Source: Mycobacterium barrassiae
Lineage (GTDB): Bacteria > Actinomycetota > Actinomycetes > Mycobacteriales > Mycobacteriaceae
Direction: 5' to 3'
NCBI RefSeq assembly: GCF_025822765.1
Contig: NZ_JACKUK010000027.1
Span: forward strand, 249,626 to 313,625
DNA length: 64,000 nt
In this document: positions 1 through 64,000 of the stretch, piece by piece
Numbering within the stretch: position 1 is the first letter of the stretch
Layout of the letters: each line of letters opens with the position of its first letter
The notes under the pieces: generated by a model
Told to the model about the DNA's origin: nothing
The model's database searches: none
What the model saw: the letters and a program-made list of their open reading frames with translations, nothing else
Position numbers and translations under genes: made by a program

Positions 1-174
1 GTACCACCGGGTTGAGAAGCCCTGCCAGGTGGTTCGCGAGCGGCCGGCGTTGAACGAGTAGAGCACCGCGATGACGACCGGCAGCAGCGACCAGACCACG
101 TAGCCGATGGTGATCGCGATCAGGAATCGTGGTGGCCGCCACGGGTTGTTCCACCACGCGACCGGACCTCTCAT
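1..174 (-). CDS. ABC transporter permease, PotC-like (partial, 3' end outside window)
   Basis: Only the first 58 codons lie in the window. The ATG at 174 overlaps the stop of the upstream permease as ATGA, the usual sign of translational coupling. The visible part has a basic, Trp/Pro-rich N-terminus followed by one hydrophobic segment (about residues 20-42, containing IGYVVWSLLPVVIAVLYSF) and then a short periplasmic-type stretch, as in the second permease (PotC/type-2 inner membrane component) of spermidine/putrescine-type importers. It follows the substrate-binding protein and the PotB-like permease in one operon. Substrate cannot be read from the sequence. Confidence 0.85.
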   Translation of the reverse strand, partial: MRGPVAWWNNPWRPPRFLIAITIGYVVWSLLPVVIAVLYSFNAGRSRTTWQGFSTRWY

Positions 175-1112
175 GTCGACACCTCGCTGCCCCGTGTCAC
201 CGAACGCAGGTAGTAGAGCATCGGCAGCAATGCGATGAGGAATACCAGCATGACGAACGCCCCGGCCTGACCGGTTTGGCCGGGGGCCTGTACGCCGTCG
301 TTGATCAGGTTGCCGACCATGGTCGTTTTCGGCGATGCCGACAACATGTCGTTGGTGAAGTAGTCGCCGAGCATCGGCAGACAGGTCAGCAGCAGCGCCG
401 CCACGATCGTGGGCCGGCACAACGGCAGTGTTACGCGCCAGAACGACGAGAAGCGGTCGGCGCCAAGGTCACGCGACGCCTCGAGCATCGGCTGCGAAAG
501 TCGGTCGAGGCCGGCATACAGAGGCAGGATCATGTACGGGACATAGCCGTACACGAGCCCGAGGATCACCACCACGGGTTGACCGGTCAGCCATTTGATG
601 TCCGGCGTGAAGAGGCCGCCGAAGCTGAGCACCTTGTTCAAGAGCCCGTCGTCCTGCAGCAGGTTCACCCACGCGAACATCCGCATCATGTAGCTGATCC
701 AGAACGGCGCGATCAACAGCGCGAGCAACAACCCCTTGCGCTTCCCGGCGAGCCGGGCCACGTAGTACGAGACCGGGAAGGCGATGAGTAGGCACAGCGC
801 ACTGGCCACCAGCACGTAGACGAACGTGCGCATGATCGCCGGGCCGTACACACCGTTCTCGCCGACGATGTGGGTCAGCACATAGGTGAACTGGGTGGGA
901 TCCCACTCGAGTGGGTTCCACACCGGGATGGGCGTGCGGAACAGCGGATCGATCTGACCGAAGACGATGCACAACACCACATAAAGCGGGAAGAGGAAAA
1001 ACACGCACAGCCAGACGATTCCGGGCGCGGCCAGCACGGCCCACACCCGATTGCCACGCTCCCGGGCCGGTGGAGCCTGCCGCGACGGCGCGGCGACTAC
1101 CGGGACCGCCAC
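171..1112 (-). CDS. ABC transporter permease, PotB-like
   Basis: A 313-residue inner-membrane permease of the spermidine/putrescine (PotB) type. A Pro/Arg-rich cytoplasmic N-terminus leads to TM1 (about 24-50), and five or so further hydrophobic segments follow. The EAA loop that contacts the ATPase is visible from about residue 211 (EASRDLGADRF..FWRVTLPL). The start is a GTG at 1112, six bases after the stop of the binding-protein gene, with an AAGAAG stretch upstream. It overlaps the PotC-like gene by four bases. With the PotD-like protein, the PotC-like permease and the PotA-like ATPase at 3845 it would form a complete importer. Confidence 0.92.
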   Translation of the reverse strand: MAVPVVAAPSRQAPPARERGNRVWAVLAAPGIVWLCVFFLFPLYVVLCIVFGQIDPLFRTPIPVWNPLEWDPTQFTYVLTHIVGENGVYGPAIMRTFVYVLVASALCLLIAFPVSYYVARLAGKRKGLLLALLIAPFWISYMMRMFAWVNLLQDDGLLNKVLSFGGLFTPDIKWLTGQPVVVILGLVYGYVPYMILPLYAGLDRLSQPMLEASRDLGADRFSSFWRVTLPLCRPTIVAALLLTCLPMLGDYFTNDMLSASPKTTMVGNLINDGVQAPGQTGQAGAFVMLVFLIALLPMLYYLRSVTRGSEVST

Positions 1113-1118
1113 TGCTTC

Positions 1119-2351
1119 TTACGACCCGCCGCCGGCCTGGAAGGCCTGCCACACGTTGCGCCAGGCGGTCTCGTTGGCGGCATCGAGTTCCAGCAACCGG
1201 TAGCCGTTGTCGAAGTACTCGGGTCGCACGATCGCCGACTGCAGGTGCTCCGGGATGAACTCCTCTTGGACAAGGGAATCCGGGGTTATGCTGTTCTGCG
1301 GTGGCTGGTAACCGATCGCGGTGAAGTTCTCCATCGCCACCTCGGGATCGAGCATGTGATTGATGAAGAGGTGCGCAAGGACCGGATTCTTGCCGCCGCG
1401 CAGCGTCACGAGCATGTCGTTGTCGACGAGTCCCTTGCCGTCCGAGGGGAACCAGTACCGAAGAATCTCCGGGCCGGTGCCTTCGGGCAGGTAGGACTGC
1501 GCGTTGATGATGTCGCCGGACCACATCTGCGCCAGACCCATCTGTCCGGCGGGCAGGTCGTTGTACATCGTGATGGTGACCTTCGGCGAGGTCGCTTTCA
1601 CCAGCTCCTGCAGTTGCTCACCGACCATCTTCAGATCGTCGGCATTCGATGTGTTGACGTCCGTGATGCCGTTCTTCAGCAGCACCATCGCCATCGCGGT
1701 GTGGAAGTCGTCGAGGATCGCCGTCTTGCCCTTGTACTGCGGATCCCACAGCGATGCATACGGATTGGACAACGCGCCGATATCGGCGGGCACCTGGTCG
1801 GTGCGCCAACCGATTCCGGTCGTGTAGATGGTGTACGGCACGCTGTACTGCCAACCCTGGTCGTACCACGGGTTGGTGAAGCTGGGCCACACGTTCTTGA
1901 TGTTGGGAATGTAGGAGTGGTTCAGCGGACGCAGCAGCCCGCCGTTCACCAGGCGGCTGATCTCCGTGTAGTTGGCGTTGTAGATGTCGAAGTCCACACC
2001 GCTGCGAAGCTTGGTGATCGCCTCGTCGCCGTCGTTGAAAGTCGACACCTCGATCTTGATGCCGTACTTGTCCTCGAAGCTCTTCATCGCCTGCGGGCTG
2101 AGGTAGTCGGCGTAGTTGTAGATCTTGAGCGTCGCGCCCTTCTCCGGCGCGAGACCGTCGGCGATCGGCTTGTTGTCGTCGGCGATCGGCCATTTCACCG
2201 GATTGTCCGGCGAGGCGAGAGTCAGGCTGGGCCCTCCCGATGAAGGTCCCGACTTCGAGCACGCCGCGAGGAATGCGGGCAGGGACGGCGCCGCGGCGGC
2301 GAGAACCGCTGCGCGCACCAGAAACTGCCGGCGGCTCGGAGGTGTGGGCAT
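1119..2351 (-). CDS. Polyamine-type ABC transporter substrate-binding lipoprotein (PotD-like)
   Basis: A 410-residue extracytoplasmic solute-binding protein of the PotD/PotF family. The N-terminus has a twin-arginine motif (SRRQFL, residues 6-11), an Ala-rich hydrophobic core and a lipobox LAAC ending at Cys31, so it is probably a Tat-exported lipoprotein. Family-type segments include IYNYADYLSPQAMKSFE and GVDFDIYNANYTEISRLV. The ATG at 2351 has a strong GGGAGG ribosome-binding site. It is the first gene of the leftward operon, with a palindromic operator about 50 bases upstream. Linkage to amine-oxidising enzymes suggests an amine ligand; the exact substrate is not determined. Confidence 0.92.
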   Translation of the reverse strand: MPTPPSRRQFLVRAAVLAAAAPSLPAFLAACSKSGPSSGGPSLTLASPDNPVKWPIADDNKPIADGLAPEKGATLKIYNYADYLSPQAMKSFEDKYGIKIEVSTFNDGDEAITKLRSGVDFDIYNANYTEISRLVNGGLLRPLNHSYIPNIKNVWPSFTNPWYDQGWQYSVPYTIYTTGIGWRTDQVPADIGALSNPYASLWDPQYKGKTAILDDFHTAMAMVLLKNGITDVNTSNADDLKMVGEQLQELVKATSPKVTITMYNDLPAGQMGLAQMWSGDIINAQSYLPEGTGPEILRYWFPSDGKGLVDNDMLVTLRGGKNPVLAHLFINHMLDPEVAMENFTAIGYQPPQNSITPDSLVQEEFIPEHLQSAIVRPEYFDNGYRLLELDAANETAWRNVWQAFQAGGGS

Positions 2352-2401
2352 TGGGACCTCCCGTTGATTTCGCGCCTTGTTGCTGGTAGGACTCTCGCAT
2401 A

Positions 2402-2417
2402 GACTGAATGCTCAGTC
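2402..2417. promoter_or_regulatory. TetR/BetI-type operator, copy 1
   Basis: The sequence GACTGA-ATGC-TCAGTC is a perfect 6-bp inverted repeat with a 4-bp spacer. It lies between the divergent PotD-like gene (start 2351) and the aminotransferase gene (start 2443). The same palindrome occurs at 11826-11841, with 21 of 22 flanking bases shared, and with one mismatch at 5702-5717. It resembles the TTGA-N6-TCAA core I recall for BetI operators. It is inferred to be the target of the TetR protein at 4980-5639. Confidence 0.75.
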
Positions 2418-2442
2418 AACCGTTGCGGAGTGGAGGTTCGAC

Positions 2443-3828
2443 GTGTCCCCGTCGGTGGTGGAGTCCAAGGCGGCTGACACCGTAGACCAGCTGATTCTCG
2501 ATGAGGAGAAGCGCTTTTTGCGGCGCCAGCCGCGCAGCACGGAACTCATCACCCGAGCGCGCGAACACCTCGCCGGCGGCGCGACGTCGAACTGGCAGAT
2601 CGCCGAGCCGCAGGCCGTGTGGATGAGCCACGGGAAGGGCTCGAAGGTCTACGACGTCGACGGCAACGAGTACGTCGACATGCACGGCGGTTACGGCGCT
2701 TCCATTGCCGGGCATGCGCACCCGGCGATCGTCGAAGCGGTCAGTGACCGGGTCCGGCGCGGTACGCATTTCGCCCAACCGACTGAGGACGCCATCTGGA
2801 TCGCCGGCGAGTTGGCGCGGCGGTTCGATCTTCCGCTGTGGCGGTTCGCCAACTCCGGCACCGAGGCGACCATGGATGCGGTGCATCTGGCACGCTCACT
2901 GACGGGCCGCGATCTGATCATCAAGGTCGAGGGCTGCTATCACGGCCACCATGATTCCGTACAGGTGTCTGTCCTTCCGGAGGCCGACGAAGTCGGACCG
3001 CGCGAGCACCCCACGCCGGTGCCCGGCAACTCCGGTATCCCCACCGCGATCCGCGATCTCGTGATCGTGGTGCCGTTCAACGACGCCGAAGCGGTGGCTC
3101 GCGCGCTCGCCGAGCACCGCGGGCAGGTGGCCGCGATGATCCTCGAGCCCGTGATGATGAACGCCGGCATCATCCCGCCCGACGCCGGCTATCTCGCCGC
3201 CATCCGCGAGCTGGTGCACGCCGAAGGCGCACTCCTGATCTACGACGAGGTGAAGACCGGCTTCACCACCGGGCCGGGCGGCGTGACAGCGCGCAGCGGC
3301 GTGGTCCCCGACATGGTCTGCCTTGCCAAGGCATTGGGCGGCGGTATCGCGGTCGCGGCGATCGGCGGCACCCGCCAGGTGATGTCGGCGATCGCCGACG
3401 GCCGCTACGAACAGGTCGGCACGTTCAACGGGAACCCGCTGGCGATGGCGGCCACTCGCGCCACGTTGACCGACGTGTTGACCCCGCAGGCCTACGCACA
3501 CCTCGACGAACTCGCAGCGCGGCTCTCCGGCTCCCTGGAATCCGTCATCGCGCAGCACGGCGCCGGCTGGCACGTCGTCGTCGCGGGCGCCAAGGGGTGT
3601 GTCACCTTCCGCCGTGACCGCGTGCGCGAGTTTCGGGATTTTCTGGACATTGACGCCCGACTCGGCCACCTGCACTGGCTGATGCAGCACAATGGCGGTG
3701 TGTTTCTCCCGCCGTGGGGGAAGGTGGAGCAATGGTTGTTGTCAGTTCAGCACCAGCGCGACGATGTCGACCGATTCGCCGCGAACTTCGCGAGGTTCGC
3801 CGACGCGGTGATGCCGCCGGTCGCGTGA
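2443..3828 (+). CDS. Class III PLP aminotransferase, glutamate-1-semialdehyde-aminomutase-like
   Basis: A 461-residue fold-type I class III aminotransferase. It shows the cofactor-binding SGTEAT segment (about 138-143), the YHGHHD motif, the DEV aspartate (about 268) and the PLP lysine in CLAKALGGG (about Lys296). The GTG at 2443 is chosen because GGAGG lies six bases upstream and the operator at 2402-2417 would fall inside any longer reading frame. It resembles GSA aminomutase (HemL), but its place between polyamine-type transporter genes makes a catabolic amine or omega-amino-acid transaminase or mutase more likely. The PotA-like gene follows after 16 bases, so they probably form one transcript. 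Confidence 0.88.
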
Positions 3829-3844
3829 ACGAAGGCTGGGCTCG

Positions 3845-4993
3845 GTGACAGGCGGCGAGATCCAACTGCATCAGTTGGTCAAGTCGTTCGACGGCGTCCC
3901 CGCTGTCATGGGCATCGACCTGAATATCCCTGCGGGCAAGTTCTATTCGCTGCTCGGCGCTTCCGGTTGCGGCAAGACCACGACACTGCGGATGATCGCG
4001 GGCTTCGAGAAGCCCGACTCCGGCCGGATCGAGTTGGATGGCCGCGACGTGGCCGCGGATCCACCCCACCGGCGGCCGGTCAACACCGTCTTCCAGACCT
4101 ATGCGTTGTTCCCGTTCATGACGGTCTGGGACAACGTCGCATTCGGATTGAGGTATCAGAAGTCCTCGCGCGAGGAGACCAAGCGCCGGGTCGGCGAGGC
4201 ACTCGAGCTGGTACGGATGAGTGATTTCGCCAAACGGCGTCCGGCTCAGCTGTCCGGCGGCCAGCAGCAGCGGGTCGCGCTGGCCCGGGCCCTGGTGCTG
4301 CGTCCGAGCGTGTTGTTGCTCGACGAGCCCCTCGGCGCGCTGGACGCAAAGCTGCGCAAACAACTGCAACTGGAACTGCGGGCGATGCAGCGCGAGGTCG
4401 GCATCACCTTCGTCTATGTGACGCATGACCAAGAAGAAGCGCTCACGATGAGCGACCAGATCGCAGTGCTGGCGGAGGGCCGCGTCGAACAGGTGGGTCC
4501 ACCGCAGGAGATCTACTCCGCGCCTGCCACCACGTTCGTCGCTGGATTCCTCGGCGCCGCCAACATCTTCGACGCCGTCGTCCTCGAGACGGGTGGCGCG
4601 ACGACGGTCTGCGAAACGCTGAACACGCGTCTCGGCGCGGCCGTCGGCGACTCCGTAGAGCTCGGTGCGGCGGCGATCGTCATCCGGCCCGAACGGATCA
4701 GCCTGCAATCGCCGGGCGAGCCGGTTGGCCAGGGCCGCAACGTGATTGGTGGAGTCGTCTCGGAAGTGGTCTACCTCGGCAACTGCACGCAGGTGCACGT
4801 CGACGTCGGCGCACCGGCTCCGCTGGTGGTCGAGGTGCCTAACCACGCAGGTCCCCGGTCGGTCGCGCATGAACCTGGCGCCCAGGTCAACTGCGTGTGC
4901 ACGCACGACGCAGTGCGGGTACTGCACCGCAGCCAGGCTCAGGTGGTCGCCGATCCGGTGGCCGACGAGGTGAGCGCTCTCACGCCTTCTTGA
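3845..4993 (+). CDS. ABC transporter ATP-binding protein, PotA-like
   Basis: A 382-residue ATPase of the spermidine/putrescine import family. Walker A is GASGCGKTT (38-46), the signature is LSGGQQQR (from 136), Walker B is LLLDEP (157-162), and the switch histidine is in VTHDQEEA. The C-terminal part matches a TOBE regulatory domain, as in PotA. The start is a GTG. It is the ATPase partner for the leftward PotB/C/D-like genes although it sits in the divergent transcript, so the importer is encoded in two half-operons. Its last 14 bases overlap the 3' end of the convergent TetR gene. Confidence 0.92.
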
Positions 4994-5639
4994 CGCGTGC
5001 CCTGCCGTTCACCCGTTTCTTCTCCGGCGCGAGGTTGAGTTCCCGCTCGGCGAATCGCATTGCGATGTCGTAAGCCAGATCCGAGTCGATCTCAGGGTCG
5101 TCGAGTGCCACCTGGATGGAGAGTCCGTCGAGGAGCGCCGCGAATTCCAGCGCGAACATGCGGGGATCGACCTTCGCGTCGAACTCCGACGGGTCCGCCG
5201 ATTTGATCGCATCGACGACCATCGCCCGCCATCGGGCGTCGAGTTCCTCGCGGTCGGACTTGATTTCGTCGTGGCGGAACGCCTGGGCCCAGAGGTCGAA
5301 CCACAGTCCCCACGCGCCGGGGATCTCTTCGCTGCCCTCCCGCACGCACGTCCACCTGATCAGCAACGACAGCCGCTCGCGTAGCGCGGAGACCTCACGC
5401 AACATCTCCTCGGCCGCCGAGTAGAACGACTCCTCCGAAAACCGCAATGCGTCGACCAGCAGGCGGTCCCGCGTGCCGAAGTAATAGATGACGAGCGCCG
5501 AGCTCACGCCTGCACGCTTGGCTACGTCGGCGATGCGAGTGTCGCCGAAACCACGCTCGCAAATCAGCTCCGCTGCAGCGCGCAGCATCTCGATACGCCG
5601 CGCCTCGTTCTGTTCCGTCGCGGGTGCCGGCTCGGCCAT
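4980..5639 (-). CDS. TetR/AcrR family regulator, BetI-like
   Basis: A 219-residue regulator with an N-terminal TetR helix-turn-helix (about residues 14-60, with [21 protein letters not shown]). The ligand domain carries the [13 protein letters not shown] segment typical of the BetI C-terminal family (TetR_C_6). It is convergent with the PotA-like gene and divergent from the FAD oxidoreductase at 5754. The shared upstream region contains one copy of the palindrome also found at 2402 and 11826, so autoregulation and control of the whole locus are likely. The ligand is unknown; BetI itself senses choline, but nothing here proves that for this protein. Confidence 0.9.
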
Positions 5640-5701
5640 TGTCGTGTCCGTTCCCCTCCGAAGTGCATCGTTGCTCTTGTCTGGAGCCTATCACTTCGTT
5701 A

Positions 5702-5717
5702 GATTGAACAGTCAGTC
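5702..5717. promoter_or_regulatory. TetR/BetI-type operator, copy 2 (one mismatch)
   Basis: GATTGA-ACAG-TCAGTC is the same 6-4-6 inverted repeat as at 2402 and 11826, with one imperfect base in the left arm. It lies in the divergent region between the TetR gene (start 5639) and the FAD oxidoreductase gene (start 5754). It is the natural site for TetR autoregulation. Confidence 0.65.
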
Positions 5718-5753
5718 AGGCCGCACGGCGGCGTCGACGAAAGTAGGACTTCC

Positions 5754-7376
5754 ATGTCGAACAATTACGACGCCATCGTCGTCGGTGGCGGCCACAACGG
5801 GCTGGTGTCCGCGGCTTACCTCGCCCGGTCGGGCGCCAGAACCCTCGTCCTGGAAGGTCGCGGGTCGCTCGGCGGAGCGGCCACCACGGAGGCTCCCTGG
5901 GACGACGCTCCCCACCTGCGAGTGACTCGGCTGTCGTACGTGATGAGTCTGATGCCACCGACTATCGTGCGGGAGCTTCAACTCGAACGGCACGGGTACA
6001 AGGTGCACCCGATGGGCCCGTCCTATCAGGCGTTTCCCGAGGGCGGCTCGCTGATCATCTACGAGGACGACCCCAAGCGCACGCACGAGCAGGTGTCGAA
6101 GTTCTCCAAGAAGGACGCCGACGCGCTGCCAGAGTACTACGAGTGGATCGGCGGCATCGCCGAGGTGATGGGACCGCTGCTGACGCAGGTGCCGCCCAAT
6201 ATCGGCTCCAAGCGGCCGTCCGATCTTCTCGACTTGGCCAAGCTGGCGTGGCCGCTGCGCAAGAAGATCACACCGCGCCTCACCGCGGACATCACTCGAC
6301 TGCTCACCATGAGCATCGCCGACCTTCTCGACGACTGGTTTGAATCACCGCAAGTCAAAGGTCTGATGGCGGTCAACGGCATCATCGGGACCTGGGCCGG
6401 GCCGTGTGAGCCGGGAACCGCCTACGTGATGGCCCACCATTCGATCGGAGACGTGGGCGACGGCCAGCTCGGCAGCTGGGGCTACCCGGAGGGTGGCATG
6501 GGCGGGGTATCTGAAGCGATTGCGCGATCGGCGAAGAGCTTCGGTGCCGAGATCCGCACCAACGCAAGGGTTTCCCGGGTGTTGACCCGCGGTGGCCAGG
6601 TGCGGGGTGTGGTTCTGGCGAACGGCGAAGAGATCACCGCGCCGGTTGTCGTCACCACGCTGCATCCGAAGATTGCCTTCCTCGAACACCTTTCGCCGTC
6701 CGAACTGCCTGACGACTTCGTCGCCGACATCGAGCACTTCAAGACGCGCAGCGGCGTCGTGAAGATCAACGTCGCACTCTCGGAGCTACCGAGCTTCACC
6801 GCGAATCCCAGTTCAGGGATCGCCGAGCATCTCACCGGTTCGATCGAGATGGCGCCGACCATGGAGTACCTGGAAGCCGCTTTCCAGGACGCGCGTGTCG
6901 GTAGACCCGCGGTGCTGCCGTTCAGTGACGGCGTCATCCCGACAACGTTGGACAAGACGTTGAATCCCGATGGCACCCATATCATGTCGCTGTTCACCCA
7001 ATGGGTGCCCGCCGAGTGGGCGAACGAACCGCACACCGAGGAGCTCGACGCCTACGCCGACCGCGTGATCGACACCTATGACCAGGTAGCACCCGGCTTC
7101 AAAGCATCGATCACACACCGCGACGTCGTCGGCCCGTACGAAATGGAGCAGGAGTATGGCCTGATCGGCGGCAACATCTTCCACGGTGAACTGTCGCTGG
7201 AGCAACTGTTCCACATGCGGCCCGCGCCCGGGTACGCCGACTACCGCACGCCGATCAAGGGGCTGTACAACGGCAGCTCGGGCACGCACGCCGGCGGTGG
7301 AGTCTGCGGAATTCCCGGATGGCAGGCGGCGGGTGCGGCGTTGGCGGACAAGAAGCGTCGCTTCGGGCGGCGATGA
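5754..7376 (+). CDS. FAD-dependent oxidoreductase, phytoene-desaturase/amine-oxidase-like
   Basis: A 540-residue flavoprotein with an N-terminal Rossmann dinucleotide-binding motif (VVGGGHNGL, from residue 9, with the ribose-binding Glu in LVLEGR). The body and the C-terminal FAD contact region (YNGSSGTHAGGGVCGIPGW) are of the phytoene desaturase/NAD(P)-FAD oxidoreductase type. Such proteins oxidise hydrophobic or amine substrates; no carotenoid genes are nearby. It is the first gene of a rightward operon behind operator copy 2. Its stop overlaps the start of the acyl-CoA synthetase gene as ATGA. The substrate is presumably linked to the neighbouring transporter, but this is inference. Confidence 0.88.
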   Translation: MSNNYDAIVVGGGHNGLVSAAYLARSGARTLVLEGRGSLGGAATTEAPWDDAPHLRVTRLSYVMSLMPPTIVRELQLERHGYKVHPMGPSYQAFPEGGSLIIYEDDPKRTHEQVSKFSKKDADALPEYYEWIGGIAEVMGPLLTQVPPNIGSKRPSDLLDLAKLAWPLRKKITPRLTADITRLLTMSIADLLDDWFESPQVKGLMAVNGIIGTWAGPCEPGTAYVMAHHSIGDVGDGQLGSWGYPEGGMGGVSEAIARSAKSFGAEIRTNARVSRVLTRGGQVRGVVLANGEEITAPVVVTTLHPKIAFLEHLSPSELPDDFVADIEHFKTRSGVVKINVALSELPSFTANPSSGIAEHLTGSIEMAPTMEYLEAAFQDARVGRPAVLPFSDGVIPTTLDKTLNPDGTHIMSLFTQWVPAEWANEPHTEELDAYADRVIDTYDQVAPGFKASITHRDVVGPYEMEQEYGLIGGNIFHGELSLEQLFHMRPAPGYADYRTPIKGLYNGSSGTHAGGGVCGIPGWQAAGAALADKKRRFGRR

Positions 7377-9397
7377 GCGAAGCGCGGCGCGCGGCGGTCG
7401 CCGCTATGCTCGGCGCCCGATCGATCGCCGTCGTCGGTGCCAGCCCCCGAGAGGACACATTCGGCTCCCGGATGGTCATCGAGGCCCAACGTGGCTCGGC
7501 GCGTGTGCATCTGGTCAATCCCCGCTACGACCGGATCGGACATGCGCTCTGCGCGCCATCGCTGACCGATCTCGATCACGACGTCGACCTGGTGCTGCTC
7601 GGGGTGCCCGACGGTGCACTGCTCGAGCAGCTGGAGTCCGCCGCCGCAATCGGCGCTCGAGGGGCGGTGCTGTTCGGCTCCGCCCACGGACTGCGCGACA
7701 AGGTCACCGCGATCGCCACGCGCGCGGGCATGGCGGTGTGCGGCGCAGGATGCATGGGCTTCATCAACAACGCCGACGGGGTGCGAGCGTTGGGCTACCT
7801 GGAACCGGATCCCCTGCCCGCCGGCGGAATCAGCCTCATCACGCATTCCGGATCGGCGTTCTCGACGATGCTGCGCGCGCAGCGCGGATTCGGTTTCCGC
7901 CTGGCGGTGTCTTCAGGCCAGGAACTGGTGACCAACACCGCGGACTATGTCGAGTACGCACTCGACGATCCCGACACCCGCATCGTCGCGCTGCTCATGG
8001 AGACACCACGGGACGTGCCGAGACTGCGGACGGCGCTGTTGCGCGCGGCGGCCCAGGGCGTTCCGGTGGTGATCCTGACCGTGGGCGGATCACCTCGGGG
8101 TAAGGCGATGGTCGCGGCACATTCGGGGGCACTGGCAGGTGAGCGCGCCGCATGGGACGCGTTCTGCGCCGCCACCGGCGCCGTCCACGTCAGTGATCTC
8201 GCCGAGTTCGCCGATACGCTGGAATTGTTCTCGGCGACAAGGCGATCCCGCGGCGGCGGCATCGCGACCGTGCACGATTCCGGCGCGGAACGTGCGTTGG
8301 TCGCCGACCTCGCCCACGAACTGGGCGTCGAGTTCGCCGACCTGGCCGACAACACGCTCGCCACTATCGGTGCGCTGCTCGATGACGGACTGGCCGCCAC
8401 CAACCCGTTGGACGTGTGGGGCACGGGTGCCGATACCCGCAACCTGTTCGGCAGCTGCCTGCGTGCGATGGTCGACGACCCTGGCGTCGGCGTCACCGCG
8501 CTCGCGGTCGATCTCGTCACCGAATTCGACGGCGACACCGCCTATGCGGAGGCCGTGCTGGACGTCGCGGCCGAGACGGAGGCGCCGATCGCGGTCGTGG
8601 CATCTGTGTCGTCGGCGATCGATCGGCCAACGGCGCAACGACTGCGCGACAACGGAATCCCCGTGCTCGAGGGTGCCCGTAGTGGGCTGGCCGCGCTGGG
8701 CCATCTCGCGCGTTGGCCGCTCCCCTTCGAGGACGGATCAGCGCCGGGTCGGCGTCGCGACATCCGGACGGGGGCCTCCGCGTCGGAGATCCTCGCCGCC
8801 TACGGGATCCCGGTGGTGGAATCCCGGTCGGCGCATTCGCTCGAGGAGGCGTTGGCAGCAGCCGATGCGGTCGGCTATCCGGTAGCGCTTAAAACGGTTG
8901 GCGTGCTGCATAAGACCGAAGCCGGCGGCGTGGTGCTGGGTATCGCCGATGAGACGGCCTTGACGACGACCTACGAAGCCATGGCGCAGCGACTGGGACC
9001 TGCGGTGACCGTGGAGACGATGGTCGACGGCGGGGTGGAGATCTCGGTGGGGTTCGTGCGGGACGAGGCGTTCGGGCCCTTGGTGGTGGTCGCCGCGGGC
9101 GGCACGCTCGTCGAGCTGATGGAAGACCGTGTGGTGGCATGCCCACCGCTGTCACGCAGCGGCGCCCGACGTCTCCTCGACGGGCTACGTATAGCGCCGC
9201 TGCTGGCGGGATGGCGCGGCGCTCCGGCGGTCGACGTCGGGGCGCTGACCGACGTCATCGTGCGCTTCTCGGAGATGGCGATCGACCTCGAGGATGCGTG
9301 CGACGCGGTCGAGGCCAACCCCGTCATCGCCACAGCCGACGGCGTGATTGCGGTCGACGCGTTGATGATTGCGAAAGAACCACCCCGGTCCCGTTGA
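7373..9397 (+). CDS. NDP-forming acyl-CoA synthetase (acetate-CoA ligase family, fused subunits)
   Basis: A 674-residue protein joining the alpha and beta parts of NDP-forming acyl-CoA synthetases. A CoA-binding Rossmann domain starts the protein (SIAVVGASPRE), followed by succinyl-CoA-ligase-like domains. The phosphohistidine-type motif AHSGALAG lies in the middle, and a C-terminal ATP-grasp domain carries VALKTVGVLHKTEAGGVVLGI-like contacts. The ATG at 7373 is chosen because it overlaps the preceding stop (ATGA); a longer frame to 7319 would run well into the upstream gene. It probably interconverts an acyl-CoA and free acid with ATP or ADP at the end of the pathway. Confidence 0.9.
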   Translation: MSEARRAAVAAMLGARSIAVVGASPREDTFGSRMVIEAQRGSARVHLVNPRYDRIGHALCAPSLTDLDHDVDLVLLGVPDGALLEQLESAAAIGARGAVLFGSAHGLRDKVTAIATRAGMAVCGAGCMGFINNADGVRALGYLEPDPLPAGGISLITHSGSAFSTMLRAQRGFGFRLAVSSGQELVTNTADYVEYALDDPDTRIVALLMETPRDVPRLRTALLRAAAQGVPVVILTVGGSPRGKAMVAAHSGALAGERAAWDAFCAATGAVHVSDLAEFADTLELFSATRRSRGGGIATVHDSGAERALVADLAHELGVEFADLADNTLATIGALLDDGLAATNPLDVWGTGADTRNLFGSCLRAMVDDPGVGVTALAVDLVTEFDGDTAYAEAVLDVAAETEAPIAVVASVSSAIDRPTAQRLRDNGIPVLEGARSGLAALGHLARWPLPFEDGSAPGRRRDIRTGASASEILAAYGIPVVESRSAHSLEEALAAADAVGYPVALKTVGVLHKTEAGGVVLGIADETALTTTYEAMAQRLGPAVTVETMVDGGVEISVGFVRDEAFGPLVVVAAGGTLVELMEDRVVACPPLSRSGARRLLDGLRIAPLLAGWRGAPAVDVGALTDVIVRFSEMAIDLEDACDAVEANPVIATADGVIAVDALMIAKEPPRSR

Positions 9398-9425
9398 GGC
9401 GCGCATACTCCGACTCGGAGGCGTC

Positions 9426-10259
9426 ATGACGAAGCAATTCGACGGCAAAGTTGTATTCATTACGGGGGCGGCGCGCGGCCAAGGGCGTTCTCACGCGGTG
9501 CGATTCGCAGAAGAGGGAGCGAACATCATCGCCTTCGATCTGTGCGACCAGATCGACTGCGTGGGCTATCCGATGGCCACGCCGGAAGACCTCGACGAGA
9601 CCGTCAACCTCGTCGAGAAGACCGGGCAGCGCATCGTCGCCGAACAGGGCGACGTCCGTGATTTCGTAAGGCTCAAAGCGGCGGTGGCCAGCGGTGTCGC
9701 CGAGTTCGGGCGCATCGACTTCGTCCTCGCCAACGCCGGTATCGCACCGGTCATCAGCCCCGGCGCCGACGAGATGCAGTCATTCGTCGACGCCGTCGAC
9801 GTGATGCTCAAGGGGGTCTACTACGCCATCGAAGCGTCGCTACCCGCGATGCTTTCCCACGGCGACGGCGGGGCCATCGTCATCACGAGCTCCGTCGCGG
9901 GACTGTCCGGAATGCGGTTGAGGTTCGACCAGAAGCAACACGGCTTGATGGGTTACGCCGCGGCCAAGCACGGTGTGGTCGGGCTGATGCGGGGCTACGC
10001 GAATATGCTCGCCGAGAAGAACATTCGTGTCAACAGCGTCCATCCGACAGGTGTCGCCAGCCCGATGATCGTCAACCCGCAGGTCGAACAGCTGATGGCC
10101 GAACGCCCCGAGTACGCGGCGATCTTCGAGAACCTGCTTCCGGTGCCGATGATCGAACCGATCGACATCAGCGAGGCGATGGTCTACCTCTGCGGGGCAT
10201 CGGGCCGCTATATCACCGGGATCACGCTGCCTGTCGACGCGGGGTGGACGGCGAAGTAG
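9426..10259 (+). CDS. Mycofactocin-type SDR family oxidoreductase
   Basis: A 277-residue short-chain dehydrogenase. The nucleotide motif is GAARGQGRSHA near residue 12, and the catalytic YAAAK follows SSVAGLSG. An insertion after the second beta strand (DLCDQ...YPMATPEDLDETVNLVEKTG) is the hallmark of mycofactocin-coupled SDRs (TIGR03971), which hold NAD tightly and pass electrons to mycofactocin. The ATG at 9426 has a GGAGG site just upstream; 28 bases separate it from the previous gene. It is likely the alcohol or aminoalcohol dehydrogenase step. No mycofactocin biosynthesis genes are in the window. Confidence 0.9.
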   Translation: MTKQFDGKVVFITGAARGQGRSHAVRFAEEGANIIAFDLCDQIDCVGYPMATPEDLDETVNLVEKTGQRIVAEQGDVRDFVRLKAAVASGVAEFGRIDFVLANAGIAPVISPGADEMQSFVDAVDVMLKGVYYAIEASLPAMLSHGDGGAIVITSSVAGLSGMRLRFDQKQHGLMGYAAAKHGVVGLMRGYANMLAEKNIRVNSVHPTGVASPMIVNPQVEQLMAERPEYAAIFENLLPVPMIEPIDISEAMVYLCGASGRYITGITLPVDAGWTAK

Positions 10260-10262
10260 CTC

Positions 10263-10607
10263 TCAGAAGATCGAATAGACCTTGCGCACCGTCTCGTGCA
10301 ATTCCCAGGTGCCCTTCCAACCGATCGGGAACACCGCGACGTCGCCTGCCTTGATCTCTGCGGGTTCTCCCCCGTCTGGGGTCACAGTCATCCGGCCCGA
10401 CAAGACATAGATGACCTCGTTCTCGTCCTGAACCCAGTAGGACGGCCCCGCGGTGCATTGCCAGATGCCCGCGGACTTGTCGCCGTCCACCCAGATCTCC
10501 AGACCGTGCGTCGCCATCGGGCCGCCGGTCGCTTCGGCAAGCGGGCCCCAGTCTTCGAGTTCGGCGTCAGCGGCCTTGGCAAGTAGCGCGGTATCGATCG
10601 TGTTCAC
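10263..10607 (-). CDS. Cupin domain protein
   Basis: A 114-residue single-domain cupin of the Cupin_3 (DUF861) type. The barrel motif is centred on DENEVIYVLSGRMTV and AGDVAVFPIGWKGTWE. Such small cupins are often isomerases, binding proteins or ureidoglycine-aminohydrolase relatives; the exact role is not evident. Its ATG overlaps the stop of the FAD oxidoreductase gene by four bases (ATGA), so it is the second gene of a two-gene leftward operon behind operator copy 3. It ends three bases from the convergent SDR stop. Confidence 0.85.
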   Translation of the reverse strand: MNTIDTALLAKAADAELEDWGPLAEATGGPMATHGLEIWVDGDKSAGIWQCTAGPSYWVQDENEVIYVLSGRMTVTPDGGEPAEIKAGDVAVFPIGWKGTWELHETVRKVYSIF

Positions 10608-11824
10608 AATGTCGCTTTCTCCGGGAAGGGTAGTGAGATCGGTTCTGGGGCAACACGACTGTTGCCGTCGGCGTCGAAGCGGTCCAGCCCGAGATCGGTC
10701 AGATCAAGCCATGTACAGATGCCCGTCGTCGTCAGATCGGCGGCCACCTGCGCGACCGCGGGACCCCACATCATGCCGTGACCCGCCGGGCTGGCCACCA
10801 CCGTTCCCTCGACCGGACCGTCGTCGGTCAGCAGCGGCCCGAGGATGGGCAGGTGGTCGGGGGTGTAGTCGATGGTCGCCGCCCACGACCGCTTCAGCCC
10901 CAGTCCCGCGACCGCGGGGAACAGCTCCTCGATACGGTCGCGCATCTTGCGGTAGTAGACGGTGTCGAAGTCCGTCGCCACACCCGGCGGTTCCTCCGGG
11001 TTGCTCATCCCCCATAGCAGTCCCCCGGATTCCCCTGGCCGCCAGTAGATTCCGGAGCTGACGTCGAACACCATCGGCAGCTCGTTGACGTCGACACCCG
11101 GGACCGGCGCGGTGACCACCACCTGGTGGCGGGTGCCGCCGGCGTGGATACGACCGCCTGCAGCGCGGCCGACATCGGCCAGTTGCGGTCCACCCGTCAG
11201 GACGACGTGTGGTGTGTCGATCGGGCCTGCCGACGTGTCGACGCCGACGACGCGGCCGCCCGCGGCGCGAAGGCCGGTGAAGCTGCACCGTTCGCGTACC
11301 TCGACGCCGCATGCGGTGAGTGCGGCCGTGTATGCGAGCACGTTTCGCGGCGCGTCGATGTATCCGTCACCGGGGGCGTACGACGCACCCAGCGTTACGC
11401 CTCGCGCGAGGCCGGTGTCCCGGTCGTCGAGATCGTCGGCGGACAGCCATTCGACGTCGAGGCCGAGAGAATTCTGCAATGCGATGCGATCGTGTGCCTG
11501 CTGCACTTCGGCCGGGGTGAAACACGGCATCAGGTAGCCCTGTGCCACGAAGCCACAGTCCAGCGGGAATCGGTCTCCGCTGGCGGCGTAGAACTCCTGG
11601 GTGCGAAGACCCAGCTTGATGGCGGTTTCGGTACCGCCCTGGGCCCGCACCATGCCCGCGGCGCGGCTGCTGGCGCCTTCGCCGAGGGTTCGGGCCTCGA
11701 GCAGCACGACCTTGCGATCGCCGCTTTCGGCGAGCAGTACGGCCGTCCACGCCCCGACCGTGCCGCCGCCCACCACCACGACATCGGCACTGTGGGAGCT
11801 GGTCATAGCATGGAACGCTGGCAT
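10604..11824 (-). CDS. FAD-dependent oxidoreductase, DAO family (glycine/D-amino acid oxidase-like)
   Basis: A 406-residue (400 if started at the internal ATG at 11806) flavoprotein of the DadA/glycine-oxidase/sarcosine-oxidase family. The FAD motif is VVVVGGGTVGAW near the N-terminus, and the C-terminal segment SPAGHGMMWGPAVAQ is typical of DAO proteins. These enzymes oxidise C-N bonds of secondary or primary amines, which fits an amine-catabolic locus. Neither start has a clear Shine-Dalgarno; the ATG at 11824 begins two bases from the operator at 11826-11841, so the message may be leaderless or nearly so. It is divergent from the acyl-CoA dehydrogenase. Confidence 0.88.
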   Translation of the reverse strand: MPAFHAMTSSHSADVVVVGGGTVGAWTAVLLAESGDRKVVLLEARTLGEGASSRAAGMVRAQGGTETAIKLGLRTQEFYAASGDRFPLDCGFVAQGYLMPCFTPAEVQQAHDRIALQNSLGLDVEWLSADDLDDRDTGLARGVTLGASYAPGDGYIDAPRNVLAYTAALTACGVEVRERCSFTGLRAAGGRVVGVDTSAGPIDTPHVVLTGGPQLADVGRAAGGRIHAGGTRHQVVVTAPVPGVDVNELPMVFDVSSGIYWRPGESGGLLWGMSNPEEPPGVATDFDTVYYRKMRDRIEELFPAVAGLGLKRSWAATIDYTPDHLPILGPLLTDDGPVEGTVVASPAGHGMMWGPAVAQVAADLTTTGICTWLDLTDLGLDRFDADGNSRVAPEPISLPFPEKATL

Positions 11825-11825
11825 A

Positions 11826-11841
11826 GACTGAACGCTCAGTC
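11826..11841. promoter_or_regulatory. TetR/BetI-type operator, copy 3
   Basis: GACTGA-ACGC-TCAGTC is a perfect 6-bp inverted repeat with a 4-bp spacer, flanked by CATA and CAA exactly as in copy 1. It lies between the divergent DAO oxidoreductase (start 11824) and acyl-CoA dehydrogenase (start 11859). Binding here should occlude both promoters. Confidence 0.75.
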
Positions 11842-11858
11842 AAGAGGTGGAGGTATGG

Positions 11859-13013
11859 ATGTACGGCCTGACGGAGCAAGATCGGCGCATCCGCGATACC
11901 GCGCGAGCGTTCGTCGAAACACTGATGCCGTACGAGGTGGAGGCCGAGCTGGCCGGGGGCGTGCTGGCCAAGGAGATCACTGCCGAGCATCAGGCGCGTG
12001 CAATCGAATTGGGTTTGTATGCCACCAATATGCCGACGTCAGTTGGCGGTCCCGGATACACCGCCCTGCAGCAGGTGCTGGTTCAGGAACAGTGCGGGCG
12101 GGTGACCAACGGATTGGGCTGGGTGATGGCCACGCCGCCGCAGTGGTGGGTTGACGTCGCCACCGACTACCAACGTGAACGCTGGCTCCTGCCGTCGGTG
12201 CGCGGCGAGAAACACGAGGCCTATGCGATCACCGAGGAGTTCGCGGGCTCAGACGTCTCCGCGCTGGTGGCTACCGCCCGACGCGACGGCGACGAATACG
12301 TGATCAACGGGGTCAAGTGGCACGTCACGTCGTTCAACCTCGCCGACTACGTCTTCGTCGAAGCCGTGCTCCCCGACGGCGACCACGTGCTGCTGGTGGT
12401 CGATCTGCCATGGCCGGGCGTGGAAGTGGTTCGCACGCCTCACTATTCGCATCACATCGCCGACGAGCATCCGATCGTCGCGTTCAACGACGTGCGTGTT
12501 CCGCTCGAGAACCTGGTCGGTACCGAGGGCGGTCCGATGCCATTCACCCAGGACTGGTTCCGATTCGAGCGGATGATGGTGGCGGCGCGGTGTGTGGGCG
12601 CGGCGCAGCGCCTCGTCGACGAGACGACCGCGTTCGCGCAGACCCGGATCGTCGATGGCAAGCCGTTGGGCGAGCACCAGTTGGTGGCGGGCATGCTCGC
12701 CGATAATGCGACCGAACTATTCGCCGCCAGAACCATGCTCTACGAGGTGGCCCGGTCGATCGACGCCGGACACGACCGCAAGACACTGCACGGCCAAGCG
12801 TCGATGGCGAAGCTGTACTGCTCGGAGATGGCCGGGCGAGTCGCCGACCGTGCGGTGCAGATCTTCGGCGGCCGTGGCTACATGCGCGAGAACGTCGCCG
12901 AGCGCATGTTCCGCGAGCTTCGCGTGGAACGCATCTGGGAGGGCGCCAGCGAGATCCAGCGGATCATCGTGGGCCGTCAACTGATGACCCGCGGCCCGGC
13001 CGCCCTACTCTAG
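11859..13013 (+). CDS. Acyl-CoA dehydrogenase family protein
   Basis: A 384-residue acyl-CoA dehydrogenase. The FAD/substrate segment YAITEEFAGSDVSAL and the NGVKWHVTSF segment mark the middle beta domain, and the C-terminal helix bundle carries RIWEGASEIQRIIVGRQL with the position of a short-chain-type catalytic Glu. The ATG at 11859 is preferred to the GTG at 11847 because GAGGTGGAGG sits five to six bases upstream of it. It stands alone as the rightward transcript behind operator copy 3. In this locus it could oxidise a CoA ester derived from the imported amine. Confidence 0.9.
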   Translation: MYGLTEQDRRIRDTARAFVETLMPYEVEAELAGGVLAKEITAEHQARAIELGLYATNMPTSVGGPGYTALQQVLVQEQCGRVTNGLGWVMATPPQWWVDVATDYQRERWLLPSVRGEKHEAYAITEEFAGSDVSALVATARRDGDEYVINGVKWHVTSFNLADYVFVEAVLPDGDHVLLVVDLPWPGVEVVRTPHYSHHIADEHPIVAFNDVRVPLENLVGTEGGPMPFTQDWFRFERMMVAARCVGAAQRLVDETTAFAQTRIVDGKPLGEHQLVAGMLADNATELFAARTMLYEVARSIDAGHDRKTLHGQASMAKLYCSEMAGRVADRAVQIFGGRGYMRENVAERMFRELRVERIWEGASEIQRIIVGRQLMTRGPAALL

Positions 13014-13020
13014 TTTTGTT

Positions 13021-13073
13021 GCGATTTCGGCGTGCTGGGTCACGCTGAGCGGTACCCAGCACGCCGAAATCGC
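13021..13073. terminator. Bidirectional hairpin between convergent acyl-CoA dehydrogenase genes
   Basis: Two perfect 20-bp inverted arms (13021-13040 and 13054-13073) enclose a 13-base loop in the 64-base gap between convergent genes. The transcript would form a very strong stem from either strand. There is no long U-tract. The stem is far longer than a minimal terminator, so it may also be a copy of a dispersed mycobacterial palindrome. Confidence 0.7.
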
Positions 13074-13077
13074 TGGT

Positions 13078-14220
13078 TTAGAGGCCGAGGTCGCGGCCGA
13101 TGATTTCCTTCATGATCTCGGTCGTGCCGCCGAAGATCGTCTGGATACGTCCGTCGACGTAGTCGCGGGCGACGCGATACTCAAGCATGTAGCCGTAGCC
13201 GCCGTGCAGCTGCACGCACCGGTCGACGACCTTCTTTGCGACCTCCGTGGCCCACCACTTCGCCTTGGCCGCCTCCACGGCGGTCAGCTCACCGTCGACG
13301 ACACCCTGCAGGCACCGGTCGATGTACTGCTCAGTGACTTCGAGTTCGGTGTCCATCTCGGCGAGCAGGAACCGGTTGTGCTGGAAGCTGCCGATCGGCT
13401 GGCCGAACGCCTTGCGGTCCTTGGCGTACTGCAGTGTCTGACGCCAGGTTTCACGCGCGCCGGCGATCGCGCTGATCGCGATCGAGAGCCGCTCCGACGG
13501 CAGGTTCTGCATCAGGTGGTAGAAGCCGCGACCTTCCTTGCCCAGCAGGTTGGCGCTCGGCACGCGGACGTTCTCGAAGTGCAGCTCCGAGGTGTCCTGC
13601 GCGTGCAAACCCATCTTGTCGAGCTTGCGACCGCGGGTGAAGCCCGGCATGTCGCGTTCGACGACCAGCAGGCTGAAGCCCTTGTGGCCGGCTTCGGGAT
13701 CGGTACGGGCAACCACCACGACGAGGTCGCTGTTGATGCCCGATGAAATGAATGTCTTGGAGCCGTTGACGATCCAGTCGTCGCCGTCGCGCACGGCCGA
13801 GGTACGGATACCGGCCAGGTCGCTGCCTGCGCCGGGTTCCGTCATCGCGATCGCGATGATCGTCTCGCCGCTGGCGATGCCCGGCAGCCAGCGCTGCTTC
13901 TGCTCGTCGTTGCAGAGGTCCTTGAAGTACGGGCCGACGACGTCGTTGTGCAGGCTCAGCGCGGGACCGTGCACACCGGCCTTGGCGATCTCCTCGTCGA
14001 TGATCGCGTTGAACCGGAAGTCGTCGGAACCGCCGCCCCCGAACTCCTCGGGCATGTTGAACCCGATCAGCCCGTACTTACCTGCCGCAACATAGGCCGA
14101 CCGATCGACGATGCGCTCGGCCTCCCACTTCTCGTGGTTGGGCACGAGCTCGCGCTCGATGTATTCACGGACGGTGTCGCGGAACGCTTCGTGCTCGGCG
14201 TCGTAAATCGTGCGCTTCAA
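13078..14220 (-). CDS. Acyl-CoA dehydrogenase (long-chain/isovaleryl type)
   Basis: A 380-residue acyl-CoA dehydrogenase with AMTEPGAGSDLAGI and GSKTFISSG in the beta domain and IQTIFGGTTEIMKEIIGRDL at the C-terminus. The C-terminal catalytic position is Gly-Gly rather than Glu-Gly, so the base is expected in NLPSERLSIA, as in long-chain and isovaleryl enzymes. The start is a TTG at 14220 with GGGAA upstream. It is the third gene of a leftward beta-oxidation operon, after thiolase and crotonase, and is likely controlled by the divergent FadR/GntR regulator. Confidence 0.92.
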   Translation of the reverse strand: MKRTIYDAEHEAFRDTVREYIERELVPNHEKWEAERIVDRSAYVAAGKYGLIGFNMPEEFGGGGSDDFRFNAIIDEEIAKAGVHGPALSLHNDVVGPYFKDLCNDEQKQRWLPGIASGETIIAIAMTEPGAGSDLAGIRTSAVRDGDDWIVNGSKTFISSGINSDLVVVVARTDPEAGHKGFSLLVVERDMPGFTRGRKLDKMGLHAQDTSELHFENVRVPSANLLGKEGRGFYHLMQNLPSERLSIAISAIAGARETWRQTLQYAKDRKAFGQPIGSFQHNRFLLAEMDTELEVTEQYIDRCLQGVVDGELTAVEAAKAKWWATEVAKKVVDRCVQLHGGYGYMLEYRVARDYVDGRIQTIFGGTTEIMKEIIGRDLGL

Positions 14221-14227
14221 TGTCTTT

Positions 14228-14254
14228 CCCTTACTTCGCTTACTTTGCTTACTT
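14228..14254. repeat. Three 9-bp tandem units between crotonase stop and acyl-CoA dehydrogenase start
   Basis: The units CCCTTACTT, CGCTTACTT and TGCTTACTT follow each other without gaps, differing only in the first two bases. On the coding strand they read as repeats of AAGTAAGNN, the first of which carries the crotonase TAA stop. The last unit, AAGTAAGGG, contributes the ribosome-binding region of the next gene. Confidence 0.8.
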
Positions 14255-15046
14255 GGCTTTCCAGACTGGCTGGCGCTTCTCTGCGAAGGCCAGCGGTCCT
14301 TCTTTGGCGTCCTCGGAACGAATCACGGTGCCGATTTCGCGCATGGTCCTGGTCCAGCCGGGCTCATCGCCGACGATGACGCCGTCGTCGACGCCCATCG
14401 CGACCCTCTTGCTCGCCCATACCGCAAGCGGCGCATTGCAAGTGATCCGCTCGGCGAGCGCGAGCGCCGCCTCGACCGCGGTGCCGTCGGGTACGACTTC
14501 GTTGATCAGACCCCACTTCAGGGCGTCGGCCGAACTCATCGGCTCGCCGGTGAACAGCAGCTCCATCGCGGCCTTGCGGGGCAGGTGGTCGACGATGCGG
14601 AACACACCGCCCGCGGCGGCGATCAGACCGCGCTTCACCTCAGGCAACCCGAACTTGGCCCGCTCTTCGGCGACGACGAGATCGCTGGCGAGTGCGAGTT
14701 CGGTTCCGCCTCCGAGCGCGGTGCCGTTGACCGCGGCGATGGTGGGCTTGTCGATGTAGTGGTGGACGTATCCGGCGAAGCCCCAATCGGCGTGGTCGGG
14801 ATGGAACAAGTTCTCCCGCCGCGAGATGGCCTTCAAATCAGCACCGGCGCAGAAAGATTCGCCGGCGCCGGTGATGACGACGGCCCGGACCTCGGGATCG
14901 TCCTGTGCTGCCTGCAGCGCATCGCCCACAGCGGTGCTCACCGCACTGTTGACGGCGTTACGGGCCTCCGGCCGGTTGAGCGTGATGATGAGGACGTTTC
15001 CCCGCCGCTCGGTGAGAGCGGCGGGGGCGGTGACGTCCGTTGTCAC
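14249..15046 (-). CDS. Enoyl-CoA hydratase/isomerase family protein (crotonase)
   Basis: A 265-residue crotonase. The oxyanion-hole segment is FCAGADLKA, and both catalytic glutamates of enoyl-CoA hydratase are present, in ALGGGTELALASD and in FGLPEVKRG. The GTG at 15046 is chosen because it overlaps the thiolase stop as GTGA; a longer frame would run back into the thiolase gene. It forms the middle gene of the thiolase-crotonase-dehydrogenase operon, giving three core activities of a beta-oxidation cycle. No separate 3-hydroxyacyl-CoA dehydrogenase is adjacent. Confidence 0.92.
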   Translation of the reverse strand: MTTDVTAPAALTERRGNVLIITLNRPEARNAVNSAVSTAVGDALQAAQDDPEVRAVVITGAGESFCAGADLKAISRRENLFHPDHADWGFAGYVHHYIDKPTIAAVNGTALGGGTELALASDLVVAEERAKFGLPEVKRGLIAAAGGVFRIVDHLPRKAAMELLFTGEPMSSADALKWGLINEVVPDGTAVEAALALAERITCNAPLAVWASKRVAMGVDDGVIVGDEPGWTRTMREIGTVIRSEDAKEGPLAFAEKRQPVWKAK

Positions 15047-16200
15047 AACAGTTCGAGGATGGTGGCGTTGGCCTGGCCGCCACCCTCGCACATGGTCTGC
15101 AGGCCGTACTTAATTCCCTTGTCCCGCATGTGGTAGAGCATCGTCGTCATGATGCGGGCACCGGAGCCACCGAGCGGGTGCCCGAGCGCGATGGCGCCGC
15201 CGTTCGGGTTCAGCTTCTTCTCGTCGGCGCCGATGTCCTTCAGCCACGCCAGCGGTACCGGGGCGAAGGCCTCGTTGACCTCGAACACGCCGATCTCGTC
15301 GAGCGAGAGTCCCGACCTCTTCAGCGCCTTCTGGGTGGCGGGGATCGGAGCGGTCAGCATGATGACGGGATCAGCACCGGCCAGCACCGCGGTGTGGACC
15401 CTGGCAATCGGCTTGAGGCCCAACGACTTCGCCTTCTCGGCCGACATGAACAGCAGGGCGGCCGAGCCGTCCGAGATCTGGCTGGAGTTGCCGGCGTGGA
15501 TCACGCCGTCTTCCTTGAACGCGGGTTTGATCTTGCCGATCGACTCGATGGTGCCGCCGCGGCGGATGCCCTCGTCCTGAGTCACGACGGTGTCGTTGCC
15601 GTCAGCGTCCTTGGTCTTGATGCCGACGATCTGGTCATCGAACGCACCGGAATCCTGTGCGGCCGCGGCCTTCTCGTGCGAGCCAAGCGAGAACTGATCG
15701 AGGTCGGTCCGGCTGAAGCCCCACTGGTCGGCGATCATCTCGGCGCCGATGCCCTGGTTCGGGGTCTGGGAGTAGCGGCTGCGGAACGCCTCCGGGTACG
15801 GATGTCCGCCGTTGGCCAGCGACGAACCCATCGGCGTTCGCGACATCGACTCGACGCCACCGGCGACGACGACGTCGTAGTGCCCGGCGATGACGCCGGC
15901 CGCTGCGAAGTGCACCGACTGCTGGCTCGACCCGCACTGCCGATCGACGGTCACACCCGGAACACTCTCCGGCCAGCCCGCCGCGAGCACCGCGGTACGT
16001 GCGATGTCGAGGGCCTGCTCACCGGCCTGCATAACGCAGCCCCAGATCACGTCGTCGACGATGCCCGGATCAACGCCTGCGCGCTCGACCAGTCCGTTGA
16101 GCACCTGCGCAGATAGATCACCCGCGTGCACACCGGAAAGTCCGCCGTTGCGCTTGCCGACCGGCGCCCGTACAGCCTCGACGATGACGGCTTCAGCCAT
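15043..16200 (-). CDS. Acetyl-CoA C-acyltransferase (thiolase)
   Basis: A 385-residue thiolase. The nucleophilic cysteine is in VDRQCGSSQQ (about Cys92), the Asn of VNEAFAPV and the His of GGAIALGHPLGGSG are present, and the second catalytic Cys is in TMCEGGGQAN. It is the first gene of the leftward beta-oxidation operon; CTTCTCCTTTG just right of the start gives a good ribosome-binding site on the coding strand. The upstream 219-base region carries overlapping palindromes and the divergent GntR gene. Confidence 0.93.
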   Translation of the reverse strand: MAEAVIVEAVRAPVGKRNGGLSGVHAGDLSAQVLNGLVERAGVDPGIVDDVIWGCVMQAGEQALDIARTAVLAAGWPESVPGVTVDRQCGSSQQSVHFAAAGVIAGHYDVVVAGGVESMSRTPMGSSLANGGHPYPEAFRSRYSQTPNQGIGAEMIADQWGFSRTDLDQFSLGSHEKAAAAQDSGAFDDQIVGIKTKDADGNDTVVTQDEGIRRGGTIESIGKIKPAFKEDGVIHAGNSSQISDGSAALLFMSAEKAKSLGLKPIARVHTAVLAGADPVIMLTAPIPATQKALKRSGLSLDEIGVFEVNEAFAPVPLAWLKDIGADEKKLNPNGGAIALGHPLGGSGARIMTTMLYHMRDKGIKYGLQTMCEGGGQANATILELL

Positions 16201-16254
16201 GACCCTTCTCCTTTGAAAGTCGTGTTTTCCCGAAGGTAGAGCAACGTAGTTTAC

Positions 16255-16278
16255 TAGGTCAACCTACTGGTTGGTAGG
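16255..16278. promoter_or_regulatory. Overlapping palindromes, candidate operator of the fatty-acid operon
   Basis: TAGGT-CA-ACCTA (16255-16266) and CCTAC-TGGTTG-GTAGG (16263-16278) overlap in the divergent region between thiolase (start 16200) and the GntR regulator (start 16420). Either could be a binding site for the FadR-type regulator or for an unlinked TetR. The position, about 55-80 bases upstream of the thiolase start, suits an operator for that operon. Which protein binds is unknown. Confidence 0.45.
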
Positions 16279-16419
16279 GTGGGATACCTCTCACGCTACG
16301 CCGGACAGAAACTCCAACCACCTGCGCGTATACGCACTGCCCATGAACCTAGCGTCCCACATGGTTTACTGAGTTGCATAGCTGGCTGTACCGCCAGTCA
16401 CCTTTTCCGGGAGTAAGCA

Positions 16420-17211
16420 GTGGCTCGAAGTACCCCACTGGCGCCGATGATCGGCCCAGACGGCGTGGGCGGAGGCACGGCGGTCCGATCGCCGAAGACC
16501 GCCGAACTCGTCGCCGGGACGTTGCGGCGCATGGTGGTCGACGGCCAGCTCAAGGACGGCGACTTCCTGCCCAACGAAGCAGAGCTGATGGCCCATTTCG
16601 GCGTCAGCCGGCCGACGTTGCGCGAAGCAGTGCGAGTCCTGGAATCCGAGCGGCTCGTCGAGGTCCGCCGAGGCTCACGCACCGGCGCTCGCGTTCGTGT
16701 GCCCGGCCCCGAGATCGTGGCCCGTCCCGCCGGGCTCCTGCTCGAGTTGTCGGGCGCGACCATCGCCGATCTCATGACGGCCCGGGCCGGGATCGAACCG
16801 ATGGCCGCCCGCCTGCTCGCAGAATCCGGAACGGTCGAAGCGTTCGATGAGCTGGACCAGATGCTCGCCGACCACGTTCCCTCGGGGTGGCAGACGGGTC
16901 GGCTTGCCGAGACGACAGGTGATTTCCACCAGCGGCTCGTCGAGCTGTCGGGAAACGCGACGCTGACGATCATCGCCGGGATGCTGCAGGAGATCACCGT
17001 GCGGCACACCGCATTCGCCTTCAAGGAGGGCCGCCCGGTATCCAAGGCGGACTTCGACAAGCTGATGCGCTCCTACCAACGCCTGATGCAGCTGCTGCGG
17101 TCGCGCGACGGCGCAGCGGCCGAAGCCCACTGGCGCACACACCTCGACGTGGCACGCAACCTGATGCTGGAGGGGTTGGAGGACGTCAAAGTCCGCGACG
17201 TCATGGGGTGA
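16420..17211 (+). CDS. FadR/GntR family transcriptional regulator (FCD domain)
   Basis: A 263-residue regulator. The N-terminal winged helix (about 20-85) has the GntR pattern LPNEAELMAHFGVSRPTLREAVRVLESERLVEVRRGSRTGARV. An all-helical C-terminal FCD ligand domain follows, with metal-site-like acidic and His residues (DFHQRLVELSGN and HWRTHLDVARN). The start is a GTG with GGGAG about seven bases upstream. It is divergent from the thiolase operon and is its likely regulator, probably responding to an acyl-CoA or organic acid. Confidence 0.92.
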   Translation: MARSTPLAPMIGPDGVGGGTAVRSPKTAELVAGTLRRMVVDGQLKDGDFLPNEAELMAHFGVSRPTLREAVRVLESERLVEVRRGSRTGARVRVPGPEIVARPAGLLLELSGATIADLMTARAGIEPMAARLLAESGTVEAFDELDQMLADHVPSGWQTGRLAETTGDFHQRLVELSGNATLTIIAGMLQEITVRHTAFAFKEGRPVSKADFDKLMRSYQRLMQLLRSRDGAAAEAHWRTHLDVARNLMLEGLEDVKVRDVMG

Positions 17212-17239
17212 GGAGCTTGCGGCCTGCCGGCGCAACGCT

Positions 17240-17288
17240 ATCCACGTTCTGCAGACGTTTACTCGAACTTCTTCTGCAAAACGTGGAT
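17240..17288. terminator. Bidirectional hairpin after the GntR gene
   Basis: Inverted arms of 15 bases (ATCCACGTTCTGCAG at 17240-17254 and its complement with one mismatch at 17274-17288) flank a 19-base loop. The element fills the 103-base gap between the convergent GntR regulator and DUF3556 gene. It can fold on both strands. No strong U-tract is present. Confidence 0.65.
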
Positions 17289-17314
17289 ACCGATGATTCA
17301 CGGCGGAGTAGAGG

Positions 17315-19060
17315 TCATCGGCTCGTCGTCGACGCCGACCACGTCACGTGCACCGGAATGTCGTCGCTCCACGGCTGACCCGTCACCATGTCGGAGACGT
17401 TCACGTAGCCACGTTCGAACTCCCCCGTCGCCGCGTCGACCAACCGGTATTCCTGCCGCTGACGGTGGAACGGCTGCGCGTCAAGGAGAATGACGCGCAC
17501 CTCGCCGGGTTCGAAGTGGCACCGCTTGTGCATCGCTTCGATCAGCTGCTCGTTGTGCATATGGCCGTCGCCGAAATTCCAGCCGACCGCCGTGCTGCAC
17601 AGCCGCTCACCTTCGGTGATCACGTAGTCGTCCTCGTTGCGACCGGCCAACGCGTTGTGAACCAACGTCAGCAGTGCCTTACCGTGAGAGTTAAAGCCGC
17701 GGAACGCATATCCCTTGTATAGGTAGATCATCGCCTGTTCCGGACTGCCGTAAACCTTCTCGAGTTGAGACGCCGGCATGCTGGCGATCGCGACCAGTCC
17801 ACGCTCGATCTTCTCGTTGCCCGACGGCTTGATGCACCACCACGACGTGTCCCAGTTACCCGCGTAGTACCGCATGCCCGGCAGGAACGAGATCATGCGC
17901 GGGAACAGGTTGCCGAGCACCACGATGGTGACCAGCACAGCGAGCAGCACGATCGGCAGCGGCGTGGTCAGATCCCCCAGCCCGACCGAGGCGTGGCCAA
18001 CGAAAAGCATTACCACACAGAACATCATGAAGACGTTCCACTCGAGCGGCACGCCCATCGGGATCGCCGACAGGATGCCGAAGTGGAAACACAACATGAT
18101 GAACGCCGCGATATAGGTGGGCCAACCACCGTGAGAGAACAACAGCGCCAACGGAACCAGCATCTCGACCGCGGTACTGAAATGGGCGATGAATCGCGAC
18201 ACCCGGCCCGGACGCAGATCGTCGGGGAACTTCTCGAAGAACCGCCGCTTCAACCACTTGGTACGGACCAACGGATTGTTCGACATCATCGTCGAGATCA
18301 CGAATGGGAAGTGCTTGTTCAGTTTTGACGTGGCGGCGCCCATCCAGATCACCACGCACACCAACTTGGCGGCGATGATCATGTCGACCCCGTACCCCGC
18401 GAACAGGAAGGCCACCGCGAAGGACCCGTACACCTCGCCGCGCGCGGCCAGGAAAATCACCTTGTCGCGTAGCCCCAGGACCGCGAGCAGACCGAGAATC
18501 GTCCAGATCTGCCACATCGGCAGCACCCCAATCGAAGTGCCGAGCGACGGCATCGGTCCGGTGCCGTCCGAGAACAGCGCCACGACGAGCACGACCAGCA
18601 GGGCGGCGTAGAGCACAACGTCGATCGGCGTACGCGAGTCGCCCCTGGTCAGGGGTACCCGGTTGGGCCACGGCGGCAGCCGAATGGTGTTGGGCCGCAA
18701 CCAGTACAGGATGGACCCCATGGGCGGGAAGAACCGGTTGTTGAGGGGGCCGAATCCGCAACCGAGGCCAACGACCTCGTACAGCATGGTGTAGAGCACG
18801 ACCTTCTGGAACACGATCGGCTCGGTCCACCAGTCGGCGACGTTGGTGAATCCGTCCACACCCTTGGTGGCCAGCGCGAAAAGCCAGCCGCCGAGGATGT
18901 AGAGCAGGATCTTCACGACGTAGAACAGGTGCATCACGACGGGCGTGCCGAAGCCCACCTCGGCCCAGTGCAGCGCCATCGGGCGAATCTTCTCCGAGCG
19001 CGAACCCTTGCTCCATTCGGCGATGTCGACAACCGGCATGTCGGGCTTGAGAAATCCCAT
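17315..19060 (-). CDS. DUF3556 transmembrane protein
   Basis: A 581-residue protein with about ten hydrophobic segments spread over residues 35-400, including runs such as YVVKILLYILGGWLFALA and LAVLVTIVVLGNLF. A soluble C-terminal third contains paired Trp/Cys residues (WDTSWWCIKPSG) and GYAFRGFNSHGKALLTLVHN. It matches the actinobacterial DUF3556 family, whose biochemical role I do not know. A KstR-type palindrome lies 11 bases beyond the start, which places the gene in a sterol or lipid-linked regulon by inference. A DoxX protein is encoded immediately upstream in the same direction. Confidence 0.85.
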   Translation of the reverse strand: MGFLKPDMPVVDIAEWSKGSRSEKIRPMALHWAEVGFGTPVVMHLFYVVKILLYILGGWLFALATKGVDGFTNVADWWTEPIVFQKVVLYTMLYEVVGLGCGFGPLNNRFFPPMGSILYWLRPNTIRLPPWPNRVPLTRGDSRTPIDVVLYAALLVVLVVALFSDGTGPMPSLGTSIGVLPMWQIWTILGLLAVLGLRDKVIFLAARGEVYGSFAVAFLFAGYGVDMIIAAKLVCVVIWMGAATSKLNKHFPFVISTMMSNNPLVRTKWLKRRFFEKFPDDLRPGRVSRFIAHFSTAVEMLVPLALLFSHGGWPTYIAAFIMLCFHFGILSAIPMGVPLEWNVFMMFCVVMLFVGHASVGLGDLTTPLPIVLLAVLVTIVVLGNLFPRMISFLPGMRYYAGNWDTSWWCIKPSGNEKIERGLVAIASMPASQLEKVYGSPEQAMIYLYKGYAFRGFNSHGKALLTLVHNALAGRNEDDYVITEGERLCSTAVGWNFGDGHMHNEQLIEAMHKRCHFEPGEVRVILLDAQPFHRQRQEYRLVDAATGEFERGYVNVSDMVTGQPWSDDIPVHVTWSASTTSR

Positions 19061-19070
19061 GGCCGAAAGA

Positions 19071-19086
19071 CTAGAACGTGTTCTAG
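19071..19086. promoter_or_regulatory. KstR-like operator upstream of DUF3556
   Basis: CTAGAAC-GT-GTTCTAG is a perfect 7-bp inverted repeat with a 2-base centre. It fits the KstR consensus TNNAACNNGTTNNA known from the mycobacterial cholesterol regulon. It lies in the 58-base gap between the DoxX stop and the DUF3556 start, where repression of DUF3556 is the obvious reading. Confidence 0.7.
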
Positions 19087-19118
19087 CTCCGCGGAATCAG
19101 TTTGTCGGACTTGAGCAG

Positions 19119-19655
19119 CTACGCGGCGTCGGCCTTGGCGGGCGGCCGATAGAAGATGACCAGCTGACCGATGCCGCCGGCCAGCCCCAGCCCGAGCGAG
19201 ATGATCAGACCCCACCAGCCGTGCAGGAAGTCGTAAAGCGTCGACGTGCGGAACAAGAGGTAGTCGAGGCTGTACCTCCCCGCCCCGATCGTCGCGATGC
19301 CGACTGCCGAGGCCGCGAGCACCAGGTTGTACTCCCAGCCTTCTTTGACGATGAAGAAGCCGTTCGGCCGGTGTACGGTCCACGCGGCCACCAGCATCAG
19401 CGCGACGAATCCCGCCGCCGGAATGGGCGTGAGCAGTCCGGCGGCCAGACCGATACCCGCCGCCATCTCGGTGGTCGCGGCGACCCTGGCGTGGAAGATG
19501 CCCGGCTTCATCCCCATGCTGTCGAACCAGCCTGCGGTGCCCGCCAAGCCGCCCTTGCCGAAGAACTTGTTGTAACCATGCGCGGCCATCGTGAGACCGA
19601 GCACGACTCGCAGGATCAGCAGGCCAATGTCAGCAGCAGAACCGTATGCAGTCAT
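19119..19655 (-). CDS. DoxX family membrane protein
   Basis: A 178-residue DoxX-like protein with four hydrophobic helices and the family segments LILRVVLGLTMAAHGYNKFFG near the N-terminus and MAAGIGLAAGLLTPIPAAGF in the middle. DoxX proteins are small integral membrane proteins, some linked to redox or thiol stress systems; substrate is not known. It precedes DUF3556 by 58 bases, but the KstR-like box in between suggests the two have separate promoters. Confidence 0.88.
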   Translation of the reverse strand: MTAYGSAADIGLLILRVVLGLTMAAHGYNKFFGKGGLAGTAGWFDSMGMKPGIFHARVAATTEMAAGIGLAAGLLTPIPAAGFVALMLVAAWTVHRPNGFFIVKEGWEYNLVLAASAVGIATIGAGRYSLDYLLFRTSTLYDFLHGWWGLIISLGLGLAGGIGQLVIFYRPPAKADAA

Positions 19656-20412
19656 GCAACAGAATCTAGGCCATGTGTTAAGCCGATGCCCAGCCCCCTA
19701 GAGGTAGTTCCTGACACCTGACCGCCTCATCCAGGGGCTGAGGCAAGCTTCGGCGAGTTGACGGCGTTCAACGGGCGCGGGACGCAGATGTGGTTTCGCC
19801 ACCAAGTGCCCGTGATCATGGGCAAAAATAGTGGCCTTTATTGCACTGCTCCGCAGCACGGCATAACGCATGTTTTAGGCGCGGATCCCGTTGAAATGCC
19901 CGCTCCGATAAAGCTGCGGATGGCCGCGATTGGGCCAGCGCTTATTTATGGAGTGCAGGCAAGAGGAGTGCAGTCAATCGTGACTGGAAATACACACGCC
20001 GAAGTCGTGCCAACGATTGTGGTGAGCATCAAAGCGAGCACCAATTTACGTACAAATAGCGACATTACAGAACCCCCTTCGTCGGAATAACGGTCTCCCC
20101 TAGACCTGTTCACTGTACGACACCAGTGGCGCCTACGCCGATCAATTTAGACGATTGAATCCAAGTTTTTTAACCGCTACTCAAGACGACTAAGTGGGAT
20201 TCAAGATCAAATCCGGCGCAGATATGACGCCGAGTAATTCGACCGAGAAGTGCAACACAATTGCAGTTGTTTGCTCAGAGTTCAAGACACATCCCGGAGC
20301 TGTTTGCTGACTATCCCGCCGAGTCGCACAATTCGGCCTTCAGGCCCGGCGCGATGATCCATAACTCGGTTTACTTCCGCGTCAATAGAGCGTTCGCCAC
20401 GGCAGCTCACCG
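19656..20412. other. 757-bp AT-richer region with no clear standard gene
   Basis: Base composition drops visibly here compared with both sides, with several A/T runs such as TTTTTT near 20165-20172. No reading frame over 120 codons is present, and the two short rightward frames (19758-20090, 20261-20443) show no mycobacterial codon bias or family resemblance. One leftward 39-codon frame with a signal peptide and ribosome-binding site is listed separately. The region may be recently acquired or decayed DNA, or may hold an RNA gene that I cannot recognise. Confidence 0.55.
19946..20065 (-). CDS. Possible small secreted Cys-containing peptide (39 aa)
   Basis: The ATG at 20065 is preceded by AAGGGGG at a spacing of about seven bases. 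The product starts MSLFVRKLVLALM, continues with a hydrophobic core to about residue 22, and then a TTSAC sequence that could be a signal-peptidase or weak lipobox site. The mature part would be about 16 residues with three cysteines (24, 32, 37). Third-position GC is only about half, unlike the neighbours, which fits foreign or non-coding DNA. Signal peptide plus ribosome-binding site support it; codon use does not. Confidence 0.4.
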   Translation of the reverse strand: MSLFVRKLVLALMLTTIVGTTSACVFPVTIDCTPLACTP

Positions 20413-21660
20413 TCAGAGCGCGGCGGCCAAGCGTTCGACGTAGGCATCGGCATCGCCTACCGCCGACGCGGCTGCGTGCACGCTGATCGCCACGGTGTCC
20501 CCGATGCCATGGACTCCATGCGTGAGGCCCATCATCGGCGACAGCCCCGGATAGCCCGCAGTCAACACCACAGGCGCGTCGCCGAAGTAGAGATCGGCCT
20601 GGCCTCGGTTGACGCTGGAGACGACGGTATTGCCCGTCACGGTCGGCGAGCGTACCGACGGGTCGAATTGGTCGACACCCCAACGTAGTAGCGGCGCAGG
20701 AACAGCCTCGAAGGCGCGGCTCGCCGCGAGCATCGCGGGGTGTGCCGCGCGGCGCCGGCGATCTGCGAGATCCCCTGCGATGCGCGTAACCCGCTCGGCC
20801 GGCCCGAGTTCCGGATAGAGCCCGACGCCGACATTGCCGAAGTGATTGTGCGCCCGACGCGGGCCCTGCTTCGCCATGGGCACCTCGGCGCCCAGCAGCG
20901 CAGGATCGTCGCCCATCTCGCGCAGGTGCGCAGACAGCGCGGCGGAAATCGCCGCTAGCACACCGACGGTCACGGTCGGCCCCGGTATGTCAGCACGCTG
21001 TCGCACCACCGTGCGAAAAGTGCGCGACCCCTCGGGCCGCGAATTGGAGATCAGCGCCGGCCGCGAATCAGCTTGCGGCGGGACGAGCCCAGCGGCCGTG
21101 TCACGCTCCAGTTGACGATGTGCGCGCGCGGCGCGGTAGCCGAGCCACGGCAGTGCCAACGGCTTGACCGACGACGGCGCCTCCACCGGAGCCACCGGAG
21201 CGGCCCTACCGAACAACTGCGCCGCCATCGCGGACGAGCGGATTCCGTCGCCGACCGCGTGGGCCACCTGCATTACCGCCACGACTCCTTTACGGCCGCC
21301 TGGCATGTCATCGACTGGGCAGAAGACATGCAGCCGCCACGTCATCGATCGCGCGTCCAGCTGGTCCGCCGCCAGCCCGGCCACGGTGGCCAGGCAGTCG
21401 GGCCACCCCGTCGCATCGTGCACGACCAACTGGTCCGTCGAGACCTCACCGGTCACCCACTGCGGGTATCCGAGCGCTCTGTCCCGGATCCGTAGCGTCA
21501 ACTCCGGGCACCCCTGCGCGCGGGCGCGGATCTCCTCCAACGCCCGATCGAGGTTCGCCGGTACGCCGTCGAAGCCGTAGAGCATGAACTGGTCGTTGGG
21601 AATCTTCGCCGACATCCAGTACGTCTGCGCATCCACCGCAGACAGTCGGCGGATCGTCAT
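20413..21660 (-). CDS. Wax ester synthase/diacylglycerol acyltransferase (WS/DGAT)-like protein
   Basis: A 415-residue WS/DGAT-superfamily protein. The acyltransfer motif, normally HHxxxDG, appears as AHAVGDG (VMQVAHAVGDGIR, about residue 134), so the first histidine is replaced while the catalytic second His and the DG are kept. A C-terminal segment with NTVVSSVNRGQ and GLSPMMGLTHGVHG is of the family's C-terminal (DUF1298) type. It would make wax esters or triacylglycerol or another acyl ester. It lies 28 bases after the epoxide-hydrolase-like gene and so at the tail of the mce transcription unit. Confidence 0.82.
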   Translation of the reverse strand: MTIRRLSAVDAQTYWMSAKIPNDQFMLYGFDGVPANLDRALEEIRARAQGCPELTLRIRDRALGYPQWVTGEVSTDQLVVHDATGWPDCLATVAGLAADQLDARSMTWRLHVFCPVDDMPGGRKGVVAVMQVAHAVGDGIRSSAMAAQLFGRAAPVAPVEAPSSVKPLALPWLGYRAARAHRQLERDTAAGLVPPQADSRPALISNSRPEGSRTFRTVVRQRADIPGPTVTVGVLAAISAALSAHLREMGDDPALLGAEVPMAKQGPRRAHNHFGNVGVGLYPELGPAERVTRIAGDLADRRRRAAHPAMLAASRAFEAVPAPLLRWGVDQFDPSVRSPTVTGNTVVSSVNRGQADLYFGDAPVVLTAGYPGLSPMMGLTHGVHGIGDTVAISVHAAASAVGDADAYVERLAAAL

Positions 21661-21688
21661 GCGTCCAGCCTAGGCGCCTATGTGAGCC

Positions 21689-22597
21689 TCAAGTCGGTGC
21701 TCCCACGAAGTCGGCGATCTGGTGGCCGACCACGTCGGGTTGATCGAGCTGCAGGAAATGCCCGGCGTGCGGGATGATCGCCACTTCGCTGCCATCCGGC
21801 AGGATCTTCTCGACCCAGGGTGCGTAATCCGCTGTGGCACAGCCATCGTCGCGGCCGTGTAGATACAGCGTCGGGATCCGCGGCGCCGCAAGCCAGTGCT
21901 CGTGCAGCTCTGCGTATTGGGACGGCACTTTGGTGTTTCGTACGAGCGCGCGGTAGTACCCCAGCGCGGCGCGCCAGCGGTCAGGGGCACCGATGGATGC
22001 CTGGACGTGGCGGATATCCTCGTCGGCGGCGTATCCCGGCGACCACTTTCGCCACAACCGCGGGACGATCCATTCGGTGGAACGTTCTGGCAGCCAGGGC
22101 AACTGGAAGTACAGGATGTACCAGCTCCGCCGCAGCTGCGCCGGCAGTGCCCTAGCGAGTCCACCGATGTCGGGGACGCGACCACCCGGCGGGCGGAACG
22201 ATGCGCTCGGCGGCACCGACATGATCACCGCCTTCTTGAACGGGCTGTCCGGCATTGCCGCAAGGCCCGCGCCAGCCATGGCACCCCAGTCGTGACCGAT
22301 GATCACGTCGCGGCCTGTCGCTCCGACGGCGTCGAGCACCCGCAGCGCGTCATCCATGTATGCACCGATGTGATAGCTGCCGTCCTTCGGTAATGACGAC
22401 GGCGCATAGCCCCGCATGAACGGCGCAACCACCCGCCAACCCGCGTCGACCAGCACCGGCGCCATCTTGCGCCACCCGTAGGCGGTGTCGGGAAAGCCGT
22501 GCAGGCACAACGCGATCGGCGCGTCCTCTCGGCCCCACGTCAGCACACGCAGCCCTACCGCCGGCGTCGCGACGTCGATGGTCTCGGGCTCGAGCAT
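21689..22597 (-). CDS. Alpha/beta hydrolase, epoxide-hydrolase-like
   Basis: A 302-residue alpha/beta hydrolase. HGFPDTAYGW forms the oxyanion region, GHDWGAM carries an aspartate nucleophile as in epoxide hydrolases and haloalkane dehalogenases, and PHAGHFLQLDQP provides the catalytic His. Its ATG overlaps the stop of the preceding mce-associated gene by one base (TGATG). That coupling ties it to the mce operon, suggesting it processes an imported lipid, though no substrate can be named. Confidence 0.88.
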   Translation of the reverse strand: MLEPETIDVATPAVGLRVLTWGREDAPIALCLHGFPDTAYGWRKMAPVLVDAGWRVVAPFMRGYAPSSLPKDGSYHIGAYMDDALRVLDAVGATGRDVIIGHDWGAMAGAGLAAMPDSPFKKAVIMSVPPSASFRPPGGRVPDIGGLARALPAQLRRSWYILYFQLPWLPERSTEWIVPRLWRKWSPGYAADEDIRHVQASIGAPDRWRAALGYYRALVRNTKVPSQYAELHEHWLAAPRIPTLYLHGRDDGCATADYAPWVEKILPDGSEVAIIPHAGHFLQLDQPDVVGHQIADFVGAPT

Positions 22598-23379
22598 CAG
22601 ACCGGTTCGAACTCCGAGATCAGCCAGCGATCATCGACCTTCTCGAGGGTGACGCGAACGCTCGATGCGGTGTCCGAAGGCAGATCCTGCCCGACGACCA
22701 CGGTTTGGTTGACGAAGACGAGCACCACGGCGTGCTTCGGATCGGCCGAGACCGATGCCACCGCCGGAACCGATGCGACAGCGGAGATCTGCTTCTGCTT
22801 GGCGCCCGGGATCACGACGTCGTTGATCAGCGTCGTGTACGAATCGCGGAAGTCCCCGGTGAGCAGATCGCGGGCGGCGTTGAGCTGCTGGTCGACGGTA
22901 TCCGGTTTGTACGACAGCATCTTGATGGTGCTGTCCCTGGCCGCATTCATCGATTCCATTGCCGGAGAGGGATGCTGTTCCGACGCGGCCGGCGGCAACG
23001 CGCTGTAGTCGCTCGAGGTGTACTGCCACCGCGCGTAGCCCGCCGCCAGCGCGAGTAACAGCGCTAGCGCCGGCAGTATGCCGTAAGCGAGGACGCGCGA
23101 CCATTGAATCTTGCGCTTGGGCTTTTCCGGCTCATCGCTGGATTCCGGCCATTCCTCGGCGGTTTCGGCGGCTTCCGAGTCTTCAGCGTCTGCAGCTGCC
23201 GTCGCCTCCGCCTCGGCGGTCTCGTTCGACTCCGGAGCGGCCTCTGCCGCCTCCGTGGGCTCAGGCGCGGAATCCTCTGTCGCCTTCGTCGACTCTTCGG
23301 TCGTAGCCTCTTCGGTCACCTCGGCGGATTCCTCGTCACTCTTGGCGCCACCTGCGGGCATCCGGTGTCTCTTGCTCAT
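22597..23379 (-). CDS. Mce-associated membrane protein (second)
   Basis: A 260-residue mce-associated (Mas) protein. Residues 10-90 are a low-complexity Glu/Ala/Thr-rich acidic tail with almost no hydrophobics, then a basic patch (KPKRKIQW), one membrane helix (about 95-116) and an extracytoplasmic domain of the SnoaL/Mas type ending ISEFEPV. Such proteins stabilise or assist Mce complexes at the membrane. It overlaps the first Mas gene by four bases and the hydrolase gene by one. Confidence 0.88.
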   Translation of the reverse strand: MSKRHRMPAGGAKSDEESAEVTEEATTEESTKATEDSAPEPTEAAEAAPESNETAEAEATAAADAEDSEAAETAEEWPESSDEPEKPKRKIQWSRVLAYGILPALALLLALAAGYARWQYTSSDYSALPPAASEQHPSPAMESMNAARDSTIKMLSYKPDTVDQQLNAARDLLTGDFRDSYTTLINDVVIPGAKQKQISAVASVPAVASVSADPKHAVVLVFVNQTVVVGQDLPSDTASSVRVTLEKVDDRWLISEFEPV

Positions 23380-24095
23380 GGCACGAACTCCACGTTGGAC
23401 ACTTTCGCGTCGTCACCAACCTTCGTCACCGTCAGCCGCATCCGCCAGGCGCGCGGCTCCTGCTGAGGGGCGCCGATATTCGACGTATTGACGGTCACCG
23501 CGACGAGCACCCGACCCTCGTCCTCGGTCGCCGACTCCAGCCCCGCCTCGGCGATCGTGCCGACCGATTTCGACTGCGCCTGCTTCACGACCTCGACGAA
23601 CGGTGCCGCGCGGTTCTGGAAATCGTCGTAGAACGTTCCGGTGGCCGAGTCGAGGACGCGCTGCACATCTGCCTCGGCGTGCTCCCAGTCGATCGTCGTC
23701 AGATTGAGCGCTCCCTGCCTGCCCACTTGCAGGAACAGTTGGCGCTGCTTCTCACCCTTATAGGCGTCGTAGGCGCGGTATCCCGACCAACCGGCCAGCC
23801 CGCCGAGCGCAAGCACCAATACCAGACCGGCGATCGTCGCCAGCCGCACATGCGACATCCGCCGCTTGGCGGGGGCCGACGGCTCCTCGTCGCCGCCCTC
23901 TGCGCCCTCCTCGTCGGCGTCATCGCTCGCCTCGTCGCCATCGTCGACCGCATCGGCGGTCTCTTCGGCGGCTTCGGCATCCGACGTGGTGCCGGCCTCC
24001 TCCGCGGCTGATTCGGGTTCAGCGGCGCCGGATTTCTCCTCCGCCGCCGAAGTCTCGGTCAGTTCCCCGTCGGGGGCAGCAGCATCGTCTGCCAT
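23376..24095 (-). CDS. Mce-associated membrane protein (first)
   Basis: A 239-residue Mas protein with an acidic, Ala/Glu/Asp-rich N-terminal tail (residues 1-72), a basic stop-transfer patch (AKRRMSHVR), a single membrane helix (about 85-107) and a soluble domain outside the membrane ending VSNVEFVP. The start lies 37 bases inside the 3' end of the mceF-type gene, so translation is coupled. The order mceF-mas-mas matches mycobacterial mce operons. Confidence 0.88.
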   Translation of the reverse strand: MADDAAAPDGELTETSAAEEKSGAAEPESAAEEAGTTSDAEAAEETADAVDDGDEASDDADEEGAEGGDEEPSAPAKRRMSHVRLATIAGLVLVLALGGLAGWSGYRAYDAYKGEKQRQLFLQVGRQGALNLTTIDWEHAEADVQRVLDSATGTFYDDFQNRAAPFVEVVKQAQSKSVGTIAEAGLESATEDEGRVLVAVTVNTSNIGAPQQEPRAWRMRLTVTKVGDDAKVSNVEFVP

Positions 24096-25519
24096 GTTTG
24101 CTCCTCTGCGGCGCTTCGGGCCAGGTTGGACTGTGTGTACGCACGTCCGTCCGGCCCAACATACGTGCCAGTCGCAGGATCATATTCGGCGGCCGCTATC
24201 GGCGGCGGTGCTGGACCCGGCGGAGGAGCCGCTTCTGCAGGTGGAGTACCAGGCGGCAGCTGGGGAATCGGCTGTCCGGACAGCGTGCCGTTGGGGTCAC
24301 CCTTCCAGTTGTAGCCGTCGTTTAGCGGCACGTACTGCTCGTCGCTCTCGCACATCTTCACCGTGGGCGCACGTTTGCCCGGCACGGTGACGCAGGGCAG
24401 GTTGCGCGCACCGCGGACGTTGAACGGTGCGTCCTGCGGGATGCGGCAGTAGACATCGCCTTCCGGCCGGTCCGGATAATCCTGCAACGCAGGCACTCGC
24501 TGCTGCTGCACCGGGAGGAACCCGGTGGTGCATGGCGGCGGCAGATTCAGGTTGAGGTTCAGCGTCAGGTAGTCGCCCATGTAGTCCTGTTTGGTGTTGG
24601 CCTTGGCCACGCCGATCGCCTGAGTCGCCGCGGTGCCCTGCGGGAACAACACGAGCAACTGCTCGAGGCTGGGTTGATAAGCAACGGCGACTTCACCGAT
24701 GCTCACCAGGTTGGCCAACACGATCGGCAGCGTGGGCTGAAGCCGATCGAACAGCGCCCGCACCTCTTCCGCCGCGCCCGGCCCCTTCTCCAAGATCCCG
24801 GCTACCGCGGGATCCTGCGCCTGCAGCTGACCGGTGATCGACGCGAGGTTGGACGCCCACGCCCGGATCGCACCGCCGCTGTCGGTCTGGGAATCGAGGA
24901 TCGGTTGCGACTGATCGATCACGGTGGTCAACGAATCGAGATTCTTTCGGGCGTCGATGGCCAGCGCGGTGCCGCCGTCGACCAACCGGGACAACTCAGG
25001 CCCGAGTCCACCGAACGCCGTGTATGCCTCGTCGACTGCCGTCTGCAGATTCTCGCGGGGAATCGCGGCAAGGCCGCGGTTGGTGGAATCCAGGACCGTG
25101 TTCACGTCGATGGGAACGCGCGCACGATCCTGCGGGATGACATCGCCGTTCTTGAGCTTCGGACCTTCGCCGCTCTGCGGAACCAGCTGCACATACAGCT
25201 CGCCGACCGCGGACTGGCTGTGCACCTCAGCGATGAGATCGGCGGGGATGGGCACATTGGAGTCGAGCGAAAGGTCAGCGGCGACACCGTTATCGGTGAG
25301 GTTGACGCTTTTCACGATGCCGACCTGGGTGCCGCGGTACGTGACGTTGCCCCGCGGATAGAGCCCACCGGCTTCCGGCAACTCCAGCGTGACGCGGTAC
25401 TCGCCGATACCCATCAGTGCGGGCAGACGCATGTACGAGATGACCATGATCCCCAGCGCTACGACGGCCAGGATGGAGAAGATCAGTAGCTGGATGACGA
25501 TCTGTCGAGTCAGTCGCAT
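24059..25519 (-). CDS. Mce family protein, MceF position
   Basis: A 486-residue Mce protein. A signal-anchor helix (about residues 8-28) precedes the MlaD/Mce domain with VTYRGTQVGIVKSVNLTDNG, then a long helical MCE-C region and a Pro-rich tail (PPGTPPAEAAPPPGPAPPP). The ATG at 25519 is preferred to the frame start at 25552, as it follows the mceE stop by one base. It is the last of six mce genes, and is predicted to form part of a hexameric lipid-transfer tube in the cell envelope. Confidence 0.92.
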   Translation of the reverse strand: MRLTRQIVIQLLIFSILAVVALGIMVISYMRLPALMGIGEYRVTLELPEAGGLYPRGNVTYRGTQVGIVKSVNLTDNGVAADLSLDSNVPIPADLIAEVHSQSAVGELYVQLVPQSGEGPKLKNGDVIPQDRARVPIDVNTVLDSTNRGLAAIPRENLQTAVDEAYTAFGGLGPELSRLVDGGTALAIDARKNLDSLTTVIDQSQPILDSQTDSGGAIRAWASNLASITGQLQAQDPAVAGILEKGPGAAEEVRALFDRLQPTLPIVLANLVSIGEVAVAYQPSLEQLLVLFPQGTAATQAIGVAKANTKQDYMGDYLTLNLNLNLPPPCTTGFLPVQQQRVPALQDYPDRPEGDVYCRIPQDAPFNVRGARNLPCVTVPGKRAPTVKMCESDEQYVPLNDGYNWKGDPNGTLSGQPIPQLPPGTPPAEAAPPPGPAPPPIAAAEYDPATGTYVGPDGRAYTQSNLARSAAEEQTWQTMLLPPTGN

Positions 25520-25520
25520 G

Positions 25521-26678
25521 TCACGGCCCCTGATCCCAGCGATAAGCCACAAGCAACGGGTTTCCGCCAGGCGGCGGGACGTTATGGTTGCACGGGCTCG
25601 GCAGCTGGCCGATGGTGCGGCCCCACTGCAGCTCCAGCCACGTCAGGTTGCATTCGAACCGTGTCCCGGTGAACAACCCTTGGTCGATGCGGCTCAACGT
25701 CATGTCGACGATCAGCGACAAATTGGCGTAGTCGCCGCGAATCCAGTTGGTCAGCGTCTCTTTCGGGAACGGGAACGTCGGCAGGAAGCTCAGCGCCCTG
25801 GTCAAGGCCGGGCCCGCGTTGGCCAGGGACTCCAGTACCGGCCCAAGGTCTTTGAGCTCCTGGACGAGAGCTTCCTTGGTTTGGTTGACGGAATCGGCGG
25901 CCAGCGCGCTGAACCTGCCCAGCTGAACGAGGGCCTCTGCGAGGTTGTTGCGCTGGTCTTTCAGCACCTCCAGCGCGTTGGGAATCGTGCGTAATGCCTT
26001 GTCCACCACCGGCTTCTGCTCAGCGAACTGGCCTACGAGATTGTTCAAGCTCTCGTTGGCCTCGATGATGTCGCCCTTTTGGTCGTTCACGTAGCCGATG
26101 AACACGTCGAGCTGTTCGATCAGGCTGCGCAGGTCGGCTTCCCGGCCTGCCCACGCGGTACTGAACGCCTCGGTGATGTCCTGAATGTGGCCGATACCAC
26201 CGCCATTGAGCAGCAGCGCGACGGCCGCCAACGTCTGCTCGGTGCTCGGATACTTACCCGACGACTTCAGTGGGATCAGCGAACCCTCGTGCAGCCTGCC
26301 CTGCGGCGCCTCGTCGGTGGGCGGTGCGAGTTCGATGTGCAGTGAACCCAGAAGGCTCGTCTGTCCGAGCTTGGCCGTCGCATTGGCCGGAAGCTGGACA
26401 TTCTCGTTGAGTTCCATCGTGACCAGGGCGTGCCAGCCCTGGCGCTCGATCTTGGTCACGTTGCCGACCGTGACATCGGCAACGCGCACCCGGGAGTTCG
26501 GCTCGATGTTGTCGACATCGGGCATCTGCGCCTGGATGGTGAACGCGCCGGGACCGCGGCCTTCGACCCCGGGCAACGGGATCGAGTTCAGCCCCTGCCA
26601 ATCCGCACACCCGGAGACGACCAGGCCGAGCACCAGCAGTCCTACGGTGACGCGCAACCGAATTCGCTGTCTCGTCAT
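25521..26678 (-). CDS. Mce family lipoprotein, MceE (LprK/LprN-type) position
   Basis: A 385-residue Mce lipoprotein. The signal peptide ends in lipobox VSGC with Cys24, as expected for the fifth mce gene. The MlaD domain follows (SRVRVADVTVGNVTKIERQG), then helices and a Cys-containing C-terminus (FECNLTWLELQWG). The ATG at 26678 overlaps the mceD stop as ATGA; longer frames run into mceD. It would anchor the Mce complex on the outer face of the plasma membrane. Confidence 0.93.
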   Translation of the reverse strand: MTRQRIRLRVTVGLLVLGLVVSGCADWQGLNSIPLPGVEGRGPGAFTIQAQMPDVDNIEPNSRVRVADVTVGNVTKIERQGWHALVTMELNENVQLPANATAKLGQTSLLGSLHIELAPPTDEAPQGRLHEGSLIPLKSSGKYPSTEQTLAAVALLLNGGGIGHIQDITEAFSTAWAGREADLRSLIEQLDVFIGYVNDQKGDIIEANESLNNLVGQFAEQKPVVDKALRTIPNALEVLKDQRNNLAEALVQLGRFSALAADSVNQTKEALVQELKDLGPVLESLANAGPALTRALSFLPTFPFPKETLTNWIRGDYANLSLIVDMTLSRIDQGLFTGTRFECNLTWLELQWGRTIGQLPSPCNHNVPPPGGNPLLVAYRWDQGP

Positions 26679-28000
26679 GGTCCCACCACCCCTGACGGCA
26701 TCATCATGCCCTGGAGTCCGTCGGCCGGATTGGTGGCAACAACTGCTTCCGCAGGCAGCGGGGGCCCGGGTGGCGGCGGAGGCGCGGCACCGTCGGGCGC
26801 CGGCGGCGGTGACGCCGCAGGAGGTTGCGGCGGAATGTAATTGGGCCGCATCCATTCCTCGCTGTACGTGATCTCGTTCGGCCGTGCCTGGGCACCGACG
26901 AAGAGGTTCTGACCGATCGGCGGGAAGTTGTACTGACGGTTCTTGATGATCGGCGCGAGGTATTGCACGCACAACTTCGACGACTGCTCCGCGTTGAGCC
27001 GCGACGCCGCCTGCACCGCACCGCACAGGAAGCTGATCGGGTTGGCGAAGTTGTTGACCGCCAGGATGGCGCTCACCCCGCCCTGCGCGGGCTGATACAC
27101 GTTGACGTAGTTCTGGAATGAGTTGGGTGCGACGTGAAGGAACTGCTTCAGGTCATCGAGGCTGTCATGCAGCGCCTGAGTGACACCCGCCAGCTTGTCC
27201 GACGTGGTGCCCAACGACTCGCGGTTTTCCGCCACGAACGACTGAACTTCACCGATCACGGCGTTGAAGTCGCGCACCGCGTCGCCGACCTCGTTTGGAC
27301 TGTCCGCGAGCAGACCGGTCACCGCGGCGAGGTTCTGGTTGAGCTGACGCATCAAGTTCGTGCTGTCCTGCAGTGCCGAAACCAGTATTGACAGGTTCTT
27401 GATGGTGGAGAAGATGTCGGTGCTCTTGTCGCCGAGCGCCGAAAAGGCCTGCGACAGTTTGATTACCGTGTCGCGGATGTTCGCGCCCTGGCCACGCAGG
27501 TTTGCTGCGGTGGTGTTGATGACCGAACCCAGCGGGCTCACTCCTCCGGGCTCAGTCGGTTGCAACTCCTTGGCGAGCCTTTCGAGCTGTTGCCGCAGCG
27601 TGTCCCACTCGACCGGTACCACGGTGCGCTCCCGCGGGATCACGGCGTTGTCGGTCATGGTGGGACCGCCGGTGTATACGGGGGTCAGCTGGATGGCGCG
27701 GGAGGTCACCAGCGTCGGCGACAGGATCGCGGCGTTGGCGTCGGCGGGCACCTTGTACTTGCTGTCGTACCAGAACGAGATCTTGACGCGGTTGGGCTCC
27801 GGCTCGATCTTGTTGATACGCCCCACATTCACGCCGAGGATCCGAACATCGTCACCCTCATAGATGCCGTTGCTGTTCTCAAAGTACGCAACGACATTGG
27901 TCCGGTTGATGGTGTCGCTGGTCCGGAACAGCACGACCACACCGGCCACCAACAGGACGACGAGCGCGGCGGCGACCCAGCTCTTGCGGATGCGGTTCAT
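26675..28000 (-). CDS. Mce family protein, MceD position
   Basis: A 441-residue Mce protein with an N-terminal anchor helix (about 9-26), the MlaD domain (YEGDDVRILGVNVGRINKIE), a helical middle and a Pro/Ala-rich C-terminal tail (about 395-425). The ATG overlaps the mceC stop as ATGA. Fourth of six mce genes. Confidence 0.93.
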   Translation of the reverse strand: MNRIRKSWVAAALVVLLVAGVVVLFRTSDTINRTNVVAYFENSNGIYEGDDVRILGVNVGRINKIEPEPNRVKISFWYDSKYKVPADANAAILSPTLVTSRAIQLTPVYTGGPTMTDNAVIPRERTVVPVEWDTLRQQLERLAKELQPTEPGGVSPLGSVINTTAANLRGQGANIRDTVIKLSQAFSALGDKSTDIFSTIKNLSILVSALQDSTNLMRQLNQNLAAVTGLLADSPNEVGDAVRDFNAVIGEVQSFVAENRESLGTTSDKLAGVTQALHDSLDDLKQFLHVAPNSFQNYVNVYQPAQGGVSAILAVNNFANPISFLCGAVQAASRLNAEQSSKLCVQYLAPIIKNRQYNFPPIGQNLFVGAQARPNEITYSEEWMRPNYIPPQPPAASPPPAPDGAAPPPPPGPPLPAEAVVATNPADGLQGMMMPSGVVGP

Positions 28001-29349
28001 CGTCCCGCCCCCGTCAGCGGCGGCGCTTCACCCGGCGCGGGGACCATCACCGGCGACGGCGTCGGCACCGGAATGGAACCCAGCCCCGCCGGTGCCTCCG
28101 CGGGCGGTCCCGGCGGCGGGCCACCAGGCGGCGGTGCGGGCAGCGGTTCGCGGTACGGGTAGCAACCGGTCGGGCCGGGCAGCGGCAGTCCCGGCGGGCC
28201 GCAGCCCTGGTCGCCGGGATTGCCGGTGATGGCGTCGGGCAGATTCAGATGCGGTTCGCCGCCCTGCCCGGTGCGTGGGTACGGCACCGGCATGGCGGGC
28301 AGACCCGGCGTGCCGACCTGCGGGTCGGTGCGTTCGGACGGCGACAACACGTTCGGATCCAGGCCGAGGTCGGAGAATGCCACATCGATGAATGGCTGCA
28401 GGAACTGACCGGGCAACAGGTTGGCGATGTAGTTCTTGAAGAACGGTCCCGATGAGACCGCCTCACCCAGCGACATCGCATAGGTGCTCACCAATTTGAG
28501 CCCCTTCTGCAGTCGCTCCTTGCGGTTGTCGAGCACCGTCAACACGCCGTTGAGCTTGTCGATCGCCGGCTTCATCGTCTCGCGGTTCTCGTCGATGAAG
28601 CCCTGCAACTGCTGGCTCAATGCCGAGACGCTGCCAGAGATCTGATCGACCGCAGCGGCTTGGTTTTGGAGTTCGGCCAACAGTGCGTTGGTATCGGCGA
28701 CCAGCGAGACGATCTGGTCGCTGCGCTCGGCCAGCACCGCTGTCGACTTGTTGGCGTTGGTGAGCAGTTCCCGCAATTCCGCGTCGCGTTCGTTGAGCGT
28801 CTCCGAGAACCGGGCGACGCCCTCGACCGCGACCCGCAGTTCGGGTGGTGTCTCGGAGAACGTATCCGCCACCACGCGAAGCGAATCGGAGAGTTGGGTC
28901 GTGTCCAGACCGCTGATCGTCGTCGCGAGTTCGCCGAGGGCGTCCGGCAGCTGGTACGGCGACGTCGTGCGGTCTTTCGGGATGATGCCCTGCAGCCGGC
29001 CCTCGCCCCTCGACATGACCTCGAGGATCTTCGTACCCAACAGACCCTTGGTCTTGATCGCCGCTTCGGTGCGATCCCCCAGGGCGATGTCCTTGTCCAC
29101 GGTGAACTTCACCAGGACCTGCGGACCGTCCAGTTCGATCGACTGCACCTCCCCGACCTGGAATCCCGACACCTGAACGGCCACACCGGATGTCAGGCCG
29201 CCGGCTTCGGCGAAGTACGCCGAGTACTCGTTGGTCTGGTTCAGGAAGGGGATCTTGTCGTACTGGAGGGAGACCAGCACGATCGCCGCGGTCAGGGCAA
29301 GGCCGATGGCGCCCATGATGAACGGGCTGCGTTCGGAGAACGGCTTCAT
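27997..29349 (-). CDS. Mce family protein, MceC position
   Basis: A 450-residue Mce protein. The anchor helix (about 8-27) is followed by an MlaD domain (LTSGVAVQVSGFQVGEVQSI), long coiled helices around 150-290, and a Pro/Gly-rich tail. The ATG at 29349 is chosen over the frame start at 29361, since it overlaps the mceB stop as ATGA. Third mce gene. Confidence 0.93.
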   Translation of the reverse strand: MKPFSERSPFIMGAIGLALTAAIVLVSLQYDKIPFLNQTNEYSAYFAEAGGLTSGVAVQVSGFQVGEVQSIELDGPQVLVKFTVDKDIALGDRTEAAIKTKGLLGTKILEVMSRGEGRLQGIIPKDRTTSPYQLPDALGELATTISGLDTTQLSDSLRVVADTFSETPPELRVAVEGVARFSETLNERDAELRELLTNANKSTAVLAERSDQIVSLVADTNALLAELQNQAAAVDQISGSVSALSQQLQGFIDENRETMKPAIDKLNGVLTVLDNRKERLQKGLKLVSTYAMSLGEAVSSGPFFKNYIANLLPGQFLQPFIDVAFSDLGLDPNVLSPSERTDPQVGTPGLPAMPVPYPRTGQGGEPHLNLPDAITGNPGDQGCGPPGLPLPGPTGCYPYREPLPAPPPGGPPPGPPAEAPAGLGSIPVPTPSPVMVPAPGEAPPLTGAGR

Positions 29350-30377
29350 CGCGGTGCACACCTCCCCGTCGACTGCCCGGCAACCTTCACGTAGACGGGC
29401 TGGCCACCTTTGCCGTTGAGCTTGAGGATGATGTCGCAGAGATAGAAGGAGAAGAAGTCGCCGTACAGGCCCTGCCTGACCAGCACCTGGTAGGCGTCGG
29501 GGAGCGTGTTGATCAGGTTGTCGAAGTAATCATGGTCGGCCACCACGATTCCCGCAGCCCGGTCTGTCTCGTGGATCGTCTTCGCGAATGGCGGCCTGGC
29601 CTCCGACAGCAGATCCGCGACGCTGCCCGCGGCCGCGTTCGTGTAGGCGAGTCCGTTACTGATCTCGGTTCTGCGTTCCGCGAGACCCTGCACCAGTTCG
29701 GACAGCGACTCGACCGCCTTTGAGAACTGGTCACTTTGGCCGCCCAGCGACCCCAGCACGGTGTTCAGATTGACGATGACCTCTCCGATCAATTGATCCC
29801 GGTCGGCGAGCGTGTTCGTCAGCGCCGCGGTCTGCGTCAGGAACGACCCGATGGTCGCGCCCTGTCCCTCGAACGCCTGAATCAACTGACCGGACAGCGC
29901 GTTCACCTGGTCGGGGTCCAGGGCCGAGAAAAGCGGCCGGAAGCCACCGATGAGGGCATCGAGATCCAGCGCCGGAGAGGTCCTGGCCAACGGAATCGTG
30001 TCGCCCGGTCTGACTTTCGTTGTGCCTCCTGCGCCCTCGACCAACGAGAGATAGCGACCACCGATCAGGTCGTCGTAGCGGATCACCGCGCGGTTGCCGT
30101 CGGTGAGCACGACCGAGTCGTCTGCGGTGAATTCGACAAGGGCGGTGGTATCCGGCTGGATCGAGATCTTCTCGACCTTGCCGACCTCTACGCCTGCGAT
30201 GCGGACGAAGTCGCCGTTCTCCAAGCCCGTCACGTTGAGGAACTCGGCCTTGTAGGTATTGGTTTTCTCGCCGAAGCGCAATTGCCCGAACACCGCATAC
30301 AACGCGAACACGCCCAACAGACACACGGCCAGGAAGACACCGAGACGAACGAGAGCGCTACGCCAGCTCGCAGTCAT
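29346..30377 (-). CDS. Mce family protein, MceB position
   Basis: A 343-residue Mce protein, shorter than its neighbours because it lacks a Pro-rich tail. It has an anchor helix (about 9-29), an MlaD domain (LENGDFVRIAGVEVGKVEKI), MCE-C helices and a Cys-containing C-terminus (FYLCDIILKLNGKGGQP). It follows mceA after 33 bases. Confidence 0.93.
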   Translation of the reverse strand: MTASWRSALVRLGVFLAVCLLGVFALYAVFGQLRFGEKTNTYKAEFLNVTGLENGDFVRIAGVEVGKVEKISIQPDTTALVEFTADDSVVLTDGNRAVIRYDDLIGGRYLSLVEGAGGTTKVRPGDTIPLARTSPALDLDALIGGFRPLFSALDPDQVNALSGQLIQAFEGQGATIGSFLTQTAALTNTLADRDQLIGEVIVNLNTVLGSLGGQSDQFSKAVESLSELVQGLAERRTEISNGLAYTNAAAGSVADLLSEARPPFAKTIHETDRAAGIVVADHDYFDNLINTLPDAYQVLVRQGLYGDFFSFYLCDIILKLNGKGGQPVYVKVAGQSTGRCAPR

Positions 30378-30410
30378 ATCGGCTTACCTTTCTGGTCGAC
30401 GGGTCGGTGG

Positions 30411-31868
30411 TCATGGTCCGGGTGCGGCGAAGTGCGGCAACGGAACCGGCGGCAACGGTGTCGGCTGTTGGAACGCCGGCGCGTGCACAACGAACGGCTC
30501 AGAGCCCGGCGTCGGACCCGGATCGCGCGGTGCTCCCGGCGGAGGCGCAGGCGGCAGTCCCGGCCACAACGGCGTGCCGTCGGGGGCGTACAGCGGCGCT
30601 CCGTAGGCGGGCGCGCCCGGATACGGAATCGGTCCGATCGCTGGGCCGCCGAACAGATTGCGGATGCTGGGCGGTTCGGGCACCGCGCGCGTCGTCGGCA
30701 GATAGTTGACGTAACCGGGGAACCCGATGCCCGGGTTGGGGCGCCAGTCGATTCCGGTTCCGAAGCCGGTGTTCGTGATGAGTTGGCGGACTGGCCAGTT
30801 CTCCTTGACGTTGGGCAACGATCCACAGCTCGGCTTACCGCCGGGGCCGCCCTTGGCGCCGATGATGGGCAAATGCCTTGGATAACTGTAGGGATCGTCA
30901 CCGAGCGCGAGGCCGGCGTCGAAGATGATCGACCGTCCGTTGCCACCCGGTGCTTCATAACCGCCGTGGTCGAGCAGATACTTGGCGCCCACCAGGAGGC
31001 ACGTGTAGGTCGGGTTGTACTTGTACAGCAGCTTGGTCGTCGGCTGCAGCACGTTGATGGCCTTGATCAGGTTGGCCTGACTGGGCGCCAGCAGGCTGAT
31101 GCCGCTGTTGGAGAGCCCGATTGTGCTGAGCAGCAACGCATCCAGCGCGTCCGCATGCTTGGTGACGGTTTCGCTGGTGGTGCTGGCCGCATCCAGCGTC
31201 GCGAGAATGCCTTGCGCCGCATCGCTGTACGTATCGCTGAAGTCCCGCAGTGCCTGCCAATCCGCCCGAACCGTCTCGCTGCGTGGATTGAGCGCGAGGA
31301 AAACCTCGTTGGCGTCGGTGGTCGCCTGACCGATCTCCTGGCCCTTTCCGCGGACGCCTTGGGCGAGCGCCGACAGCACACTGTTGAGCTTGGCCGGGTC
31401 GATCTTGTCGAGCACGCCGACCACGTTCTCGAATACCGTGTTGACCTCGACGCTGACGTTGCGTGAAACCAAGACCTGGCCGGCCCTCAGGCGCTGCGGA
31501 CTCGGATCTTTCGGGTAGACGAGGTCGACGAACTTGGCGCCGAACACGGTCGTGGCGCGGATCTGCGCCTCGACATTGGCCGGGATGTGCTCGACCTGGT
31601 CGGGGTAGATCTCGAGCTTGAGCTTGACCGGCTCGGTGCCGCCTTCGATCGCGGCGACCCGTCCGACCTGGACGCCGCGCAGCTTGACCTTGGCGTCGGT
31701 CTCCATCACCAGGCCGGACCGTTCGGAGGTCAGGGTGACCGGCACGAACTTTCGCAGTGAGCCGGTGAACAACGCGTACGTCAGCCAGATGGCGCCGATC
31801 ACCATCAGCACCAGGATCAGCGTCCACCAACCGGGGTGCAGTCCTTCGTCGTCTCTCACGTCGGCCAT
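30411..31868 (-). CDS. Mce family protein, MceA position
   Basis: A 485-residue Mce protein. A membrane helix (about 14-35) is followed by the MlaD domain (TDAKVKLRGVQVGRVAAIEG), a long helical MCE-C region and a Pro-rich C-terminal tail (from about 440). The ATG lies four bases beyond the yrbEB stop. First mce gene; together with MceB-F it would form the periplasmic lipid conduit fed by the YrbE permease pair. Confidence 0.93.
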   Translation of the reverse strand: MADVRDDEGLHPGWWTLILVLMVIGAIWLTYALFTGSLRKFVPVTLTSERSGLVMETDAKVKLRGVQVGRVAAIEGGTEPVKLKLEIYPDQVEHIPANVEAQIRATTVFGAKFVDLVYPKDPSPQRLRAGQVLVSRNVSVEVNTVFENVVGVLDKIDPAKLNSVLSALAQGVRGKGQEIGQATTDANEVFLALNPRSETVRADWQALRDFSDTYSDAAQGILATLDAASTTSETVTKHADALDALLLSTIGLSNSGISLLAPSQANLIKAINVLQPTTKLLYKYNPTYTCLLVGAKYLLDHGGYEAPGGNGRSIIFDAGLALGDDPYSYPRHLPIIGAKGGPGGKPSCGSLPNVKENWPVRQLITNTGFGTGIDWRPNPGIGFPGYVNYLPTTRAVPEPPSIRNLFGGPAIGPIPYPGAPAYGAPLYAPDGTPLWPGLPPAPPPGAPRDPGPTPGSEPFVVHAPAFQQPTPLPPVPLPHFAAPGP

Positions 31869-31872
31869 GGCG

Positions 31873-32748
31873 TCATCCAGCCAAGTTGAAGTTGCCGGTT
31901 TGCCCGTACACCGCGAGCGAGATCATCATCACCACGAACGCCGCGACGATCAGCGAGGTCCGCACCGCCCGGCCGACCGCCTCGCCCACACCCGCGGGTC
32001 CGCCGCTTGCCGAGAAGCCGTAGTACGTGTGGATCAGCATGATCACCACCGCCATCGCGATGCTCTGCACGAATGACCAGACCAGATCGGTGGGGTTCAG
32101 GAAGGTCCTGAAGTAGTGGTCGTAGACGCCCGTCGACTGTCCGTAGATGACGGTGGTGCCGAAGCGAGCGGCCCAGAACGACGCAAGCACGCCGACGCAG
32201 TAGAGCGGGATCACCACGACGAGACCCGCGATCACCCTGGTGGACGCCAGGTAAGCGACGCTGCGAATGCCCATCACCTCGAGCGCGTCGATCTCCTCGT
32301 TGATCCGCATGGCACCGAGCTGCGCCGTGGCGCCGGCGCCGATGGTGGCCGCCAGTGCGATGGCCGTGGTCGCCGGCGCGATGAGGCGGACGTTGAAGAA
32401 GGCCGACGCGAAACCCGTCAACGCCTCGACGCCGATCTCGGAGAAGTCGGTGTAGCCCTGAACCGCCACCAGCGCACCGGTCGTGACGGTCAGGAAGCCG
32501 ACGATCGCGACCGTTCCGCCGATCACCACCAGGGCGCCGGTACCCAGCCCCATCTGGGCGATGATCCGCAGCAGTTCGATCCGGTAGTGGGTGAACACAT
32601 AACCGACGCTGCGCAGCGTCTTGCCGTAGAACTTCGTCTGCGTGCCGATGTGGTTCCACGCGCCGACCCAGTTGTCGAGACGCCTCGCCAAACGAGGGAA
32701 CCGCCGGTCGATCGGCCGACGGGTCCTCTCCAGGGGTGGGCTGCTCAC
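31873..32748 (-). CDS. MlaE/YrbE family ABC permease, YrbEB position
   Basis: A 291-residue MlaE-type permease. The GTG at 32748 overlaps the yrbEA stop as GTGA; the open frame extends much further upstream but only within yrbEA. The cytoplasmic N-terminus has an amphipathic helix (FPRLARRLDNWVGAWNHIG), then about five membrane helices with the conserved segment AQLGAMRINEEIDALEVMGI. With YrbEA it forms the transmembrane channel of the Mce importer; the ATPase (MceG/Mkl) is encoded elsewhere, as usual. Confidence 0.94.
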   Translation of the reverse strand: MSSPPLERTRRPIDRRFPRLARRLDNWVGAWNHIGTQTKFYGKTLRSVGYVFTHYRIELLRIIAQMGLGTGALVVIGGTVAIVGFLTVTTGALVAVQGYTDFSEIGVEALTGFASAFFNVRLIAPATTAIALAATIGAGATAQLGAMRINEEIDALEVMGIRSVAYLASTRVIAGLVVVIPLYCVGVLASFWAARFGTTVIYGQSTGVYDHYFRTFLNPTDLVWSFVQSIAMAVVIMLIHTYYGFSASGGPAGVGEAVGRAVRTSLIVAAFVVMMISLAVYGQTGNFNLAG

Positions 32749-33512
32749 AGCGTCACCCGCACCGCAACCGCCGTCGCGACGACGTTGATCGCGAACAGTG
32801 CCATGAACGTGAAGACCACCGTCTCGTTGACCGCGTTGCCCACACCCGCGGGGCCGCCGCCGACGGAAATGCCCTTGTAGCAAGCGATCAGGCCAGCGGA
32901 AAGCCCGAACAGCGCCGCTTTGATCAACGCGATGGTGACGTCGAGCGCGCCGATGATCAGCGTCAGGCCTGCTGCGAACGCTCCCGGTGAGACGTGCTGG
33001 ATGTAGACGCAGAAGAAATAGGCTCCGGCGAGGCCGACGAGGATCACCGTCGCCGACAGCGCCAGCGACACCAACGTGGCGGCCAGCACGCGCGGGACCA
33101 CAAGTGCCTGGATGGGATCGACACCCATCACCCGAAGGGCGTCGAGTTCCTCGCGGATGGTGCGGGCACCGAGGTCGGCGCACATGGCGGTAGCCCCCGC
33201 GCCGGCGACCACGAGCACGGTCACAATCGGCCCGATCTGGCGCACCGTGCCGAGCGCGGCGCCCGTGCCCGAGAAGTCGGCCGCGCCGAACTCCCTGAGC
33301 AGAATGTTGAAGGTGAACGTCAACAGCACGGTGTAGGGAATCGTCAACATCAGGGTCGGCACGATCGACACCCGAGCGACGAACCAAGCCTGCGTGATGA
33401 ACTCCCGCCACGCAAAGGGCGGCCGGAACATCGCGACGAACGTGTCGAGCGCCATCCCGTAGAACCCGCCGACCGCGCGAACGGGCTTTCCGATGATGGA
33501 GGAAGCGACCAC
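32745..33512 (-). CDS. MlaE/YrbE family ABC permease, YrbEA position
   Basis: A 255-residue MlaE-type permease and first gene of the mce operon. It has the family segment MCADLGARTIREELDALRVMGV and the C-terminal GGGPAGVGNAVNETVVFTF. The start is a GTG with an AAGGA sequence about eight bases upstream. The mce class (mce1, 2, 3, 4 or other) cannot be fixed from neighbours: no fadD5, mce3R, hsd4 or kstD genes flank it. Confidence 0.94.
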   Translation of the reverse strand: MVASSIIGKPVRAVGGFYGMALDTFVAMFRPPFAWREFITQAWFVARVSIVPTLMLTIPYTVLLTFTFNILLREFGAADFSGTGAALGTVRQIGPIVTVLVVAGAGATAMCADLGARTIREELDALRVMGVDPIQALVVPRVLAATLVSLALSATVILVGLAGAYFFCVYIQHVSPGAFAAGLTLIIGALDVTIALIKAALFGLSAGLIACYKGISVGGGPAGVGNAVNETVVFTFMALFAINVVATAVAVRVTL

Positions 33513-33716
33513 TACCTACTTCCTTCCGCCAAATTCGATCCGCTGCATCCGTCGACGCCGCGATTCAGAGCACCGGAGTACGACGCCGGTGACCGTAGCA
33601 TCACACATTTCGTCGTCGGCGACAGGACCATGACCGCTTTGTCACTCCCCCCGGAAGGCATCCAAAAAGGCTACTTCCGAGAAGAAATTTAGTAGTGATA
33701 ACCGTCAAATAGAGAT
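33513..33716. promoter_or_regulatory. Promoter region of the mce operon
   Basis: This 204-base gap lies upstream of yrbEA and downstream of the VOC gene's 3' end, so it must carry the mce promoter. A short inverted repeat, CACCGG-N9-CCGGTG (33571-33591), is the only palindrome seen. No KstR-type box is present, which argues against control of this mce operon by KstR. Confidence 0.4.
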
Positions 33717-34184
33717 TTACTTGACGCCGACGGCGTCCTCCAATTCGGCGATGACGATCTTGCGCATGGTCAGCATCGCCCGGGTCGCCGCGACTTCGGT
33801 GGCCGGGTCCTCGAGCAGCTCATAGAGCCGGTCGGGAGTGATCTGCCAGCTCAGACCGAATCGATCCTTGAGCCAGCCGCACTGCGATTCCTCACCCCCG
33901 TCGACCAGCCGCTCCCAGTAGTAGTCGACCTCGGCTTGGTCCTTACAGCGGATCTCGAACGACACCGCCTCGGTGAACTGGAAGTCCGGACCACCGTTGA
34001 TGCCGAGAAACTGCTGGCCATCCAGCACGAAGGTGCCCCATGCGACGTCGCCGGGCGTGCCGGGTCCGGCCTCGCTGTAGCGGTAGAGCCGCTCTACGTA
34101 GGAGTTGGGGAATATCCCGGTGTAGAAGGCGGCGGCTTCTTCGAGGTTGTTGTCGAACCACAGGCTGGGCGTAATCGATGGCAT
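33717..34184 (-). CDS. VOC family protein (PhnB-like)
   Basis: A 155-residue protein of the PhnB/3-demethylubiquinone-methyltransferase-like vicinal-oxygen-chelate family (SLWFDNNLEEAAAFYTGIFPNS at the start, CGWLKDRFGLSWQITPDRL near the end). The family often binds small molecules or metals; activity is not predictable. It lies 30 bases downstream of the TetR gene and could be co-transcribed with it. Confidence 0.85.
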   Translation of the reverse strand: MPSITPSLWFDNNLEEAAAFYTGIFPNSYVERLYRYSEAGPGTPGDVAWGTFVLDGQQFLGINGGPDFQFTEAVSFEIRCKDQAEVDYYWERLVDGGEESQCGWLKDRFGLSWQITPDRLYELLEDPATEVAATRAMLTMRKIVIAELEDAVGVK

Positions 34185-34214
34185 GTCAGAACTGACTGTT
34201 GGCGGAACGCAAAC

Positions 34215-34820
34215 TCATCGCGGTGTCGCGCCGAGCGCGCGTAGCGCGAAGTCCAGCACACGTTGTTGTGCGCGCTGCACGCCTTCCTCGTCTTCGTAGT
34301 GCTGACTGACCATCACCCTGCTGACCACCGCACTGATGGCGACCGCATCCTGCTCGGGATCGGTCAGCGGAAACGTGCCGTCGTCGCGGCCGCGGCGCAG
34401 GATCTTGACCAGCGACCGTTCGCGGTCGGTATGGGACCGCTCGCGCGCCTCCCGGTAGCCCTTCGCGGCGCGCACTTCGTCGGAATCGATGACGGTGAAA
34501 TGCATCCGCGTCTGGTCGTCGAAGATCACCACGAACATGCCGGCGATCCAGGCCCTGAGCTGATCGACCGGCCCACCGCCCACGTCGGTGCATATGCGGT
34601 CCAGACGTTCGGACAACGCGTCCGTCTCCTCGCGCAACATCGCCAGGAACAGTTCGTCTTTGGATTGGAAGTGACGGTAGAAGGCCCGCGTCGACACTCC
34701 CGCTCGCTCCAGGATGGCCGCGACGGGGATGGCACCGCTGTGCGGTTGCGACAGACAGCTGTACGCGGCCTCGATGATGCAACCTCTGTCGTCGCCATCC
34801 GAGGCGGTCTCTGGCTGCAC
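34215..34820 (-). CDS. TetR/AcrR family transcriptional regulator
   Basis: A 201-residue TetR protein with the HTH around residues 13-57 (IPVAAILERAGVSTRAFYRHFQSKDELFLAML). The GTG at 34820 is the only start codon that gives a normal-length N-terminus; the longer open frame overlaps the divergent hydrolase gene. No clear Shine-Dalgarno is seen. It is divergent from a hydrolase and the fused kinase/aminotransferase gene, which are its likely targets; no convincing palindrome was found in the 99-base gap. Confidence 0.85.
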   Translation of the reverse strand: MQPETASDGDDRGCIIEAAYSCLSQPHSGAIPVAAILERAGVSTRAFYRHFQSKDELFLAMLREETDALSERLDRICTDVGGGPVDQLRAWIAGMFVVIFDDQTRMHFTVIDSDEVRAAKGYREARERSHTDRERSLVKILRRGRDDGTFPLTDPEQDAVAISAVVSRVMVSQHYEDEEGVQRAQQRVLDFALRALGATPR

Positions 34821-34919
34821 GTACCGAAGTGTATGGACGGCACCCGCCAACGGGTCGAAGTTGGCCGCAAATTCCTGCTGGGTAACGTGACCGGTCGGGG
34901 CCCAGCCGAGAGGACGTCC

Positions 34920-35792
34920 GTGAGCAGCACACCCAGCGAACCGCAAACGGTGAAGTTCCGCGCACCCGCCGAGGGCACCGACATCACCCTCGTCGCCGAT
35001 GAGTGGAACCGCGGGGCGTCCTCGGCCGCGGACCGGCCGACGGTGCTGATGCTGCACGGGGGCGGCCAGAACAGGTTCTCGTGGAAGAAAACCGGGCAGA
35101 TCCTGGCCGACCAGGGTCTACACGTCGTCGCCCTGGACAGCCGCGGGCACGGCGACAGCGATCGGGCACCGAAAGCGAACTACACGGTGGACGCGCTGTG
35201 CAGCGACACGCTTGCCGTCATCGACCAGATCGATCGCCCGGTGATCCTGATCGGCGCGAGCATGGGCGGAATGACGGGAATGCTCGTCGCTGACGCCGCC
35301 GGTCCGGAGAAGGTGACCAAACTCGTCCTCGTCGACGTGGTGCCCCGCTACGAGAAGGACGGCAGCGCCCGCATTCGCGAGTTCATGGCCAGCGGCATCG
35401 AGGGTTTCGCGTCACTGGACGAGGCCGCCGACGCCGTGGCCGCATATCTGCCGTATCGCACGAAGCCCCGCAGCCCTGAGGGGTTGAAAAAGAACCTGCG
35501 TCTGCGCGACGGACGGTGGTACTGGCACTGGGACCCGGCGTTTCTCACCGCTCCGATGGACGACCCGTTCGTCCGGGTGGAGAAGCTGGAGCGCGCGGTG
35601 ATCAATTCGACCATCCCGATCCTGCTCATCCGTGGCAAGCTCTCCGATGTGGTCAGCACTGAAGGTGTCAAGGACTTTCTCGAGAAGGTGCCTCGCGCCG
35701 AGTTCGTCGAGCTCTCCGAGGCGGGGCACACGGCCGCCGGAGACGACAACGACGCATTCTCCGAAGTCGTGGTGCAGTTCGTCCTCAAGTGA
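34920..35792 (+). CDS. Alpha/beta hydrolase
   Basis: A 290-residue serine alpha/beta hydrolase. The oxyanion loop is HGGGQNRFSW, the nucleophile elbow GASMGGM, and the catalytic His lies in SEAGHTAAGD near the C-terminus. The GTG at 34920 has GAGAGGA about eight bases upstream. Its stop overlaps the start of the following kinase/aminotransferase fusion by four bases, so the two are translationally coupled. It may release an amino-alcohol or amine from an ester or amide for the next enzyme, which is inference. Confidence 0.88.
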   Translation: MSSTPSEPQTVKFRAPAEGTDITLVADEWNRGASSAADRPTVLMLHGGGQNRFSWKKTGQILADQGLHVVALDSRGHGDSDRAPKANYTVDALCSDTLAVIDQIDRPVILIGASMGGMTGMLVADAAGPEKVTKLVLVDVVPRYEKDGSARIREFMASGIEGFASLDEAADAVAAYLPYRTKPRSPEGLKKNLRLRDGRWYWHWDPAFLTAPMDDPFVRVEKLERAVINSTIPILLIRGKLSDVVSTEGVKDFLEKVPRAEFVELSEAGHTAAGDDNDAFSEVVVQFVLK

Positions 35793-38695
35793 CCGTCGGA
35801 TTCAACTTCCTCGAGGAGCCGGAGCTGCCGGCGCCGCAGGTGAGCGAGGAACAGGCTGAGCAGATTCTGCGCGAGCACTACGGATTGCGTGCCCGCGCCA
35901 AACCGCTGGGTAGTCAGCAGGATCGAAACTTCACCGTCATCGACGAAGACGGGGCGATCGTCGGCGTGTTGAAGATTGCGAATCCGGCCTTCAACGCAAC
36001 CGAGATCGAGGCGCAGGACCTTGCGGCGGACCTGATCGCCAGGGCCGAGCCCCAGCTGCGGGTCGCCGTGCCGGTTCCGAACATCGCGGGCGAGAAGTGC
36101 ACGGCGATAACGGGTTTGACGGATGACACGGCATATGTACGACTGCTGCGCTATCTGCCGGGTGGGACGCTGCTGGAGGCGGGCTACCTGTCGCCAACGG
36201 TGGCCGCCGGTCTGGGTGACGTCGCGGGTCGGGTGAGCCGGGCCCTGGCCGGCTTCTTTCATCCCGGCCTGGACCGGATCCTGCAATGGGATCTGCGCTA
36301 CGGCGCCGATGTTGTCGCCGAACTGCTTTCACATGTTTCCGACGCGACGCATCGAGCCGAGTTGGACAGCGCGGCGCAGGAGGCATGGTCGCGCATTGCA
36401 CCGTTGGCCGAGGAATTGCCGCGGCAGGCGGTCCATTTGGATCTGACCGATGCGAACGTGGTGGTATCGCGAGAGCGCGGTGGCGTCCGCGCGGACGGGG
36501 TCATCGACTTCGGCGATCTGACGGACAGTTGGGCGGTCGCCGAGCTCGCGATCACCGCGTCGTGCGTGCTCGGGCATGCGGGCAGCGATCCGACGTCGGT
36601 GCTGCCGGTGATCAGGGCGTTCAACAGCATTCGGCCGCTGTCGGCGGTTGAGGCAGAGGCACTGTGGCCGCTGTTGGTGTTGCGCACCGCGGTGCTGATC
36701 GTTAGCGGTGCGCAGCAGGCCGCGCTCGATCCCGACAACGACTACGTGACCAAACAGTCCGACGGCGAATGGCGCATGTTCGAGCGGGCCACCTCAGTGC
36801 CGATGGAGGTCATGACCGAGGTCATCAAGGCAGACCTCGGGCTGAGCCGAGCGGCCGCGGCCGTGGAGATGACGGCCCCGCTTGTCAGCGCGTCGGTGGT
36901 GACGCTGGACCTGACCACGGCGTCCGATGCCTACGACGACGGCCGCTGGCTTTCAATGGATGTCGAGGATGCCCAGGCACGGGCCGCCGTCAGCGACGGT
37001 GCCGAGCTGGTGGTCACCGAGTACGGACAGCCGAGGCTCAACCGGGCACCGAAGTTGAGCCAGGAGAGCCCCGCTGTCGTACCGACGGGCATCAACATGT
37101 GGCCGGCATCGCAGCTCGATCTGTGTGCCCCGTGGGACGGCGAGGTCGTCAACGCCTCCACCGACGTCGTGACGTTTCGGGGCGGCGACGTCGAACTGAC
37201 ACTGTCCGGTGTGCAGGCGCCGGCGTCGGGCAGCTTGCGCGCCGGTGAAACGCTGGCGCAAGCAGCCGCCGAGCATTGGGTGCACATCGGCGTGCAGCCC
37301 GTCGGCGCACCGCAGGCGCCGCTGTTCACGACGGCGGAGTTGGCGCCGGGTTGGCTTGCGCTGACCCGGGATCCACGTCCGCTGCTCGGGTTGGACGCTG
37401 CGCAGGCACCGATGACGACTGATTTGTTGTCACGCCGCAACGCGAGCTTCGCGCCGGTGCAGGAGCACTACTACCGGGAGCCGCCGCAGATCGAGCGCGG
37501 GTGGCGCAACTACCTGCTGTCGACCCGAGGGCGCTGCTACCTCGACATGGTGAACAACGTGACCGTGCTGGGCCATGCCCATCCACGAGTGGCCGACACC
37601 GCGGCGCGTCAGCTGCGCAAGCTCAACACGAATTCGCGGTTCAACTACGAAGCGGTGGTCGAGTTCAGCGAGCGGCTGGCCGCCACCCTCCCCGACCCGC
37701 TGGACACGGTGTTCCTGGTGAATTCCGGTTCGGAGGCAAGCGATCTGGCGATCCGGCTGGCGACGGCGGCGACCGGTCGCCGCGATGTCGTCGCGGTCAG
37801 GGAGGCCTACCACGGGTGGACGTACGGCACCGATGCGGTGTCGACCTCGATCGCCGACAACCCGAATGCGCTTGCGACCCGGCCGGATTGGGTGCACACG
37901 GTGGAGTCACCAAACAGCTTCCGCGGCAAGTACCGCGGGGCGGAGGCGGTGCATTACGCGGCGGACGCGGTGCGGCAGATCGAGGAACTGATCGCAGGTG
38001 GTCGAGCCCCCGCCGCCTTCATCTGCGAGAGCGTCTACGGCAACGCGGGCGGCATGGCGTTGCCCGACGGCTATCTGAAGCAGGTGTATGCGGCGGTGCG
38101 CGCGGGCGGCGGTCTCGCCATCTCCGATGAGGTCCAGGTCGGGTATGGCCGTCTAGGCGAATGGTTCTGGGGCTTTCAGCAGCAGGATGCGGTGCCCGAC
38201 ATCGTGTCGATCGCGAAGTCGACGGGTAACGGCTACCCGCTGGGCGCGGTGATCACCAGCCGTGACGTCGCCGACAGGTTCTCGTCGCAGGGCTACTTCT
38301 TCTCGTCGACCGGTGGCAGCCCGCTGTCGTGCGCGATCGGTATCACGGTGCTCGACGTGTTGCGCGAGGAAGGACTGCAGGACAACGCGTCCCGCGTCGG
38401 GGGCCATCTCAAGGCACGCCTGCAGGCGTTGCAGCAGCGGCATCCGATCATCGGCACCGTGCACGGGATCGGCCTGTATCTCGGTGTCGAGATGATCCGC
38501 GACGCCGAGACACTCGAACCCGCGACCGAGGAGACCGCCGCGATCTGTGACCGCATGCTCGAACTCGGTGTGATCATCCAGCCGACCGGCGATCACCAGA
38601 ACATCCTGAAGACCAAGCCGCCCTTGTGCATTGACGTCGAAGGCGCCGACTTCTACGTCGACACGCTCGACCGGGTGCTTACCGAAGGCTTCTAG
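35789..38695 (+). CDS. Trifunctional-type fusion: APH-like kinase, M23/lipoyl-like barrel, class III aminotransferase
   Basis: A 968-residue protein with a GTG start. Residues about 25-330 are an aminoglycoside-phosphotransferase-like kinase (QAVHLDLTDANVV as catalytic loop, GVIDFGDLTDSWAVAEL as metal site). Residues about 440-530 resemble a degenerate M23-peptidase barrel (APWDGEVVNAS...VHIGVQP). The C-terminal 420 residues are a class III PLP enzyme (VNSGSEASDLA, YHGWTYG, ISDEVQVGYGRLG, PLP lysine in IAKSTGNGYP). Paired kinase and PLP lyase homologues act in vertebrates on hydroxylysine and on ethanolamine phosphate, so phosphorylation followed by phospho-lyase elimination on an amino-alcohol is the best guess. 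Confidence 0.88.
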   Translation: MTVGFNFLEEPELPAPQVSEEQAEQILREHYGLRARAKPLGSQQDRNFTVIDEDGAIVGVLKIANPAFNATEIEAQDLAADLIARAEPQLRVAVPVPNIAGEKCTAITGLTDDTAYVRLLRYLPGGTLLEAGYLSPTVAAGLGDVAGRVSRALAGFFHPGLDRILQWDLRYGADVVAELLSHVSDATHRAELDSAAQEAWSRIAPLAEELPRQAVHLDLTDANVVVSRERGGVRADGVIDFGDLTDSWAVAELAITASCVLGHAGSDPTSVLPVIRAFNSIRPLSAVEAEALWPLLVLRTAVLIVSGAQQAALDPDNDYVTKQSDGEWRMFERATSVPMEVMTEVIKADLGLSRAAAAVEMTAPLVSASVVTLDLTTASDAYDDGRWLSMDVEDAQARAAVSDGAELVVTEYGQPRLNRAPKLSQESPAVVPTGINMWPASQLDLCAPWDGEVVNASTDVVTFRGGDVELTLSGVQAPASGSLRAGETLAQAAAEHWVHIGVQPVGAPQAPLFTTAELAPGWLALTRDPRPLLGLDAAQAPMTTDLLSRRNASFAPVQEHYYREPPQIERGWRNYLLSTRGRCYLDMVNNVTVLGHAHPRVADTAARQLRKLNTNSRFNYEAVVEFSERLAATLPDPLDTVFLVNSGSEASDLAIRLATAATGRRDVVAVREAYHGWTYGTDAVSTSIADNPNALATRPDWVHTVESPNSFRGKYRGAEAVHYAADAVRQIEELIAGGRAPAAFICESVYGNAGGMALPDGYLKQVYAAVRAGGGLAISDEVQVGYGRLGEWFWGFQQQDAVPDIVSIAKSTGNGYPLGAVITSRDVADRFSSQGYFFSSTGGSPLSCAIGITVLDVLREEGLQDNASRVGGHLKARLQALQQRHPIIGTVHGIGLYLGVEMIRDAETLEPATEETAAICDRMLELGVIIQPTGDHQNILKTKPPLCIDVEGADFYVDTLDRVLTEGF

Positions 38696-38725
38696 CGCTC
38701 CATTCCCCCCGCGAAATTTCCACCC

Positions 38726-38785
38726 GCGAGCAGACGTGAACACCCCTAATTTGCGGCGTGTCAGAGGGGTTTCGCGTCTGCTCGC
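38726..38785. terminator. Two-tier bidirectional hairpin
   Basis: Outer arms GCGAGCAGACG (38726-38736) and CGTCTGCTCGC (38775-38785) and inner arms ACCCCT (38742-38747) and AGGGGT (38765-38770) are all perfect. The element lies between the convergent fusion gene (stop 38695) and the lipocalin-like gene (stop 38810). It could terminate both. Its word content suggests a dispersed intergenic repeat. Confidence 0.65.
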
Positions 38786-38809
38786 CGGAGGTTCTTAGCG
38801 CGCCAGAGC

Positions 38810-39772
38810 TCAGGCCAACAGCGGCACCGTGTCGTGCCGGGTATCGGTGAGGATCTCGAACATCGCGCGCCGCGATGCGACCAGCTCCTCACGCGTAAAC
38901 GCCTTGCCCGCCACCTGCATCCGGCAGGTGGCGATCGCGGAGTTGTAGCAGTACTTCTGGCCGCCGTCGGTGTCGGTGTACGTGAGGCCGATGACATCGC
39001 CCGGTTCGGCCGAAATCTCCCCTTCGATCATGTGATTCCCGATCCGGCCGCCGAACGACCACGAGAACGGCTGATAGCGCGCATGAGTCTGCAGGCTGTG
39101 CCGGATCGAGCGAACCGCGAATTCCTCTCCGACATGACGGAATACGAACAGCGTGGCCGACGGCGTCAGCAGCGGGCCGATCGCGGCGCGGGCCGTGACG
39201 ATCTCCAACGTCGACTCCGGCGCGTTGTCGAACCCGCACACCTGACCGAAGGCGTATGCGGGCGTGTGCTTGGACCCCCAGTTGTGGTTGATGCTGCCAG
39301 TCCAGTCATCGACGACGACGCGAACGTCGTCGAGTTCGAGCAGTCCGTTGAACTGCGCCAAAGGATGTCGCACGGTGGTCTTGGCCGTCGGGATACGCGC
39401 CTTGTAGGCACGCTCGGTGAGGAGTTTGACCGGCTCTTCCGCGCCGGGCGCGATGCTCAGGTCCCAGCGCGCCGACCGGCTGCCACCCGTGACGACGCCC
39501 TGGGCCGACCGGTCGTCGAGGGTGGTGGCGGCGATCCGCGCGGTCCAGTCGTCGTAGCCGTATTCTGCTGCGTCGATCGGGTACGGCTCCTTGAGCGCAC
39601 GGTTTCCCGCCCCGTCCGGGTCGAACAGCATCACCCAGACGTCCGCGACGGGGTCACCTGCCGTCGGCAACAGCAACGTCTCCCGTAACCAGAGCGCCTG
39701 TGCCCGGTCAGGGTGGTTGGCCCGGATGTAGCGACTCTCGTAGTACGGGGCCTCAGCCGAACTCTTCGACAT
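38810..39772 (-). CDS. Conserved protein, CrtC/lipocalin-like fold
   Basis: A 320-residue soluble protein with no signal peptide or membrane segment. Two beta-rich halves, with motifs such as [34 protein letters not shown] and [21 protein letters not shown], resemble the lipocalin-like proteins related to hydroxyneurosporene dehydratase/AttH. These bind or modify hydrophobic molecules; no function can be assigned. The ATG at 39772 is preferred, but an in-frame ATG at 39790 is possible and neither has a good ribosome-binding site. Confidence 0.7.
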
Positions 39773-39803
39773 CACGGGTTCAGCATCCAATACTTGGGGG
39801 GTG

Positions 39804-40586
39804 ATGGGTGCACAGATCGCGGCCTACGTACTCGCTGCGGTCGCCGCGGCGGAAGCGGTCGCCCTCATCGTTCTCTTCGTGCAGCGCCGCCGCGACCGCG
39901 AGGAACTCGACGAGTTGCGCAGTCGCGTCGACACCAGGAACATGCTGCTCTCGGGCGGCCGCGAAGCCGTCAAGACGGTCTGGCAGACGGCGAACATCCT
40001 GCGCAAGGACGGGCTCGGTGCCGCCGTACGATCCTCGATCGAGGACCTCGCGGACTGGGCCGAGGTCGAACGTCCGGACCTGGCCAAGCTGGCCCCCAGC
40101 GGACGCGTCGCAATCCTGTTCTCCGACATCGAGGAGTCGACGGCGCTCAACGAACGCATCGGGGATCGCGCCTGGGTCAGGCTGATCAGCCGGCACGACA
40201 AGATGGTGCGCCGGCATGTGGCGAAGTATTCGGGCCACGTGGTGAAGAGCCAGGGCGACGGTTTCATGGTGGCCTTCGCCCAACCCGACCAGGCGGTGCG
40301 GTGCAGCCTCGACATCCAGCGCTCACTTCGCAGGGACAGCAACGGTATTCGGGTGCGCATCGGAATCCACATGGGTAAATCGGTGCGGCGTGGCGACGAT
40401 CTGTTCGGGCGCAACGTCGCAATGGCCGCCCGGGTGGCCAGCGCAGCCGATGGCGGTGAGGTGCTGGTCAGCAAGGTGGTCCGCGATGCGCTCACCGACG
40501 TGGACGGTTTCGAGTTCGACGACGGTCGAGAGGCCGACCTCAAGGGATTCGGCGGCACTCACCGGCTCTACGCCGTTGCGGCCTAA
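39804..40586 (+). CDS. Membrane-anchored class III adenylate/guanylate cyclase
   Basis: A 260-residue protein with an N-terminal membrane helix (about 5-25), a short coiled linker and a class III cyclase homology domain. The first metal aspartate is in [10 protein letters not shown], the second in [13 protein letters not shown] (the preceding Lys suits adenine recognition), and the transition-state Asn and Arg are in [12 protein letters not shown]. All key residues are present, so it should be active, probably as a homodimer. A GTG at 39801 is an alternative start; a G-run lies directly upstream of both. Confidence 0.9.
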
Positions 40587-40747
40587 TCGGTTGTTTTGTC
40601 GGCCTCGGCGACGCGCTTGTGGAGTCGTGCGCGGATGTCCTCAGGTGTGTAGGCGTTGCGACGACGTTGATCGCGCGCGACCAACGCACCGCCTGCCACC
40701 ACGCCGGCGACCCCCGCGAGTCCGATCCACTTCCATATGCTGCGCAT
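40583..40747 (-). CDS. Small membrane-anchored protein (54 aa)
   Basis: A 54-codon gene with strongly mycobacterial codon use (nearly every third base G or C). The product begins [12 protein letters not shown], has one hydrophobic helix rich in Gly/Val/Ala (about 8-24), then a basic stop-transfer patch (RDQRRRNAY) and a charged tail ([17 protein letters not shown]). It would be a single-pass protein with its C-terminus in the cytoplasm. Its stop overlaps the cyclase stop on the other strand by two bases, and its start is 26 bases from a divergent gene. Function unknown. Confidence 0.72.
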
Positions 40748-40773
40748 GCCGTGAGTCTGCCTAAGCTCTGGGG

Positions 40774-41478
40774 GTGAATCAAAGCACGGTATCGCTGGAG
40801 AAGGCCCTCGACGAGACTCGTACGGGCGATCTCTGGCTCTTCCGGGGCAGGTCGGGGCCCGATCGGGCGATCCAGACGATGAGCAACAGCCCGGTCAACC
40901 ACGTCGGGATGACGATCGCGGTCGAGGATCTGCCACCGCTGATCTGGCATGCCGAACTGGGCGACAAGCTGACCGACATGTGGACGGGCGGCAATCACCG
41001 CGGAGTTCAGCTGAACGATGCACGGCAGGTCGTGGAGCGATGGGTGCACAACTATCACCAACGCTGCTGGCTCCGCGAGCTGACACCGTACGCCACCCGT
41101 GAGCAGGAGGACCTGGCTCTGAAGGTGGTGGCCCGCATGGATGGCACACCGTTTCCCAGCACCGCACGGCTGACGGGCCGGTGGTTTCGCGGCCGCTTGA
41201 ACGCCGCCGACTTCACGCGGGGACTTCCGTTCGTGCACAGCAAGGTTCGCGAGGCAACGCAGAAGCGGAAGAAGGAGAAACTACAAGTGGGCCTCGAGAC
41301 GGCGTACTGCGCGGAAACCGTCGCAATCACGTACGAGGAAATGGGACTGCTGTCGACGGAGAAGCACTACAACTGGTTCGACCCTGGCGTGTTCTGGAGC
41401 GGCGACGATTTGCCGCTGGCGCCGGGATACAAGCTGGGCAAGGAGATCGCCGTCATCGTCGATCCGCCGACCGGTTAG
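40774..41478 (+). CDS. YiiX/permuted NlpC-P60-like cysteine hydrolase
   Basis: A 234-residue protein. The order of catalytic-looking residues is His first (SNSPVNHVGMTIAV, about residue 42) and Cys late (ETAYCAETVAITYEEMGL), which is the circularly permuted papain-like fold of YiiX and related NlpC/P60 enzymes. These act on amide or thioester bonds, often in lipids or peptides. The N-terminal LRATx-like segment ARTGDLWLFRG-type (here TRTGDLWLFRG) is typical. GTG start. No signal peptide is seen, so a cytoplasmic role is likely. Confidence 0.72.
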   Translation: MNQSTVSLEKALDETRTGDLWLFRGRSGPDRAIQTMSNSPVNHVGMTIAVEDLPPLIWHAELGDKLTDMWTGGNHRGVQLNDARQVVERWVHNYHQRCWLRELTPYATREQEDLALKVVARMDGTPFPSTARLTGRWFRGRLNAADFTRGLPFVHSKVREATQKRKKEKLQVGLETAYCAETVAITYEEMGLLSTEKHYNWFDPGVFWSGDDLPLAPGYKLGKEIAVIVDPPTG

Positions 41479-42434
41479 AGGCGCGCGAAACAGGGATTGG
41501 CGTCCTCGTTGGGGATGGACGCGTTGCGGCTGGAGAATTTCCCGACGACTCCGGTATCGGTGACTTCCACACTGTCAGCGTGGATTCCGAGCGGATAGTT
41601 GTCGTTCAGCTTCTTGGTCAGGCCGTCGAGAGCTTCCTGCACCGTGTCCTTCGGTAGCGGGCCGGTGACCTCGAGCACTTCCAGATTCAGGTCCCCGTCG
41701 GTGACGACGGGTTTGGCGGTGACGTTGTTGTCGCCGGCGTCCAGAATCACCGTGCCCGCGACACGGTCGGTGCGCACTCCTGTGACGAGATTGCCGACAC
41801 CGGGCAGGTTTTCGACAACGGTGTCCTTGATTCCCTCGGACTTCCAATTGAGAGTCGCGCTGAGCGACCCGATGGTGCCCTTGGAGTCGCGCGACTCGGC
41901 CAACCGGACGTCTTCGAGCGTGACTTCAGCTGTCATCCCGTTGGCGCTCTGCACGCGGTTGCCGTCCGTCGTCACCGAGATATTGGTGTAGTCGCCGGTG
42001 AGGTACTGCCACAGGAAGGGCGGATTCACACCGAACGAGACCGAGGCGCCGTCTTCGACGACACATTCGGCGACCTCCACCAGGATCGAGTCCGCGCGGT
42101 GCCGGGCGTAGAGCTCGGCACCCGCCAGCCCGCCCGCCAACAGCGCGAGCACGATCACCGCCATCAGGATGACCGCCTGCCGGTTGCGGCGGCGCGGTGT
42201 CGACGGTGGTGCCGCAACCGGAGGGATTCTCTGCGTCGGTCTCGCATCGGCCGGTGACGGTGCCCGCCGGATCCTGCGTGTCGGACCGTCGAGGGCGGAC
42301 CGACGCTGGGCACCGAGCCGGTCCGTCGGCGCCTCCGACTGCCCCGCCGACGGCAGCTTCTGGGTGGCCGGGTCCGGCGGCGGCGTGGCCCGGCCGCGCC
42401 AGCCAGGTGGACCGGGGCGTTGCGGCGGGGGCAC
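41475..42434 (-). CDS. DUF2993 (LmeA-like) membrane-anchored protein
   Basis: A 319-residue protein. A Pro/Arg-rich cytoplasmic tail (1-85) leads to one membrane helix (about 87-108), and the rest matches DUF2993, a family that includes mycobacterial LmeA, a lipid-binding periplasmic protein required for lipomannan elongation. Visible features are ADSILVEVAECVVEDGASVSFG and YPLGIHADSVEVTDTG, plus two cysteines that could pair (CVVEDG and the CFARL end). Its 3' end overlaps the convergent YiiX-like gene by four bases. Confidence 0.85.
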   Translation of the reverse strand: MPPPQRPGPPGWRGRATPPPDPATQKLPSAGQSEAPTDRLGAQRRSALDGPTRRIRRAPSPADARPTQRIPPVAAPPSTPRRRNRQAVILMAVIVLALLAGGLAGAELYARHRADSILVEVAECVVEDGASVSFGVNPPFLWQYLTGDYTNISVTTDGNRVQSANGMTAEVTLEDVRLAESRDSKGTIGSLSATLNWKSEGIKDTVVENLPGVGNLVTGVRTDRVAGTVILDAGDNNVTAKPVVTDGDLNLEVLEVTGPLPKDTVQEALDGLTKKLNDNYPLGIHADSVEVTDTGVVGKFSSRNASIPNEDANPCFARL

Positions 42435-42535
42435 GTGCGCGATTGTGCCCTATCCGGTTGCGACGGGACGCAAAGCCCGACGATCGGGAAGGGCGTGATT
42501 TCGGTGCGCCGACGGTCGTCGACGCACCGAGATCG

Positions 42536-43867
42536 CTACGCCTCGCCGAGGGTGACCTCGGCGGTCTGAGCTGAACCGGACTCGTCGACAAAAGTCAGGG
42601 TGACGGTGTCGCCGGGCGCCTTCGACCGCACCGCTGCGACCAGCGCCTCTGGGCCGTCGATCACCCGGTCGTCGACCTTGGTCACCACCACGCCGCTGGG
42701 CACGCCCGCCACAGCGGCGGGGCTGCCGTCGACAACGCGCGCGATCGCGGCACCGGGGGCGCTGGGGTCCTGGCTGATCTGCACCCCGAGCGAGCCGTGG
42801 CTGGCTGTGCCGTTGGCGATCAGCTCCTCGGCGATGCGCTTGGCCTGATCGGACGGGATCGCGAAGCCGAGGCCGATCGAGCCGTTCGGCGGCCCGGCAC
42901 CTTCCTGCCCGCCACCGAGCGTCGCGATCGCGGAGTTCACCCCGATCAGCTCACCGTTCATGTTCACCAGTGCACCGCCGGAGTTGCCAGGGTTGATCGC
43001 GGCGTCGGTCTGGATGGCGTCGAGCACCGTGACGTCGTCGCCGCCATCTCCTGCGGAGACCGGACGGTTCAATGCGCTGACGATGCCCGTGGTGACCGTC
43101 CCCTGAAGGCCCAGCGGTGAGCCGATGGCGACGACGTCCTGACCGACCTGCACATCGGCCGACGACCCGAAGGTGATCGGGGTGAGGCCCGAAACGCCCT
43201 TGGCGCGAACCACGGCGATATCACCTGCGGGGTCCGTTCCGACCACCTCGAACGGAACGGTCTGGCCGTCGGCGAACGACACGGTGGCCCGAACACCGCG
43301 GCCGGACGAGTAGCCCGCGGGGCCGGCCGCGGCAGCGACCACGTGATTGTTGGTCAGGATCAGCCCGTCCTCAGAGATCACGATGCCCGAGCCCTCTCCG
43401 CTCTGCCGGCCCGAGGCGATCTGCAGCTTGACCACGCTGGGCATCACCTTGGCGGCCACCTGCTCCACTGTCCCAGCGGGCAGGTTCGCCGCCGGCCTGC
43501 TGGTCGGCTCATCGGCCACCGCAGTCCGTGCGGCAGCAGCCGAGGGTTCCGACTGGCCGGCCACCGCGGCCGCACCGATCCCACCGCTCACCACAGCGAC
43601 AGCGACGGCACCGCCGATCATCGTGAAGCGGCGACGCGAACGCTTCGGCTGCGTCCCGGGAGGCGTTTGAGGCGCGGACGGAATGGGTTGATGTGCAGTG
43701 TGATACGGGTCATATGGCGGAGTAACCACCTGTCCCGGGTGGCGCCAGTCCCACGGGGAGCGATACGATTCGTTCCGAACGTCATTCGGGTGTGCTTGTC
43801 CCATAACGTGTTCCGCGTAGCGCGGATAATGAGATTGTCGTGGGGCACGCGGCGGTGTGTTGGTCAT
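42536..43867 (-). CDS. HtrA-type serine protease with PDZ domain (PepD-like)
   Basis: A 443-residue membrane-anchored protease. The cytoplasmic N-terminus is Pro/His-rich, a membrane helix spans about 82-105, and the trypsin-like domain has the full triad: His in LTNNHVVAA, Asp in DPAGDIAVVRAKG and Ser in NPGNSGGALV. A single PDZ domain ends the protein (SLGVQISQD...VVVTKVDDRVIDG). The sequence closely resembles M. tuberculosis PepD (Rv0983) from memory, an envelope-stress protease, but the MprAB two-component genes that accompany pepD are absent here. Confidence 0.92.
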   Translation of the reverse strand: MTNTPPRAPRQSHYPRYAEHVMGQAHPNDVRNESYRSPWDWRHPGQVVTPPYDPYHTAHQPIPSAPQTPPGTQPKRSRRRFTMIGGAVAVAVVSGGIGAAAVAGQSEPSAAAARTAVADEPTSRPAANLPAGTVEQVAAKVMPSVVKLQIASGRQSGEGSGIVISEDGLILTNNHVVAAAAGPAGYSSGRGVRATVSFADGQTVPFEVVGTDPAGDIAVVRAKGVSGLTPITFGSSADVQVGQDVVAIGSPLGLQGTVTTGIVSALNRPVSAGDGGDDVTVLDAIQTDAAINPGNSGGALVNMNGELIGVNSAIATLGGGQEGAGPPNGSIGLGFAIPSDQAKRIAEELIANGTASHGSLGVQISQDPSAPGAAIARVVDGSPAAVAGVPSGVVVTKVDDRVIDGPEALVAAVRSKAPGDTVTLTFVDESGSAQTAEVTLGEA

Positions 43868-43955
43868 GACGTCTGGTTCGCTCCTGAATCCTCAAATTTC
43901 ACAGTTGATTAGCCCACCATGCCTTAGACATCTGAGAGCGAACTGAGAGATACCT

Positions 43956-45161
43956 ATGGAGAGTCGACGACTTTTCATGCCCCGAGAGGCTCTGCCCCCG
44001 AGGCCATCTCCGCGTCCGCTCCTCGCGGAGAGAACAGCTTCGCTCACGGGTCTCCGCGCAGTCGCGGCGCTGCTCATCGTGGGGACGCACGCCGCATACG
44101 GCACTGGGCAGCTGGCGAACGGCTACCTCGGGGCGCTCTATGCGCGCTTGGAAATCGGCGTCCCGATCTTCTTCGCGCTGTCTGGATTTCTGTTGTTCCG
44201 GCCGTGGGTGAGAGCGGCCGCAGCCGGGACTCCCTCGCCGTCGCTGCGCCGCTACGCTTTTCGTCGCATCCAGCGCATCGCGCCGGCTTATCTCGTTGTC
44301 GTCCTGATCGCCTACGCGCTGTACCAGTTTCGCGACGCCGGACCCAATCCCGGGCACACCTGGACGGGTCTGCTGCACCATCTGACGCTGACCCAGATCT
44401 ACGAACCGGTCTACTTTTTCGTGATGCATCAGGGCCTGACCCAGACCTGGAGTCTGGCAGTCGAATTCGCCTTCTACGCGGTGCTGCCGCTGATGGCGGC
44501 GCTACTGCTTTCGGTGCTCTGCAAGGGGGCGTGGCGACCGGGACTGCTGCTGTTGGGACTGGCTTCGCTGGCCGCGATCACTCCGCTGTGGCTCTGGGTG
44601 CAGTACGCCACCGACTTGTTGCCCGGCTCTGCAGGCATGTGGCTGCCGGCACACCTCGTCTACTTCGTCGGTGGAATGGTGATGGCGGTGCTCCAGGTCA
44701 TCGGGGTGCGCGTGAAGTTGCTGCCCGTGGGCTCTCTCGCGGTGCTCAGCTACCTGGTCGTGTCCACGTCGGTCGCCGGGGACATCAACTTCGGACAGGT
44801 GACACTGGAGCAGACCCTCATCAAGGTCGCGCTATACGCCGTTATCGCGTGGGCGGCCGTTGCCGCGTTGGTTCTGAACAGCGGCAACGGCCTCCAGCGA
44901 CTGTTGAGCGCGGCACCGGTCGTCTGGCTCGGCGAGATCTCCTACGAGACCTTTCTGCTGCATGTGATCACGATGGAGATCGTGATGGCGTCGGTGTTGC
45001 ACTGGCCGGCCTTCACCGGTTCATGGTCGATCGTGTTGGCGGTCACCCTGGCGTTGACGGTCCCGCAGGCTTGGCTCCTGCGTCGGTGGACTACGTTCGG
45101 CCCTCCAACGAGTGGGCGAACACACCGCCGCCGTTCACTAGGTGAAGCTGTCGACGCTTGA
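43956..45161 (+). CDS. Acyltransferase 3 family protein (OafA/YrhL-like)
   Basis: A 401-residue integral membrane O-acyltransferase with about ten hydrophobic helices. Family marks are SLTGLRAVAALLIVGTHA (with the catalytic His), IGVPIFFALSGFLLFRPW and the RRIQRIAPAYLV segment. Such enzymes acetylate or acylate glycans, lipids or antibiotics. GAGAGA precedes the ATG at 43956; a second in-frame ATG at 43977 is possible. The next small membrane gene begins 31 bases after its stop. Confidence 0.9.
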   Translation: MESRRLFMPREALPPRPSPRPLLAERTASLTGLRAVAALLIVGTHAAYGTGQLANGYLGALYARLEIGVPIFFALSGFLLFRPWVRAAAAGTPSPSLRRYAFRRIQRIAPAYLVVVLIAYALYQFRDAGPNPGHTWTGLLHHLTLTQIYEPVYFFVMHQGLTQTWSLAVEFAFYAVLPLMAALLLSVLCKGAWRPGLLLLGLASLAAITPLWLWVQYATDLLPGSAGMWLPAHLVYFVGGMVMAVLQVIGVRVKLLPVGSLAVLSYLVVSTSVAGDINFGQVTLEQTLIKVALYAVIAWAAVAALVLNSGNGLQRLLSAAPVVWLGEISYETFLLHVITMEIVMASVLHWPAFTGSWSIVLAVTLALTVPQAWLLRRWTTFGPPTSGRTHRRRSLGEAVDA

Positions 45162-45192
45162 TAGCGTCCGATGCGATGGGCGGAGCCAACTC

Positions 45193-45486
45193 GTGACGAT
45201 CGTGGTGATGGACGGGCCGACAGCTTCGGCCCTTTCGCAGGTCCTTCCTGTGCTGCTGTTGACCCTGATCATCGAACTGCGCCGGACCGCGTTGCATCGC
45301 AAGGTTTCCCGCACGCTGTTCGGTGCGTTCTTCCTGTTGTTCGCCGTGATCGAAACGGTGCTGGTGTTGTCGATCGACGGTGAGCTCTACCCGTTTCAAT
45401 GGGGCGATCTGCTGTCCGCCATCGTCATCTTCGGGTTGCTCACGCTGATCTGCGCCATCTCCTTCGTGGAGCCGAGCGACAGCTGA
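45193..45486 (+). CDS. Small multi-pass membrane protein
   Basis: A 97-residue hydrophobic protein with about three membrane helices (around 10-27, 36-57 and 70-90) and a short hydrophilic C-terminus (VEPSDS). The GTG at 45193 is favoured because GGAG lies about eight bases upstream; a start at 45142 would overlap the acyltransferase gene. I do not recognise a family. It probably shares a transcript with the acyltransferase. Confidence 0.6.
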   Translation: MTIVVMDGPTASALSQVLPVLLLTLIIELRRTALHRKVSRTLFGAFFLLFAVIETVLVLSIDGELYPFQWGDLLSAIVIFGLLTLICAISFVEPSDS

Positions 45487-45494
45487 GGCGTCGG

Positions 45495-45889
45495 TTACGG
45501 CCGAGCCAACTGCTCGCGAACCGCCTGGGTGTCGATCAATGACCAGACTTCGACGATCCGTTGCTTGTCGAACCGGTAGAAGACGTGCTCGGCGAACGAC
45601 ACTTGCGCACCGGTGGGCTCGAAACCGAGGAATGGGCGCTGCGGGGTGCACCGGAAGTACAGCCGGCACGCGACGAACTGGTCGTCGGTCAGCAACAGGT
45701 CCGCGCGATTTGCAGGTCCGGCGTGGCCTGGGTGTCGTTCTCCAACATCGCTCGGTAGTCGCCGAGGGTCATGCGCTTCCCGTTATACGACAGCTGCTCG
45801 GCCACGAACTCCCCCAGCCTTGGCCACTGCCGCTCATTCAGGCACCGCAGGTAGTCGCGATAGACGTCGCTCAGATCGCGGTCGCTCAT
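45495..45889 (-). pseudogene. SnoaL-like/nuclear-transport-factor-2-like protein, frameshifted
   Basis: Two overlapping frames together make one SnoaL-like polypeptide of about 131 residues. The first (from ATG 45889, MSDRDLSDVYRDYLRC) runs through MTLGDYRAMLENDTQATPDLQI and stops at 45689. The second resumes in another frame with DLLLTDDQFVACRLYFRC and ends at 45495. Adding a single base near 45707-45708 restores one continuous frame. This is either a true one-base deletion or a sequencing error; a SnoaL/ester-cyclase fold is inferred from the sequence pattern. Confidence 0.75.
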
Positions 45890-45929
45890 CACACGCTTCA
45901 CTATGGTCTGCCGCAGCCACGAACAGGAA

Positions 45930-45990
45930 GTTGACTCTGCGCACAGGACGCAAGAATGCGAGCGGCAACCGCCCTCGACGCAGAGTCAAC
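45930..45990. repeat. Long inverted repeat in a divergent intergenic region
   Basis: Perfect 12-bp arms GTTGACTCTGCG (45930-45941) and CGCAGAGTCAAC (45979-45990) enclose 37 bases that themselves contain a smaller GGC/GCC hairpin. The element sits between the SnoaL-like gene and the divergent oxidoreductase gene, so it is not a simple terminator for either. It may be a dispersed repeat or a structured RNA leader. Confidence 0.6.
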
Positions 45991-46070
45991 GCGGATCTCG
46001 GTAGGCTCGATCCCGCTGAAAAGATATGCGCCAGAACCGCATAGACGTCACCGATAGCGAGAGGATGACC

Positions 46071-46460
46071 ATGGCCGCCGTTCCCGAGAGCTACGAATCA
46101 CTGCTCGAGCGCCCGTTGTACGGGCACCTGGCCACCGTCCGGCCTGACGGCACGCCTCAGGTCAACGCGATGTGGTTTGCCTGGGACGGCGAGGTGTTGC
46201 GCTTCACCCACACCAGCAAGCGGCAGAAATACCGCAACATCAAGGCGAACCCGGCCGTGGCGATGTCGGTCGTCGACCCTGACAACCCGTACCGCTACCT
46301 CGAGGTGCGTGGTGTCGTGGAAGAGATCGTGCCCGACCCCGAAGGCAAGTTCTATCTCGAACTCAACGACCGGTACGACGGCCCGCTGACCGAACCGCCC
46401 GCCGACAAGGCTGACCGCGTGATCCTGGTCGTGCGTCCGACCGCATACAGCAAGCAGTAG
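46071..46460 (+). CDS. PPOX-class F420/FMN-dependent oxidoreductase
   Basis: A 129-residue split-barrel flavin/F420-binding protein of the pyridoxamine-5'-phosphate-oxidase-like class common in mycobacteria. The pattern PLYGHLATVRPDGTPQVNAMWF, then RFTHTSKRQKYRNIKANPAVAMSV, is typical. The ATG at 46071 is preferred over the ATG at 46065, as GAGAGG lies six bases upstream of it. The thiamine-binding-protein gene follows after six bases. The substrate is unknown. Confidence 0.86.
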   Translation: MAAVPESYESLLERPLYGHLATVRPDGTPQVNAMWFAWDGEVLRFTHTSKRQKYRNIKANPAVAMSVVDPDNPYRYLEVRGVVEEIVPDPEGKFYLELNDRYDGPLTEPPADKADRVILVVRPTAYSKQ

Positions 46461-46466
46461 ACGATC

Positions 46467-46766
46467 ATGCTCGTGGCGTTCAGCGTCAGCCCGTCGGGTG
46501 GAGGCGACCACGGCAGCGTCAGCGCGGCCGTCGCGGAGGCGGTACGAGTGGTCCGGGCGTCAGGACTGCCCAACGAGACCAACGCCATGTTCACCAACAT
46601 CGAAGGCGAGTGGGACGAGGTGATGGCGGTCGTCAAACAGGCGGTCGATGCGGTGGCAGCCGTGTCGCCACGGGTCAGCCTTGTATTGAAGGCCGACATC
46701 CGGCCGGGTCATACCGGCCAGCTGACCGCCAAGGTCCAGCGCATCGAGGATGCGCTGCGCGACTGA
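46467..46766 (+). CDS. MTH1187/YqgV family thiamine-binding protein
   Basis: A 99-residue protein of the MTH1187-type (DUF77) family with ferredoxin-like fold. Family marks are [11 protein letters not shown] at the start and [23 protein letters not shown] in the middle. Homologues bind thiamine or a related ligand. It follows the oxidoreductase after six bases and is likely co-transcribed. Confidence 0.85.
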
Positions 46767-46782
46767 TCCGGCAGGGCCTACG

Positions 46783-46884
46783 TCAAGCGGCGGCGACGTC
46801 TTCGTCGACGGCGGTGACGCAGGACGTGCAGTCGGGGCTGTCGATGTCGAAGCGCCCGCAGGTGGGGCAGATGAACGGAATCAT
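46783..46884 (-). CDS. Zinc-ribbon miniprotein (33 aa)
   Basis: The ATG at 46884 follows a near-perfect GGAGGAAA Shine-Dalgarno at ideal spacing, and the frame upstream to 46977 has no better start. The product begins MIPFICPTCGRFDID and carries two CxxC pairs (CPTC and CTSC) 12 residues apart, so it should bind one zinc. The tail is acidic (VDEDVAAA). It is convergent with the thiamine-binding-protein gene. Its upstream leader is copy A of the 80-bp repeat. Function unknown. Confidence 0.68.
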   Translation of the reverse strand: MIPFICPTCGRFDIDSPDCTSCVTAVDEDVAAA

Positions 46885-46895
46885 GAGCTTTCCTC

Positions 46896-46977
46896 CGGCT
46901 AGCGGTCCTACGCCGACCCATCGCGACGTTGGCGACTTGTTACCCCGCGCCGTCGTGCTCGAAACCTGGTCACGCAC
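46896..46977. repeat. 80-bp direct repeat, copy A
   Basis: This 82-base stretch is about 89% identical to 48071-48150 (seven substitutions and two one-base gaps by hand alignment). It begins CGGCTAGCGGTCC and contains GCGACGTTGGCGACT and GTTACCCCGCGCCGTC. It forms the immediate leader of the zinc-ribbon miniprotein on the minus strand, ending a few bases from its ribosome-binding site. It may carry a promoter or a structured leader RNA. Confidence 0.8.
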
Positions 46978-47060
46978 GCGGGAGCCGACCGCAGGCTCCG
47001 TCGTATCCTTACCCGACTTCGTCGGTCACCGGTTGAACCGCCCGGCCCAATGGAGAAACT

Positions 47061-47435
47061 ATGGCAAACCGCTGGTCTGGAGTGACCATCGATTGCGCTG
47101 ATCCTGTTCGGATGTCGGCGTTTTGGGCTGCGCTGCTCGGCATTCCAGGGTCGAACGAGCACGGGGATGATCCGAACTGGGCGACCGTGGGGTCGCGCGC
47201 TGGGTCCTTACCCCGCCTCACCTTCCAGCGCGTACCCGAGGCCAAAGTCACGAAGGTTCGGATTCACCTCGACGTGGAGGTCGACGACATCGACACCGGA
47301 CGTCGGCAGGTCGAGGATCTCGGTGGCCACTTCTCAGGTGTCCGACATGACTACGACGAAGGGGTCGTGCTGAACATGCTGGATCCCGAGGGTCATGAAT
47401 TCTGCCTCGTGCAGTATTTCGACGGGCCCGCGTAA
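47061..47435 (+). CDS. VOC family protein (glyoxalase-like)
   Basis: A 124-residue glyoxalase/bleomycin-resistance-like protein. The first half has GVTIDCADPVRMSAFWAALLG and the second IHLDVEVDDIDTGRRQVEDLGG, ending with the metal-site-like NMLDPEGHEFCLVQYF. A GGAG-type site lies about eight bases before the ATG. Such proteins in mycobacteria are mostly uncharacterised. It lies between the two copies of the 80-bp repeat. Confidence 0.85.
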   Translation: MANRWSGVTIDCADPVRMSAFWAALLGIPGSNEHGDDPNWATVGSRAGSLPRLTFQRVPEAKVTKVRIHLDVEVDDIDTGRRQVEDLGGHFSGVRHDYDEGVVLNMLDPEGHEFCLVQYFDGPA

Positions 47436-47465
47436 GGCGTTGAACCGCGACTTCACAAGTCGCCG

Positions 47466-48070
47466 TCACGCCTCGGCATTCTGAGGCTGGTCGTCCACGA
47501 CCAAGCCCATCAAGCGTTGGAGATACCCCGGACCCGACGGTTCCGTGGGATCGAACCAGGTATACAGATGCCTATCCCGAAGCATGGCAGCAAGGAGAGG
47601 ATGGTTGTTGATAACTGGGACTTCCCACTCGTCCCAGCGACAATCGTCAACAAAGTGATCACTGACGAAATCCCAGTCATCATCGAGTATCCACTCGTCA
47701 CCCCCATCATCGGCTACCCGTGATCGAGCCGGGACGCGGTCGAACAACTCCGGCATGTCTGCTATACGCTCTTGCGCCTCACGGAGAGAACATGCGACTA
47801 GCAGCCCGTCGAAGAAAAAACGGAAGCACGCCGCTCTCGATTTCGTCCGACAGTGCATAACAACACTCACGGGCCTTCTCCGCCCAGGCCTTGTTGTCGA
47901 TGACACAAATCAACACCCGGCGATCGAGGCAATCGAACGGGGCGACCTCATGCAGTGGACCCTCGAACGTTCCGTCAAGCCACAAGGCGATGTCATGGTG
48001 GCCCCAGAGATCGAGCACGCCGGCGATCGCGTATGCCTGTCAAGGAGTCAACGACGGGCAGCCCTTCCAT
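47466..48070 (-). pseudogene. Frameshifted hypothetical protein gene
   Basis: Two frames make one protein when joined. The upstream part (GVLDLWGHHDIALWLDG ... CYALSDEIESGVLPF) occupies about 48018-47820, and the downstream part (FFFDGLLVACSLREAQERIADM ... LVVDDQPQNAEA) ends at 47466. The shift falls on a run of six A/T bases (47815-47820). A second shift near 48037-48040 would connect to an ATG at 48070 (MEGLPVVDSL), next to repeat copy B. I do not recognise the family. The run of six suggests either a real indel or a homopolymer sequencing error. Confidence 0.6.
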
Positions 48071-48150
48071 CGGCTAGCGGTCCGACGCCGACTTACCGCG
48101 ACGTTGGCGACTGTTACCCCGCGCCGTCCTGCTCGAACGTGGTCGCGCAC
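48071..48150. repeat. 80-bp direct repeat, copy B
   Basis: Second copy of the repeat at 46896-46977, about 89% identical and in the same orientation. On the minus strand it is the leader of the broken hypothetical gene at 47466-48070, the same relative position that copy A holds to the zinc-ribbon gene. The 176 bases between this copy and the gene at 48327 hold no gene that I can see. Confidence 0.8.
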
Positions 48151-48326
48151 TCCGCTGCAGTCGCTCGGAAAGGCTGTCTGATTCCCTCGATCATGAATTC
48201 TCGCGCCGAACCGCTCTGTCAGCACATCGAACCGACTAGCGTGCCGAGTGGAACCACATCTGGCAGCCGGGGGGCTGAGTTGGATACCGAGACAGTTTGT
48301 ATTGACGTTGTCGCGGAGTCGGTGCA

Positions 48327-48659
48327 ATGAGTGCGCCGGGATGGTATCCGGACCCCTCTGGAGGACCAACCAGGCGCTACTTCGATGGAATGAAGTGGAC
48401 TGACCAGGTATTGCCAATCGAAGTACCAGCGGCGCCGCCTCCGTCGAAAGCATTGCGCCGCTTCGTTTTCCTATTGGTAGCGAGCCTGGTGACGGCGATC
48501 GTGGCGTTTGTTGCGATGCAACTGGCGTTCGGAGCTGCGGCGAACGATTCACTCTTCCCGAACATCATCGGGTTTGCCTTGTTCGGCCTCTGGTTGGCAA
48601 GCATCGGGGGATTTCTCGTCGGTCTGATCGGCGCGATCGTTCAGGTAGTACGAAAGTGA
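48327..48659 (+). CDS. DUF2510 domain membrane protein
   Basis: A 110-residue protein that starts with the DUF2510 motif (PGWYPDPSGGPTRRYFDGMKWTD), a short Trp-containing module frequent in actinobacterial envelope proteins. A Pro-rich linker leads to two membrane helices (about 44-67 and 78-103). GGAG precedes the ATG at suitable spacing. The DUF2510 module may bind a peptide or surface partner; the role is not known. Confidence 0.85.
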   Translation: MSAPGWYPDPSGGPTRRYFDGMKWTDQVLPIEVPAAPPPSKALRRFVFLLVASLVTAIVAFVAMQLAFGAAANDSLFPNIIGFALFGLWLASIGGFLVGLIGAIVQVVRK

Positions 48660-48669
48660 TCCTGCGCTA

Positions 48670-48924
48670 CTAGAAGCCGCGACTCGCGAGTTGTTCCTTC
48701 GGCGACCAGCCATCGGGCGGACCGGATGTGCTCCACCATCGGCAGCCATCCAGCCGCCATTTGGCCCGCCAGCCGCGATAGAACGCCTCGCGCATGTCCG
48801 GTTCGCCGAACGCATCGTCGTAGCCGAACTGAAGCCCGCAGCATTTGCAGATCTCCATTGAAGGGATGTCGTCCCGCCGGGGCGGCTCAGTCTGGTCGAA
48901 CCCGCAAGCTGGGCAGAAGTTCAC
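48670..48924 (-). CDS. Zinc-ribbon-type hypothetical protein
   Basis: An 84-residue protein. The N-terminus has CPACGFDQTEPP and, 17 residues on, ICKCCGLQFGYDD, the two Cys pairs of a zinc ribbon; the C-terminal half is Trp/Arg-rich (FYRGWRAKWRLDG). The GTG at 48924 is chosen; the frame stays open to 49050, but that extension is made of a duplicated 3' end of ychF. Such double-CxxC proteins are common accessory genes of unknown function. Confidence 0.6.
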   Translation of the reverse strand: MNFCPACGFDQTEPPRRDDIPSMEICKCCGLQFGYDDAFGEPDMREAFYRGWRAKWRLDGCRWWSTSGPPDGWSPKEQLASRGF

Positions 48925-48953
48925 AGCCCCATCATCCCCGGTGCGAGGCCCCT

Positions 48954-49000
48954 GGACATTGAAGCGGAACTCCACCACGTCGCCGTCCTGCATGACGTAG
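48954..49000. repeat. Duplicated 3'-end fragment of ychF
   Basis: This stretch resembles the last 47 bases or so of ychF (49099-49145) at roughly four bases in five and encodes the same end, [15 protein letters not shown], in the same direction. The rest of ychF is not repeated. It is a tandem remnant about 145 bases downstream of the real gene end, and its reading frame runs on into the zinc-ribbon gene. Confidence 0.75.
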
Positions 49001-49096
49001 CGCAAGCAAGACCGTGCACAATGTGCAGCTGACAGCGTCGCCATGGACATATAGGCGTCGTGAAACTGTCAGCCTGACATTGCGACCGGCACGCGC

Positions 49097-50170
49097 CTAG
49101 ACGTTAAACCTGAACTCGACCACGTCACCGTCCTGCATGACGTAGTCCTTGCCCTCCATCCGGACCTTGCCCGCCGCCTTTGCGGCGGCCATCGACCCTG
49201 CCTCTTTCAGGTCGTCGAACGACACGACCTCGGCCTTGATGAAGCCTTTCTCGAAATCGGTGTGGATGACGCCGGCAGCCTTGGGCGCCGTGTCGCCCTG
49301 GTGAATTGTCCAGGCGCGCGCCTCTTTCGGTCCCGCGGTCAGATAGGTCTGCAGCTTCAACGTGTGGAAACCCGCCCGCGCCAACGCATCCAGGCCCCGC
49401 TCGGTCTGGCCGATCGACTCCAACAGCTCGGCAGCAGACTCGTCGTCGAGCTCCTGCAGTTCCGCCTCGATCTTCGCGTCGAGGAACACCGCATCAGCGG
49501 GCGCGACCATTTCGCGCAACTCCGCGACCCGGGCCTCGTCGGTCAGCACCCCCTCGTCGGCGTTGAACACGTACAGGAACGGTTTGGTGGTCAGCAGGTT
49601 CAGCTCACGTAAAAGAGTCGTGTCCACCCCGGCGGCGAACAGCGTCTTGCCGCTGTCCAACACCGCCTGCGCGGCCACTGCCGCCTCGTACACCGGGCGG
49701 CGGTCCTTGTGGGTGCGTGCCTCCTTCTCCAACCGCGGCAACGCACGTTCCAGCGTCTGCATGTCGGCGAGGATCAGTTCGGTCTCGATGATCTCGATGT
49801 CGGACTTCGGGTCGACGCGGCCGTCGACGTGAGCCACGTCATCGTCGGTGAACACCCGGACCACCTGGCAGATCGCATCGCTCTCGCGGATGTTGGCAAG
49901 GAACTTGTTTCCCAGGCCGGCGCCTTCGGATGCGCCTCTGACAATTCCTGCGATGTCGACAAACGTGACCGGCGCATGAACGAGCTTCTCCGAGCCAAAC
50001 ATCTTCGCGAGTTCGCCGAGCCGGGGATCGGGCAGCGGGACGACACCCTCGTTCGGCTCGATCGTCGCGAACGGGTAGTTGGCCGCCAGCACGTCGTTGC
50101 GCGTCAACGCGTTGAACAGCGTTGACTTGCCGACGTTGGGCAGTCCCACGATTCCGAGGTTCAGGCTCAC
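49097..50170 (-). CDS. ychF: Redox-regulated ATPase/GTPase YchF
   Basis: A 357-residue Obg-family P-loop NTPase of normal YchF length. The P-loop is [15 protein letters not shown] near the N-terminus; the G-domain is interrupted by a helical hairpin, and a C-terminal TGS domain ends with [20 protein letters not shown]. YchF binds ATP and acts in translation-associated and oxidative-stress functions. It corresponds to M. tuberculosis Rv1112 and is divergent from the DUF6542 gene by 84 bases. Confidence 0.96.
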
Positions 50171-50254
50171 AGGGACGACAGTCTAGGAGACTGTGACGGG
50201 CTCGCCAGCAGCGCGCTCGCAGCCTCTCCAGTCGACAGCCGGTACGGTCGACGT

Positions 50255-51277
50255 GTGTCAGCACAGCGCGCACGGTCAGCCGTCACGGCTGACCACCGTT
50301 CCGTGCACCCCAATATCCCAGGCGTGCCCTGGTGGGGTGCTGTGCTCATCGCTGCGACATTGATGGCCGTCGGATTCGCCTACGACGCGGGGACCGGCAC
50401 CAAACAACTGACGGCGGTCTTCGCGGGCACCTACGTGGTCGGCTGCATTCTCGCGGTGCTGGCGGTGCGACAGGCGGGACTCTTCACCGCGGTCATTCAG
50501 CCCCCGCTGCTGCTGTTCGCCGCCGTTCCGATGGCCTACTTCGTGTTCACCGACAGTCAGCTGTCGAATCTCAAGGACACCCTGATCAACTGTGCCTACC
50601 CGCTCATCGAGCGCTTCCCGCTGATGTTCTTCACATCCGCGGTGGTGCTGCTCATCGGCATGGCTCGGTGGTACATCGGGATGTCCTCGCGTCGCGGCAC
50701 GCCGAGCACAACTGAAAAAGACGAGCCGAGCGGCGAGGGTCTGGTAGCGACGGCGGTCGCCAAGATCTCCGCTCTGCTCGCGGCCCGCAAAGCCGGCGAC
50801 GAGGCCGACGAACCGCCACGTCGGCGCAGCACCGCCGACCGGCGCCCCAGATCGCCGAGCCGCTCCGGCAGGCCGACGACCCGCTCGGCGCCGTCGCGCT
50901 CGCGACACGCCCGTCCCCCTGAGACCGAGATCATCGAACCGGTGGCCGACCGGCCACGCCGCCCGCGCCCCAGGCGACAGGGCGAGCCGCCCATCGAACC
51001 CCGCCGCAAGCCCCGGTCCGGGACTGGTCAGCGCAGGCGCCGCTACGACGAGCCGCCCCCCGAACGTCGCAGCGGATACGAGCGCCCCGAGCGTCGGCGC
51101 CGCTACGAGGACGACCTGCCGCCGCTGTCTTACGGCGGCAACGGCAACGGCACCCATCACCCGGTGTCACGCGTGCGCTACCGCGGTGGCGAAGACGGCG
51201 AGGACTACGACCAGTACCGCGCACCGCGACGGTCAGCGCGTGAGCGAGCGGTCGAGAACTGGGAGTACGACATCTGA
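50255..51277 (+). CDS. DUF6542 membrane protein with Arg/Pro-rich tail
   Basis: A 340-residue protein. The first 145 residues hold about four membrane helices (GAVLIAATLMAVGFAYDAG onward). From about residue 150 the protein is hydrophilic, dominated by Arg, Pro and Glu, with RRRYDE/RRRYEDD repeats, and is probably disordered in the cytoplasm. It matches the position and shape of M. tuberculosis Rv1111c. GTG start; no function is assigned to the family. Confidence 0.85.
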   Translation: MSAQRARSAVTADHRSVHPNIPGVPWWGAVLIAATLMAVGFAYDAGTGTKQLTAVFAGTYVVGCILAVLAVRQAGLFTAVIQPPLLLFAAVPMAYFVFTDSQLSNLKDTLINCAYPLIERFPLMFFTSAVVLLIGMARWYIGMSSRRGTPSTTEKDEPSGEGLVATAVAKISALLAARKAGDEADEPPRRRSTADRRPRSPSRSGRPTTRSAPSRSRHARPPETEIIEPVADRPRRPRPRRQGEPPIEPRRKPRSGTGQRRRRYDEPPPERRSGYERPERRRRYEDDLPPLSYGGNGNGTHHPVSRVRYRGGEDGEDYDQYRAPRRSARERAVENWEYDI

Positions 51278-51281
51278 CCCG

Positions 51282-52283
51282 TCAGGCGCGGGCCGGACGG
51301 ATCTCTCTGGGCAGGGCGAAGACCAGCGTCTCGTTGGCCGTCGTCACCGGCTGGACCGTGTCGTAGCCGTACTCGGCGAGCCGCTCGAGGACACCGCGCA
51401 CGAGCAGTTCCGGCACCGACGCGCCGGACGTCACACCGACGGTCGTCACACCGTCAAGCCAGGCAGGGTCGATGTCTTCGGCGTAATCCACCAGGTGGGC
51501 GGCGTCGGAGCCCGCGTTCAACGCGACCTCGACCAGCCGCACGGAGTTCGACGAATTGCGTGATCCAACGACGATCACCAGCTCGCATTCGGGCGCCATC
51601 GCCTTGACCGCGACCTGGCGGTTCTGGGTGGCGTAGCAGATGTCGTCGCTGGGCGGATCCTGCAGCGTCGGGAAGCGTTCCCGCAGCCGGCGCACCGTCT
51701 CCATCGTCTCGTCCACACTCAACGTGGTCTGCGACAGCCAGATCACCTTGTTCTCATCGCGGATCGTGACGCTGTCGACGGAATCGGGCCCGTCGACCAG
51801 CTGCACGTGATCGGGTGCCTCACCTGCGGTGCCGACGACCTCTTCGTGGCCTTCGTGGCCGATGAGCAGGATGTCGTAGTCGTCGCGAGCAAAACGCTTG
51901 GCCTCGTTGTGCACCTTCGTGACCAGCGGGCAGGTGGCGTCGATGACCTTCAGGTTGCGCTCGGCCGCGGTCTGATGGACCGTCGGCGCGACACCGTGGG
52001 CGGAGAACACCACGATGGCGCCCTCGGGCACCTCGTCGGTCTCGTCGACGAAGATCGCGCCCGCCTTGGCCAATGTCTCCACGACGTGCACGTTGTGCAC
52101 GATCTCGTGCCGCACGTAGACCGGCGCGCCGTGCTTCTCGAGGGCGCGCTCCACGGTCTCCACGGCACGGTCGACCCCGGCGCAATACCCGCGCGGCTCG
52201 GCCAGCAACACCCGCTTGCCTGTGACGCCACCGGTGACCGAGCTCGATGCGCCCGGAATCCCCATGTTGATAGTCGGTGGCAT
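51282..52283 (-). CDS. ispH: 4-hydroxy-3-methylbut-2-enyl diphosphate reductase
   Basis: A 333-residue IspH (LytB), the last enzyme of the MEP isoprenoid pathway, which makes IPP and DMAPP with a [4Fe-4S] cluster. The three cluster cysteines are visible in [25 protein letters not shown] and [11 protein letters not shown], and the active-site His/Glu in [10 protein letters not shown]. The ATG at 52283 gives the usual short extension before [13 protein letters not shown]; the longer open frame overlaps the divergent gene. It corresponds to Rv1110 (lytB2). Confidence 0.96.
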
Positions 52284-52337
52284 GTTTCCAAGGGTACTGA
52301 CACGCGGGCTCAAGAGGCCAACCGTAGTCTGGAGCGC

Positions 52338-52898
52338 ATGGCAACTGCACCGTATGGGGTTCGTCTGCTGGTAGGTGCGGCGGTGACCGCCATCGAGGAA
52401 ACCCGCAAGATTCCGCAGACCATCCTCACGTACCCGATGACCGTGGCGAGTCAGATCGCCCACCTGGTGATGAAAGTGCAGCAAGACGTCGCCGACCTGG
52501 TGATCAAGGGTGACGAGACCCTCGACTCGCTGTTTCCCCCGAAGGACGAGCAGCCCGAGTGGGCCACCTTCGACGAGGACCTCGAAGACGAGCCCGCGAA
52601 GCCGGCGGTGGACGGCGAACGCCTCACCGAAGGGCGTTTCGCGCTCTTCACCGGCGGCGAACCCGAGGTCGACAAGGCCGCTGCGGCCGAACCGGTCGCG
52701 CGGTCGACCAACAACGTGCCCGAGATCGTCGAAGAGCTCGATTACGAGTCGCTCACCCTGGCGCAGCTGCGTGCCCGGCTGACGTCGTTGCGGGTCGCAG
52801 ATCTACAGGCGCTGCTGGAGTACGAGAACGCCACCAAGGCGCGTGCGCCCTTCCAGACGCTGCTGTCCAACAGGATCACCCGCGCGACCGCGAAGTGA
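52338..52898 (+). CDS. Conserved mycobacterial protein, Rv1109c-like
   Basis: A 186-residue protein with the start at ATG 52338 (GGAG seven bases upstream). The N-terminal 60 residues are amphipathic and helical ([22 protein letters not shown], then a coiled segment to [14 protein letters not shown]); the middle is acidic; the C-terminus has a short SAP-like helix pair ([25 protein letters not shown]). Position between ispH and xseA equals M. tuberculosis Rv1109c, a family I recall being linked to lipid droplets, though I cannot confirm this. It leads the xseAB transcript. Confidence 0.82.
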
Positions 52899-52919
52899 CC
52901 GCCCCGGCGGGTGCGGGAG

Positions 52920-54164
52920 ATGACTGAGGCGGAGCCGGGCAAGTCGCCCGACAATCCCTGGCCGGTGCGCGCGGTGTCGACCCGCGTCGCGAAGTACATC
53001 GACAAGCTCGGCACGGTGTGGGTGGAGGGCCAGATCGCCCAGCTGAATCTGCGACCCACCGTCGCGTTCATCATGCTGCGCGACCCAGCCGCCGACATGT
53101 CACTGTCCGTGATGTGCCCGCGCGACCTCGTCGAGAACGCACCGGTGAAACTCACCGAGGGTGTGCAGGTCATCATGCACGGCAAGCTGCAGTTCCACCC
53201 CGGTCGGGGCACTCTTGCGTTGCGGGTGAACGAGATTCGCGCGGTGGGACTCGGCGAACTGCTCGAGCGCATCGAACGGCTGCGTAAGCTGCTGGAGGCC
53301 GAGGGCCTGTTCGATCCGCGCCTCAAGAGGCCACTGCCCTTCCTGCCGAACACCGTCGGCCTCATCACCGGACGTGCGTCGGCGGCCGAACGTGACGTCG
53401 TCTCCGTCGCGCAGAATCGTTGGCCCGCAGTGCGGTTCGCCATCCGCAACACGGCGGTACAGGGACCCAACACCGTTCCTCAGGTCGTGGAGGCGCTGCG
53501 TGAGCTCGACGCGCACCCGCATGTCGACGTCATCGTCATCGCCCGCGGCGGCGGCGACATCGACGCGCTGCTGCCCTTCTACGACGAGACGCTGTGCCGC
53601 GAGATCGCCAAGTGCACAACACCTGTCGTGAGCGCCATCGGCCACGAACCCGACAATCCGATCTGCGACCTGGTGGCCGACCTGCGCGCGGCCACACCCA
53701 CCGACGCAGCCAAACGCATCGTCCCCGACGCGGCTGCCGAACAGGCGACGATCCGGGATCTGTGCCGACGCGGCGGCCGTGCGCTGCGGAACTGGGTGCA
53801 CCGCGAACAGCATCACCTCGACCAATTGCGCAATCGGCCAGTTCTCGCCTCGCCGCTGGCCGCCCTCACCGCCCGGTCCGAGGAGATACAGCGTGCCCGC
53901 GCCGCCGCGCGGCGCGACATCAATCGCCTGGTGGCCGCAGAGGCCGACCGCGTCGGGCATCTGTCGGCCCGGCTGGCCACCCTGGGACCGGCGGCCACCC
54001 TGGCGCGCGGCTATGCGGTCGTGCAGACGCTGCCAGACGCCTCCAGCACTGGGAGGGTGCTGCGGACCACTGCGGATGCACCCAAGGGTGCGCGGCTGCG
54101 GATTCGGGTGGCCGACGGTGCGGTCACGGCTGTCAGCGACGGTCCAGAAGGGACATCCAAATGA
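52920..54164 (+). CDS. xseA: Exodeoxyribonuclease VII large subunit
   Basis: A 414-residue XseA. An N-terminal OB-fold ([23 protein letters not shown]) precedes the nuclease domain with [38 protein letters not shown] and [26 protein letters not shown], the conserved catalytic stretch. The ATG at 52920 has a purine-rich GCGGGAGA upstream. XseA and XseB make the processive single-strand exonuclease that removes ssDNA ends. Its stop overlaps the xseB start as ATGA. Confidence 0.96.
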
Positions 54165-54373
54165 AGCCCATTAGTGAGCTGGGGTACGAGGAAGCACGCG
54201 ATGAGCTCGTTGCGGTGGTGCAGCAGTTGGAGCAGGGCGGACTCGATCTCGATGCATCGCTGAAATTGTGGGAACGCGGCGAAGAACTGGCCAAACGCTG
54301 CGAGGAGCATTTAGCTGGTGCCCGCAAGCGAGTCGAGGATGTATTGGCCGCCAGGGAGCCGGAAGAAAGTTGA
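54161..54373 (+). CDS. xseB: Exodeoxyribonuclease VII small subunit
   Basis: A 70-residue XseB, the usual size. The pattern [42 protein letters not shown] is the two-helix family fold. Coupled to xseA by a four-base overlap. Several small subunits decorate one large subunit in the enzyme. Confidence 0.96.
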
Positions 54374-54382
54374 CATGGGAAG

Positions 54383-54402
54383 GACCCCCGCCGCGAGGGG
54401 TC
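54383..54402 (+). terminator. Short GC-rich hairpin after xseB
   Basis: GACCCC (54383-54388) and GGGGTC (54397-54402) pair around an 8-base loop, nine bases after the xseB stop. No U-tract follows, so it may terminate weakly or act as an mRNA 3' stabiliser. The KstR-like box begins six bases further on. Confidence 0.45.
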
Positions 54403-54407
54403 GAAAC

Positions 54408-54421
54408 TGTAACACGTTTCA
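54408..54421. promoter_or_regulatory. KstR-like operator upstream of 3-beta-HSD
   Basis: TGTAACACGTTTCA fits TNNAACNNGTTNNA, and the outer bases extend the symmetry (ACTG...CAGT). It ends 15 bases before the ATG of the 3-beta-hydroxysteroid dehydrogenase, so a repressor here would block that promoter. KstR control of a sterol enzyme is the natural reading. Confidence 0.65.
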
Positions 54422-54436
54422 GTTAGGCTGCCCGGC

Positions 54437-55549
54437 ATGGGTGATTCAACGTTGACCACCGACCTCGGCCGCGTGCTCGTCACGGGCGGCTCCGGATTCG
54501 TCGGCGCCAACCTGGTGACCGAACTGCTCGAACGAGGTCACGAGGTCCGCTCGTTCGATCGCGCCCCCTCGCCGCTGCCTGCGCATCCGCGTCTCGACGT
54601 CCTCGAGGGCGACATCTGCGATCCCGAGACCGTGGCCGCAGCAGTCGCCGGCGTCGACACCGTCTTTCACACCGCTGCGATCATCGACCTAATGGGCGGC
54701 GCATCGGTCACCGAGGAATACCGGCAGCGCAGCTTCTCGGTGAATGTCACCGGCACCGAGAACCTGGTGCGAGCCGCGCAGGCCGCCGGTGCGAAACGAT
54801 TCGTCTACACCGCGTCCAACAGTGTGGTCATGGGCGGGAAGAAGATCTCCGGCGGCGACGAAACCCTGCCCTACACAGAGCGATTCAACGACCTCTACAC
54901 CGAGACGAAGGTGGTCGCGGAGAAGTTCGTGCTGTCCCAGAACGGCGTCGACGGGTTGCTCACTTGCTCGATCCGGCCGAGCGGCATCTGGGGTCGCGGC
55001 GATCAGACCATGTTCCGCAAGGTGTTCGAGAGCGTGCTGGCGGGACACGTCAAGGTGCTGGTCGGCAGTAAGAACGTCAAACTCGATAACTCCTACGTAC
55101 ACAACCTGATTCACGGATTCATCCTCGCCGCCCAGCATCTGGTGCCCGGCGGGGCCGCGCCCGGTCAGGCGTACTTCATCAATGACGGCGAGCCGATCAA
55201 CATGTTCGAGTTCTCGCGGCCGGTGGTGGAGGCCTGCGGTCAGCGCTATCCGAAGGTCCGGGTGCCCGGCCGGCTGGTGTGGTTCGCGATGACGGTGTGG
55301 CAGTGGCTGCACTTCCGCTTCGGGATACCCAAGCCGATGGTCGAGCCCCTCGGGGTGGAGCGGCTGTACCTCGACAACTACTTCTCCATCGCCAAGGCGC
55401 AGCGCGAACTCGGATACCAGCCGCTGTTCACCACCGAGCAGGCGATGAAAGACTGCCTGCCCTACTACGTCGAACTGTTCGACAAGATGCAGAACGAGGC
55501 CAAGGGCCCGGCGATCAGCGTCGCCGCAACCGCGCCCCCGGAGGGCTGA
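54437..55549 (+). CDS. 3-beta-hydroxysteroid dehydrogenase/isomerase
   Basis: A 370-residue extended SDR. The NAD motif is VTGGSGFVGANL (about 15-26), and the catalytic Ser-Tyr-Lys are in TASNSVV and YTETKVVAE. Later segments (SIRPSGIWGRGDQTMF, NVKLDNSYVHNLIHGFILA) are typical of 3-beta-HSD. It matches M. tuberculosis Rv1106c, which oxidises cholesterol to cholest-4-en-3-one, by sequence pattern and by position next to xseB. The KstR-like box just upstream supports a sterol role. The C-terminal hydrophobic patch may give membrane contact. Confidence 0.92.
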   Translation: MGDSTLTTDLGRVLVTGGSGFVGANLVTELLERGHEVRSFDRAPSPLPAHPRLDVLEGDICDPETVAAAVAGVDTVFHTAAIIDLMGGASVTEEYRQRSFSVNVTGTENLVRAAQAAGAKRFVYTASNSVVMGGKKISGGDETLPYTERFNDLYTETKVVAEKFVLSQNGVDGLLTCSIRPSGIWGRGDQTMFRKVFESVLAGHVKVLVGSKNVKLDNSYVHNLIHGFILAAQHLVPGGAAPGQAYFINDGEPINMFEFSRPVVEACGQRYPKVRVPGRLVWFAMTVWQWLHFRFGIPKPMVEPLGVERLYLDNYFSIAKAQRELGYQPLFTTEQAMKDCLPYYVELFDKMQNEAKGPAISVAATAPPEG

Positions 55550-55667
55550 CGCCTCCACGGGTCGCAGCGGTGCTGAGATTCGGTGCAACCCCCTTCGAAA
55601 CTGTGCGTGATGCGCCTAGCCTTGCCCTGAGGAGCGAGTTCGACGTCGAACGGGGCGAGGTGTCGTC

Positions 55668-57209
55668 ATGCCTGACGGGAAACCGAACATTCTGGTCATC
55701 TGGGGCGACGACATCGGGATCTCCAACCTCAGCTGCTACAGCGACGGCCTGATGGGGTACCGCACTCCCAACATCGACCGCATCGCCGCCGAGGGCATGC
55801 GCTTCACCGACTCCTACGGCGAACAAAGCTGTACTGCGGGTCGTGCGGCTTTCATCAGCGGGCAAAGCGTCTACCGCACCGGGATGAGCAAGGTCGGCAT
55901 CCCGGGGGTGGACATCGGCTGGGCCGCCGAGGACCCCACCATCGCCGAACTGCTCAAGCCACTCGGCTACGCGACGGGTCAGTTCGGCAAGAACCACTTC
56001 GGCGATCTGAACAAGTACCTACCGACGGTGCACGGCTTCGACGAGTTCTTCGGCAACCTGTATCACCTCAACGCCGAGGAGGAGCCCGAGCAGTTCGACT
56101 ACCCGCACAAGGACCAATTCCCACGCCTTTACGAAGCGGTGCTTCCACGCGGCGTGCTCAAATGCAGGGCGATCGACGAGGTGTCGACCGAACCCGACGA
56201 CCCGAAGTTCGGTCCGGTCGGGAAACAGGTCATCGAGGACACCGGACCACTCACCGCCAAACGCATGGAGACCATCGACGACGACATCGCCGACGCGACG
56301 GTGGACTACATCAAGCGGCAACACACCGCGGGCAATCCGTTCTTCGTCTGGTGCAACTTCACCCACATGCACCTGTACACACACGTCAAGCCGGAGAGTC
56401 GCGGGCAGGCCGGTCTATGGCAGTCCGAGTATCACGACGCGATGATCGATCACGACAAGAATGTGGGGACCGTCCTCGACGCGCTCGACGAGCTCGGCGT
56501 TGCCGACGACACCATCGTCATCTACTCCACCGACAACGGCCCACACCGTAACTCGTGGCCGGATGCGGGCACCACACCGTTCCGCAGCGAGAAGAACACC
56601 AACTGGGAAGGCGCATACCGGGTTCCCGAATTGATCCGCTGGCCCGGAAAGATCAAGGCGGGCACGGTGTCCAACGACATCATCCAGCACCATGACTGGC
56701 TGCCCACTCTGCTCGCGGCGGCGGGCGATCCCGACGTCATGGACAAGCTGAAGAAGGGTTACCGGATCGGCGATGTCGAGTACAAGGTTCACATCGACGG
56801 GTTCAACCTGTTGCCCTATCTGCTCGGCGAGGTGGAACACAGCCCGCGCCGTGGGTTCTTCTATTTCAACGACGATGCCCAACTGGTCGCGATGCGGTTC
56901 GAGAACTGGAAGATCGTCTTCGCCGAGCAGCGGTGCCAGGGCACGTTACGGACATGGGCGGAGCCGTTCATACCGCTGCGGGTGCCGAAGCTGTTCAACC
57001 TGCGCACCGATCCGTTCGAGTACGCAGACATCACGTCCAACACGTACTACGAGTGGTTCCTGCGCCACGACTACTTCGCCTTCTACGCGACGGCCATGGC
57101 ATCCATGTTCCTCGACACGTTCAGAGAGTTCCCGCCGCGACATCCGCCGGCCAGCTTCAGCATCGATCAGATCGTCAAGAAGCTCGAAGAATTCCTCGCG
57201 GGAGACTAG
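55668..57209 (+). CDS. Sulfatase family hydrolase (arylsulfatase)
   Basis: A 513-residue sulfatase. Metal ligands are in LVIWGDDIGISNLSCY, and the maturation motif is SCTAGRAAFISG, so the modified cysteine is about Cys55. The usual C-x-P-x-R or C-x-S-x-R is here C-T-A-G-R, with Ala at the third position. Later active-site segments are GQFGKNHFGD and VIYSTDNGPH. No signal peptide is seen, so it acts in the cytoplasm or uses another route. It is the first gene of an operon ending with its own activating enzyme (FGE). The substrate ester is unknown. Confidence 0.9.
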   Translation: MPDGKPNILVIWGDDIGISNLSCYSDGLMGYRTPNIDRIAAEGMRFTDSYGEQSCTAGRAAFISGQSVYRTGMSKVGIPGVDIGWAAEDPTIAELLKPLGYATGQFGKNHFGDLNKYLPTVHGFDEFFGNLYHLNAEEEPEQFDYPHKDQFPRLYEAVLPRGVLKCRAIDEVSTEPDDPKFGPVGKQVIEDTGPLTAKRMETIDDDIADATVDYIKRQHTAGNPFFVWCNFTHMHLYTHVKPESRGQAGLWQSEYHDAMIDHDKNVGTVLDALDELGVADDTIVIYSTDNGPHRNSWPDAGTTPFRSEKNTNWEGAYRVPELIRWPGKIKAGTVSNDIIQHHDWLPTLLAAAGDPDVMDKLKKGYRIGDVEYKVHIDGFNLLPYLLGEVEHSPRRGFFYFNDDAQLVAMRFENWKIVFAEQRCQGTLRTWAEPFIPLRVPKLFNLRTDPFEYADITSNTYYEWFLRHDYFAFYATAMASMFLDTFREFPPRHPPASFSIDQIVKKLEEFLAGD

Positions 57210-58129
57210 TGCTCGAGTCGTGGATCGACGGTCCCACAAAGTCCGCGATCGTCGATTTCGTGGGACGGGTCACCTCCGAAGGGCCGGATTACGTCGCTCC
57301 GGAAGCGCGGGTTGCTGTGTTCGACAACGACGGCACGCTGTGGTGTGAGAAACCGATGTACATCCAGCTGGATTTCATCGTGCGCAGACTGGCGGAGAAA
57401 GCCTCGGCCGACGGATCCTTGGCCGCACAACAGCCGTACCAGGCGGCGGTCGCAGGCGACTTGCAGTGGTTCGGCGGTGCGATCACCAAGCACTACCAGG
57501 GCGACGACTCGGATCTGAATGTTCTTGCGCAGGCGGTGATGTCGCTGCACGAGTCGATGAGCGTCGAAGACCACGCGGCGCGGGTGGCGGCCTTCTTCGC
57601 CGAGGCGAAACACCCCACGTTGGGCCGGCCGTACACCGAGTGCATTTACGCGCCCATGGTTGAGTTGTTGCGGTATCTCGAGGATCACGGCTTCATCTGC
57701 TACATCGTCTCCGGTGGCGGACGCGATTTCATGCGGCCGATCACCGCAGCGATCTACGGCATCCCGCCCGAGCGCGTCGTGGGAAGCGCTCAGGGTCTGA
57801 AATTCGATGGAGCCGAGGGGCACGGCGACCTGGTGATCCAGCCGGCGCTGGACATCTTCGACGACGGTCCCGAGAAGCCGGTGCGCATCTGGAGCCGAAT
57901 CGGCAGGCGTCCGATCCTGTCGGCGGGCAATTCCAACGGTGATGACGAGATGCTGCAGTATTCCGGACGGCCGGGGGCCGCGGCCCTGCGCTTGTTGGTG
58001 CTGCACGACGATGCCGAACGCGAATTCGACTACACCGCAGGCGCGGAACGGGCGCTCGAGCACGCGGCGCAGTACGGCTGGACCGTCGTGAGCATGAAGA
58101 ACGACTGGGCGACCGTCTTCGGTGACTGA
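57209..58129 (+). CDS. HAD superfamily phosphatase-like hydrolase
   Basis: A 306-residue HAD hydrolase. The nucleophile motif I is VAVFDNDGTLWCEKP (DNDGT), motif II is YIVSGGGRDFM, and motif IV-like acidic residues are in LSAGNSNGDDEML. The GTG at 57209 shares one base with the sulfatase TAG stop, so the two genes are tightly coupled. It might dephosphorylate a product of the sulfatase pathway; this is inference from position. Confidence 0.88.
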   Translation: MLESWIDGPTKSAIVDFVGRVTSEGPDYVAPEARVAVFDNDGTLWCEKPMYIQLDFIVRRLAEKASADGSLAAQQPYQAAVAGDLQWFGGAITKHYQGDDSDLNVLAQAVMSLHESMSVEDHAARVAAFFAEAKHPTLGRPYTECIYAPMVELLRYLEDHGFICYIVSGGGRDFMRPITAAIYGIPPERVVGSAQGLKFDGAEGHGDLVIQPALDIFDDGPEKPVRIWSRIGRRPILSAGNSNGDDEMLQYSGRPGAAALRLLVLHDDAEREFDYTAGAERALEHAAQYGWTVVSMKNDWATVFGD

Positions 58130-58157
58130 TGTGTTTCGAGGTTGCGAAACTGCGGGC

Positions 58158-58187
58158 AGATCGCATTTTTCGACCAAATCGCGATCT
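58158..58187. promoter_or_regulatory. Imperfect palindrome before the FGE gene
   Basis: Arms AGATCGCATTT (58158-58168) and AAATCGCGATCT (58176-58187) pair with a one-base bulge around a seven-base loop, in the 90-base gap between the HAD gene and the FGE gene. It could be an attenuator, a processing site or an operator for an internal promoter. Confidence 0.4.
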
Positions 58188-58219
58188 CACCACAGTCTCG
58201 GCGTGGGTTGAGGCGTGCC

Positions 58220-59101
58220 ATGACCACGGATGACCTCGTGTGGATTCCAGGGCAGACCGCTGTCCTGGGCTCCGATCGGCATTACCCCGAGGAGGCGCCG
58301 GCACGGCCCACCGGTGTCGACGGATTCTGGATGATGTCCAAAGCCGTCATCAACTCTCAGTTCGCCGAATTCGTCGATGCCACTGGCTATCTCACTGTCG
58401 CCGAGCGCCCCTTGGATCCCGTCGACTACCCGGACGCCCCACCGGCGAACCTGAAGCCGGGGTCGATGGTGTTCACCCGTACCCAAGGGCCGGTGGATCT
58501 TCGACACCTCAATTCGTGGTGGACGTGGACGCCGGGAGCGTCGTGGCGCCATCCCGTCGGCCCGCTGTCGTCGATCGACAAACGCGCCGAGCACCCCGTC
58601 GTGCACGTGGCATACGAAGACGCCGAAGCCTATTCGGAGTGGGCCTGCATGTCGTTGCCCACCGAAGCCGAATGGGAGACCGCGGCCAGGGGCGGACTCG
58701 ACCACACGGAATACACCTGGGGCGACGAACCGGAAGACTCGGACCAACCCCTTGCCAACTACTGGCACGGCGACTTTCCGTGGCGGCCGGACAAGGGGTA
58801 CGGGCGCACCACCGCGGTTGGCAGCTTCCCGCCCAACGGCTATGGCCTGTATGACATGGCAGGCAACGTCTGGGAGTGGACCACAGACTGGTACGGCCCG
58901 ACCCGTGACAGCCAACCCTGTTGTGCCTCAGAAAGTTACGATCCGCGGCAGCCGCAGTTCCAAGTACCGCGCAAGGTGGTCAAGGGCGGCTCGTTCCTGT
59001 GCGCGGACGTCTACTGCCTGCGCTACCGTCCGGCCGCGCGTCGGCCGCAGTCGGTCGACACGGGCATGAGCCACATCGGATTTCGCTGCGTCAAGCGCTG
59101 A
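58220..59101 (+). CDS. Formylglycine-generating enzyme (sulfatase-modifying factor)
   Basis: A 293-residue FGE, copper-dependent oxidase that turns the sulfatase cysteine into formylglycine. Strong similarity to M. tuberculosis Rv0712 is visible: NSQFAEFVDATGYLTVAERPLDP, GYGLYDMAGNVWEWTTDW, and the copper-site pair in FLCADVYCLRYRPAAR. The ATG at 58220 is used; the open frame reaches 58142, but the extension is through the palindrome and is not FGE-like. Its sulfatase substrate is two genes upstream. Confidence 0.94.
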   Translation: MTTDDLVWIPGQTAVLGSDRHYPEEAPARPTGVDGFWMMSKAVINSQFAEFVDATGYLTVAERPLDPVDYPDAPPANLKPGSMVFTRTQGPVDLRHLNSWWTWTPGASWRHPVGPLSSIDKRAEHPVVHVAYEDAEAYSEWACMSLPTEAEWETAARGGLDHTEYTWGDEPEDSDQPLANYWHGDFPWRPDKGYGRTTAVGSFPPNGYGLYDMAGNVWEWTTDWYGPTRDSQPCCASESYDPRQPQFQVPRKVVKGGSFLCADVYCLRYRPAARRPQSVDTGMSHIGFRCVKR

Positions 59102-59112
59102 TCGACATTCGG

Positions 59113-59577
59113 TCAGCCGCTTTCGGCGACCTTCTTGATCGCGGCGAGCGTGGCGGGGATGCCGCTCTCCGCCTGGGCGCGCCGGTGTTCGATCTGCGCC
59201 TCCGCGTGCTCGCCCCACCGTTCGTGGAAGCCGACGATCCCTTTCGGAAGGAACTCCCAGTGCTCGGTCAGGCGAGTGCCGTCACCCTCGGGTTCGAGGG
59301 TGTAGCCCCAGCGCACCCAGCCGTTGTTGACTTCCCAGGCGAACTCGCGGCCGGGGTCGGCGGCGACGACCTGGCTGCGGGTCTCCCAGGTGCGCTCGGG
59401 GAGCTCGTTGCGGCCGGTGAACCAGGCACCGACCTCAGGGCCCTGGCCCTCGTCCCACCAGCATCCCTTGCAGACGGGGCTCCACTCCCCCGTCCTGGTC
59501 ACGTCCGACACCAGCGCGTACAGCTCTTGCGGCCGCACCGCCACGTAGATCGACTCCGACATCTTCAATTCAGCCAC
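59113..59577 (-). CDS. SRPBCC family protein (polyketide cyclase/START-like)
   Basis: A 154-residue START-like helix-grip protein (VAVRPQELYALVSDVTRTGEWSPVCKG, then RLTEHWEFLPKG). Such small proteins bind lipids, sterols or polyketides. It starts with GTG at 59577 (an ATG at 59562 is the alternative) and is divergent from a pair of SDR genes, sharing with them a KstR-like box, so a steroid-linked role is plausible but unproven. It is convergent with the FGE gene. Confidence 0.85.
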   Translation of the reverse strand: MAELKMSESIYVAVRPQELYALVSDVTRTGEWSPVCKGCWWDEGQGPEVGAWFTGRNELPERTWETRSQVVAADPGREFAWEVNNGWVRWGYTLEPEGDGTRLTEHWEFLPKGIVGFHERWGEHAEAQIEHRRAQAESGIPATLAAIKKVAESG

Positions 59578-59603
59578 GAACCGAGTGTGCCAAAGCGCTA
59601 GGT

Positions 59604-59617
59604 TGGAACACGTTCCA
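59604..59617. promoter_or_regulatory. KstR-like operator between SRPBCC and SDR genes
   Basis: TGGAACACGTTCCA is a near-perfect palindrome that fits TNNAACNNGTTNNA. It is centred in the 62-base gap between the divergent SRPBCC gene (start 59577) and SDR gene (start 59640), so one site could control both. Confidence 0.72.
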
Positions 59618-59639
59618 CATCCGTCGAAAGGGCAACTGG

Positions 59640-60422
59640 ATGAGCAACGGTAGTGAGCGGGCGGCCAGGAAAGCGGTTGTCATCGGCGGGGCGTCCGGTA
59701 TTGGCTGGGCGACGGCGCAGGCGCTGGCCGGTGACGGCTGCACCGTGACGATCGCCGACCTCAATGGCGACGGCGCCCGTGATCGGGCCACCGAACTCGG
59801 CGCGCCGCACTCCGCCGCGCAGGTCGACGTCACCGACGAGGCCTCGGTGGAGCGGCTGTTCGTTGAGATCGGCCCGCTGGACGTCGTGGTGAACTGTGCG
59901 GGCTTTGGCAGCCTCGGCCTGATCACCGATTTGTCCGTCGACGAGTTCCGCAGCGTCGTCGACGTCTGCCTGAACGGGTCGTTCATCGTGGCCAAGTACG
60001 CCGGACAGCAGCTGCGCGAAGGCGGCTCGCTGGTGTCCATCAGTTCCCTGAACGGACGCCAACCAGCCGTCGGGATGAGCGCGTATTGCGCCGCCAAGGC
60101 CGGCCTCTCGATGCTGACCCAGGTCGCGGCGCTCGAATGGGGCCCGCGCGGTATCCGGGTCAACGCGGTGGCGCCCGGTTTCGTGGACACACCGCTGACG
60201 GCGGGGTCGTCGCTCATACCCGGCCTCGTGGAGGACTACGTCGAGAACACCGCGATCGGGCGCGCGGGCAAGCCGGAGGAGATCGCCGACGCGGTGGTGT
60301 TCCTCAGCTCGCCGAAGAACTCATGGTTGACCGGCGAGGTCCTCGACCTCAACGGCGGCGCACACCTGAAGAAGTATCCGGACGTGTTGGGTCATGTCAT
60401 GAAATTGGCTGAAGCGCAGTGA
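59640..60422 (+). CDS. SDR family oxidoreductase (first of two)
   Basis: A 260-residue classical short-chain dehydrogenase. The NAD(P) motif is VIGGASGIGWATA, the Asn of NCAGFGSLG is present, and the catalytic SISSLNG...YCAAK set is complete. The Asp in IADLNGD suggests NAD(H). A KstR-like box lies 23 bases upstream of the ATG, so sterol or steroid-side-chain hydroxyl oxidation is possible. The next SDR follows after 28 bases. Confidence 0.88.
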   Translation: MSNGSERAARKAVVIGGASGIGWATAQALAGDGCTVTIADLNGDGARDRATELGAPHSAAQVDVTDEASVERLFVEIGPLDVVVNCAGFGSLGLITDLSVDEFRSVVDVCLNGSFIVAKYAGQQLREGGSLVSISSLNGRQPAVGMSAYCAAKAGLSMLTQVAALEWGPRGIRVNAVAPGFVDTPLTAGSSLIPGLVEDYVENTAIGRAGKPEEIADAVVFLSSPKNSWLTGEVLDLNGGAHLKKYPDVLGHVMKLAEAQ

Positions 60423-60450
60423 TGAGCGCTCGCGCGAAGAACAGACAGCT

Positions 60451-61278
60451 ATGAGTTTCGCGGGCAAGCAGGCGATCGTCACGGGCGCCGGCTCGGGTAT
60501 CGGCGCCGCGCTGTGCCGGGCACTGGTCGCGGCAGGCGCCGAGGTGGTGTGCACCGATATCGACGGTGCGGCCGCCGAGAAGACCGCCGCGCCCCTTGGC
60601 GACAAGGCGCGGGCGGCGCGTCTCGACGTCACCGACGCCGCGGCTTTGCAAGCTGCGGTCGATGAGGTGGTCGACCGGGCCGGCAGGCTCGACCTGATGT
60701 TCAACAACGCGGGAATCTGTTGGGGCGGCGACACCGAACTGCTGACGCTGGACCAGTGGAACGCGATCATCGACATCAACATCCGCGGTGTCGTGCACGG
60801 CGTCGCGGCGGCCTACCCGGTGATGCTGCGCCAGGGCCACGGCCAGATCGTCAACACCGCATCCATGGCGGGCCTCACCGCAGCCGGCCAGATCACCAGC
60901 TACGTCACGACCAAGCACGCGGTGGTCGGCATGTCGCTGGCGCTGCGATCGGAAGCCGTGCCCCGCGGTGTCGGCGTGCTGGTCGTGTGTCCGGCCGCGG
61001 TCGAGACACCGATCCTCGACAAGGGGGCGATCGGCGGGTTCGTCGGTCGCGACTACTTCCTGCAGGCCCAGGGCGGAAAGCCGTATGACGCCGACCAGCT
61101 CGCCAACGATGTGCTGCGCGCGATCGAGAAGAAGAAGGCGATCCTGGTGAAACCGCGCATCGCGCGCGCTCAGTGGCTCTTCGCACGGCTGGCGCCGGGA
61201 TTGATGAACCGGCTGTCGATGCGGTTCATCGAGGGGCAACGCGCCAAACAGGTCGAGACACGGTCCAAAGTCCGCTAG
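60451..61278 (+). CDS. SDR family oxidoreductase (second of two)
   Basis: A 275-residue short-chain dehydrogenase. The NAD(P) motif is VTGAGSGIGAALC, an Asp in CTDIDG suggests NAD(H), the NNAG motif is present, and the catalytic residues lie in NTASMAGLT and SYVTTKHAVVG. A C-terminal extension (KPRIARAQWLFARLAPGLM) is basic and may touch the membrane. It is in one transcript with the first SDR. Confidence 0.88.
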   Translation: MSFAGKQAIVTGAGSGIGAALCRALVAAGAEVVCTDIDGAAAEKTAAPLGDKARAARLDVTDAAALQAAVDEVVDRAGRLDLMFNNAGICWGGDTELLTLDQWNAIIDINIRGVVHGVAAAYPVMLRQGHGQIVNTASMAGLTAAGQITSYVTTKHAVVGMSLALRSEAVPRGVGVLVVCPAAVETPILDKGAIGGFVGRDYFLQAQGGKPYDADQLANDVLRAIEKKKAILVKPRIARAQWLFARLAPGLMNRLSMRFIEGQRAKQVETRSKVR

Positions 61279-61288
61279 AAATAGCGCG

Positions 61289-62506
61289 ATGAACACCGAA
61301 TTCACGCTGACACAGAAGCGTGCGCTGGCAATCGCGACCGTCATCGCGATCCTCTTCGGCGCGTACTTCCTGCGTGGATACTTCATCCTGATCGTGGTCG
61401 CCGCAGTCGCGGCCTACCTGTTCCAGCCGCTCTACACGCGACTGAACAAGCGGGTCGGCGCAGGTTTGTCGGCGACGTTGACGCTGCTGGCGGCCTTCGC
61501 GGCGGTGATTGTGCCGTTGGGACTCTTCGTGTTCCTCGCCGTCGTCCAGATCACCAACATGGTGGAACGCGTCGCCGTCTGGGTCGAACGGACCGACCTC
61601 TCCGCCCTTGGCGATCGGTCGCTGGTGCTCGCAAACGAACTGCTGCACCGCCTGCCGTTCGTCGAGATCACGATCACCCCGGACTCGCTGCGCGGTTCGA
61701 TGACGACGGTCGCGCAGGAAGCCGGCAAATGGCTGCTCGGTCTCCTGCAGGGCGCCGCAGGCGGCGCATTCGGCGCGATCACGTCGGCCATCCTGTTCCT
61801 GTACGTGTTCATCTCGCTGCTGACCAACCGCGACAAGGTGCTGCTGCTCATCCGGCGGCTCAATCCCCTCGGCGAGGAGATCACCGACCTCTACATGTCG
61901 AAGATGGGCGCGATGGTCAAGGGCACCGTCATGGGACAGTTCGTCATCGCCGTCTGCCAGGGTGTCGCCGGTGCCGTCTCGATCTACATCGCCGGATTCC
62001 ATCAGGGGTTCTTCCTGTTCGCGGTGCTGCTGTCGGCGCTGTCGGTCATTCCGCTGGGCAGCGGTATCGTCACGATTCCGTTCGGTGTCGGAATGATCCT
62101 GTTCGGCAACGTATTCGGCGGCGTGTTCGTGATTCTCTTCCACGTGATCGTGGTGACCAACATCGACAACTTCCTGCGACCGATCCTCGTTCCCCGGGCA
62201 GCCCGCCTGGACTCCGCGCTGATGCTTCTCGCTGTGTTCGCGGGCATCGCGATGTTCGGCGCATGGGGCATCATCATCGGTCCCGTCCTGATGATCATCA
62301 TCGTGACGACGATCAGCGTGTACCTCGCCGTCTACAAGGGCGTACCGTTGATCGACCCCGACGAGCAGGATGCGAAACCCAAGCGGCGCAACCCGTTCTG
62401 GCGGTTGGGCCGTCGGGTCAAACAGAGGCGTGACGAAACCGCCGAAGAAGAACCCGAGATCGAGAATGTCCCTGCGGGGCCCGCGACTACTTCAGGCGCT
62501 GAGTGA
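61289..62506 (+). CDS. AI-2E family transporter, Rv1101c-like
   Basis: A 405-residue polytopic membrane protein of the AI-2 exporter (YdiK/PerM) family. About eight hydrophobic segments are visible, with the family patterns VVAAVAAYLFQPLYTRLNKR, IPLGSGIVTIPFGVGMIL and FLRPILVPRAARLD. A charged tail follows residue 360. It matches M. tuberculosis Rv1101c in type and place. It is ten bases after the SDR gene, so co-transcription is possible; true substrate is unknown. Confidence 0.9.
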   Translation: MNTEFTLTQKRALAIATVIAILFGAYFLRGYFILIVVAAVAAYLFQPLYTRLNKRVGAGLSATLTLLAAFAAVIVPLGLFVFLAVVQITNMVERVAVWVERTDLSALGDRSLVLANELLHRLPFVEITITPDSLRGSMTTVAQEAGKWLLGLLQGAAGGAFGAITSAILFLYVFISLLTNRDKVLLLIRRLNPLGEEITDLYMSKMGAMVKGTVMGQFVIAVCQGVAGAVSIYIAGFHQGFFLFAVLLSALSVIPLGSGIVTIPFGVGMILFGNVFGGVFVILFHVIVVTNIDNFLRPILVPRAARLDSALMLLAVFAGIAMFGAWGIIIGPVLMIIIVTTISVYLAVYKGVPLIDPDEQDAKPKRRNPFWRLGRRVKQRRDETAEEEPEIENVPAGPATTSGAE

Positions 62507-63284
62507 GGAACTCGACGACGCGCTTGAGTGCGGTGTCGGTGGGATAGCCCTCCTGATGGCGGAGCTCCAGCGTCAGCACGGAGTGCGCCATCCTTCCGAA
62601 ACCGTGCTCGTTGCCCTTCTTCGAGTTGATCTCGATGACCTCGAACGCATCGCCGAGCCGATCCTTGAGCGTCTTGAACCGTGCGCCCGGCACCAGGGGG
62701 TCCTCGCTGAATCGCAGTCCCAGAGCACACAATCCCTCGTTGGCCGCGCGCCGTTCCACGATTTTCAGCTCCGCCTCGGACAGACCCGGATCCCGCCGCT
62801 GTTGGGGAGTCAACGGCAACGGCAGTGACGGCTGGCTGAGGATCGGCGCGAGCACGCTGTCGTCGACCGCAGCCGCCAACGCGAAACCGCCGGTGAAGCA
62901 CTGGCCGATCACGCCGACACCCTTGCCCGGTGTCGAGGCGTTGAGGTCGCGCGCCAGTGCGCGCAGGTAATGCGCAACCGGCCGGTCGGCGTTTGTCGCG
63001 AAAGCCGCGAATTCCTTTGCCACGCAAGCGCGCATGATCGCCACGCCCGCTCCGGGCCGGGCTGCGGGTGCCCCTGGTGTACCGAACAGCGACGGCGCCG
63101 CCACCGTGAACCCGTTGTCCACCAGATGATTTCCCAGTGCCAGCACGCCCGGATGCAAGCCAGGCAATTCGGGAATGAGCACCACACCCGGACCCTCACC
63201 CTTGCGATACACGTCGTGGGTGTAGCCCGAAGCGGAGAACGGTGCGCAGCTCCAGCCGGTCAGATCAGCTTCCGGAGCGGTCAT
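62487..63284 (-). CDS. Dienelactone hydrolase family protein
   Basis: A 265-residue alpha/beta hydrolase of the dienelactone hydrolase type with a cysteine nucleophile in VIGQCFTGGFAL. GPGVVLIPELPGLHP gives the oxyanion region, and ENGNEHGFGRMA-like sequence (here KKGNEHGFGRMA) supplies the His. The 3' end overlaps the AI-2E gene by 20 bases, tail to tail. The natural substrate is unknown. Confidence 0.88.
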   Translation of the reverse strand: MTAPEADLTGWSCAPFSASGYTHDVYRKGEGPGVVLIPELPGLHPGVLALGNHLVDNGFTVAAPSLFGTPGAPAARPGAGVAIMRACVAKEFAAFATNADRPVAHYLRALARDLNASTPGKGVGVIGQCFTGGFALAAAVDDSVLAPILSQPSLPLPLTPQQRRDPGLSEAELKIVERRAANEGLCALGLRFSEDPLVPGARFKTLKDRLGDAFEVIEINSKKGNEHGFGRMAHSVLTLELRHQEGYPTDTALKRVVEFLTQRLK

Positions 63285-63306
63285 CTCTTCTCCTGTGCGG
63301 CGGGTC

Positions 63307-63954
63307 CTATGCGGCGGGCAAGGGCGAGGCGCTCTGCGTCGCCGCAGCCAGCGTACGGAACTCGTCGGTGGATGCGGCGCCGGTTATCGCAATCTGCGCA
63401 GGACCCTTCGGTCCGGTCAACCGGGTGGTCCACAGGGGCTCGCCAGGGCGCCCGTCGCGGTCGCCGCCGTCGTACACCACCCAGGTGACGCCGTCGACAT
63501 CCTCGACGCCCGTGGGATACAGGCTGTCCTCGATCGAGCCGACGAGTTTGTCCTCGTCGGCGTTGCTCTGCGTCAGGCTGACGTACATCCCGCTGGGCGC
63601 CAGATATCCGACGGTCGAGCTGACCGCACGGAGATGCTCCCCCGACGTCGGATCGGTGCGGCCGCCGTCGATGCCGTTCCGGCTGCCGGAGTTCGGCTGC
63701 CATCCCTCGGGCAGCTGGGGCACCCGGATCGGGATCTTGAGGGCGTCGGCGTCGGCCTGCAGCGCCCGAGGTGCGTCATAGGGGGGAACCGGTCCTTCCA
63801 CGGGCCCGCCGGCCTGGAACGAGCACATGCCCAGCACCCCGGCCAGCACGATGCAGGCAAAGATCAGCGGCGCCATGGACCAGAACATGTCCCGGCCGTC
63901 CTGGAGCAGCCGCGACTTAGCTGGCTTCGGAGCCGGCTGCGGCTGGGTGGTCAT
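63307..63954 (-). CDS. DUF4245 membrane-anchored protein, Rv1100-like
   Basis: A 215-residue protein with a short cytoplasmic N-terminus, one membrane helix (about 25-44) and an outer domain of the DUF4245 family (IPIRVPQLPEGWQPNSGS, TVGYLAPSGMYVSLTQSNAD, and GVTWVVYDGGD). The ATG at 63954 is preferred over the frame start at 63978. It matches M. tuberculosis Rv1100 by type and by position beside the AI-2E gene. The 46 bases beyond it to the window end hold no gene. Confidence 0.88.
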   Translation of the reverse strand: MTTQPQPAPKPAKSRLLQDGRDMFWSMAPLIFACIVLAGVLGMCSFQAGGPVEGPVPPYDAPRALQADADALKIPIRVPQLPEGWQPNSGSRNGIDGGRTDPTSGEHLRAVSSTVGYLAPSGMYVSLTQSNADEDKLVGSIEDSLYPTGVEDVDGVTWVVYDGGDRDGRPGEPLWTTRLTGPKGPAQIAITGAASTDEFRTLAAATQSASPLPAA

Positions 63955-64000
63955 GGTCGCCAGTATCCCAGGTCCCAACGGCCGGTCGGCGGATGGGACA

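Follow-up and report, generated by a model that had tools for sequence, protein, structure and literature searches.

Gene content of the locus

Three divergent gene pairs lie in the left part of the window, by which we mean the whole 64,000-nucleotide stretch of Mycobacterium barrassiae DNA that was analysed (Table 1). The potD operon runs leftwards beyond it to a second permease in the potC position, an aldehyde dehydrogenase and a Rieske oxygenase (locus L197, minus strand, 8321 to 12046), and the predicted regulon extends past the window to include these left-hand operon genes. The mycofactocin-coupled SDR recurs at the same position in only one other mapped locus (L077) and, together with the genes to the right of 13,013, was not found at the corresponding position in most of the mapped relatives. 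Rfam gave no match at the gathering score in positions 1-16500.

Table 1. Features around the three operators, with their positions in the window
Feature	Position	Strand	Remarks
PotB-like ABC permease	171..1112	-	
PotD/PotF-like substrate-binding protein	1119..2351	-	
Promoter, aminotransferase-potA operon (putative)	2377..2405	+	TTGTTG, 17 bp, TAGACT; -10 overlaps operator 1
Promoter, potD operon (predicted)	2391..2419	-	TTGACT (within operator 1), 17 bp, GAGAGT
Operator 1	2400..2419		TAGACTGAATGCTCAGTCAA; between potD and aminotransferase gene; place kept in relatives
Class III aminotransferase, glutamate-semialdehyde-aminomutase type	2443..3828	+	
PotA-type ABC ATPase	3845..4993	+	TIGR01187, 392.8 against cut-off 355.6
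TetR-family regulator, BetI-type C-terminal domain	4980..5639	-	Proposed repressor of the three operators and of itself; PF00440 and PF13977, co-occurrence, conserved helix
Promoter, CrtO-like/acyl-CoA ligase/SDR operon (predicted)	5677..5705	+	TTGTCT, 17 bp, TAGATT; -10 overlaps operator 2
tetR -10 (predicted)	5685..5690	-	TAGGCT, 9 bp from operator 2
Operator 2	5700..5719		TAGATTGAACAGTCAGTCAG; between tetR and CrtO-like oxidoreductase gene
CrtO/CrtI-like FAD oxidoreductase	5754..7376	+	
NDP-forming acyl-CoA ligase	7373..9397	+	
Mycofactocin-coupled SDR	9426..10259	+	TIGR03971, 354.2 against 300
EutQ-like cupin	10263..10607	-	
DAO-family FAD oxidase, sarcosine/dimethylglycine/glycine oxidase type	10604..11806	-	
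Promoter, DAO gene (predicted)	11815..11843	-	TTGACT (within operator 3), 17 bp, CAGCGT
Operator 3	11824..11843		TAGACTGAACGCTCAGTCAA; between DAO-type oxidase gene and fadE1; place kept in relatives
fadE1 -10 (predicted)	11824..11829	+	TAGACT within operator 3
Acyl-CoA dehydrogenase (fadE1)	11856..13013	+	

Polyamine systems are the closest relatives of the importer, which shares with PotABCD the four-part layout and an ATPase that reaches the PotA subfamily cut-off. It differs from them in that the equivalog cut-offs of PotD (94.8 against 582), PotF and PotB (139.6 against 348) are missed by far. In an alignment with PotF the segment LDDPEE, which we take to be a ligand contact, reads LDDFHT in the binding protein. 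The oxidases are distant from characterised enzymes. The aldehyde dehydrogenase reaches the cut-off of the PRK13473 aminobutyraldehyde subfamily (617.4 against 615) and stays below the stricter TIGR03374 (483.2 against 909.3).

The Rieske oxygenase of this genome carries the group V Cys-X-X-Cys pair (NWKVIAENYQECYHC) together with CRH...CPYH as its Rieske CxH...CxxH motif, and is nearest to stachydrine demethylase, then to carnitine monooxygenase. Such a pair by the catalytic site marks 'some Group V' Rieske oxygenases in the accessible part of PMC10952381. As far as the sources at hand describe the group V enzymes Stc2 (stachydrine demethylase), CntA (carnitine monooxygenase) and GbcA, these likewise combine Rieske and catalytic domains with a Cys-X-X-Cys pair, but the present enzyme is found beside a Pot-type importer and CoA-linked enzymes. 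GbcA itself, the glycine betaine monooxygenase, was ruled out as its identity by an equivalog score of 191.2 against 670. An ECxHC motif is present in 55 of the 72 loci scanned, with the Rieske motif just ahead of it in 53 of these 55; many of the 17 loci devoid of ECxHC are short or cut, L169 and L185 being neither.

One palindrome in three divergent promoter regions

Scanning the window with GACTGA-N4-TCAGTC recovered perfect copies at 2402-2417 (GACTGAATGCTCAGTC) and 11826-11841 (GACTGAACGCTCAGTC) and a copy with one mismatch at 5702-5717 (GATTGAACAGTCAGTC), as stated in the original prediction. Its other structural claims were equally borne out: each copy is flanked by a divergent gene pair, copies 1 (CATAGACTGAATGCTCAGTCAA) and 3 (CATAGACTGAACGCTCAGTCAA) have 21 of 22 bases in common, and the window holds no further place with up to two mismatches, the remaining 18 of the 21 places found at up to three mismatches all having three. 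Shuffling yields a higher mean, 28.1 against this total of 21, so the signal resides in the near-perfect copies only.

Across the full genome (5.9 Mb), GAYTGANNNNTCAGTC in exact form is found at three places, all of them the window copies, and hence does not occur at random. Allowing one mismatch adds five places; here the pattern matched 7 times on the forward and 8 on the reverse strand against 2 and 3 for a reversed control, and because this control also matches, the 12 specified bases alone are not fully specific. The 20-mer TWGAYTGANNNNTCARTCWA, with up to one mismatch, finds exactly the three window sites, and its control none.

Conservation and co-occurrence with the local TetR

At least three long-form (20-mer) sites occur in 63 of the 71 TetR-positive and 1 of the 325 TetR-negative genomes among the 396 of the genus (Fisher p ~5e-63, with related species treated as independent). 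The lone TetR-negative exception has three imperfect sites on different contigs. G004, with the TetR in two pieces, and G275, with a 41% paralogue, are counted within the 71 and weigh against the reading. Several TetR-positive genomes (G078, G159, G396) keep the tetR-side site alone, and no site was found in TetR-positive G189. Exact core pairs occur in two genomes that have no such TetR at the cut-off used, G013 and G059; the former was dropped because its genome has no 20-mer match.

The motif also lies, with few exceptions, upstream of the same orthologous genes in the relatives, where the sites occupy the same divergent regions even if gene blocks have moved. The gene pairs are kept even where the distance between operator 2 and operator 3 with its DAO/fadE1 block is 11-12 kb, compared with 6 kb in the window, or where this block is on another contig. 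Layout and sites are retained, as far as the loci reach, in Nocardioides and in MAGs, and the sites more weakly in Gordonia, with TetRs that are 50-60% identical. Sites with at most one mismatch and enough flank from L116-L170 show a mean conservation of 0.97-1.00 in the operator columns against 0.54-0.66 in the flanks, values that this selection inflates at the specified bases; the 12 N positions played no part in the search pattern, and 11 of them are conserved at 0.90 or above. The core of operator 2, GATTGAACAGTCAGTC, is nearly invariant within the genus.

In 71 of 77 loci the 300 bp upstream of tetR contain a site with at most two mismatches, locus counts differing from genome counts because some genomes were entered twice (e.g. 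L090 and L116). The TetR recognition helix ALVIYYFGT is near-invariant wherever the site is kept. Among the six loci that have no such site, L169 carries A48P in the helix and L072 has ALVFYHF, L186 keeps the tetR/CrtO-like pair with a site only at three mismatches, and L187-L189 are weak partial matches. In L185 fadE1 replaces the aminotransferase gene beside operator 1 and the Rieske motif is missing. In L097 and L124 tetR is unlabelled in the locus maps, though the homologue search found the TetR there.

Relation of the regulator to BetI and to other local repressors

The N-terminal HTH of the TetR matches PF00440 (44.6 bits, cut-off 24), and the BetI-type C-terminus ascribed to it is confirmed by PF13977 (73.2 bits, cut-off 27). 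Its likeness to BetI, the choline-responsive TetR repressor of the bet genes, goes little beyond these two domains: the BetI equivalog cut-offs are missed (TIGR03384, 86.2 against 201.3; NF001978, 80.0 against 118), the gene set is a different one, a scan of locus proteins found no bet context (betA choline dehydrogenase, betT), and the aldehyde dehydrogenase is below both BetB cut-offs (419.4 against 668.6; 388.6 against 593). The published betI box reads ATTGACG*CGTCAAT in the available part of PMC12442346. Set beside it, the proposed resemblance to BetI operators holds for the TGA-N4-TCA core and fails for the outer bases; the autoregulated layout beside the targets is a further likeness to the system as described there. 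An ordinary BetI/choline regulon is ruled out by the scores, the box and the gene context. PADLOC returned no match for the TetR at E 1e-10.

Local TetR-family repressors of mycobacterial divergons, as far as the accessible part of PMC4482099 presents them, likewise have a divergent gene nearby and a palindromic operator, and control enzymes and not efflux alone; unlike in those cases, one operator is here common to three divergons. The motif table in that part lists genes by Rv number, and gives no motif letters for comparison. None of the six operator strings occurs in the open-access literature searched, and no description of the locus was found in open-access titles and abstract starts among the matches listed. 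The predicted regulon would be new, its type already known.

Predicted promoters and a model of repression

Mycobacterial promoter rules are looser than the sigma-70 consensus. A scan of 2200-12100 with that consensus reported no promoter, and the predictions in Table 1 rest on the looser rules and on conservation. A predicted plus-strand -10 (TAGAYT) falls inside every operator and a minus-strand TTGACT -35 inside the outer two only, so that at the latter a single dimer might shut the two promoters together. The operator-1 regions contain TTGACT in 47 and nAnnnT in 45 of 51 cases, TAGGCT is present in 40 of 54 operator-2 regions, and TTGACT with nAnnnT in all 29 operator-3 regions. The predicted fadE1 -35 is weak (GGTCAT, 11801-11806), and the DAO gene ATG at 11806 is compatible with a leaderless start.

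Judged from the sequence, the local TetR is very probably a repressor that binds all three operators. The original prediction of a single local regulator for the transporter and the enzymes thus gains support from the non-randomness of the motif, its tie to the TetR and the conserved gene pairs. A TetR dimer would bind each of the three copies of TWGAYTGA-N4-TCARTCWA and regulate its own gene, which adjoins the near-palindrome of operator 2, a site kept in relatives. Occupancy would cover the predicted plus-strand -10 at each divergon and, at the outer two, also the minus-strand -35, so that transcription would be closed either way. Release of the TetR would come from an inducer, probably the amine substrate or an early product, whereupon the genes of the importer and of the catabolic enzymes would be opened along with tetR. 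The locus is a clean candidate for a palindrome that serves a pair of divergent promoters simultaneously and is conserved between genera; in the few cases of site loss or alteration the recognition helix of the regulator is changed. Under this reading the transporter and the scattered oxidoreductases would become one defined regulon, whose operator is specific enough to find members in raw genomes.

TGA-N4-TCA cores are common in the TetR family, and similar TTGATTGAC...TCAATCAA-type sites lie beside other genes in mycobacteria that do not have this TetR, which favours the view that the sites serve another regulator encoded elsewhere while the local TetR reads something different. We regard this as improbable, given that the presence of at least three sites tracks the tetR gene, that in G159 (= L068) the site adjoins tetR though no other mapped gene was found, and that helix changes accompany site loss or change in L169, L072 and L073. 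There is similarly little probability that the TetR is an activator, as some members of its family are, or represses its own gene only: the retention of operator 2, which is unlike the others and less perfectly palindromic, would suit such a role, but each of the three operators overlies a predicted core-promoter -10, where a repressor classically sits. The 21 of 22 bases common to copies 1 and 3 might finally reflect chance or a recent duplication of a promoter cassette that has no regulatory meaning. This has a negligible probability, since the copies hold their places throughout the genus and in further genera despite diverging flanks, and a chance origin is ruled out by the whole-genome counts together with this conservation.

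Substrate and pathway

The set placed under the local TetR would comprise the PotABCD-type importer, the group V-like Rieske oxygenase, the aminobutyraldehyde-type dehydrogenase, the DAO-type amine oxidase, the class III aminotransferase, the NDP-forming acyl-CoA ligase and the acyl-CoA dehydrogenase. The potD operon joins an aminobutyraldehyde-type dehydrogenase to a group V-like Rieske oxygenase. This suggests that a quaternary or N-methylated amine is taken up and catabolised, and we favour this substrate class with modest confidence. The path could lead through stepwise N-demethylation and deamination to CoA-linked oxidation of, for example, an omega-amino-acid betaine. The same genes could alternatively form a true putrescine/spermidine uptake and degradation regulon: the transporter is of the PotABCD type with the TIGR01187 cut-off reached, the PDB relatives of the binding protein are largely putrescine or spermidine binders, and the dehydrogenase reaches PRK13473. 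This appears rather unlikely in view of the conserved Rieske oxygenase with its group V ECxHC motif and stachydrine and carnitine enzymes as nearest relatives, the sarcosine/dimethylglycine type of the DAO, and the replacement of the PotF LDDPEE segment; we know of no place for a Rieske oxygenase and a DAO in the known putrescine routes.

Taking the quaternary-amine reading further, we tentatively propose that the operator may mark a new actinobacterial quaternary-ammonium pathway (e.g. for gamma-butyrobetaine or 5-trimethylaminovalerate), in which Rieske oxygenase, DAO, aminotransferase and CoA ligase/acyl-CoA dehydrogenase would act in sequence and one TetR would shut six promoters with three dimers. 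If true, the operator would act as a barcode by which the pathway could be recognised throughout Actinomycetota. For proteins to which family scans assign no more than the labels aminotransferase, FAD oxidoreductase or acyl-CoA dehydrogenase, the predicted regulon offers a testable substrate class. The predicted regulon is distributed over environmental mycobacteria and some actinobacterial relatives.

Operator copies and their co-occurrence with the TetR

The original prediction placed one palindrome, GACTGA-N4-TCAGTC, in three divergent promoter regions of this locus, nowhere else in the window, and proposed a single local TetR as its reader. A motif scan of the window recovered the two perfect copies (2402-2417 and 11826-11841) and the one-mismatch copy (5702-5717, reading GATTGAACAGTCAGTC), with no further copy at up to two mismatches. 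At up to three mismatches the short pattern (12 specified bases and N4) occurs at 21 places versus the 28.1 expected from shuffles; hence the loose pattern is meaningless and near-perfect copies alone carry weight. Across the 5,900,227 bases (49 contigs) of the genome, exact GAYTGANNNNTCAGTC is confined to the three places in the window. Five additional places differ from it by one mismatch, a stringency at which the pattern gives 7 forward and 8 reverse matches versus 2 and 3 for a reversed control. The long pattern, the 20-mer TWGAYTGANNNNTCARTCWA with at most one mismatch, finds exactly the three operators in this genome, and its control none.

Of 396 genomes of the genus, own genome included, 71 have the TetR (E up to 1e-30), and at least three long sites were found in 63 of these 71, versus 1 of the 325 TetR-negative genomes (Fisher p ~5e-63, which overstates the evidence since related genomes are counted as independent). 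The TetR-negative background amounts to 62 long sites, or 0.19 per genome; in G132, the only one of them to reach three, the sites are imperfect and spread over three contigs. Among the eight TetR-positive genomes with fewer than three long sites, the TetR is split in two pieces (G004), matched by a 41% paralogue (G275) or 66% identical with a changed helix (G189); G078, G159 and G396 have a single long site, located beside tetR; two were found in each of G150 and G283, whose short-pattern strand count (2 + 3) equals that of a three-site set.

The recognition helix, ALVIYYFGT, is near-invariant in an alignment of 32 sequences, and in 71 of 77 loci the 300 bp upstream of tetR include a site at up to two mismatches. 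Two of the six loci without one have altered helices (PLVIYYF in L169, ALVFYHF in L072), and in L073 the helix ALVIYYFKT accompanies a site reading TTAACTGAATATTCAGTCAA. These few cases of co-variation agree with the TetR reading the operator. The helix string by itself does not predict the site, as L186 keeps tetR, its helix and the CrtO-like gene with a site at three mismatches, and L187-L189, weak partial TetR matches, keep ALVIYYFG without a site.

Conservation of the operators and predicted promoters

In the flanks of operators 1, 2 and 3 (n=51, 54 and 29) mean column conservation is 0.55, 0.54 and 0.66; within the operators it reaches 0.97, 0.98 and 1.00. Preselection at up to one mismatch applied to the specified bases and left out the N positions, of which 11 of 12 are conserved at 0.90 or above, the exception being the second N of operator 1 (0.57).

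An E. coli-type promoter scan reported no promoter here; the promoters are therefore predicted from conservation and from the rules for mycobacterial promoters. On the plus strand of all three operators a predicted -10 (TAGACT or TAGATT) begins two bases ahead of the 16-bp core. Operators 1 and 2 of the window have a TTGT-type predicted -35 located 17 bp upstream of it, with TTGTCG at this place in 30 of 51 operator-1 regions; at operator 3 the predicted -35 is weak. Minus-strand TTGACT lies at the edge of operator 1 (47/51 regions) and of operator 3 (29/29), and an nAnnnT hexamer follows 17 bp after it in 45/51 and 29/29 regions, respectively. Should these predictions hold, a single dimer bound to operator 1 or to operator 3 would lie over both divergent promoters. 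The DAO gene's ATG (11806) lies 8 bp past the predicted -10 of that gene, consistent with a leaderless start.

Features of the locus and of a distinct palindrome
Feature	Location	Remark
Operator 1	2400..2419
Operator 2	5700..5719
Operator 3	11824..11843
tetR	4980..5639 (-)
Predicted tetR -10, TAGGCT	5685-5690	40/54 operator-2 regions
Importer parts	window	PotB-, PotD-, PotA-like
Aminotransferase	window	class III, glutamate-semialdehyde type
FAD oxidoreductase	window	CrtO-like
Acyl-CoA ligase	window	NDP-forming
SDR	window	mycofactocin-type
Cupin	window
DAO oxidase	window
Acyl-CoA dehydrogenase (fadE1)	window
Second ABC permease, potC position	left of window, same operon	PF00528
Aldehyde dehydrogenase	left of window, same operon	aminobutyraldehyde subfamily cut-off just passed (617.4 v 615)
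Rieske oxygenase	left of window, same operon
TTGATTGAC...TCAATCAA sites L190, L195	G140:C1:4356235 and 4358449
TTGATTGAC...TCAATCAA sites L191, L196	G214:C44
TTGATTGAC...TCAATCAA site L193	G026

Arrangement in relatives

In the loci mapped for gene context (L066-L105 and L116-L189), operator 1 usually separates a pot gene from the aminotransferase gene, operator 2 separates tetR from the CrtO-like gene or the acyl-CoA ligase gene, and operator 3 separates the DAO oxidase gene from fadE1. Exceptions are L105, where the cupin gene adjoins operator 3 and an extra operator lies 23 bp from operator 1; L185, where fadE1 parts operator 1 from the aminotransferase gene; and L181, in whose mapped locus the aminotransferase gene and fadE1 were not seen. 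The distance from operator 2 to operator 3 and its DAO/fadE1 block, 6 kb in the window, is 11-12 kb in G035 and G009, and in G033 the two lie on different contigs; of the whole locus, tetR and operator 2 alone were found in G159. Outside the genus, as far as the loci reach, one Propionibacteriales MAG (L171) and Nocardioides (L173, L175, L177, L180, L182, L183) share the layout. Gordonia jinhuaensis (L179) shows it in weaker form: its operator 1 has two mismatches, and neither a DAO gene nor operator 3 was called. TetR identities in these loci are 50-60%. Comparison gives the proposed local TetR regulon good support.

Several loci depart further. In L066 (G078; ~5900-7230, flipped) a near full-length tetR and operator 2 are followed by CrtO-like and fadE1 fragments side by side, nothing else of the locus being found in that genome, as if the middle of a decayed copy had been deleted. 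In L067 (G396; 3981-7319) the TetR and operator 2 are flanked by a Rieske gene (62% to that of Gordonia) on one side and, on the other, by an acyl-CoA dehydrogenase gene distinct from fadE1 (29% to it), possibly a reduced version of the regulon. In Nocardioides L173 (~2562, flipped) and L177 (~2623, flipped) a two-mismatch site, a possible fourth operator, precedes a displaced potA.

Among mapped loci, the SDR occupies this position only in the window and L077 (G063). A second acyl-CoA dehydrogenase, an enoyl-CoA hydratase and a thiolase (13078-16200, minus strand) recur together in L078 and L090/L116, the first alone in L077, which ends there; being in few mapped loci, they are probably outside the core regulon. 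Extra genes between the ligase gene and the DAO block, or past the ligase gene, were seen in L075, L076, L079, L081 and L092, including sugar-type ABC transporter parts (L075 and L076 by Pfam; L079 and L081 by BLAST clusters), a xylose-isomerase-like protein (L076, L092) and a ROK regulator (L075).

Relation to BetI and the probable substrate

The predicted likeness to BetI held in part: the TetR has a BetI-type C-terminal domain but falls below both BetI cut-offs, and the operator has only the core in common with the published BetI box ATTGACG*CGTCAAT (PMC12442346). A survey of mycobacterial TetRs reports 11 new motifs (PMC4482099). Six spellings of the operator had no occurrence in the open-access literature searched.

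From its gene content, we propose that the locus is a regulon, repressed by the TetR, whose products take up and catabolise a quaternary or N-methylated amine. After import, the amine would be demethylated, or its C-N bond cleaved, by the Rieske and DAO enzymes; transamination and aldehyde oxidation would follow, and then CoA activation and dehydrogenation. Among PDB entries the Rieske protein is closest to stachydrine demethylase, along with an unnamed relative, and next to carnitine monooxygenase; its group V ECxHC motif occurs in 55 of the 72 loci that were scanned, and many of the 17 in which it was missed are short or cut. Its gene lies beside the pot genes in many relatives' loci. The main rival substrate is a plain polyamine, as the polyamine-like importer would suggest, but in alignment the PotF segment LDDPEE, a ligand contact, is replaced by LDDFHT in the window's binding protein. 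For the quaternary or N-methylated amine, the gene set supports the compound class rather than the identity of the compound.

A distinct palindrome in other mycobacteria

In mycobacteria without the TetR we observed another palindrome, TTGATTGAC...TCAATCAA, which resembles the operator yet is distinct from it and occurs in pairs spaced by 2-9 kb in G140, G342, G403 and G214. These sites, which probably belong to another TetR-type regulon, adjoin genes for a zinc alcohol dehydrogenase (L190, L191, L193), a GMC oxidoreductase (L193) and a nitronate monooxygenase (L196).
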